Made by a program: the position numbers and the translations under genes. Below the pieces are notes generated by a model. That model ran no database searches, was not told where the DNA came from, and saw only the letters and a program-made list of their open reading frames with translations. From IMG/VR virus record IMGVR_UViG_3300032093_000636, positions 1-28,795 of that record: DNA of 28,795 bases. One strand, given 5' to 3'. Within the stretch, counting starts at the first letter, position 1, and each line of letters opens with the position of its first letter. Below, piece after piece: positions 1 to 28,795 of the stretch. This DNA comes from a virus.

Positions 1-1268
1 TCACCGATGACTACGTTGGGGGAATCCGCATCGACGTCGCCACGGGCAGGCCGACCGCATACTGCATCACGCGCCGCTCAATGGGTGCTCAGTACGTGGA
101 CGAGCAGGAACTCCCCGCCGAGCGGTGTTTGCACTTGTTCGACCCTCAGCGTCACGACTCTTATCGAGGGGTGAGTGCATTCGCACCCGCCATCGCAACC
201 TGCCGCGACATCGTCGACATCCTCGCGGGTGAGAAGAACGCGGTGAAGTGGGCGAGCAATCAGACGGGCATCATCAAGACACCGACGGGCGAGGGAATGG
301 GCTGGGACTCACAGACCGCAACGGGTGACGCCATCGAGAGCATCAAACCCGGCACAATCCACTACCTTAAACCCGGGGAGGATGTTCAAGGGTTCATCTC
401 CAACCGACCGAGCGTGACGTTCACCGGATTCCTCGAAAGCCTCCAGCGGCACCTCGCCGACGCACTCGGGCTTCCGTATGGGTTCTTCATCGACTCTTCA
501 AAGCTGGGCGGTGTGACCGCTCGACTGGACTCTCAACAAGCCGCGCGTGTTTGCTCACGCTATCAGACGATTCTGGTCTCTCGACTCCTCGACCCGATCG
601 TCGAGGCCGTTCTCGCGTACGGCATCGCGCAGGGACTCATTCCGCAACATCCAGACTGGCGGGCGCATCGGTGGCAGTTTCCACCGTGGCCATCGTCCGA
701 CATCGGGCGCGAGACCTACGCCGAACTCGCCGAACTTGAGAAGGGCGGCACCACGTTCTCTGAGTACTACGCGAGCAAAGGCGAAGACTGGGAAGAGGCA
801 TTCGTTCAAGCCGCGAACGAGGCCAAACGCCGCGCAGAAATCTTTGCCGCTGCTGGTGTACCGGATCCTCTGATTCTCGCTCAACAGGCCGACGCCGGGG
901 GGCAATCCGCACCGATGAGTGCACTCGATGACATCACCGAGTTTGCCGAGGACTCCTTCGTCCCACCGAAGGCCGTTCGCGCGGCAGCTGCTCGAGCACT
1001 CCGCGAGCGTGCGAAGAAACCCGCCTCTCAACGCGCGATGACTCCCGTCGGGATCGCTCGGGCGCGCGACCTCGCCAATGGACGACCAGTCTCCGAGGAG
1101 ACCATTCGCCGAATGAAAGCCTATTTCGACCGCCACCAAAGCGACAAGCAGGGGTCAACGTGGGATGATTACGGCAAGGGGCGTCAGGCATGGGACGGAT
1201 GGGGCGGGGACGCTGGACAGACGTGGGCAACCTCAATCGTGGAGCGACTCAACAAAGCTGAAAGCTGA
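1..1268 (+). CDS. Phage portal protein, lambda type, 5'-truncated, with extra C-terminal domain
   Basis: The frame is open from base 3, so the gene starts upstream; 421 residues are visible. Portal proteins form the dodecameric ring at the capsid vertex through which DNA is packaged. Supporting text includes the start 'GIRIDVATGRPTAY', then 'RCLHLFDPQRHDSYRGVSAF', and later 'LADALGLPYGFF' followed by an Arg-rich helix, the order seen in lambda-family portals. From about base 920 there is a separate charged domain containing 'RARDLANGRPVSEETIRRM' and 'WDGWGGDAGQTWA'. I know this type of segment from other phage head or protease-adjacent proteins rather than from classical lambda portals, so it looks like a fused module. 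The next gene overlaps the stop by one base. Family call is fairly sure; the role of the tail domain is unknown. Confidence 0.88.
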   Translation, partial: TDDYVGGIRIDVATGRPTAYCITRRSMGAQYVDEQELPAERCLHLFDPQRHDSYRGVSAFAPAIATCRDIVDILAGEKNAVKWASNQTGIIKTPTGEGMGWDSQTATGDAIESIKPGTIHYLKPGEDVQGFISNRPSVTFTGFLESLQRHLADALGLPYGFFIDSSKLGGVTARLDSQQAARVCSRYQTILVSRLLDPIVEAVLAYGIAQGLIPQHPDWRAHRWQFPPWPSSDIGRETYAELAELEKGGTTFSEYYASKGEDWEEAFVQAANEAKRRAEIFAAAGVPDPLILAQQADAGGQSAPMSALDDITEFAEDSFVPPKAVRAAAARALRERAKKPASQRAMTPVGIARARDLANGRPVSEETIRRMKAYFDRHQSDKQGSTWDDYGKGRQAWDGWGGDAGQTWATSIVERLNKAES

Positions 1269-1432
1269 TGCCATACGCCGTCCGCAAAACCCCAACAGGC
1301 TGGGTCAAGGTGAAGACTATTCCAAACGAATCGGTCGTCTCGCACCACAAGACGAAAGAGGAAGCAATCGCCGCAATCCGCGCTTACTACGCGAACAAGC
1401 GCAAACTCGAAACACGAATCCGAAAGGCATGA
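1268..1432 (+). CDS. Small basic phage protein between portal and protease
   Basis: A 54-residue ORF starts with ATG inside the portal stop codon (TGATG) and ends with a TGA that overlaps the ATG of the protease gene. It therefore fills the gap exactly between two real genes. The protein is basic and begins MPYAVRKTPTGWVKVK, with a later segment 'KEEAIAAIRAYYANKRK' that should form an amphipathic helix. Very short proteins of this pattern (a short beta hairpin, then a 'KxxAxxxxRALYAN'-like helix) are common next to head genes in siphophages, but I know no function for them. The evidence is the tight coupling on both sides and the sensible composition. Confidence 0.72.
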   Translation: MPYAVRKTPTGWVKVKTIPNESVVSHHKTKEEAIAAIRAYYANKRKLETRIRKA

Positions 1433-2331
1433 AGACCACACGTTTCCAAACGCTGAACCCGACGAGCATCGACGCCGAGAAATCGACCATCTTCGGCGTC
1501 AGCGTCATCACCAAGGGCATCGCGAAGGGGCACGACCTCATCGTGGATGAGACCACGCTCGCGCAGGTCGTGAAGTGCGGAAACGGGGCCAAGAATGGGA
1601 TCAAGGTGAAGGTCGGGCACGATTCAGGCGTTGAGGAGATCGTGGGACGGTTGACCAACTTTCGCATCGAGGAGGACAAGGTGCTCGCAGACCTCGAACT
1701 TCTATCCTCCTCACCCCGACGGGATTTCATCTTCGAAATCGCGCAGAAGACACCGGAGGCCGTGGGGCTTTCAATCGCGTTCGAGGGCAAGCCAGAAGCC
1801 GCGAATGGTCAGCAGATGGCACGCTGCACTCGTCTTCGTTCGGTGGACTTGGTGGACGAACCAGCAGCGAACCCCGACGGGCTTTTTGAGGCCACAGTTG
1901 ATGAGCAAAAGAAAGTTGAGACTCCTATGCAGGAAGAACCAAAACCCGAAGCAATGGCCGCCGAGCCGAGCGCACCGTCCGTTGAAGAACGACTCGGCGC
2001 CGTTGAGGCAGCGGTGAACGAAATCAAGGCGATGCTCGCAAGCCTCGTCGCAGAAGAAACCTCAGAAACTCCCGAAGCTCCCGAGATGCCAGAGGCACCC
2101 GCTGAGATGGCCGCGGGAGCCGCTTTCGAGGCCGTTGAGAACAAGATTCTCTCAGCCGTCGAAACCAAGTTCGAGGCACTCACAACTCTCATCAAATCTT
2201 TCGGACCCGTGGCACCCGGCATCAAAGCCGAAGAAGCCGCACCCGCAAAGGTCACCGACTTTTCCGAACTCCGGAAAAACCCCGAGGCCATGAGGAACCA
2301 CCTCGTCGCGCAGGGAATCCTCAAAGCATAA
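1429..2331 (+). CDS. Prohead maturation protease with C-terminal scaffold-like region
   Basis: A 300-residue protein; the start chosen is the ATG at 1429, overlapping the preceding stop, because upstream codons in this frame are shadow of the portal end. Residues 1-155 look like an assemblin/HK97-type prohead protease. Likely catalytic residues are His64 in 'KVGHDSG' and Ser115 in 'AVGLSIAF', followed by 'RSVDLVDEPAANPDGLF', a typical ending of this domain. Residues 160-300 are acidic, rich in Ala, Glu and Pro, with coiled-coil-like stretches ('VEERLGAVEAAVNEIKAML'), as expected for a scaffold. Such proteins guide capsid assembly and are then cleaved away, usually also trimming the capsid protein. 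It lies directly before the cement and capsid genes. Confidence 0.82.
   Translation: MKTTRFQTLNPTSIDAEKSTIFGVSVITKGIAKGHDLIVDETTLAQVVKCGNGAKNGIKVKVGHDSGVEEIVGRLTNFRIEEDKVLADLELLSSSPRRDFIFEIAQKTPEAVGLSIAFEGKPEAANGQQMARCTRLRSVDLVDEPAANPDGLFEATVDEQKKVETPMQEEPKPEAMAAEPSAPSVEERLGAVEAAVNEIKAMLASLVAEETSETPEAPEMPEAPAEMAAGAAFEAVENKILSAVETKFEALTTLIKSFGPVAPGIKAEEAAPAKVTDFSELRKNPEAMRNHLVAQGILKA
1927..2331 (+). other. Possible internal start for a separate scaffold protein
   Basis: An in-frame ATG at codon 167 of the protease gene falls precisely at the junction between the protease domain and the scaffold-like tail. It would yield a 134-residue free scaffold, comparable in arrangement to lambda C/Nu3. 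Upstream there is only a purine-rich 'AAAGAAAGTTGAG', not a clear Shine-Dalgarno, but most genes here lack one. This is inference. Confidence 0.3.
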
Positions 2332-2349
2332 AACCCAACACACAAAACC

Positions 2350-2721
2350 ATGGCACAAAATGACTCAGGGTTCCGTGCATTCCCCGTGGGGGCTTCGGCC
2401 ATCACGGTCGGAACGCGTGTATCCCTCTCTTCTGGCCTCGCCGTAGCGGCGGGGGCACCTAACGGAACCGCTCTCGGCGTCGCAATCGGTGACGCACCCG
2501 CGAACGGAATCGTCACGGTCAAACTCAACACCGCATCAGGCACTCACGAGATGAGAGCCGGGGGCGTCATCAGCGCAGGGGCAGCAGTGTTTCCCGCGGC
2601 ATCTGGAAAAGTGCTTGCAACAACGACATCCGCAAACCTCGCAATCGGGATCGCACTCGAAGCCGCAACCGCTGACGGTGACGTGATCGAGGTCGCACTC
2701 GGGGTGAACGCCAACTCCTAA
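2350..2721 (+). CDS. DUF2190-like capsid cement/decoration protein
   Basis: A 123-residue protein between the scaffold/protease and capsid genes, the position of lambda gpD. The sequence is Ala/Gly/Val-rich with short beta strands: 'ITVGTRVSLSSGLAVAAGA', 'GTALGVAIGDAPANGIVTV', 'AGGVISAGAAVFPAASGKV' and 'AIGIALEAATADGDVIEVAL'. This pattern (beta repeat, initial value, current value, 'GxALExA..GdvIeV') is what I recognise as DUF2190, a family of small beta proteins that bind the outside of mature capsids. The start lies behind an A/C-rich leader ending 'AAAACC-ATG' with no Shine-Dalgarno. Function as a cement protein is inferred from family and position. Confidence 0.72.
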   Translation: MAQNDSGFRAFPVGASAITVGTRVSLSSGLAVAAGAPNGTALGVAIGDAPANGIVTVKLNTASGTHEMRAGGVISAGAAVFPAASGKVLATTTSANLAIGIALEAATADGDVIEVALGVNANS

Positions 2722-2735
2722 CCGCTTAGAATACC

Positions 2736-3680
2736 ATGTACGCAAACACAAGCGCATCACTCCGTGGTGACATTCAACAGGCCGTCATTCAGGCGGGCGG
2801 GGCCGATCAAGGCCTCATCGGTGGTCTCGTCATGCCTCCCTTGTCGGTGGCAACGAAGGCGGGTCAATACCTTCGCATGGATCTCGCAGGGGCTCACCTC
2901 ATGCGGGTTGACGCGAACGCCGCACGACGGGCACAGGATGGGTCTTACAACCGCATCAGCCGTCAGTTCACCGCTGACACCTACCTCTGCGAAGATCGTG
3001 GGCTGGAAGAGTTGGTGGACGACTCGCAACAGGCAGACCTCTCGCGGTTCCTCGACACCGAGGCGACCATCGCGAAGCTTCTCCTGCGCAACATCAAGTT
3101 GGCGCATGAAAGCCGGGTCGCCTCTGCGATCTTCAACTCCAGCAACTTCAACACGTCCTCGCTTTCGACGGCGTGGTCGAACTCCGCGTCAGACCCGGTA
3201 AGTGACATTCTCGCCGCTCTCGAGCGGTTGGCAAAGAAGGGCGTTCAGGCCAACACCCTCGTCGTGAACATGGAGGTCTACAACCTCATGCGGAAGAACG
3301 CGAAGGTGCAGAGCTACATCTTCGGGAGCGTTGGCACGGGCGACCTTCGCAACGTCGACGCCGCTCTGATCGCTCAGAACTTGAACCTTCAGAATGTGCT
3401 AGTGGCGAGTGCCGCGAGCGACTCCTCGAAAAAGGGTCAGGCATTCTCTGGTGGGTTCATCTGGGGCTCGAACTACGCGTGGGTTGGTAACGTGCAGGGC
3501 GGGGACTTTGTAGCAGGTGGCGCAGGCCGCACGCTGACGTGGTCCGCTGACTCCAGCGACTTGTTCACGGTGGAGACCTACCGCGACGAAGCACGTCGCT
3601 CGGGTGTCATTCGGGTGCGTCAACACACCGCCGAGAAGGTCGTTGACTCGACCGCTGGTGAGTTGATCACGATCGCCTAA
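2736..3680 (+). CDS. Major capsid protein (HK97 fold, predicted)
   Basis: A 314-residue protein that follows the protease/scaffold and cement genes, the normal place of the major capsid gene. Recognisable stretches are 'LEELVDDSQQADLSRFLDTE' (the conserved 'lvdd.e.ad' helix of many capsid proteins), 'LRNIKLAHESRVASAIF', the 'NTLVVNMEVYNLMRKNAKV' strand-helix region, and a C-terminal 'ESYR-like' ending, 'VETYRDEARRSGVIRVRQ'. No obvious long N-terminal delta domain is present, fitting a system with a separate scaffold. An intrinsic terminator begins 16 bases after the stop, so this gene probably marks the end of one strong transcript. The capsid call rests on sequence pattern and neighbours together. 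Confidence 0.85.
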   Translation: MYANTSASLRGDIQQAVIQAGGADQGLIGGLVMPPLSVATKAGQYLRMDLAGAHLMRVDANAARRAQDGSYNRISRQFTADTYLCEDRGLEELVDDSQQADLSRFLDTEATIAKLLLRNIKLAHESRVASAIFNSSNFNTSSLSTAWSNSASDPVSDILAALERLAKKGVQANTLVVNMEVYNLMRKNAKVQSYIFGSVGTGDLRNVDAALIAQNLNLQNVLVASAASDSSKKGQAFSGGFIWGSNYAWVGNVQGGDFVAGGAGRTLTWSADSSDLFTVETYRDEARRSGVIRVRQHTAEKVVDSTAGELITIA

Positions 3681-3696
3681 GTGATTGGATTCAAAG

Positions 3697-3730
3697 GGGG
3701 GGACGGGTCACCCCGTCTCCCCTTTTTCTT
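3697..3730 (+). terminator. Intrinsic terminator after the major capsid gene
   Basis: An 11-base-pair stem (one G-T wobble) joins 3697-3707 to 3712-3722 with the four-base loop TCAC, followed directly by TTTTTCTT. This is a classic rho-independent terminator. It sits between the capsid stop codon and the next ATG. Partial read-through would lower tail-gene expression relative to capsid. Confidence 0.85.
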
Positions 3731-3731
3731 T

Positions 3732-3959
3732 ATGGTTCCAGACGTCTCTCAGGTTCAGCGGTACACCGGGGTTCACGGAATCCAAGCTGGTCTCCTAGTC
3801 CTCGCGCCTAAGGTTCACTCGGACTCGGGGCCGATCGCCACGATGGGCAGCGCACTGCCACCGGACACCATCATTCCGAAGGGTGCAGGCATTTACGATG
3901 AGCGTGGTCTCCTGCCACAGATCAAGGGCAAGGGGCTCGAGTTCATCGCGTACGCATGA
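3732..3959 (+). CDS. Small head-proximal protein of unknown function
   Basis: A 75-residue protein read from the ATG at 3732. A GTG at 3681 in the same frame would place the terminator hairpin inside the coding region and add a peptide encoded by a G/C stem, so I reject that start. The protein begins MVPDVSQVQRYTGVHGIQAG and carries 'SALPPDTIIPKGAGIYDERG'. I do not recognise a family. Position between the capsid and connector genes suggests a head or head-tail joining role (for example a lambda FI-like or completion function), but nothing in the sequence proves it. Its TGA overlaps the next ATG (ATGA), so the two genes are translationally coupled. Confidence 0.62.
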   Translation: MVPDVSQVQRYTGVHGIQAGLLVLAPKVHSDSGPIATMGSALPPDTIIPKGAGIYDERGLLPQIKGKGLEFIAYA

Positions 3960-4279
3960 AGGCAGCATTCGCCAACGCACTCAGCCGAGCATTCGCCAAC
4001 GCCGCGAACAACATGGGCGCGTCTGTCCTGCTCAACGGGGAGACCGTGCAGGCAGTGGTCTCTGAAAGCGAATACACGACCCTCCCGGAAGAGGGAGGCG
4101 TGAACGTCGGTGGAGAGTTGACGGTGCGGATCGCTCGAACGGCGTTTGATGAGTTCGGCAAAGGTGGGGACCCTCGGCGCAATCAGTTCACCATCGACGG
4201 GATGAAGTATCGCGTGCTCACGGTGAAGAGTTTGCCAGAGAACCCCATTCTCGAGTTCTTAGTTCGTCAGGATCAATGA
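3956..4279 (+). CDS. Putative head-tail connector/completion protein
   Basis: A 107-residue protein coupled by ATGA overlaps to genes on both sides. After an Ala-rich N-terminal helix it has a beta-rich core: 'ASVLLNGETVQAVVSESEY', 'VNVGGELTVRIARTAF', 'FTIDGMKYRVLTVKSLPENP'. This 'modified tensile strand then inner-barrel' pattern and the gene's place after the capsid resemble lambda gpFII-like or neck proteins that seal the head and bind the tail. The size (lambda FII has 117 residues) fits. Family membership is inferred mainly from position and fold pattern. Confidence 0.55.
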   Translation: MKAAFANALSRAFANAANNMGASVLLNGETVQAVVSESEYTTLPEEGGVNVGGELTVRIARTAFDEFGKGGDPRRNQFTIDGMKYRVLTVKSLPENPILEFLVRQDQ

Positions 4280-4695
4280 GCAGTTTCCTCGCAGATGTCG
4301 CCACCGGAATCGTCGAGGCCATGAAGGCCGACGACGACCTCGCGACGTTGCAGGTGCTCACGTCGGACACCGACGAGGTCAAGGAAACCGCATCCATCTT
4401 CGTGGGCGTTGAGATCGCACGCGAACTGGTCGCCGGGTCGCGAATCTTCATCCTCGACGGTCAGGCCATCCTTCGCGTCAACCGCAATGCCTACACCGCC
4501 GAAGAGTCGGCAGAGATTCGGCAGAATGTGCTCGCCGCACTCCTTAATCCAGTGGCCAACGCTGACTTCGACCAGTTCTCTTTCGGATCCGCAAAGGTGC
4601 TCGGATTCGTCATGGGGAATCAAAACACCACTTTTGCGGACGAGGTGCAGCTGGACTCGTTCACCTTTAAAACATGGGCTTACCAACTGACTTAA
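4276..4695 (+). CDS. Putative tail terminator / tail completion protein
   Basis: A 139-residue protein starting in the stop of the connector gene. It starts with an amphipathic helix (FLADVATGIVEAMKADDDL), continues with strands such as 'TASIFVGVEIARELV', a middle helix 'ESAEIRQNVLAALLNP', and ends with 'DSFTFKTWAYQLT'. Helix, strand, helix, then beta hairpin matches the general pattern of lambda gpU-like tail terminators, which cap the tail tube and stop its growth, and the length (131 in lambda U) is similar. It directly precedes the tail tube genes, as expected. I cannot confirm the family from sequence alone. Confidence 0.5.
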   Translation: MSSFLADVATGIVEAMKADDDLATLQVLTSDTDEVKETASIFVGVEIARELVAGSRIFILDGQAILRVNRNAYTAEESAEIRQNVLAALLNPVANADFDQFSFGSAKVLGFVMGNQNTTFADEVQLDSFTFKTWAYQLT

Positions 4696-4699
4696 AAAC

Positions 4700-5026
4700 A
4701 TGGCAACAATCCACAAAAACTCCCTGAACTACGGGACGCTCGGAACCACGCAGACCCAAGCGGGGATGCTGGTGACGCAGTACAACGCGAAGAAGAGTTC
4801 GGCATCGAAGGAAATCATCGGACCAGACGGTGACGTTCAATCGGTTGCACTCTACAACCTGAAGACCGAAATCACCGTTGATGGCTACATCAGCGGAAGT
4901 TTCACCGGGACAATCGGAAGTGCCGCAGGAACGAGCACGTTCATCGACTCAATCAACCGGACCTTCAGTGCGGAAGACGTCGCAAAGCTCACGGTGTCGA
5001 AGACGCTTTACGCAGGATTGACCTAA
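4700..5026 (+). CDS. Tail-tube-like protein, first of two tandem paralogues
   Basis: A 108-residue, beta-rich protein in the position of the major tail (tube) protein, after the terminator-like gene and before the chaperones. Features: 'NAKKSSASKEIIGPDGDVQ', 'ALYNLKTEITVDGYISGSFT', and a C-terminal 'SAEDVAKLTVSKTLYAG'. The following gene encodes a protein with the same three blocks, so the two are tandem duplicates. Which one forms the tube, or whether both do, cannot be told. It is shorter than typical lambda-like tube proteins, closer to compact T4 gp19/Hcp-like folds. Start follows 'TTAAAAACATG' without a Shine-Dalgarno. Confidence 0.55.
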   Translation: MATIHKNSLNYGTLGTTQTQAGMLVTQYNAKKSSASKEIIGPDGDVQSVALYNLKTEITVDGYISGSFTGTIGSAAGTSTFIDSINRTFSAEDVAKLTVSKTLYAGLT

Positions 5027-5045
5027 TCTCAAACCACTTAAGAAA

Positions 5046-5387
5046 ATGGCTGAAATCATTAAGGGAACAGCGGTGACGTTCGGAACGGGAGGCAACGCGC
5101 CAACCTTGCTAACCTCCGCAAGCGTCAATAAATCCTCATCCAAGAAGGAAATCCCCGACGGTAACGGAGGATTCGGTGCGGTCGTTTACTACGCCATCAA
5201 AGACGAAGTGAACTTTGAGACCTACGAAGCAACATCACCGAACGTCGGTGACACTGCGACACTGCCGTCTCTCATCTCGGGCTTCGTCGAGGGTGCTGTG
5301 TTCGTCACATCATCGGAGTCGGTCGAATCTTCAGAAGACATGACGAAATCGACCGTCACGGCGGTCTCGTTCGCGTCAATCGCTTAA
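5046..5387 (+). CDS. Tail-tube-like protein, second tandem paralogue
   Basis: A 113-residue protein that aligns to its left neighbour: 'VNKSSSKKEIPDGNGGF' matches the Lys-Ser-Ser block, 'YYAIKDEVNFETYEA' matches the 'YNLKTEI' block, and 'SSEDMTKSTVTAVSFASIA' matches the C-terminal block. Similarity is clear in pattern but low in identity, so the duplication is old. A hairpin with a short T run lies about 25 bases past the stop. By analogy with lambda V and similar genes I infer a structural role in the tail shaft. One copy could form the tube and the other the tail initiator or adaptor ring. Confidence 0.55.
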   Translation: MAEIIKGTAVTFGTGGNAPTLLTSASVNKSSSKKEIPDGNGGFGAVVYYAIKDEVNFETYEATSPNVGDTATLPSLISGFVEGAVFVTSSESVESSEDMTKSTVTAVSFASIA

Positions 5388-5412
5388 CCAACCCAACCCC
5401 CGAGGAGTTACC

Positions 5413-5443
5413 GGGAGCGACGGGGCAAAGTCGCGTCTCCTTT
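5413..5443 (+). terminator. Probable weak terminator or attenuator after the tail-tube genes
   Basis: Bases 5417-5421 (GCGAC) pair with 5430-5434 (GTCGC), and the stem continues imperfectly through GGGA/TCTCC with a bulged G. It is followed by a short TTT. It is weaker than the hairpin at 3697, but it occupies the longest non-coding gap of the tail region (5388-5466), directly after a presumably abundant protein. Confidence 0.45.
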
Positions 5444-5466
5444 CAAAACCGGATTCTCACCTTGCC

Positions 5467-5985
5467 ATGATCACCTCTTTCTACACCACGGGAAACCAGC
5501 GACTCGCCGTCGCACTGGCCACCATCGGAATCCCGCCTCACGCAGAGAACCCTGTGACAGTCGAGCGTCGAGCACTCCCGAACGGAGACACCGAGGTTCG
5601 CACGACATTCCACTTCGCAATCGCGGGAACATGGAAGGGATTCGGTGGGGAACCGCAAATCGCTATCAAGGCCGACGCCATCGCGAACGCTTACTTCACG
5701 CTGACCCGAGGGAAGACTCCCGAGGGCATCGACTTTCGAGTTCTCGCGGAACTGGCCATCATCCACTCCTGCCTAGAAGTTCGCGACGAAATCAACCGGG
5801 TGCGCAAGGCCGCAAACCCCGAGCAGAGTTACATCGGCGTCGCCATCTGTGAGAACGCGAGCACCCTTGCATCGTTCGCTCAGGCCTCGCAGGAGTTGAC
5901 CCGGCAGAAGCTCAGGCGCGGGATTCTCTACGCGCCGACCGAGCAACTTCCCGAAGCTCTCAAAACCTTCAAATCCTTCACCTAA
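5467..5985 (+). CDS. Tail-module protein of unknown function
   Basis: A 172-residue protein between the tail tube and the G/GT chaperone genes. It starts MITSFYTTGNQRLAVALATIG, suggesting a small helical N-terminus, then 'TVERRALPNGDTEVRTTFHF' (strand pair), and a long helical C-terminal half including 'RVLAELAIIHSCLEVRDEIN' and 'QASQELTRQKLRRG'. I do not recognise the family. The gene order tube, this gene, chaperone suggests an assembly factor or small tail component. The start sits behind 'CTTGCC-ATG' without a Shine-Dalgarno; the ATG is the first in the open frame after the hairpin. Confidence 0.6.
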   Translation: MITSFYTTGNQRLAVALATIGIPPHAENPVTVERRALPNGDTEVRTTFHFAIAGTWKGFGGEPQIAIKADAIANAYFTLTRGKTPEGIDFRVLAELAIIHSCLEVRDEINRVRKAANPEQSYIGVAICENASTLASFAQASQELTRQKLRRGILYAPTEQLPEALKTFKSFT

Positions 5986-5993
5986 CCATAACC

Positions 5994-6374
5994 ATGCTAA
6001 CCGACATCCAACACCTCATCACGGGAACCTCGAACACCTCGGAATCCATCGCCGGGATTCCATGCCGACCGCTCACCCTTCAAACCTTCGCTCTCCTCGA
6101 ACTAACGGGGAACGAAATCCTCACCGCACCGACCACGCGAATGGCCGACGTTCTCGGGTTTATTTACCTGCACAGCGCACCGGAGGCAGAGGTGGCCGAG
6201 GCAACTGCCGCCTATCTCGGGGGCGACAAGGCACGCATTCTCAAGGCCGCACTCAAACTGCCACCGATTCCACTTTCGGATCTCGCCGCAATCGCTGGTC
6301 AAATCCGCGAGATGATCGAGAAGGCCATGGGGTCGCAGGTGACGGTCGAGGGAGACACCGCAACGGGAAACTGA
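5994..6374 (+). CDS. Tail assembly chaperone, zero-frame product (lambda G-like)
   Basis: A 126-residue mostly helical protein directly upstream of the frameshift site. Recognisable parts are 'CRPLTLQTFALLELTGNEIL' and 'DVLGFIYLHSAPEAEVAEA', typical of tail assembly chaperones in which a short helical domain is followed by acidic helices. Such proteins coat the tape measure during tail assembly and are absent from the virion. The gene ends GGA-AAC-TGA; the heptamer G-GGA-AAC allows a fraction of ribosomes to slip back one base and make a longer fusion. It is the third gene upstream of the tape measure gene, as expected for this pair. Confidence 0.75.
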   Translation: MLTDIQHLITGTSNTSESIAGIPCRPLTLQTFALLELTGNEILTAPTTRMADVLGFIYLHSAPEAEVAEATAAYLGGDKARILKAALKLPPIPLSDLAAIAGQIREMIEKAMGSQVTVEGDTATGN

Positions 6375-6559
6375 GTCGGGCGGGAATCGTCGCGCGGTAT
6401 GTTCACCACTTCGCAAGCGTCTACGGGTGGCAACCGCGCGAGATCCTCGCCCTTTCGATGCAGGACGCAAACGCACTCTTCGCCGCTCACCTCGAGGCGC
6501 AGGGGCACCGCATCAAGTCGGCAGTGGATGTCGGAGACACTTGTGATGGGCTTCCTTAG
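5994..6559 (+). CDS. Frameshifted tail assembly chaperone (lambda GT-like), join 5994-6371 and 6371-6559
   Basis: A -1 slip at 6365-6371 moves the ribosome into the frame ending at 6559 and adds 62 residues, making a 188-residue fusion. The extension contains 'RYVHHFASVYGWQPREILAL' and 'QDANALFAAHLEAQ'. The 'YGW.p..il.l....a' signature is what I know from T domains of many G/GT pairs. No start codon serves this stretch on its own: upstream the same frame is an Arg/Ser-rich shadow of the first gene. The 3' end overlaps the next gene by 14 bases. The T part should bind tail tube subunits while the G part coats the tape measure. Confidence 0.78.
6365..6371 (+). other. Programmed -1 ribosomal frameshift site, GGGAAAC
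   Basis: The heptamer fits X-XXY-YYZ in the correct zero frame (codons GGA, AAC) and lies immediately before the zero-frame TGA at 6372-6374. Lambda uses GGGAAAG in the equivalent gene. I see only a weak GC-rich pairing downstream, so a stimulatory structure is not established. Confidence 0.82.
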
Positions 6560-7193
6560 TGCAACCGTGGACTTCCGAGAGTTTAACCGCGTTCTGACGC
6601 AGTACGCGTCGAACTCGAAAATCACGGTCGAGCAAGCCGTCGCTAAAAAGTTTCGCTCGGTGGTTTTCGAGGCGCGAAAACTACAACTTGCAACCCGACC
6701 AGACACCCTCGCCGAGATCAGCCGGGTGAAGGCGCGTGGAGAACTTGGCATCAGCAAGCGCACGATGGCGCGGGTGATGAAGAAGCGCAGCAAACTCGCG
6801 CAACAGGTCGAGCGCATGAAGATGGCCGTCGCCAAAGGTGGCAAGCGGGGCCAGAAGGCCGCACTCAAGCTCATGTCAGCGACCACGCAACTCCAAAGAA
6901 GCGTATCGCAAGAGGCGTGGTCGGCAGAGGTCAAGATGCGTGAGAACGCGGCAGGACGCGCGGGAGCATGGGGATGGAGGATCAAGGGCAACCAGTTTGC
7001 GGAAATCGCCGCCGCTGAAAGGTCGGCCAAGGTCGCGAAATCATCCGACATCTTCCGCACCTTCATCGAAATCACCAACAACCGACCCGAGTCAAACGAG
7101 TTTTCGGAGCGCAAAGGCATCGTCAACCGCGCGATGTCCAATGTCCTCGCTGACATGAAAAGCTACCTCGAACGCAAACTCTCCAAACTATGA
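6546..7193 (+). CDS. Basic helical tail-module protein of unknown function
   Basis: A 215-residue protein between the chaperone and tape measure genes. I use the ATG at 6546 (GTG at 6543 is a possible alternative); upstream codons in this frame are shadow. The protein is Lys/Arg/Ala-rich and almost wholly helical, with 'KKRSKLAQQVERMKMAVAKG' and 'AALKLMSATTQLQRSVSQEA' suggesting coiled coils, and a C-terminal 'MSNVLADMKSYLERKLSKL'. It overlaps the chaperone extension by 14 bases and the tape measure start by four, so translation is probably coupled. I do not recognise a family. Its place suggests a tail assembly factor or minor tail component. Confidence 0.65.
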   Translation: MGFLSATVDFREFNRVLTQYASNSKITVEQAVAKKFRSVVFEARKLQLATRPDTLAEISRVKARGELGISKRTMARVMKKRSKLAQQVERMKMAVAKGGKRGQKAALKLMSATTQLQRSVSQEAWSAEVKMRENAAGRAGAWGWRIKGNQFAEIAAAERSAKVAKSSDIFRTFIEITNNRPESNEFSERKGIVNRAMSNVLADMKSYLERKLSKL

Positions 7194-9406
7194 GCAGCGC
7201 AGTAATCCGCATTGGTGCCGACACCTCAGACTTTCGCAAAGGCCTCAACTCCGCACTCGGGGAGATGGGTTCGTTTGCGAAGCAGATGGCCGCGGTCGCA
7301 TCGGGTCAGGCACTCTTCGCCGGGTTGCAAGGAGTGGTGTCTTCGGTCGGTTCCGCTCTTCGCGGGTTCGGTGAGACCTTCAAGGAATCCATCTCGGTCG
7401 CTGGTGAGTTCGAGTCAGTCGTCGCACAGTTCACCACCTTCTACAAATCCGCTGAGACGGCGCAAGGTGCGGTCGCTGAGTTGGCCAAGTACGCCGCAAC
7501 AACATCATTCCAACTCGGCGAAATCTCGAATGCAGGGGCAGGACTCGCGGCAGCTGGTGTACCAGCCGAGCAACTGAAGGAGACCATTCGAGTGCTCGGT
7601 GACATCGCTGCAGGGACGAAAAAACCGCTCGCCGAAATCCTGCAACCGTATGTCAAGACCCTCTCGGTCGGCAAAATGCAGACGGAGACGTTCCTCCAGT
7701 TTTTGGAACGAGGAATCCCCATCGGGGAGGAGTTGAAGAAAGCACTCAACCTCGACGACGCAGGACTCCAGAAGGCTCTTTCATCGGGGGCCATCTCCGC
7801 GCAGGACATGGTCAACGCATTGCAGCAGATGACCACGACGGGCCTCTTTAGCGGGGCCGCAGCAGCACAGGGACAAACGCTCAACGGTCTCCTCTCGACG
7901 CTCGCGGATAACGTCGAGGAGGTGAAGCGCAACCTCGGCATCGCCGCATCAACCGGGCTGAAACCGCTAATCGAGTTCGCGCAGACGCTGGTCGGCAAGT
8001 TCGCGCCAATCGGGACTGCACTCGGCAACATCTTCACCGCCGCAACCGCGAAGGCGATGCAGTTCAGCGACCAGTTCAGCGCGGGGTTCGGCAAGGCCGT
8101 TGACTTCGCGGTCAACGCATTCCAAGTCGTCGAGGGGGCGATTAAAAACGGCACCCTCTGGGATGTGCTGGTGACGAGCGGCAAGATTGCCTTCCTAGAA
8201 GTCACGGAAGCCGCCGTCCGTGCGTTGCAGGGCATCGCTGGCATATTCGACGAGGGCAACGCATTGACGGGCCTTGGTGGGCTTTTATCAGAGACCCTCA
8301 CCGATGCTCTGGGGACGGTCGCTGGTTCTGTCGCTGACACTATCGGCAAAGCACTCCTCGACGCTGCGAAGGCGTGGCTGGACTACGTCACTAACGGCAT
8401 CAAACGCATCCCTGCCGCTCTCGGTGAGTTGGTCGGCGCAATCTTCTCCTCGGGAAACACCGCTGGTCTTAGTCCGCGCACTTTGCAGGGGATGGGTGCA
8501 AATCAGCAGAGGTTCCAAACCTCGCAAAGCTACATGGCACCGCAAGCAAGCGGCATGGTCACCCCTGCTCAAGCGCAGGAAATCGCCGCAGCAAAGGCCG
8601 CTGGTTACCCGACACCGCTCACACCGGGTGAAGTGCGAGAGACCTTCGCGGGAGGCAAGCGCATCACCTACAACACGAAAGAGTCACTCTCAAACGGTGC
8701 TATCATCCCTCCCTCGAACTCAGACGCTTACGCGGAGGGCACGCCGGGTCAGGGACTCCTCGCCGCATTCGAGCGGGGTTTCGGAAAGCAGACCAACGCA
8801 ACCGAGCGTTTACAGGCGCAAAATGAGAAGCTCAGACAGGAGTTGGCCAAGCTGACCGAAGCCGCACTTCGCAACGCCACCGCTCTCCGCGAGCAATCGA
8901 GCACACTCAAAAGCACCTCCGAACTCACGGCCAAGCAGGGGCAAGCAGCAGCGGCAAAAACGAGTGGCGCGGCGCGAACTGGAGACTCGTTTACCTCGCT
9001 CGAAAAAATCGGCGGGGGTCGTCGGACGGTGAACCTCGCACCGCGCGGTCCGATGATTGGCCTCGAAGGGAAGGAACCCGGACTGCGAGGTGCAGGAGAC
9101 CTCGGGGGAGGATTCGCAAACTCAGCTGCATTCCTCGCCGCTCGGCAACGCAAACCCGCCGCACCGATGCCGATGCAAGGACCACCTGCTGCTGAGTTCT
9201 TCCAGATGCGAGCGCAGCAACTCCGAACGCCGCGCATGGACTTTGACGTGGCACCTCCGTTCCCGATGCCCGGTGGCGGGGCGATGGAGGCAAAAGACCC
9301 AGCCGTTCGCGCAATCCAACAGTACCAGCAAACGCTGACTTCGAAGCTGGATGCCGTCGTCGCTGCAATCACCAAGCAGGGTTCGCTAAACGTGGCCGTC
9401 GTATGA
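7190..9406 (+). CDS. Tail tape measure protein
   Basis: A 738-residue protein, the longest here, starting in the stop of the previous gene. The N-terminus 'IRIGADTSDFRKGLNSALG' is the standard opening of tape measure proteins, followed by an Ala/Gly-rich membrane-like stretch and then the conserved 'FESVVAQFTTFYKSAETAQ' ... 'LAKYAATTSFQLGEISNAG' ... 'GDIAAGTKKPLAEIL' ... 'QTETFLQFLERGIPIGEEL' tape-measure domain. The middle is hydrophobic-helical and the C-terminal third is lower in complexity, with 'ERLQAQNEKLRQELAKLTEA' as a coiled coil. It sets tail length. At about 0.15 nm per residue, 738 residues would give a tail near 110 nm (inference). It is coupled to the next gene by ATGA. Confidence 0.93.
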   Translation: MSSAVIRIGADTSDFRKGLNSALGEMGSFAKQMAAVASGQALFAGLQGVVSSVGSALRGFGETFKESISVAGEFESVVAQFTTFYKSAETAQGAVAELAKYAATTSFQLGEISNAGAGLAAAGVPAEQLKETIRVLGDIAAGTKKPLAEILQPYVKTLSVGKMQTETFLQFLERGIPIGEELKKALNLDDAGLQKALSSGAISAQDMVNALQQMTTTGLFSGAAAAQGQTLNGLLSTLADNVEEVKRNLGIAASTGLKPLIEFAQTLVGKFAPIGTALGNIFTAATAKAMQFSDQFSAGFGKAVDFAVNAFQVVEGAIKNGTLWDVLVTSGKIAFLEVTEAAVRALQGIAGIFDEGNALTGLGGLLSETLTDALGTVAGSVADTIGKALLDAAKAWLDYVTNGIKRIPAALGELVGAIFSSGNTAGLSPRTLQGMGANQQRFQTSQSYMAPQASGMVTPAQAQEIAAAKAAGYPTPLTPGEVRETFAGGKRITYNTKESLSNGAIIPPSNSDAYAEGTPGQGLLAAFERGFGKQTNATERLQAQNEKLRQELAKLTEAALRNATALREQSSTLKSTSELTAKQGQAAAAKTSGAARTGDSFTSLEKIGGGRRTVNLAPRGPMIGLEGKEPGLRGAGDLGGGFANSAAFLAARQRKPAAPMPMQGPPAAEFFQMRAQQLRTPRMDFDVAPPFPMPGGGAMEAKDPAVRAIQQYQQTLTSKLDAVVAAITKQGSLNVAVV

Positions 9407-10050
9407 GTTTCGTTGAAGAGTTTCCAGTCTCCGCGCAAGTCGATGACATGGGCGCAATCGAGGTGACCTTCCGTCACCGATTTGCACGGTCTGGCGCAGA
9501 GGCACCGCCTTACGACTGGCCAGCAACGAAAACGCTCGGCTCGTCGCAGTTGGCATTGGTTAGCTCTCGCGAGGTCACCGAGATGCTCGATGAAGGAGTT
9601 GGCACTTCAGAGGCGACCTATAGAGGTGCTGCGTTCTCGAAAAAGTTTGTCTTCGTCGAGGGCACCATCACCAACGAACCCATCACTGCTCATCCCGATT
9701 TCGAGGACTGGGCAGGGACCGAAGACGACCCCAACGCCGAGAATGCGATCTGGGAGGACTACGACGGAAGGAAACGGTTCATCCAGTTTCGCGACGATTA
9801 CGCACTCGCCGGGATCACTACTTATCTGGCACCGCAATGGACCTTCAATCTGACCTTTATGTCGGACGATGCAACTTCCGCTCTGGTTCCGGGCAAAATC
9901 TACTCGATGCCAAGCATCCCGAACTTCTCGCTTTTCAACGGCCTCGACCTCCTTTCGACCTCGGTGGCGCAGGAGCAAAATGGAGCAGCGTGGCGCATTC
10001 AAGTTCAACTCCTCGGCGCACCTGACTGGTCGAGCGACCTTTACACATAA
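9403..10050 (+). CDS. Tail-tip protein, first of two tandem paralogues
   Basis: A 215-residue protein directly after the tape measure, where distal tail genes begin. Residues 95-129 hold 'ITAHPDFEDWAGTEDDP' followed by 'NAIW' and 'KRFIQF', and the same block appears in the next gene. The rest is beta-strand-rich with many aromatic residues, as in tail-tip components. I do not recognise a named family. The position resembles lambda M/L-type tip genes, but sequence similarity to those is not evident to me. The ATG overlaps the tape measure stop. Confidence 0.68.
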   Translation: MSFVEEFPVSAQVDDMGAIEVTFRHRFARSGAEAPPYDWPATKTLGSSQLALVSSREVTEMLDEGVGTSEATYRGAAFSKKFVFVEGTITNEPITAHPDFEDWAGTEDDPNAENAIWEDYDGRKRFIQFRDDYALAGITTYLAPQWTFNLTFMSDDATSALVPGKIYSMPSIPNFSLFNGLDLLSTSVAQEQNGAAWRIQVQLLGAPDWSSDLYT

Positions 10051-10052
10051 CC

Positions 10053-10757
10053 ATGCAACCGATTTTTAAGGGCGAGCAGTTTCTCAAAACTTCGCACTCC
10101 TTCGAGGGAGATGAGTTTGGCAACGTCATCCAAACTTCGGTTTATGTGTATCGCGGCAACAAAATCGCAAACATCATTTCGCCGCCGCAACTGCCAAGCA
10201 TGGCGTCAGATGACCAAAGAGAAATCCTCTCTCGCTCGATGGTCTTCGACGATGCCGCTCAACTCACAACGCTCGAGGAGAGGAGGATTCGCAGTTACGG
10301 TCCAGCAAGCCGCAAACGGTTGAGCATCGACGCCAATAGCGGCACCGAGAACGTCACCGCGCATCCACGGTTTCAAGACTTGGCAGGGACTCCCGATGAC
10401 CCCGACGAGGACAATGCCATCTGGATTGAATCGAATGACACAGGCTCAACGAAGCGATTCATTGAGTTCAAAAAAGAGAGCATCAAGGGAGTGACCTCGT
10501 ACATCGCCGGGAATGGCTCGACGTTGAAAGTCACCTACGTAGACACATGGGGCGCATTCGGGATGCTGGTCAATGACATCGGCAAAATCGCATTCCCCGA
10601 GGTAGACATTTGGGGGAGCTCGACTTCGTGGCTTCTCGCTGGTGCGACCGCCGAGCCGTTTGGCAACCGCTGGAAAATCAGCCTTCTGTACCGCAACGCA
10701 TCGGCCAACTTTGGCCAATACAACGGCGATGGGTGGGCAACGCAGATTTACAGCTGA
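10053..10757 (+). CDS. Tail-tip protein, second tandem paralogue
   Basis: A 234-residue protein three bases after its paralogue. Residues 101-139 repeat the neighbour's block: 'VTAHPRFQDLAGTPDDP', 'NAIW', 'KRFIEF', then 'GVTSYIAGNGSTLKVTYVDT' matching 'GITTYLAPQWTFNLTFMSD'. Both proteins also end with similar strands around 'RWKISLLYRN' and 'AWRIQVQLLG' and finish in a short polar tail. The N-terminal third differs from the paralogue. Likely two related ring or tip subunits that arose by duplication. The start sits behind 'CATAACC-ATG', and the stop overlaps the next ATG. Confidence 0.68.
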   Translation: MQPIFKGEQFLKTSHSFEGDEFGNVIQTSVYVYRGNKIANIISPPQLPSMASDDQREILSRSMVFDDAAQLTTLEERRIRSYGPASRKRLSIDANSGTENVTAHPRFQDLAGTPDDPDEDNAIWIESNDTGSTKRFIEFKKESIKGVTSYIAGNGSTLKVTYVDTWGAFGMLVNDIGKIAFPEVDIWGSSTSWLLAGATAEPFGNRWKISLLYRNASANFGQYNGDGWATQIYS

Positions 10758-12571
10758 TGCGCATCCCCTACGTAACGACCAAAGGACCGATTTCTGATGC
10801 CGTGAACGCGATTGCACGGCAAGTGAATCGCCTGTTGGTGCAGCAAAATGAGGACTTTACCGCTGACGCAACGCCGCGTGGAACGGTGCTCAACCTCAAG
10901 CGCAAAACGCCTGTGGACGATTCCGCATCGAGTGCTTCTCGATTCGCGCCAATCATTCGTGAGGGCGAAAAGTTCTACATCGTCACTCCTTGGCACATTG
11001 GCTATGTCGGTCCAGTTGTGACGCTCAATGGAGGGAAGGAGACACGCGGGTTTCAGTTGTCGGGGACGGTCAGCACCCTGTGTGTAAAAATCAAAGTCAA
11101 GTGGTCGGCTGAAAAGCATTACTACGCAAACACGCAGACATACCCTGAGTTCAATCCATACGACCCGATTTGCCAATGGACTCTCTGCGCTTACAACGCG
11201 GATTTTGAATACTTTACTGCGCTTTGGGCAGCTGCCGAACAACAGTGCATCGAGGATAAGCAAAATCAGAATGGAGGAGGAGGAGGAGGATCAAGTGGAG
11301 GAAGCGGTTCAAGTGGGGGAAGCGGGGCGAGCGGTGGCGATGGCTCAAGCGGTGGTGATGGTTCGAGTGGTTCAAGTGGAGGTGACGGTTCTAGCGGAGG
11401 GTCAAGTGGAGGAAGCGGTTCAAGTGGAGGAGGAGGAGGAGGAGGAGGCACAAGTTTACCCGGTGACCTCGACGGTGACGGCATTGTGGGCGACCACATC
11501 ATCGACGCTTGCGGATACAACCCGATCGCAGGTTACACGCTTGAGAAACCCATCGAGCAGACCGACGCTGGCAAGTTGCGACCTTACTACGTTTTAACCG
11601 GGGGCGAAGTCATCCTCGAGCAGGTCGAGAACTACAGTGGCCAGCAATGTTTCATCAAGGAACTGGTCACAGGCGTTGAGCGAAGCCTCTACCCGTGCGA
11701 ACTCGTTCAAGGGCCGTGGAATAGTTCTTTGTATCGGGTTGACGCCGAAGACATCTGCGAGAACGGAGAAACAACAGACCAACCTCCAGAGAGTTACTTG
11801 GACACAAGCGTCGTCACGCATCACACGCTTGAGAAGGAGTTGCTCCTCCCCATCATGTTCATCCACAAGCGTGGAGACAGTTATGAGGCCACCACTTACG
11901 GTGGACACCCCGGACTGCTTCCTGCAACCCCAGAGGAGACCAAACTCGAAGGGCAAGAGGTGCAATATGATGAGGAGGGGTTGCCGCCGATGAAAAGCAG
12001 CACCTTCACAAACTACCATTGTGAGACCTTCATCCATCACATCGAGACCAAGCCAAACTGCGACTACGACCCCGAGCCAACGCAGGGGGATATGCCGGGC
12101 ACGGGTGCAAACCGTGAAACTGTGCCAGACTGGTCTCGCGGTTGCATCGTCACCGAGCGCAACATGATAGGAGAGGCAGACATTCCATATTACTACGGCA
12201 CCCTGTCCATCCCTGTTGAAGCGTGTGAGCTGGCACCACCTCCAGACCCACCACCAGACCCACCACCAGACGGAGGAGGTGCGGACGATTATTGCACGGG
12301 GCCACCTCCTGTTTACGCGCCTACCGTTACTGGCGCGGCAGTACCCGCCGAGACCGTTGAGGATGTGTTGATGATGGACAATCAAGACGATTCGACGTGG
12401 CGAAAGTTGGATGACGCTCGGCCTCTCACCGAAAATAAGCCTCGCAAAGTGGCATTCCCTCTCCCCGTAAGCCTCGGCAACTTCGCGAGCAATGTCGCTG
12501 GACCTATACCGCGGGATGTCAACGACGGGTTTCCTCCCTTTGAATGCGAGGAGGAGCCACCACTACCTTAA
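10757..12571 (+). CDS. Cysteine-rich tail protein with Gly/Ser linker and EF-hand-like loop
   Basis: A 604-residue protein; start chosen at the ATG overlapping the previous stop, since 49 upstream codons in this frame are shadow. The N-terminal domain (about 1-170) contains 'ADATPRGTVLNLKRKTPV', resembling the N-terminus of the next gene. Residues 173-231 are an almost pure Gly/Ser/Asp linker. Directly after it comes 'GDLDGDGIVGDHI', a calcium-loop-like motif (Asp237, 239, 241) of the EF-hand/dockerin type. The C-terminal half has about ten further cysteines and a 'PPPDPPPDPPPDGGG' stretch. Total cysteine count is about 14, unusual for a tail protein assembled in the cytoplasm. Possibly a host-contact protein; family not recognised. 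Confidence 0.7.
   Translation: MRIPYVTTKGPISDAVNAIARQVNRLLVQQNEDFTADATPRGTVLNLKRKTPVDDSASSASRFAPIIREGEKFYIVTPWHIGYVGPVVTLNGGKETRGFQLSGTVSTLCVKIKVKWSAEKHYYANTQTYPEFNPYDPICQWTLCAYNADFEYFTALWAAAEQQCIEDKQNQNGGGGGGSSGGSGSSGGSGASGGDGSSGGDGSSGSSGGDGSSGGSSGGSGSSGGGGGGGGTSLPGDLDGDGIVGDHIIDACGYNPIAGYTLEKPIEQTDAGKLRPYYVLTGGEVILEQVENYSGQQCFIKELVTGVERSLYPCELVQGPWNSSLYRVDAEDICENGETTDQPPESYLDTSVVTHHTLEKELLLPIMFIHKRGDSYEATTYGGHPGLLPATPEETKLEGQEVQYDEEGLPPMKSSTFTNYHCETFIHHIETKPNCDYDPEPTQGDMPGTGANRETVPDWSRGCIVTERNMIGEADIPYYYGTLSIPVEACELAPPPDPPPDPPPDGGGADDYCTGPPPVYAPTVTGAAVPAETVEDVLMMDNQDDSTWRKLDDARPLTENKPRKVAFPLPVSLGNFASNVAGPIPRDVNDGFPPFECEEEPPLP
11273..11449 (+). repeat. Low-complexity Gly/Ser-coding repeat (59 codons)
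   Basis: Irregular tandem units built on GGAAGCGGTTCAAGTGG and GATGGTTCGAGTGG, flanked by GGA-rich runs, encode residues 173-231 of the host gene. The units are near-identical but staggered, so copy number could change by slippage. Length is a multiple of three throughout. Confidence 0.85.
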
Positions 12572-12575
12572 AACC

Positions 12576-13154
12576 ATGCAACTCAAGCGACTTAAAACAG
12601 GAGGCGCGTTGGCTTCTGCAATCAACTCCATCATTGACCACTTGCCTCGACTCGCAATCCAGAGCACTCCCGACATCAATGCGACTCAGACCCCGCGTGG
12701 TCAGTTCATTTCGTTAAAGAGACGGCAAGCGTCGAGCACAGCCGCAGTTTCATTCCCTCACGCTTTCAAAGTCACGATTCGCGAGGTTGATGGTGAAAAA
12801 GCCGTGTTCGTTCGTTGGGGGACAATCAATGGCCAACCCGCATTTACAGACTACCCGGAGAAGCAACTCGACGCGACACCGACCTTCCAAGGTACAGAGA
12901 GGGTCGTTCTGAGCGTCACTGGGGACTTCCAGACCTTCGAGTCGCAGGGAATCAGTCAGGTGCTGCTCGACATCGAACCGACGACCGAACCGCTCGAAGC
13001 TGTCGAGACCGAGTCAGCAATCACGTGGAAAATCGTCCTCGCTTACATCGTCACGACTCCGGGGGAGCAGGAAGGAGACTCACCGACCACAACCCTCGAC
13101 CAAGTGGCAAAGGGTCACATCTTCATCGGGCGCGGCAGTCCATCGTTCGTCTGA
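12576..13154 (+). CDS. Tail-associated protein sharing an N-terminal motif with its neighbour
   Basis: A 192-residue protein starting at 12576, four bases after the upstream stop, behind 'TAAAACC-ATG'. The upstream extension of the frame is shadow of the larger gene. The start 'ALASAINSIIDHLPRLAIQ' followed by 'ATQTPRGQFISLKRRQ' parallels the left neighbour's 'DAVNAIARQVNRLLVQQ' and 'ADATPRGTVLNLKRK', so both share a small N-terminal module, possibly for docking on the tail. The remainder is beta-rich ('KVTIREVDGEKAVFVRWG', 'ERVVLSVTGDFQTF'). Function is unknown; a tail-tip or fibre-connector role is inferred from position. Confidence 0.65.
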   Translation: MQLKRLKTGGALASAINSIIDHLPRLAIQSTPDINATQTPRGQFISLKRRQASSTAAVSFPHAFKVTIREVDGEKAVFVRWGTINGQPAFTDYPEKQLDATPTFQGTERVVLSVTGDFQTFESQGISQVLLDIEPTTEPLEAVETESAITWKIVLAYIVTTPGEQEGDSPTTTLDQVAKGHIFIGRGSPSFV

Positions 13155-13178
13155 CGGTTGATGAAGGGCCAAAAGTGA

Positions 13179-14213
13179 ATGCTCACGCTCACCGTCGCAC
13201 TCGATTCTGGACTCGTTTACGTCAGCGGTCTTCGCCGCTCTGACGACCAAGAGGTCTTGGTTCGCAACGGCGATGTCATTCCAACGGCCATTGAGTTCCG
13301 CAGCACTATCTCGTCGAGTTCGACCGTGGATATGGGCAGTTCGACGGGATTGCGGTTGACCGTAAAACCGAAGGGAGACTTCGACGCAAACCCTCTGCTC
13401 TCGTTCTCCAGCTGGGCGAGGACGGTCACCAGTGGGGCTTTTTCGTATCGCGCAACCCTAAACACCGCGAGCGGTGGCATCGACCGACTGCTAGGCGTTG
13501 ATCCTTATGACGCCGCCGAGGTGGTCGCCGTACAAACAAAAGCAACGACGACGGAAGGCGTTTATTTCGACCTTTCTGACGCTTCTGGACCTGTTCGGGT
13601 GTGGCTAGGTGGTTTGACCACTCCGACGCCAGATTCACCCCTTGGCGGTCGTTTGCTGAAGGTGTTATTCGACGGGACTGAGACCGCCGCCGCACTCGCC
13701 GCAAAAGTCGCTACCGCCATCGATGCCGACCTCTCGTTTTTAGCCTCAGCGGTCAACGACATCGTCACCGTCACGGCGACCACAATCGGACAGCGAACCG
13801 CACCCCATTCACGCTCGTCTGGGTTCGGTGTCACCGTCATCACCGCCGGGGGAGATGAGACCGTGGTCGATGTCCCTTCGGTCGTGCTTCAAGCCGAAAT
13901 CGCGTGGGCTTACGACGGCAACCTGACGACCACTCGCGCTCTTCGCTGGAAGGTCGAGAACACGAACCGCCGCGCCTCTCAACCCGTCAGCCTCCCTTTT
14001 TTCGACACATCGAACATCGCCGCATCAGTCCTGTTGTTCACCCCGCAGACGTTGACTGGTCCCCAGCAAACTCAGGCGCGTGCGAACATTGGTGCAGGAG
14101 CAGCGATTGCTGGCACAGGCGTTGACGGCAACATCGTGGGCGTCGTCGGAGGAGTCACAACTTACACAACGCTCGACGCTCTCGGGGCGGGAATCGACGG
14201 GGGCCAAGTTTAA
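13179..14213 (+). CDS. Tail protein, beta-rich, with fibre-type C-terminus
   Basis: A 344-residue protein. The first part, 'LTLTVALDSGLVYVSGLRRS', and the repeated beta segments ('TATTIGQRTAPHSRSSG', 'WAYDGNLTTTRALRWKVEN') look like a tail tip or upper-fibre domain. The C-terminal 'FTPQTLTGPQQTQARANIG' is a well-known fibre signature ('LT..Q..qAR.NIg') found where trimeric fibre shafts begin or connect. This makes it a candidate connector between tip and fibres. The 24-base gap upstream holds a purine-rich GAAGGG about 11 bases from the start. Exact family not recognised. Confidence 0.62.
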   Translation: MLTLTVALDSGLVYVSGLRRSDDQEVLVRNGDVIPTAIEFRSTISSSSTVDMGSSTGLRLTVKPKGDFDANPLLSFSSWARTVTSGAFSYRATLNTASGGIDRLLGVDPYDAAEVVAVQTKATTTEGVYFDLSDASGPVRVWLGGLTTPTPDSPLGGRLLKVLFDGTETAAALAAKVATAIDADLSFLASAVNDIVTVTATTIGQRTAPHSRSSGFGVTVITAGGDETVVDVPSVVLQAEIAWAYDGNLTTTRALRWKVENTNRRASQPVSLPFFDTSNIAASVLLFTPQTLTGPQQTQARANIGAGAAIAGTGVDGNIVGVVGGVTTYTTLDALGAGIDGGQV

Positions 14214-14228
14214 CAACATCAAGACATT

Positions 14229-15371
14229 ATGCCGAACACTATCCAAATCAAACGCCGCCTCGCATCCACGGGAGTCGCGGGAATCACTTTGCAACCGGGG
14301 GAGATGCTGTGGCAGGAGTTTGACAACCAACTCATGATCAAAAAGGCCGATGGGACCATCATCCCAATCGGCGGGGAAGGCACATCGACCTCCGAGGGGA
14401 TGGTCACCACGGCCAACCGTTTGCAGACCATTGCAGGGCAGAAGAACTTCAACGGCATTGCCAACATCACGGGTCAGCTGCAAATCGGTGGGACGCAAGT
14501 AACCTCTGACGCTGCTGAACTCAACAAGCTGGATGGCGCGTTGGTCACGACCGCAGAACTCAACAAACTCGCGGGACTCAGCGACGGGACAGCAACCGCA
14601 AACAAGGTGCTCATCGTCGATGCATCGAAGAATCTCGACCTCGGTGCGGGGTTGATTTCGACCTCTGGTGTACCCACGGCGACCAATCATTTGGTCAACA
14701 AAAAGTATGTGGACGACCTCGCGCAAGGTCTCGACGTAAAAGCCTCGGTACACGTTGCAACCGCCGCAGCATTACCCGCTTGCACTTACAACAACGGGTC
14801 GAGCGGCGTCGGTGCAACTCTGGTGGCCGACGTAAACGGCGAGTTGGTCGTCGATGGTCACACCCTCAATAACGGCGAGTACGTGCTCGTAAAGAACCAG
14901 ACGCCGACCCTTCAAAACGGTATCTACACCGTAACCGCATCGGGCAACGTCAACTCACCCTTCATCCTCACCCGCCGCACCGACGTGGACACGGGCACCG
15001 AGTTGACCTCGGGGTCGTTCTGCTTCGTGGAGCAGGGGACCAGCAACGCATCAACGGGCTGGGTGCTTTCCACGCAAGGCGCGATCGCAATCGGGACGAC
15101 GGGGTTGGTATTCACTCAGTTCTCAAGCGCAGGAGTCGCAGACGCTGGTGACGGGTTGCAAAAGGTCGGGACTCTCATCTCGGTCAAATCGGCTTCCGCG
15201 AACCGCATCGCAGTCTCACCCGGCGGCGTTGACCTCGCGACCATCTCGGGACTCACCGCGAGCACCGAACAAGTGATGTTCTCGGTCGATACCTACGGGC
15301 GCATCACAGCGGCGAGCAAGAACATCCCCGCGACTGCTGGTGTGACAATCGATTGTGGTGTGATTGAATAG
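14229..15371 (+). CDS. Tail fibre protein
   Basis: A 380-residue protein typical of fibre shafts. It begins '[18 protein letters not shown]' and '[19 protein letters not shown]', as in many fibre N-termini that describe a 'value list'. It then carries '[19 protein letters not shown]' and 'LNKLAG', the ELN-xLxG triple-helix/beta repeat of fibre shafts. The later segment '[15 protein letters not shown]' ... '[20 protein letters not shown]' is a module I know from many cyanophage and environmental-phage fibres. The C-terminus ends 'TIDCGVIE'. It should form part of a trimeric receptor-binding fibre. The start is after a 15-base gap without a Shine-Dalgarno. Confidence 0.85.
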
Positions 15372-15376
15372 CGAGC

Positions 15377-16759
15377 ATGGCCAACCTCATTCGCCAACTC
15401 CGCAAGGAGACGAGTGGTCTCCCATCTGCCGCAGGGATTCCGCAGGGGGTGCTTCTCGTCAACACCGCCGACGGCACTCTCTCGTTCCCAAAGAGCGACT
15501 CCAGCGGGTGGAACACCCTCGTCACCAGCACAGGCACCACGACCTCATTTGCACTCTCGCAAGAGTTGTTCACGGGCACGGGTGCTCAAACCACATTCCA
15601 AACCACCTCAACCAGTTCGGTCGATTCGCACTTCATAGTCGCCGTCGGTGGCGTGTTCCAGTCAGCGGGGACTGACTACGCGGTGACAAACGGGTTGATC
15701 ACGTTTGCCTCTGCGCCACCGAGCGGAGAGGAAATCAACGTGCTCATCGCCTCGGGCGGGACGGTCGGACCTCAAGGTGTCGCAGGACCATCTGGCGCAC
15801 AAGGGGCGAGTGGCGCAACGGGGCCGAGTGGCGCGACGGGACCGAGTGGTTTGCAGGGCGAGGTCGGGCCGCAAGGTCCAGCGGGTGAGTTTGGTGGAGC
15901 GACAGGCGCGACTGGGCCGAGCGGTCCATCAGGGCCAGCAGGGTCGCCGGGTGGTGCGACGGGGCCGAGTGGTGCGACGGGCGCGACGGGGCCAAGTGGC
16001 GCGACGGGGCCAGAGGGTCCATCGGGTTTGCAGGGGGCGCAGGGGCCAGTTGGTCCGCAAGGTCCGTCTGGACTCGCTGGTGCGGAGGGAGCGACTGGGC
16101 CGCGAGGATTTGCGGGGCCAAGTGGCGAACCCGGTACACCCGGAGGTCCACCGGGACCGCCGGGGACTGAAATCTTCATCGAAGACCGTGCGCCGAACCT
16201 TAACGACTGGGAGACAGGCATCGTCGGGGACATTTGGATCAATGCGTTAACAGGCGACATTTATGAGAAAACGGACAACCCGGGCAACGGAGCGGGTTCT
16301 GGTTGGTTTTTCACGAATCGCAGTTTGAAAGGCGCGACTGGGCCGAGCGGTCCAATCGGGCCGCAAGGCGTTCCGGGGCCGAGTGGACCCGCAGGGCCGC
16401 AAGGGGCGCAAGGTATCGTGGGGCCAACTGGTGCAGATGGCGCGACGGGTCCGAGCGGGCTACCGGGAGTCGCTGGCGCAAAAGGCGAGCCGGGCGAGCC
16501 GGGAGGTCCACCGGGGCCAGAGGGTCCAGCTGGGCCAGCAGGGCCACAGGGTCCGTCAGGTCCAGCTGGCGCATCGGGTACTTTAGGAGAGGATGGCGCA
16601 ACAGGAGCGACAGGCGCGAGCGGGTTACCCGGGCCACCGGGGCCGCAAGGACCACAGGGGTATGGCATCGGCGAGACGGACAACCTACCGACCAACCCGA
16701 CGCAGATTGCAGGGTGGTATGTAGGGATCGGCGGCAAGTTTATCCCCTTCTACACTTGA
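15377..16759 (+). CDS. Collagen-like tail fibre protein
   Basis: A 460-residue protein. Residues 58-128 are a module also present in the gene at 17945. Residues 131-263 and 319-428 are two collagen-like Gly-X-Y arrays rich in GPSG, GATG and GPQG, separated by a folded insert ('[20 protein letters not shown]' ... 'SGWFFTNRS'). A short C-terminal cap ends '[14 protein letters not shown]'. Collagen arrays in phage fibres form trimeric rod segments. Many Y positions are Ser or Thr, so glycosylation is conceivable. A glycosyltransferase gene follows after a hairpin. The fibre call is firm; receptor unknown. Confidence 0.88.
15548..15760 (+). repeat. Fibre module copy 1 (71 codons)
   Basis: Encodes '[20 protein letters not shown]' through 'INVLIASGG', just before the first collagen array. 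It matches 18119-18331 in another gene, with the same length (213 bases), no apparent indel and roughly two-thirds identity by eye. An intragenomic module duplication. Confidence 0.8.
15767..16165 (+). repeat. Collagen-like Gly-X-Y array 1
   Basis: About 133 codons, with Gly at nearly every third residue and units such as GPSG, GATG, GPQG. A few breaks occur (for example GEFGGATG). The DNA is strongly repetitive (gggccgagtggcgcgac-type units), so both length variation and assembly collapse are possible. Confidence 0.9.
16331..16660 (+). repeat. Collagen-like Gly-X-Y array 2
   Basis: About 110 codons of Gly-X-Y repeats ('[19 protein letters not shown]' and similar), again with Ser, Thr and Ala in many Y positions. 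It is separated from array 1 by a folded insert of about 55 residues. Confidence 0.9.
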
Positions 16760-16782
16760 GGCGTGGAGCATTTGCTCCAGCC
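16760..16782 (+). promoter_or_regulatory. Stem-loop between the collagen fibre and glycosyltransferase genes
   Basis: TGGAGC (16764-16769) pairs with GCTCCA (16774-16779) around the loop ATTT, extended by GGC/GCC with one bulged G. No T run follows, so termination is unlikely. It lies eight bases before the glycosyltransferase ATG and could affect initiation or mRNA stability. Confidence 0.55.
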
Positions 16783-16790
16783 TATGCGAC

Positions 16791-17948
16791 ATGACTACGT
16801 TGCATTGCCTTGCTGTCCCTCACACCGTAACGCATCCAGAATACTCAGCGTGCGCTTTCACGCAGAAGGTCTTGAAGTTCTTGGAGATGTTCAAAGACTC
16901 CAAGGACTTCCGCACGGTCCACTACGGTCACCCAGACTCGCAAACTGCTGCGCACGAACACGTCAACGTCATCACTCGCGAAATCCACCAGCAGACTTAC
17001 GGCGATTTCGACTGGCGCAAAAACCAGTTCAAGTTCTCGAGTTCGGACTTGTCGCACCGCGTCTACAACTTGGTGGCGGGGGATGCGATTTTGCAGACCA
17101 AGCAGAAGGGGGACTTCGTCCTCGCGTTTTGGGGCGGGACCGCTGAAGCAACTTTCGCCGCAAACAAGGACAACGACTTGGTCGTCGTTGAACCCGGCAT
17201 CGGCAACGGTCACGCATTCGCGCCATTCCGCTGTTACGAATCCTACCCGCTTCTGGCCGCGCATTACGGCACCGACCGAGTCTCTCACTGCAAGCCGCAA
17301 TGGTCGTGGCGCGTGGTTCCGAACTATTTCAATCTGGCCGACTTCGACGACTCTTTGCCGCGTGAAGATTATGCGCTCTACATCGGGCGCATCGGGGTCA
17401 ACAAAGGTCTCCACGTTGCGATGGACGCTTGCAAGCGCATGGGCATCAAGCTGAAGGTCGCGGGACAAGGTGGACCAGATGCGTTTGGTCTCAAGGAGTG
17501 GCCTGATCACGTTGAGTTTGTTGGGTGCGTTGGTATCGAGCAGCGGCGCGAGTTGATGGGTCGCGCGAGGTTCGGCTTTCTTCTCTCCCAATACTGGGAG
17601 CCGTTCGGAGGGACGGCAGTTGAGATGATGCTCTCGGGGTGCGTCCCCATCGTTAGCGACTTCGGCGCGATGACGGAGTACATCGTCGATGGAGTCAATG
17701 GGTTCCGATGCCTCTCAATGCGCGACATCCTGCGAGGGATAGCCAACGTGGACCGCATCGACCGCTCGGCAATGGTGCGTTTCGCACGGGCCAACTTCTC
17801 GCTCGACGCCGTGCGTCCAAAGTTTTTGCGAGCGTTTGAGGATTTCGCGGAGACCAAGTTTGGCGCGGGATGGTACGGGGAGCCGAAACCGTGGATCACA
17901 GGACTCGGTCTGGACTTCTCGCATTTGACGAGCACCCCAATGGTATGA
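16791..17948 (+). CDS. GT4-like glycosyltransferase (GT-B fold)
   Basis: A 385-residue protein with hallmarks of retaining GT-B transferases: 'YIGRIGVNKGLHVAMDAC' (residues 197-214, the typical 'GRl...KG' donor-domain opening), 'LKVAGQGGPD', 'VEFVGCVGIEQRRELMGRA', and the E-x7-E motif 'EPFGGTAVE' with Glu270 and Glu278, followed by 'GCVPIVSDFGAMTEYIVDG'. These enzymes move a sugar from a nucleotide donor to an acceptor. Here the gene lies between two fibre genes containing collagen-type segments and overlaps the next one by ATGA, so a virion fibre is a plausible acceptor; host cell-wall or LPS modification is an alternative. No membrane segment is seen. Enzyme class is firm; acceptor is inferred. 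Confidence 0.88.
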   Translation: MTTLHCLAVPHTVTHPEYSACAFTQKVLKFLEMFKDSKDFRTVHYGHPDSQTAAHEHVNVITREIHQQTYGDFDWRKNQFKFSSSDLSHRVYNLVAGDAILQTKQKGDFVLAFWGGTAEATFAANKDNDLVVVEPGIGNGHAFAPFRCYESYPLLAAHYGTDRVSHCKPQWSWRVVPNYFNLADFDDSLPREDYALYIGRIGVNKGLHVAMDACKRMGIKLKVAGQGGPDAFGLKEWPDHVEFVGCVGIEQRRELMGRARFGFLLSQYWEPFGGTAVEMMLSGCVPIVSDFGAMTEYIVDGVNGFRCLSMRDILRGIANVDRIDRSAMVRFARANFSLDAVRPKFLRAFEDFAETKFGAGWYGEPKPWITGLGLDFSHLTSTPMV

Positions 17949-18676
17949 AGCGAGTTTCTAACCAACTGCTAAAGGACGCGACGGCGGTCGGTAAAAGCCT
18001 CATTTCAGCGACCGACGCAGCAGCGGCCAGAACCTCCCTCGGACTCGCGACCGTCGCCAATACGGGCAGCTACAACGACCTCACGGACAAGCCTACGAGC
18101 ATCGGCGGGAGTGGTTCGTTTGCGCTTACGCAGTTCGGTTTCACGGGCACAGGGTCGCAAACCGTGTTCGAGACAAGCTCGACCGATTCGACCGATGCAC
18201 ACTTCATCGTCTCGGTCGGCGGGGTGATGCAGTCGGCTGGAATCGATTACGTTGTGACAAGCGGCGTCATCACCTTCCTCGTCGCGCCGTTTTTAAACGA
18301 GAGAATCAACGTCCTTGTCGCGTCGGGAGGAGTCGCAGGGCCATCGGGGGCGTCTGGGGCGCAGGGGCCGCAGGGACCAGCTGGCGATGCAGGGACTTCG
18401 TTCGTATTCGTCGGGGTTTACTCTTCGAGCACCGTGTACACCGTTGGCCAAGTGGTTCGGTACGAGGACACCGCCGCGCAGACCATTGGGTGTTACGTTC
18501 GCAAGTCGGTTTCGGGTTCCGAGGTGCCAACCGACTCGACCAAGTGGGACGCCATGCTGGTTATGCCGACAACAGGCGGTGGTGGCGGTGGCACGACAAC
18601 CTACACTTTCACTCGTCCCGAGGGAGGAACTTACCTTCGCCCGGGCACCACAGACAGATACACAAGAGCAGCTTAA
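17945..18676 (+). CDS. Modular tail fibre protein with short collagen segment
   Basis: A 243-residue protein starting at the ATG overlapping the glycosyltransferase stop. The N-terminus, 'RVSNQLLKDATAVGKSLIS' then 'ATDAAAARTSLGLATVA', closely parallels that of the gene at 20176. One copy of the 18-residue repeat follows ('VANTGSYNDLTDKPTSIG'). Residues 59-129 are the same 71-residue module found in the collagen fibre protein. A brief collagen stretch 'GPSGASGAQGPQGPAGDAG' follows, then a small C-terminal domain with 'YSSSTVYTVGQVVRYEDTAA', similar to carbohydrate-binding or fibre-tip modules. It mixes blocks from other fibre genes here, so it looks recombinational in origin. Confidence 0.8.
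   Translation: MKRVSNQLLKDATAVGKSLISATDAAAARTSLGLATVANTGSYNDLTDKPTSIGGSGSFALTQFGFTGTGSQTVFETSSTDSTDAHFIVSVGGVMQSAGIDYVVTSGVITFLVAPFLNERINVLVASGGVAGPSGASGAQGPQGPAGDAGTSFVFVGVYSSSTVYTVGQVVRYEDTAAQTIGCYVRKSVSGSEVPTDSTKWDAMLVMPTTGGGGGGTTTYTFTRPEGGTYLRPGTTDRYTRAA
18119..18331 (+). repeat. Fibre module copy 2 (71 codons)
   Basis: Encodes 'FALTQFGFTGTGSQTVFETS' through 'INVLVASGG', just before a short collagen segment. Partner of 15548-15760, same length and same position relative to collagen repeats. Confidence 0.8.
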
Positions 18677-18688
18677 CCACCTACGAAC

Positions 18689-20164
18689 ATGGCAGATTTA
18701 CCAGTCACACAAGTGGTCGATACCTTCATGGGTTCGACGGACCAAGCGGAGATGCGGACCAACCTAGGGTTGGGTGATTCCGCGACGAAATCAGTCGGCA
18801 CCACATCCAACACCGTGGCCGCTGGAGATGACTCGCGCATCGTCGGAGCCGTGCAAACGACTCGCTCAATCAGCGCAGGGACGGGTCTCTCTGGTGGTGG
18901 CACTCTCGCGTCAGACCGCACGCTCTCGGTTTCGTTCGGTAGCACCGCAGGGACGGCGTGCGAGGGAAATGACTCGCGCTTGAGCAACTCGCGAGCACCA
19001 TCGGGGTCAGCGGGTGGTGATTTGTCGGGGACGTACCCAAACCCGACTGTGGACAAAATACAGGGGCGAAGCGTTTCAACTGCAGCACCAACTAGCGGAC
19101 AGGTGCTCACATGGAACGCAACTTTATCTAAGTGGGAACCGATCACACCGAGTGGTCAGGCATCCAGCTTTGAGTTTCATGTGCTCCTAACGCAGGGGCA
19201 AGTAGGGTCAAATCAGACCGTTTCATTCTCAACACCATCTGGGTACAAGTGGGTCGACATCATCGCGTGCTCGGCTGGAGGAGGAGGAGGCGCGGGTGCG
19301 TTGTTTGAGAAGGTTAACGACCCGGGAGCACCAGCAGCTGGTGGAGGTGCTGGTGGGTCCAACGGAGTGCTCCGACGCATCCAGCGTCTGCCCTGCGAAA
19401 ATGTGACATTCACCGCCGTGCTCGGTGGTGCTGGTGCTGGAGGAACGCCGAGGGCTTACGACAACATGAATGGCGAGAGCATCCAAGGTGGCGACGGTGG
19501 AGGTCTGCAACTCTACTGCAACGGGGCCATATTCCAAGGGATGACCCAAGGGGTGACAAACCAGATGCTCATCAACATTCCGAGCAACGAGGGAGGCAAA
19601 GGAGGGCTTGCGGGAAACACAGGATCAGCAGCTGGCCTATCGAACAATGCTCCTGCCGGGCGCATCAATCCGACCTTCAGCGTCGGCACGGGTGGTTACA
19701 ACTCGGCTGGCATTGCGCCAATCGTGCAGTCGTGGGGCACCGATGATTTCGCAACCGTTCATCCCGGTTCGGGAGGAGGTGCGGCAGCAGATGGGAGTGA
19801 CTACGACGGCGGTGGAATCTGCGATGCGAACGGGTTCCTGTTCGACGCAATCGCGCAGACCACTGTGGACTTCCAAGGTCGCAGCACCTTTGCCAACGGT
19901 TCGTCAACGGGCGGTGATGCAATCCCGATTTATCACACCGTTGGCACTCCGACTTGCTTCTTCGGAGGTGCTGGAGGGGGAGGGTCTTACGTTGACGGGT
20001 TGAGCAGTCGCAGTCGTGGTGGAGACGGCGCGAACGCTATGCCGGGATGTGGAGGAGGTGGCGGTGGTGGATGCATCACCGAGGCCGCATCGTTGTATCA
20101 GTCTCGCGGTGGCAGAGGCGGGGACGGTGGCCCAGCCTTCGTGCTCGCATTCTTTTATCGCTAA
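18689..20164 (+). CDS. Glycine-rich tail fibre/adhesin protein
   Basis: A 491-residue protein. The N-terminal part has fibre motifs: 'QAEMRTNLGLGDSAT', 'NTVAAGDDSRIVGAVQTTR', and 'GGDLSGTYPNPTVDKIQG' (residues 109-126), the last being very common in fibres of environmental phages. From about residue 180 it becomes a glycine-rich adhesin domain: 'KWVDIIACSAGGGGGAG', and later many GGxGG and GGGG runs up to 'RGGRGGDGGPAFVLAFFY'. Glycine-rich tips of this kind, where loops vary and the core is a polyglycine-like sandwich, form receptor-binding domains in several phages. It is likely a distal host-recognition protein. The start is behind 'CGAAC-ATG'. Confidence 0.8.
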   Translation: MADLPVTQVVDTFMGSTDQAEMRTNLGLGDSATKSVGTTSNTVAAGDDSRIVGAVQTTRSISAGTGLSGGGTLASDRTLSVSFGSTAGTACEGNDSRLSNSRAPSGSAGGDLSGTYPNPTVDKIQGRSVSTAAPTSGQVLTWNATLSKWEPITPSGQASSFEFHVLLTQGQVGSNQTVSFSTPSGYKWVDIIACSAGGGGGAGALFEKVNDPGAPAAGGGAGGSNGVLRRIQRLPCENVTFTAVLGGAGAGGTPRAYDNMNGESIQGGDGGGLQLYCNGAIFQGMTQGVTNQMLINIPSNEGGKGGLAGNTGSAAGLSNNAPAGRINPTFSVGTGGYNSAGIAPIVQSWGTDDFATVHPGSGGGAAADGSDYDGGGICDANGFLFDAIAQTTVDFQGRSTFANGSSTGGDAIPIYHTVGTPTCFFGGAGGGGSYVDGLSSRSRGGDGANAMPGCGGGGGGGCITEAASLYQSRGGRGGDGGPAFVLAFFYR

Positions 20165-20175
20165 CCACGCTAACC

Positions 20176-21294
20176 ATGCAACAGGTCTCAAACAACCTCC
20201 TCGGTCAGGCGACCACGGTGGGCAAACAGTTGCTATCGGCAACTGATGCCGCCGCCGCGAAAACGGCGTTGGGACTCTCAACGGTGGCCACCTCTGGCGC
20301 GTATGCTGACCTCAGCGGCAAACCCGCACTTGCTAACGTGGCCACCTCTGGCGCGTATAGCGACCTATCGGGCACGCCGAGTCTCGCAACCGTTGCCACC
20401 TCCGGCAGCTACAACGACCTCGCGGACAAACCAACCGGAGGAGGGACGCCGCCACAAATCAATCTCTACACCCTCACAACTCACCCGTCCGGCACAGCAA
20501 CTTGGACAAAACCGACAGGGGCAAAATCGGTGAACGTGCAGATGTTCGGAGGTGGAGGAGGAGGAGGAAGTGGACGCAAAGACGCATCCTCCAACGTCGT
20601 CCATTGTGGCGGCGGTGGCGGCGGTGGAGGGAGCTATCTCAACGTAACGCTACCCGCTGACGCTCTAGACTCAACGGTCGCCATCACAATCGGAGCTGGT
20701 GGCAACGGTGGCAACGGACAAACCGCAACCGCTAATGGAGTTGACGGAACCAACGGATTCAACTCGACTTTCGGAACCTTGGTCGCCACAGGAGGAGGAA
20801 GAGGAATAGGCGGTTCCATCACGCTCGGAAGCGGAGGAGCCGCCGCACTTAACTCAAATGCAGGGGCGAGCGCAGCGGTCAACGGTGGTGCTGGAGCCAT
20901 CGGCAACCCGAACGCGCAAAATGTCGCATGGAGCTATGGTGGAGCAGGAGGAGGGGCAGGGGGGGGAATTTCGACTGGGAACGCACCTTTTTTCGGAGGC
21001 AACGGAGGTCGCTCCAACGCACTCAACGTGCTTGGTGGTGGAGCAGGAAATACCACAACCGCAATCAATGGAGGAAACGGAACCGCCAATTCCAACGCTG
21101 AATTTGGTTTCCTAGCGTCTGGGTCGGGAGGAGGAGGAGGAGGGGCGCAGATAAATACAGATGGAGGGACAGGAGGAAATGGTGGTTTTCCAGCGGCAGG
21201 AGGAGGGGGTGGTGGCGCAACTCAAACTGGCACTCAATCTGGGGCTGGAGGGAGTGGAGCCGCCGGAATGGTAATGGTCACAACCTATTTTTAA
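20176..21294 (+). CDS. Second glycine-rich fibre/adhesin protein with 18-residue repeats
   Basis: A 372-residue protein; the ATG at 20176 follows 'GCTAACC', and the longer upstream frame is shadow. The N-terminus parallels the gene at 17945 ('QVSNNLLGQATTVGKQLLS', then 'ATDAAAAKTALGLSTVA'). Three tandem 18-residue repeats follow. The C-terminal two-thirds is very rich in glycine ('VNVQMFGGGGGGGSG', repeated GGxGGN runs), ending 'GAAGMVMVTTYF', like the previous gene's tip. The two adjacent genes thus share an adhesin-type tip on different shafts, possibly alternative or co-assembled receptor-binding proteins. Confidence 0.8.
   Translation: MQQVSNNLLGQATTVGKQLLSATDAAAAKTALGLSTVATSGAYADLSGKPALANVATSGAYSDLSGTPSLATVATSGSYNDLADKPTGGGTPPQINLYTLTTHPSGTATWTKPTGAKSVNVQMFGGGGGGGSGRKDASSNVVHCGGGGGGGGSYLNVTLPADALDSTVAITIGAGGNGGNGQTATANGVDGTNGFNSTFGTLVATGGGRGIGGSITLGSGGAAALNSNAGASAAVNGGAGAIGNPNAQNVAWSYGGAGGGAGGGISTGNAPFFGGNGGRSNALNVLGGGAGNTTTAINGGNGTANSNAEFGFLASGSGGGGGGAQINTDGGTGGNGGFPAAGGGGGGATQTGTQSGAGGSGAAGMVMVTTYF
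20284..20445 (+). repeat. Three tandem 54-base repeats in a fibre gene
   Basis: Units begin at 20284, 20338 and 20392. The first 21 bases of units 1 and 2 are identical; unit 3 is more diverged. Each encodes 18 residues of the type VATSGAYxDLSGxPxLAx. A single diverged unit occurs at 18053 in another fibre gene. Confidence 0.88.
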
Positions 21295-21297
21295 CCC

Positions 21298-21462
21298 ATG
21301 AAATACATAATCGCCCGAATCTTTGAACCGTCGACATGGAGGGGTGTGGTCGCATTGCTGACCGTTTTCGGCGTGCGTCTCGCCCCCGATCAGGCCGAGG
21401 CCATCCTCACCGCAGGGGTGAGCGTTTACGCCGCTATAAACGTCTTCCGTAAGGAGAAATGA
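21298..21462 (+). CDS. Small membrane protein, holin-like
   Basis: A 54-residue protein starting four bases after the fibre stop. It begins MKYIIARIFEPSTWRGVVAL, then a hydrophobic stretch (about residues 16-27), 'LAPDQAEAILTAGVSVYAA' and a basic end 'FRKEK'. One to two membrane segments and a charged C-terminus are typical of small phage holin-like proteins, in particular those of the 'rkfW.all....g...p.....i...g..vy..' pattern. It is the first of five consecutive membrane-protein genes before the endolysin. Its stop overlaps the next ATG. Confidence 0.68.
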   Translation: MKYIIARIFEPSTWRGVVALLTVFGVRLAPDQAEAILTAGVSVYAAINVFRKEK

Positions 21463-21950
21463 CTTTCGACTGGAAATCGCTTTTGCCGACCATTGGCCGT
21501 GCTCTCGGTGGGCCGCTTGGAGGCATGGCCGTTGAAGCTGTTGGCAAAGCGATTGGTCTATCCGAACCGACCGCGAGCAAGGTGCGTGATGCTCTCGACG
21601 CGGGGACGCTCACAGGCGAACAGGTTGCCGCATTGCGCGAGGCCGACACTCAACTCGCGGTGCGGATGAAGGAGTTGGACATCGACCTCGAAAAACTGGC
21701 AACCGAGGACCGCGACAGCGCACGAAAGATGCAAGTGAGGTTGAACTCGTCGGTCCCTGCACTTCTTGCGCTCGGTATCACGCTCGGGTTCTTCGGCGTC
21801 CTCGCCGGGTTGCTGACTGGGCACTTCGACCTCTGGGACAATGCAGGGATAACGATGCTCATCGGTTCGCTTTCGACCTCATGGGGCATGGTCGTCTCCT
21901 TTTACTACGGGTCAGCGGCGACTCCAAACAAATCACCGGAGAGAAAATGA
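21459..21950 (+). CDS. Holin of the 3-TM/GTA-holin-like type (putative)
   Basis: A 163-residue protein. The N-terminal half is soluble, with 'LLPTIGRALGGPLGGMAVEA' and 'GTLTGEQVAALREADTQLAV', followed by a charged helix 'DIDLEKLATEDRDSARKMQ'. The C-terminal half has hydrophobic segments at about 100-120 and 130-150. The order 'p.....lgGp......v..al..g.lt.eq.a.l..ae.........E.d...dR.sAR' is characteristic of the holin family first seen in gene transfer agents. Such proteins permeabilise the inner membrane at the set time of lysis. AAGGAG lies only two bases before the ATG, too close to be a standard ribosome site. Confidence 0.7.
   Translation: MTFDWKSLLPTIGRALGGPLGGMAVEAVGKAIGLSEPTASKVRDALDAGTLTGEQVAALREADTQLAVRMKELDIDLEKLATEDRDSARKMQVRLNSSVPALLALGITLGFFGVLAGLLTGHFDLWDNAGITMLIGSLSTSWGMVVSFYYGSAATPNKSPERK
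21938..21941 (+). promoter_or_regulatory. Shine-Dalgarno-like GGAG before the gene at 21947
   Basis: GGAG followed by five bases (AGAAA) and ATG. It is one of very few well-spaced Shine-Dalgarno-like sites in the window, and it supports the 21947 start. Confidence 0.5.
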
Positions 21951-22270
21951 ACCTCAAGGAATACGGCATCGACATCGCGCTTCTAGCTGCCGGGCTGTTC
22001 GGTGCCGTGTTGACCACGGGAAAGAACGCCGCTCGCAACCTCGGAAGCACCATCTCCTCCCTCGTCGCTGGAGCAGCTGCCGCAAACTACCTCACCCCGG
22101 TCGTCGTGCAGTTCGCGAAAATCGACGGCGAGCGCACGCAGTACGCGATCGCGTTTCTCCTCGGGTTCGTTGGCCTCCGTGCGGTCGAGTACGCATCGCG
22201 GAAGTTGATACCCGCACCTATTATTGAGCATGAACCCGAACCTCCTCACCCTCGCAAACGGGGCCGCTAA
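21947..22270 (+). CDS. Small membrane protein in the lysis cluster
   Basis: A 107-residue protein with three hydrophobic stretches near residues 8-24, 37-55 and 66-82, ending in a Pro/Arg/Lys tail ('HEPEPPHPRKRGR'). I cannot place it in a family with confidence; a holin, antiholin or other membrane lysis factor is possible. It overlaps the previous gene by ATGA and has a Shine-Dalgarno-like GGAG at a normal distance. The next gene starts 41 bases before its stop. Confidence 0.65.
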   Translation: MNLKEYGIDIALLAAGLFGAVLTTGKNAARNLGSTISSLVAGAAAANYLTPVVVQFAKIDGERTQYAIAFLLGFVGLRAVEYASRKLIPAPIIEHEPEPPHPRKRGR

Positions 22271-22616
22271 CGCACTCATTGCCGCTGGTGGCGTTGCGTT
22301 TGTGGTGTTCGTGTTCGGAAGGCCCGAGTCGGCCATCTACCGTTCACCGTGGCTTGCGCGACTGCTGAAGGGCGGTCTCTCGCTTGTGGCCGTCGGCGCG
22401 ATGCTCAACATCGTCACCTTCAGCACTCCTCCCGTCTCGGAAATCATCCTCAACATCGGCCTCGGCCTTACATTTGCCGTCGCCGCCGCATGGCACTTTG
22501 TCACATTCGTAAAACCACACCCACCGAAAGCCGATGAACCTCGACCAAACAAACCCGCACGATCTCCTCGTCGTCCCAGCGGTAAACTTCGCCGCACTGA
22601 TGCTCGGCCTGACTGA
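22230..22616 (+). CDS. Three-segment membrane protein in the lysis cluster
   Basis: A 128-residue protein using the ATG at 22230 (a TTG two codons upstream is a weaker option). Hydrophobic stretches lie near residues 12-30, 46-64 and 72-94. Residues 95-128 are Pro/Arg/Lys-rich ('KPHPPKADEPRPNKPARSP'), so a basic cytoplasmic tail is likely. The gene overlaps its left neighbour by 41 bases and its right neighbour by 83 bases, in different frames. Candidate holin or antiholin; family not recognised. Confidence 0.65.
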   Translation: MNPNLLTLANGAANALIAAGGVAFVVFVFGRPESAIYRSPWLARLLKGGLSLVAVGAMLNIVTFSTPPVSEIILNIGLGLTFAVAAAWHFVTFVKPHPPKADEPRPNKPARSPRRPSGKLRRTDARPD

Positions 22617-22710
22617 GGTTCACCAGCTGGTCAGCATCGGTGCCGCTTGCGCCGCACTCATTTATACGGTGCTCAAAACGATTCAACTCATCCGCGAACT
22701 CCGCAAATGA
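22534..22710 (+). CDS. Small membrane protein overlapping the gene upstream
   Basis: A 58-residue ORF beginning MNLDQTNPHDLLVVPAVNF and ending 'LIYTVLKTIQLIRELRK'. One strong hydrophobic segment (about residues 33-53) is followed by a positively charged end; a second weak one lies near residues 11-27. The first 83 bases are shared, in another frame, with the tail of the 22230 gene. Its stop TGA overlaps the ATG of the endolysin, so coupling is evident. Possible roles are a spanin-like or holin-type protein, but no lipobox or periplasmic domain is visible. Confidence 0.6.
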   Translation: MNLDQTNPHDLLVVPAVNFAALMLGLTEVHQLVSIGAACAALIYTVLKTIQLIRELRK

Positions 22711-23318
22711 CTCTCTCACCTGAAGGTCTCAAACTCCTCCTCGATTACGAAGTCGGTGGAGGTGAATCCTACTTCCGCAAGTTTCTCTCTCGCCCAACGT
22801 GGCCGGGCGAGCAGTCTGGCGTGACCGTCGGCATCGGGTTCGATTTGGGATACAACACCGAAGCGCAGTTCTCCGAAAGTTGGGGACCAGTCCTCGCGGA
22901 CACCTCGTTTGAGTTGCTCAAGGGGTCGCTGGGGATTCGCGGAGAGGCCGCGCGTTTGTGGCTTCATTCGAGAGAGGCCGTGCGATCCATCGAGGTGACG
23001 TGGAATCAAGCTCTCGACGTGTTCCAGCGCATCACCGTCCCTCGGTTTTACCTCCAGACCATGCGGATTTATCCACAGGCTGAGACCCTACCAACACCCG
23101 CACGCGATGCGCTTATCTCTTTGGTGTTCAACCGTGGCGCAGCACTCTCGGGCGACCGTCGAGCGGAGATGGTCGGCATTCAGAATGCACTCCGCGATGG
23201 CCGTCTCTACGATGTCCCCGACCTCCTGCGCTCCATGAAAAGACTGTGGCCGAACACTACTGGCTTGCAGAAACGGCGTGACGCGGAAGCATCTCTGTTT
23301 GAGAGTGCTGTGGCGTGA
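22707..23318 (+). CDS. Endolysin, lysozyme-like (pesticin/T4-type fold, putative)
   Basis: A 203-residue protein starting in the stop of the preceding gene. It opens 'SPEGLKLLLDYEVGGGESYF' with likely catalytic Glu15, followed after an insert by 'GVTVGIGFDLGYNT' (Thr40, Gly-Ile-Gly-Phe-Asp), the order used by T4-type muramidases (E...TxGiGh-like). A helical C-terminal half includes 'ARDALISLVFNRGAAL' (the conserved 'a..sl.fN.G' helix), 'SMKRLW' and a final 'GLQKRRDAEASLF', as in phage lysozymes. It would cut peptidoglycan glycan strands. No signal peptide is seen, so release would depend on a holin. This placement after the membrane genes fits. Confidence 0.82.
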   Translation: MTLSPEGLKLLLDYEVGGGESYFRKFLSRPTWPGEQSGVTVGIGFDLGYNTEAQFSESWGPVLADTSFELLKGSLGIRGEAARLWLHSREAVRSIEVTWNQALDVFQRITVPRFYLQTMRIYPQAETLPTPARDALISLVFNRGAALSGDRRAEMVGIQNALRDGRLYDVPDLLRSMKRLWPNTTGLQKRRDAEASLFESAVA

Positions 23319-23917
23319 ACTACATCCCCGACACCACCGAAAAAGCCGCCGCACAACAGGATGCGCTCTGGACCTTCGACCCGAGCGAACTGGACTCACC
23401 CGCCGAGATTCTGGCCGACCGATTCCGCATTCCGATTGAGACCGCACGCGCGATTTCGCAATGGCACGAATCCGAGGTGGCCAAGGTGGCCGCAACGGTG
23501 GATACCCGCACCGGGGGGATGTTTCTGCATCGCGTCCTCGCGTGGCTCATGGGGCCGGGTGACGCGAAGGCCAAGACCGTCGCGTTGTGTTTCGCCGCCG
23601 ACCTCCAGAGTCTCATCGGCTGGTCCACTCTAGCCGAGGCCGCGCAAGACCTCGGGATGACCGCCGCGAACCTCTCGAAACTGCAAACCGAGATTCAGGC
23701 GTGGCTATCGCTCCCCGAGACTCAGTGGAACAAAACCAAGTACCGTTTCCAGCAATGCAAAACCCCTCATCTCAAGGAGGTTCCAACGGTTGAGCGGGTG
23801 GCGCAGGGATTCCGCAGATGGGCGCAAAAGGTTGACCGTGACGCACTTACATCTGAACAACGCGCGGTCATTCGGAAATCTCTGGCAGAGATAACGGACT
23901 ACGTTCAAGGGCTTTAG
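23315..23917 (+). CDS. Protein with helix-turn-helix-like segment, unknown function
   Basis: A 200-residue protein starting at the GTG that overlaps the endolysin stop (GTGA). It is helical throughout. Residues 104-126, 'STLAEAAQDLGMTAANLSKL', look like a DNA-binding helix-turn-helix, and upstream 'MFLHRVLAWLMG' ... 'TVALCFAADL' is a helical core. The C-terminal part has basic helices 'VERVAQGFRRWAQKVDRDAL'. It is the last gene before a terminator and an untranscribed-looking regulatory gap, a position where phage regulators or small terminase-like proteins are often found. No family recognised; DNA-binding is inferred. Confidence 0.65.
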   Translation: MNYIPDTTEKAAAQQDALWTFDPSELDSPAEILADRFRIPIETARAISQWHESEVAKVAATVDTRTGGMFLHRVLAWLMGPGDAKAKTVALCFAADLQSLIGWSTLAEAAQDLGMTAANLSKLQTEIQAWLSLPETQWNKTKYRFQQCKTPHLKEVPTVERVAQGFRRWAQKVDRDALTSEQRAVIRKSLAEITDYVQGL

Positions 23918-23926
23918 GTCAGACTG

Positions 23927-23957
23927 TTGACAGCCTCGCGCAGTTTGGGACGATTCT
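23927..23957 (+). promoter_or_regulatory. Weak candidate promoter with consensus -35 TTGACA
   Basis: TTGACA at 23927-23932 matches the sigma-70 -35 box perfectly, but the best -10 (GATTCT at 23952) is poor and spaced 19 bases. Transcription from it would meet the terminator at 23989. Low confidence. Confidence 0.2.
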
Positions 23958-23988
23958 TTCCTTCAGACGTGTTTGTCTGGGGTTGTGC

Positions 23989-24028
23989 GGGGTCATTCGA
24001 GTGAGGTCGAGTGACCCCGTTTGCTTTG
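23989..24028 (+). terminator. Intrinsic terminator closing the late operon
   Basis: GGGGTCATTCGA (23989-24000) pairs with TCGAGTGACCCC (24007-24018) over 12 positions (one T-G wobble) around the loop GTGAGG. The moderately T-rich GTTTGCTTTG follows. It lies 71 bases after the last late gene and separates it from the early region. The stem is also nearly self-complementary on the other strand, but that side has no T run. Confidence 0.75.
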
Positions 24029-24030
24029 TA

Positions 24031-24053
24031 AAGTGCTCACACGCAAAGCACTT
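24031..24053. promoter_or_regulatory. Perfect inverted repeat AAGTGCT-N9-AGCACTT
   Basis: Seven-base arms are exact complements separated by CACACGCAA. No T run follows, so a terminator is less likely. It lies just upstream of the A-tract and candidate promoter, so it may be an operator or a structured transcript end. Confidence 0.5.
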
Positions 24054-24060
24054 ATGAGGG

Positions 24061-24119
24061 ATGAAGAAAAAAGAAAAAAACATTTGCAACCGTTCTGGGG
24101 GTGTGGTTTACTGGTTGCA
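24061..24119 (+). promoter_or_regulatory. Candidate early promoter with A-tract and bracketing inverted repeat
   Basis: TTGCAA (24084-24089), a 17-base spacer and TTTACT (24107-24112) form a 4+4 of 12 match to sigma-70 with ideal spacing. An A-rich stretch (24061-24082) just upstream resembles an UP element. The inverted repeat TGCAACC (24085-24091) and GGTTGCA (24113-24119) sits over the -35 and immediately after the -10, and a third GGTTGC lies at 24131. This looks like operator-controlled transcription of the early genes. Reading through 24061 as coding is less plausible. The start site would be near 24119. Confidence 0.45.
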
Positions 24120-24168
24120 GTTGAGGGCGCGGTTGCCTGAGACGAACAACACCAACGAAAGACAAACA

Positions 24169-24432
24169 ATGAACATCCTGAACCTCCTCCCCTACATCCG
24201 CCAAACTCGCCGGTACGGTCACACCTATATCCACGCGGAGATCAGAAAGGCAACTGCCAGTTACACCGGATTTGCTGGCACGCTCGACGGTGAGCCAGTT
24301 CGCGCAACTTTTTGCGGGTGGGGACGCAGCCTTCAAGCGCGAAAGGGCCACAAATACAAGGCGCACATTCGTTTTGAAACCACCGGAAAACCCGTCCCAT
24401 CCGCACGCCTTTCAGAAGTGCGTCCTGTCTGA
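24169..24432 (+). CDS. Small basic early protein of unknown function
   Basis: An 87-residue protein. I start it at the ATG at 24169, behind 'GAAAGACAAACA'. An ATG at 24061 in the same frame would place the A-tract and promoter-like repeats inside the coding sequence. Features are 'TRRYGHTYIHAEIRKATASY' and 'TGFAGTLDGEPVRATFCGWG', then a basic segment 'RSLQARKGHKYKAHIRF'. It looks like a compact beta-rich protein, but I recognise no family. As first gene after the candidate early promoter it may be expressed early. Base use and sense look like real coding. Confidence 0.6.
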   Translation: MNILNLLPYIRQTRRYGHTYIHAEIRKATASYTGFAGTLDGEPVRATFCGWGRSLQARKGHKYKAHIRFETTGKPVPSARLSEVRPV

Positions 24433-24482
24433 TTCGACACCCAACCCACAAACCAAAACCAAACCCTCAAATACCTCACGTT

Positions 24483-24980
24483 ATGACCTCCACACAGTAC
24501 CGTCACGAAAACGTCCGCGAAGAGAGTAACATCTGGCCATCACCTTACACGGTCGGTTGGTTCAGATGGTCGAACGTCTGCGGTGAAGGTGAAGCTCCCT
24601 CATTCGAGGATGCGGTCCGCGAGGCCGAGGAAGCTCTCATCGGGTCAACCATGCTCGACATCTTCGACGAATGCGCTGACCAAGTTGAAGTGGTTCGAGA
24701 TGCAGACTTCTCCACGTTTGAGGGGAGGGAATGCATTGAGGTGCGACTCTGGAGAGGATTCGACCTCACCGACGTTTCGGGCGAGGTCCACGGTCTGGAA
24801 ATCGTGCTCGAGGGGAGCGACGAATACGGGCGAGTTTATACCCTCGCAAAACGCACTCCCGCACGCGAACTGATGGCGACCGTTGCAAAAGCAATGTTTC
24901 AAGCCGAGGCCGATGGCCTCTTTTACATCGACGACACGCCGCACACGCTCGAGCAGCTGGTGGACAAACTGAGCAAGTAA
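24483..24980 (+). CDS. Acidic early protein of unknown function
   Basis: A 165-residue acidic protein. The start, after a 50-base C/A-rich leader ending 'CTCACGTT-ATG', has no Shine-Dalgarno. N-terminal 'NIWPSPYTVGWFRWSNV' has four aromatic residues, followed by 'SFEDAVREAEEALIGSTML', a long acidic helix, and later 'ECIEVRLWRGFDLTDVSGEV'. Its net negative charge could suit a DNA mimic or anti-host protein, but no specific family is evident, so that idea is only inference. It stands alone, with gaps on both sides. Confidence 0.6.
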   Translation: MTSTQYRHENVREESNIWPSPYTVGWFRWSNVCGEGEAPSFEDAVREAEEALIGSTMLDIFDECADQVEVVRDADFSTFEGRECIEVRLWRGFDLTDVSGEVHGLEIVLEGSDEYGRVYTLAKRTPARELMATVAKAMFQAEADGLFYIDDTPHTLEQLVDKLSK

Positions 24981-25003
24981 TCAACCCAAACCACAACCAC
25001 ACC

Positions 25004-25168
25004 ATGACCGACAAACAACTCTCACCAATGCTCTTCGCGATGGCCTCATTCGACGCCGTCGCAATCTCACAAACTGAAGTGCTCGGATTCCAGCTGGCAT
25101 TGGGTGCTCTTTTGCTGGTGTCTTATGCGCTGGGCTTTCTAGCGGCATTTGGGGAACCAACGGAATAA
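25004..25168 (+). CDS. Small single-pass membrane protein
   Basis: A 54-residue ORF. The start is preceded by 'CACAACCACACC' (no Shine-Dalgarno). It has a polar N-terminus (MTDKQLSPMLFAMASFDAV), a single hydrophobic segment at about residues 28-48 ('FQLALGALLLVSYALGFLAA') and a short acidic end. It sits three bases before the next gene's start. Function unknown. Phage early regions often carry such small membrane proteins, for example for superinfection exclusion, but nothing specific is visible. Confidence 0.5.
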   Translation: MTDKQLSPMLFAMASFDAVAISQTEVLGFQLALGALLLVSYALGFLAAFGEPTE

Positions 25169-25171
25169 CCT

Positions 25172-25405
25172 ATGGACATCAAATCAATCCTCCTACTCGT
25201 CTCAGAGAACCGAGAGCGCATCACAGAATCGCTCGACAAAGGCGAGCATCTGCTCATCAAGTCACATCTCCTCCACATCGGAATCTACCCCGGGGTTCGG
25301 TGTCGCAGATGCTCGGGACCTGTGCCGAAGGTGCAGGGGCGCAGACTCTGCACCAGCTGCTCTCCTGAGAAAAGGCGAAACCGCCGCCCCAACGTCATCG
25401 TATGA
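25172..25405 (+). CDS. Small zinc-ribbon-like protein
   Basis: A 77-residue protein with Cys44-x2-Cys47 ('CRRC') and Cys60-x2-Cys63 ('CTSC'), a four-cysteine metal-binding pattern typical of zinc ribbons, followed by a basic end 'KRRNRRPNVIV'. The N-terminal 40 residues form a helix ('ILLLVSENRERITESLDK'). Such proteins often bind nucleic acid. It is coupled by an ATGA overlap to the RuvC-type resolvase gene, which suggests related function in DNA processing. Confidence 0.62.
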   Translation: MDIKSILLLVSENRERITESLDKGEHLLIKSHLLHIGIYPGVRCRRCSGPVPKVQGRRLCTSCSPEKRRNRRPNVIV

Positions 25406-25839
25406 TCATCGCAATCGACCCCGGGGTGAACGGTGGCATCGCGTGGCAGGACGCGGAAGGACCACGCGCGGTCAGGATGCCCGAGACCGACGGAGACATC
25501 ATCATGACTCTTCGCAACCTACAGGCAGCAGGGGCGAAGACGGTGGTGATGGAACTCCCCGCGAAGGCCATCTTCGGCGCAGGGCACTCAAGCCTCGCCG
25601 TCCTTCACCGGAACGTCGGGTTCATTCAAGGAGTGGCCATGTCGCTGGGATTCGCGCTCCTTATGGTGCCGCCGAAGAAGTGGCAGAAGGTCATCGGATT
25701 TGCAAAGAGACCCGGCGAAGAGCAGCGGGTCTGGAAGAACAGGCTCAAGGAAGAGGCTCAACGCCGTTTTCCTTCGGTCAAAGTCACTTTGAACAACGCT
25801 GATGCGTTGCTCATCCTCGCCGCTCAGGTTGAGCGGTAA
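25402..25839 (+). CDS. RuvC-type Holliday junction resolvase (putative)
   Basis: A 145-residue protein that opens 'IIAIDPGVNGGIAWQ', the RuvC-like Asp-Pro-Gly motif with Asp6. Glu51 in 'TVVMELPAK' is in the expected second acidic position. 'NNADALLIL' near the C-terminus holds Asp134, matching the final motif 'DAADAlai' of E. coli RuvC, although the first of that pair (Asp in RuvC) is Asn131 here. Such enzymes cut four-way or other branched DNA during replication, recombination or before packaging. It is adjacent to RecT-like and SSB-like genes. The length is somewhat shorter than bacterial RuvC (173), as seen in phage versions. Confidence 0.78.
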   Translation: MIIAIDPGVNGGIAWQDAEGPRAVRMPETDGDIIMTLRNLQAAGAKTVVMELPAKAIFGAGHSSLAVLHRNVGFIQGVAMSLGFALLMVPPKKWQKVIGFAKRPGEEQRVWKNRLKEEAQRRFPSVKVTLNNADALLILAAQVER

Positions 25840-25871
25840 CAACACAACCAACACAAACACAACAGAAAGAA

Positions 25872-26594
25872 ATGGAGAAGACACTATCACTATTCACCAA
25901 CGTATCGGACCCCGTAGGGGCCGCGATGCAGCTGGGCGAGGCATTCGCCGCATCGGGAATGTTCGGATGCACCAAACCCGCACAAGGGGCGATTCTGGCC
26001 TTGCAGTGCCTAACCTCTGGCCTGACCCCGTTTGAGGTTACCCAGACCTACCACCTGCTCGACGGCAAGCTGAGCATGAAAGCCGATGCTATGCTCGGGC
26101 GATTCGTCGCTGCCGGGGGCAAGGTCATCTGGGGCACTCGGACCTCCGAGCGGGTCAAAGCTCGGTGGATTTACCGCGACAACGACCTCGAGATGGAGGT
26201 CACGATGCAGGAGTTGGTCGCCTCGGGCGTTGCGCTCGGAAAGGGCGGTGAACTCAAGGACAACTACAAACGCCACCCTCGGCAAATGCTGACGGCGAGG
26301 TTGATCAGCGAGGCCGTGCGACTGCTCGCGCCAGACGTGGTCAGCGGAGTCTACACACCCGAAGAGGTGTCAGACTTCACCCCGGCACCAGTCGAACGAG
26401 TCGCCGCCGCACAGGTGGTCGCACCCGTGGCCGAGTTGCCGCCAGCAGACCCCGAGGAGGCCTTTCGCGAGGCACTCGGTGAGCATTACGAAGATGCACT
26501 GGGATTTTTCAAAACGGATGCACTCAGCGCACTCAACAAACGTACCCAAGTCGACATCCTCGCACGGACAACAGACCTAATCGCCAAACTCTAA
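25872..26594 (+). CDS. RecT-like single-strand annealing protein
   Basis: A 240-residue protein behind a C/A-rich leader. The key features match RecT-type annealing proteins: 'GKLSMKADAMLGRFVAAGGK' followed by 'VIWGTRTSERVKARWIYRD' and the conserved end of the core 'KRHPRQMLTARLISEAVRLL' with 'APDVVSGVYTPEEV'. The C-terminal 70 residues are acidic and flexible, with 'RTQVDILARTTDLIAKL' at the end. RecT-like proteins anneal single strands and drive phage recombination. Unusually, no partner exonuclease gene is visible next to it; one may lie beyond the right edge, or none may be needed. Confidence 0.72.
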   Translation: MEKTLSLFTNVSDPVGAAMQLGEAFAASGMFGCTKPAQGAILALQCLTSGLTPFEVTQTYHLLDGKLSMKADAMLGRFVAAGGKVIWGTRTSERVKARWIYRDNDLEMEVTMQELVASGVALGKGGELKDNYKRHPRQMLTARLISEAVRLLAPDVVSGVYTPEEVSDFTPAPVERVAAAQVVAPVAELPPADPEEAFREALGEHYEDALGFFKTDALSALNKRTQVDILARTTDLIAKL

Positions 26595-26597
26595 GCC

Positions 26598-27098
26598 ATG
26601 TTCAAAATCGATAGAAACGCACCCGCGCCGAGTGGGTATCTTAAGACACCGGGGATTTACAAGGGGACCATCTCCTTTCCTAAAGAACTTGAATGCACCC
26701 CGAAAGGGGAGACGAAAATCCGTCTCGAGTACGTCACCGAGTCTGGGGAGAAGGCTGGGGATGACTTCATCAACTCGGACCGAATGCACTGGAAACTCAA
26801 CGTGCTGCTCGCCGCCGTTGACCCGCAAGGGACGAAGATTGCGGTCAAGGACGGTGCGGACTTCGACTTCAGCAAGGATCAGAACTTCATCAACTTCTTG
26901 CGGCAGTTCGATGGGCACGAACTACAGTTCGTCGGGTTCACCGAGACCTACCAAAAGAAGGACGGGAGCGAGGGCCAAGCGTACCGAGTGCGACCACTAG
27001 ACCCGCGCAAGGGACGCAGCCAAATCCCTGACAAGGTCTTGCAGCAAATCAAGGCCGCTGAAATCGCCGCAGAAGGACCTGACGAAGTGCCGTTTTAA
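26598..27098 (+). CDS. SSB-like / DUF669-like single-strand DNA-binding protein
   Basis: A 166-residue protein immediately after RecT. It has a beta-rich core ('TPGIYKGTISFPKELECTPK', 'TKIRLEYVTESGEKAGDDFI', 'GHELQFVGFTETYQKKDGS') consistent with an OB-fold protein of the phage DUF669/SSB-like type. It ends 'GPDEVPF', very close to the acidic Asp-Asp-Ile-Pro-Phe tip by which bacterial SSB recruits partner enzymes. It would protect single strands and perhaps recruit RecT or RuvC. Family is inferred from the fold pattern and tail; direct similarity to E. coli SSB is low. Confidence 0.65.
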   Translation: MFKIDRNAPAPSGYLKTPGIYKGTISFPKELECTPKGETKIRLEYVTESGEKAGDDFINSDRMHWKLNVLLAAVDPQGTKIAVKDGADFDFSKDQNFINFLRQFDGHELQFVGFTETYQKKDGSEGQAYRVRPLDPRKGRSQIPDKVLQQIKAAEIAAEGPDEVPF

Positions 27099-27101
27099 CC
27101 T

Positions 27102-27371
27102 ATGCAACCCCAACAACTGGACCAGCTGGTCCACAAGTCACAGGCAGTCGCACAACTCGCACGGGAGGCTGCGCGGGTTGAAGTAGAGGCCATGCTCCTC
27201 TCGACAAGGTTCCGCGATACACTCCGCGAAATCATTCGCGATGAGGCCACCGAGAACCGACCCAACGAAAGCCGCGCATCGATGGCCTTCGAGATTCGGT
27301 TCCTCAGACGCGAAATCGAGGCACTCACCAAGCAACTCGCAACCATCAACGCAGGGGAGGTGCTCGAATGA
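27102..27371 (+). CDS. Small coiled-coil protein in the replication operon
   Basis: An 89-residue helical protein with two coiled-coil-like stretches, 'QAVAQLAREAARVEVEAML' and 'EIRFLRREIEALTKQLATI'. It begins three bases after the SSB-like stop and its stop overlaps the next ATG, so it is part of the same operon. I do not recognise a family. Possibly a small regulator or accessory factor of replication. Confidence 0.6.
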   Translation: MQPQQLDQLVHKSQAVAQLAREAARVEVEAMLLSTRFRDTLREIIRDEATENRPNESRASMAFEIRFLRREIEALTKQLATINAGEVLE

Positions 27372-27682
27372 GTTACCAACACCAATACGATGTGCCGTTT
27401 TTGCGAATGACTCACTGCCGCACGCTTACTCGCGGATTCAATCGCATCAACGCCGATGTCCGAGACTGGCACTACTGGTGCGACCTCGACGGTTGGGACA
27501 TCGGGAAGTGGATTGACTCGGTGTTGCGTGACGCGACGGCCATCGAGCAGAAGTTGCAGAATCCCGAGGTGACCGAACTGACCGAGAAGGCCATTCGCAT
27601 CTTCTCGAAGGCTCGGTCCGAACGTGTGGACCCTGCCGAGTTTAACGGAGTCATCCAACGACTCGCGGAGGTGCTCAAATGA
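27368..27682 (+). CDS. Small protein of unknown function in the replication operon
   Basis: A 104-residue protein coupled by ATGA overlaps to both neighbours. The first half is aromatic-rich ('RDWHYWCDLDGWDIGKWIDS'), and the second is a helical acid/base mix ('VTELTEKAIRIFSKARSERV'). No known family is evident. Confidence 0.58.
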   Translation: MSYQHQYDVPFLRMTHCRTLTRGFNRINADVRDWHYWCDLDGWDIGKWIDSVLRDATAIEQKLQNPEVTELTEKAIRIFSKARSERVDPAEFNGVIQRLAEVLK

Positions 27683-28026
27683 CTGACCACGCCGTCATCG
27701 TGATGTATCTCACCGAAATCCTCGACGACATGGCCGACACTGCCATTTACACCGACGCGACGACGGGAGAGATGGGATCGCAACCGAACCGCGAGAAGGC
27801 GCAACTTCAGCGCATCATCAACGACTTCCGCGAGCGAAACCCGTGGACACTCGCCAAAGGCTATTGCACTCGGGCCGAACAACTCGCACTCAGGGTGCAG
27901 GAGTTGGAGGCCATGATTCCGCAAGCCTCGCAAGTGCTCCATCGACGGAACGCGGAACTTCAACGGCAACTCGACGCCTCACTCGTGCGGGAAGCTCAAC
28001 TAGACCAACTCCTCAGCGGAAAATGA
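27679..28026 (+). CDS. Small coiled-coil protein of unknown function
   Basis: A 115-residue protein starting in the previous stop. 'HAVIVMYLTEILDDMADTAI' forms an N-terminal helix; 'EQLALRVQELEAMIPQASQV' and 'HRRNAELQRQLDASLVREA' are heptad-like coiled coils near the C-terminus. It may be an adaptor or multimerising protein. Family not recognised. Confidence 0.58.
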   Translation: MTDHAVIVMYLTEILDDMADTAIYTDATTGEMGSQPNREKAQLQRIINDFRERNPWTLAKGYCTRAEQLALRVQELEAMIPQASQVLHRRNAELQRQLDASLVREAQLDQLLSGK

Positions 28027-28133
28027 ACACCCTCCACCGCCTCGGGGCCGGGCTAATCGCCGCCGCACTAGTGGCCGTGTTTGTCGGCCTCGTTGCGGTC
28101 GGAAACCGAAACAACAACAACCCCAACAAATGA
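28023..28133 (+). CDS. Very small single-pass membrane protein
   Basis: A 36-residue ORF, overlapping both neighbours by four bases. It is made of a hydrophobic helix ('AGLIAAALVAVFVGLVAVG') flanked by a short Arg-containing start and an Asn-rich end. Overlaps on both sides with otherwise seamless packing suggest real translation, but a gene this short is uncertain. Role unknown. Confidence 0.42.
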   Translation: MNTLHRLGAGLIAAALVAVFVGLVAVGNRNNNNPNK

Positions 28134-28345
28134 ACCTCCACACACCAACATCCACTCTGCACTGGCGAGATGCCAGTCTCGAGCTACCCAAACGCGACAT
28201 CCCCGTCATCGTCGCCGTCGTCGAACGAGGTCGCGAGTTCTGCGCGATCAGTCACCGACTCAGTAAGGGCTGGGCAAACATCAAAGCACCCGCCGCCGTG
28301 GTCTACTGGGCCGCTCTTCCACCCCCACCCGCGATGCTCGAATGA
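28130..28345 (+). CDS. DUF551-like small phage protein
   Basis: A 71-residue protein with the spacing of the DUF551/Eaa type: an early Trp-Arg region ('TLHWRDASLELPKRDIPVIV'), then 'GREFCAISH', and a final 'VVYWAALPPPPAMLE', which matches the 'V..W.pLP.PP' tail of that family. Function in phages is not established. Coupled at both ends by four-base overlaps. Confidence 0.6.
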   Translation: MNLHTPTSTLHWRDASLELPKRDIPVIVAVVERGREFCAISHRLSKGWANIKAPAAVVYWAALPPPPAMLE

Positions 28346-28584
28346 GTCTCGAAACCATCTCCAACGGAATCCTCGCGGGTATGCTCCGAGGTATCGCGAC
28401 GACGAAAGATGCACGCGCAGACCTCATCACCGAGGCCGCTCGACGCATCAGCCTCCTGCCGAGTCACGGGACGGTTGCACCGATACGCGATGAACTAATG
28501 GCCAATGGGTCGCCGTCCGAAATCATTGCTGAACTTGTCGCGGAGAACGTCAAACTCCGTCACCTCCTCAACGCGAAATGCTGA
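28342..28584 (+). CDS. Small helical protein of unknown function
   Basis: An 80-residue protein overlapping the previous stop. It is helical ('ADLITEAARRISLLPSHG', 'SEIIAELVAENVKLRHLL'), the last part resembling a short coiled coil. Its TGA lies seven bases inside the beginning of the next gene. Family not recognised. Confidence 0.55.
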   Translation: MSLETISNGILAGMLRGIATTKDARADLITEAARRISLLPSHGTVAPIRDELMANGSPSEIIAELVAENVKLRHLLNAKC

Positions 28585-28795
28585 CCCCATACGAACGGGC
28601 GAAAGCCTACGCCGCGAAGGTGCCGGGCGCGGTCAGCGGTCAGGGTGGTCACTCGACCACCTACGACCTCGCGAGAGTCTTGGTCAACGACTTCGCACTC
28701 CACCGGGCCGAAGCGATGGCCATCCTTAGCGAGTGGAATCTAACGTGCTCGCCGCCGTGGTCGCAGCGTGAGTTGGATCACAAGCTAAGTCAGGC
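28578..28795 (+). CDS. Replication-type protein (primase/helicase-associated N-terminus), 3'-truncated
   Basis: The ATG at 28578 lies within the end of the previous gene, and the frame is open to the right edge (72 complete codons). The visible text 'MLTPYERAKAYAAKVPGAVS' then 'GQGGHSTTYDLARVLVNDFA', 'AILSEWN', 'CSPPWSQRELDHKL' is a signature I associate with the small domain ('a.ayl..vPgAvSGqGGH..ty..a..lv..F.L....a..ll.eWN..c.PPWs..eL.hkl..A') carried by primase/helicase or ATPase-type replication proteins in phages and plasmids. It may initiate or unwind DNA at the origin. The catalytic part lies beyond the window. Confidence 0.7.
   Translation, partial: MLTPYERAKAYAAKVPGAVSGQGGHSTTYDLARVLVNDFALHRAEAMAILSEWNLTCSPPWSQRELDHKLSQ

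Follow-up and report, generated by a model that had tools for sequence, protein, structure and literature searches.

The window, by which we mean the whole stretch of 28,795 bases that was analysed, belongs to a tailed phage, siphophage-like and uncultured, and covers its structural region, as judged from profile matches of the scanned ORFs. Its features, including those of the tail-fibre module, are collected in Table 1. The second of the two downstream glycine-rich genes was scanned as 20047-21294, and its start is probably ATG 20177, as MQQVSNNLLGQATTVGK resembles the start of fibre gene 2. The gap between fibre gene 1 and the glycosyltransferase (GT) gene contains a small inverted repeat, GGAGCATTTGCTCC, a candidate read by eye.

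Table 1. Features of the window, in order along the strand shown
Feature	Position	Strand	Basis or remark
Lambda-family portal	81-1268		profile match
Capsid	2736-3680		profile match
Tape measure	7190-9406		profile match
Fibre module	about 13-21 kb		profile matches
Conserved tail-module gene	13179..14213	+	backbone anchor for finding GT-less sister phages
Upstream fibre/decoration-type virion protein gene	14229..15371	+	PHROG tail fibre / head decoration matches; syntenic in relatives
Collagen-like tail-fibre gene 1, 460 aa, proposed acceptor	15377..16759	+	Pfam Collagen, PHROG tail-fibre families
Intergenic gap fibre 1 / GT, 31 bases	16760..16790	+	sequence
GT4-type glycosyltransferase, 385 aa, PHROG 3408	16791..17948	+	Pfam, PHROG, alignments, model
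Fibre gene 2	17945..18676	+	PHROG tail-fibre matches; domain in common with fibre 1
Downstream glycine-rich tail/fibre gene	18689..20164	+	PHROG minor tail protein 1e-21
Second downstream glycine-rich tail/fibre gene	20177..21294	+	Pfam Gly_rich_2 1e-14, PHROG minor tail
Lysozyme-like, weak match	22647-23318		E 0.004
RecT	25872-26594		profile match

Fibre genes and the glycosyltransferase between them

Fibre 1 matched Pfam Collagen (PF01391, E=2e-32) in addition to the PHROG tail-fibre families, and its Gly-X-Y tracts, of 16-22 repeats each, span about 15758 to 16667. The GT gene does lie between two fibre genes with Gly-X-Y segments, as originally described, but fibre 2 has a short tract, a single 8-repeat stretch. 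Both fibres have in common a segment ahead of the tract, FTGTG.QT.F.T.ST.S.D.HFIV.VGGV.QSAG.DY.VT.G.ITF. The suggested translational coupling of the GT to fibre 2 was borne out by an ATGA overlap, in which the GT stop TGA (17946-17948) meets the fibre 2 start ATG (17945-17947), and the start homology seen in relatives (MTRVSNNLLKDA...) favours ATG 17945 over a longer ORF from 17870. Proline occupies 43% of X positions in the collagen tracts of the window. Ser and Thr make up 36% of Y positions and 6% of X positions over its 88 repeats, in agreement with the earlier observation that many Y positions are Ser or Thr, and in GT-linked tracts the share ranged over 33-84% at Y versus 3-21% at X.

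The GT was likewise recognised correctly in the original prediction as a GT4-like enzyme with an E-x7-E motif at Glu270/278. Its C-terminal domain matched Pfam Glycos_transf_1 (PF00534) above the cut-off (E=8e-15), and the protein matched PHROG 3408, 'glycosyltransferase', over the full length of the profile (E=6e-93, positions 7-359 of 363). E270 and E278 were invariant in both alignments, of 9 and 41 sequences, and an AlphaFold model with a mean pLDDT of 91.8 returned GT-B glycosyltransferases as its top PDB matches, with TM up to 0.72 by query length. These Pfam and PHROG matches, the invariant motif and the confident model confirmed that the protein is a real GT4-type enzyme with a GT-B fold. 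GT4 enzymes are retaining, and an alpha linkage is hence expected. The nearest solved structures, tll1591 alpha-1,2-glucosyltransferase and a tetrahydrobiopterin glucosyltransferase, are cyanobacterial UDP-glucose enzymes, which hints at a UDP-hexose donor and gives no indication of the acceptor; an assignment of donor or acceptor by fold was dropped, the matches being generic GT-B ones. The locus had been described as holding a glycosyltransferase gene set, which was mistaken, a single GT being present in the window, and no other glycan gene was matched by Pfam or PHROG profiles among the window ORFs scanned. Nor was a flippase, membrane GT or sugar-synthesis gene found among them, the late ORFs being covered in part and the contig possibly incomplete.

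Collagen pairing among phage and bacterial relatives

Phage scans yielded 32 close loci; relatives in IMG/VR numbered at least 503 in all, 80 of which were fetched. The clade of the window comprises 11 representatives below 88% identity (SH-aLRT 100), and all 10 that were testable have a tract of 8 or more Gly-X-Y repeats within 4 kb of the GT, usually in the next gene upstream. One member, L031, had no tract within 8 kb, and its cluster-mate L038 had one 3 kb downstream. Adjacency inside one clade is partly shared ancestry. Outside the clade, a tract within 4 kb was present in 10 of the 24 testable phage representatives and missing from the other 14, with 6 changes of collagen state on the tree. 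Unrelated cyanophages, namely ACG-2014f (42% identity), S-CAM7 (40%) and S-CBWM1 (30%), also pair the GT with a collagen gene, the tract of S-CBWM1 ending 0.23 kb upstream of the GT. In a cyanophage control of small numbers, collagen was present in 3/3 GT-bearing species versus true collagen in 2/12 GT-less ones (S-PRM1 and S-CAM9); the matches of SynMITS9220M01 were poly-Gly, and the 3 matches of S-SSM7 were left uninspected. The idea that phage collagen is generally accompanied by the GT was rejected: of 74 contigs picked out by a collagen pattern, 3 carried it, which is indistinguishable from 0 of 26 gp23 controls. A gp23-based contig control consisted mostly of short contigs and was weak. 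Thus most phage collagens do without the GT.

Sister phages, searched for with the conserved gene 13179-14213 as anchor, allowed a comparison on a related backbone. Four such relatives (L119-L122) lack the GT on the whole contig while retaining the orthologous fibre gene, though with short collagen tracts; their modules contain 24-26 Gly-X-Y repeats, versus 76-241 in the GT-bearing relatives sampled and 88 in the window. This fits a longer collagen that needs or tolerates the GT; the GT-less sisters may, however, be a single lineage reflecting one evolutionary event. Their Y positions are also Thr-rich (31-42%), so that composition alone is no argument for glycosylation, and the enrichment of Ser and Thr at Y was dropped as proof of it.

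Several phage relatives carry a P4H-like 2OG oxygenase, a methyltransferase, a second GT4 or a carbamoyltransferase as neighbours of the GT, and in some phages one or another of the first three kinds of gene accompanies GT and collagen; ACG-2014f and S-CAM7 have in addition a 2OG oxygenase, a methyltransferase-like gene or another GT. The oxygenases near the GT relatives matched PF13640, a prolyl-hydroxylase-type family. In some relatives the GT itself carries a fused methyltransferase-like domain, which by motif reading is class I-like or, in L092, FkbM-like. These fusions and neighbours point to sets of genes that tailor glycans, with acceptors that may differ. The oxygenase adjacency of ACG-2014f was set aside as stand-alone evidence because cyanomyoviruses have many scattered 2OG-Fe(II) oxygenases.

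A pattern scan of bacterial genomes recovered 23 loci, 13 of them in Bacillota. A collagen-like gene adjoins the GT in 11 of the 12 Bacillota loci that could be judged, and in 10 it is the immediate upstream neighbour and shares the strand of the GT. When 391 genomes of the class were drawn evenly, 3 contained the GT; two of these were new, both beside collagen, giving 13 of 14 testable Bacillota loci overall. The homologues share 34-36% identity with the window GT along the whole enzyme, and the collagen partner at L350 has a BclA_C domain above the cut-off. Most of the Bacillota loci are on MAG contigs, two of them long (L354, 588 kb; L360, 87 kb). Among the actinobacterial homologues, no testable locus had a Gly-X-Y tract nearby, and the neighbours included an acyltransferase/SGNH gene (L347) and a PMT_2 gene (L349). 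In a combined phage and bacterial tree, collagen pairing occurs in several separate places with 11 changes of state, the counts of independent gains being rough because the tree was quick and has long branches (S-CBWM1, Nocardia).

The co-occurrence survey called for in the original prediction thus came out divided, with pairing near universal in the window clade and in Bacillota but lacking in more than half of the other phage representatives and in the testable actinobacterial homologues, so that the family is not exclusive to collagen. Homologues without collagen next to LPS or wall genes had been named as speaking against fibre decoration; this came true in part, in that homologues without nearby collagen exist and two actinobacterial loci adjoin an acyltransferase/SGNH or a PMT_2 gene.

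Proposed function and rival explanations

The enzyme family, its fold, the conserved glutamates, the gene layout and the recurrent pairing with collagen in phages and bacteria are established here. On these sequence-based grounds, the best-supported reading, and a likely one, is that the GT O-glycosylates the neighbouring collagen-like fibre. From the same data we infer its acceptor, site, donor and benefit. The GT, as a nucleotide-sugar-dependent GT-B enzyme, would be expressed from the tail-fibre operon along with the fibres and would, in the infected cell, add a sugar to the collagen-like chain or chains encoded beside its gene. The sugar would probably be a hexose from UDP-Glc or similar, most likely placed on Ser/Thr at Y of Gly-X-Y ahead of triple-helix closure, and its role would be to make the collagenous shaft of the fibre more stable, to hydrate it or to shield it. 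The proposal of fibre decoration draws its strength from an adjacency that recurs among unrelated phages and, as a separate line of evidence, in Bacillota, and is weakened by a family that is not collagen-specific. In phages alone, adjacency to a collagen gene could be a clustering of host-recognition genes; this confounder is largely removed by the Bacillota loci, where the collagen-like neighbour sits in a bacterial genome. It is these loci, together with the SgtA-BclA3 precedent described below, that lead us to regard fibre glycosylation as likely.

A rival explanation is that late in infection the GT modifies a glycan on the surface of the host (LPS, capsule or wall polymer). Although unlikely, it is a live one, because the family is not confined to collagen and several members lie among glycan enzymes. 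The GT would then sit in the fibre module since host-recognition genes cluster there, and would keep progeny from sticking to debris or block superinfecting phages. Many relatives without collagen do adjoin a second GT4, methyltransferases or a carbamoyltransferase, the actinobacterial neighbours have already been mentioned, and GTs in the host-recognition cluster of pelagimyophages have been assigned to O-chain modification (PMC7029224). Phage GTs that modify O-antigen or LPS are, like the window GT, phage-borne and near host-recognition genes; in the window, however, no accompanying membrane or LPS genes were found and there is a collagen-like pairing instead. The solitary position of the GT among the scanned ORFs, its ATGA coupling to a fibre gene and the Bacillota pairing, in which phage host recognition plays no part, also argue against this explanation.

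Glycosylation of virion fibres generally, for example at a globular tip, altering host range or shielding, seems improbable. It is in keeping with L022-L024, where the upstream neighbour is a 996-aa fibre without Gly-X-Y and the collagen gene is 3 kb off, and with the precedent of mycobacteriophage capsid and tail glycosylation, but what the phage lineages have in common with Bacillota is the Gly-X-Y protein, and no shared tip domain was seen. A passenger or moron gene, with a small molecule or something unrelated to its neighbours as acceptor, is very improbable: the best PDB matches are glucan-type and tetrahydrobiopterin glucosyltransferases acting on polysaccharide or small-molecule acceptors, yet the position in the fibre module is conserved across the window clade and the pairing is repeated in distant lineages. 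A part in DNA hypermodification (base glucosylation) is the least probable of these readings, for although 2OG oxygenases, methyltransferases and a carbamoyltransferase recur by distant relatives and phage DNA GTs exist (Pyle 2024, as cited in PMC12619734), the GT is in the fibre module, the oxygenases matched PF13640 and not a TET/JBP family, and the Bacillota homologues pair with collagen-like genes and not with DNA-modification genes. Among the scanned ORFs of the possibly incomplete contig, no base-modifying enzyme (TET/JBP, hydroxymethylase) was matched.

Known systems and possible collagen-modifying cassettes

Fibre glycosylation by a neighbouring GT has its closest precedent in Clostridioides difficile SgtA, whose gene lies just upstream of bclA3 and which adds GlcNAc to Thr, and also Ser, of the collagen repeats (PMC7157674). 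In both systems a dedicated GT gene adjoins a collagen-like gene, but by description SgtA has TPR-like repeats, forms beta-O-GlcNAc and is encoded upstream, whereas the window GT is of GT4 type, lies downstream and belongs to a phage. The GTs of ACG-2014f, S-CAM7 and S-CBWM1 are of the same PHROG 3408 family, with full-length homology and collagen genes near, but sit in far larger genomes (139-228 kb) with other backbones and are annotated only as GT/moron. Mycobacteriophage GTs modify virion proteins (Freeman 2023, as reported in PMC11256854 and PMC12619734), the targets in those reports being capsid and tail-tube subunits and not collagen fibres. Mimivirus L230/R699, which are virus-encoded too, hydroxylate and glucosylate collagen (PMC9546862), but they act on (galactosyl)hydroxylysine and R699 has a DXXD Mn site, whereas in the window collagen Lys is almost absent from Y positions, and the neighbourhood yielded no oxygenase. 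With regard to benefit, glycosylation can reportedly stabilise collagen (Bann 2000, as cited in PMC3368898), yet a recombinant E. coli prophage collagen was unglycosylated and still stable (PMC3368898).

Glycosylation of spore collagen-like proteins by a neighbouring GT and of mycobacteriophage virions is thus already known. No report of phage collagen glycosylation was found in the literature searched, nor was one found there of what the comparisons here suggest as new, a phage GT paired with collagen-like tail fibres and belonging to a family shared with collagen-adjacent GTs of Bacillota. To our knowledge, phage tail fibres are almost always regarded as protein that carries no modification. 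Should phages glycosylate the collagenous shafts of their fibres, this would bear on how prokaryotic collagen folds in the absence of hydroxyproline, on how particles adsorb and how stable they are, and on biomaterials made of phage-derived collagen. The proposal also gives a testable function to the large, unassigned PHROG 3408 family and its collagen-adjacent Bacillota homologues.

Larger collagen-modifying cassettes may exist elsewhere, as the recurrent partners of the GT (P4H-like oxygenases, methyltransferases and a second GT4) suggest. We tentatively put forward, at somewhat short of an even chance, that one GT4-type family of dedicated collagen O-glycosyltransferases is spread over phages and spore-former-type bacteria, that aquatic phages carry glycosylated collagen fibres, and that some T4-like phages hold whole maturation cassettes, which if true would give prokaryotes a counterpart of the way collagen is modified in animals and by mimivirus. 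The T4-like cassettes as proposed would combine collagen, a prolyl-hydroxylase-like oxygenase, the GT and a sugar methyltransferase. A suggestive grouping of collagen, oxygenase and GT recurs in L053, L070, L088/L091 and G054.

Phage and bacterial gene neighbourhoods

A trio comprising a collagen-like gene, a P4H-like 2OG-Fe(II) oxygenase (PF13640) and a window-type glycosyltransferase (GT) was found to recur in phages (loci L053, L070, L088/L091, L002 and L004, and the L243 contig, G054), and could possibly be envisaged as a collagen-maturation cassette. In the GT-less cyanophage S-CAM9, locus L221 encodes a tail fibre whose collagen repeats are rich in Lys at Y. Two 2OG-Fe(II) oxygenases come after it, and the PHROG 3408 GT is absent at this locus.

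In Bacillota genomes, a GT homologue adjoins collagen-like genes (L350-L354, L356-L358, L360, L361, L364-L366). This enzyme, which differs from SgtA, is a candidate for glycosylating collagen. Nocardia genome G143 encodes five paralogous homologues; collagen was not found near the one locus examined there (L359).

Fusion to methyltransferase-like domains

Motif reading assigned a methyltransferase-like domain fused C-terminally to the GT domain at L052, L055, L059-L062, L092 and L096, with class I-like motifs, that of L092 being FkbM-like. These fusions suggest an O-methylated glycan product.

Local sequence features

The Ser/Gly-rich run mimics a Gly-X-Y pattern at the DNA level and was rejected as collagen.

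Coordinates of the features discussed
Feature	Position	Record
Low-complexity Ser/Gly-rich (GSSGG) run, inside ORF 10610-12571	11279-11397	window
Collagen gene/GT gap	16760-16790	window
S-CAM9 locus L221	27398-34416	S-CAM9

The collagen gene/GT gap of the window contains a small inverted repeat, GGAGCATTTGCTCC, and the equivalent gap in the phage relatives L032/L011 a different, longer one, GCAAGACTG...CAGTCTTGC; these repeats are possibly attenuators or terminators.
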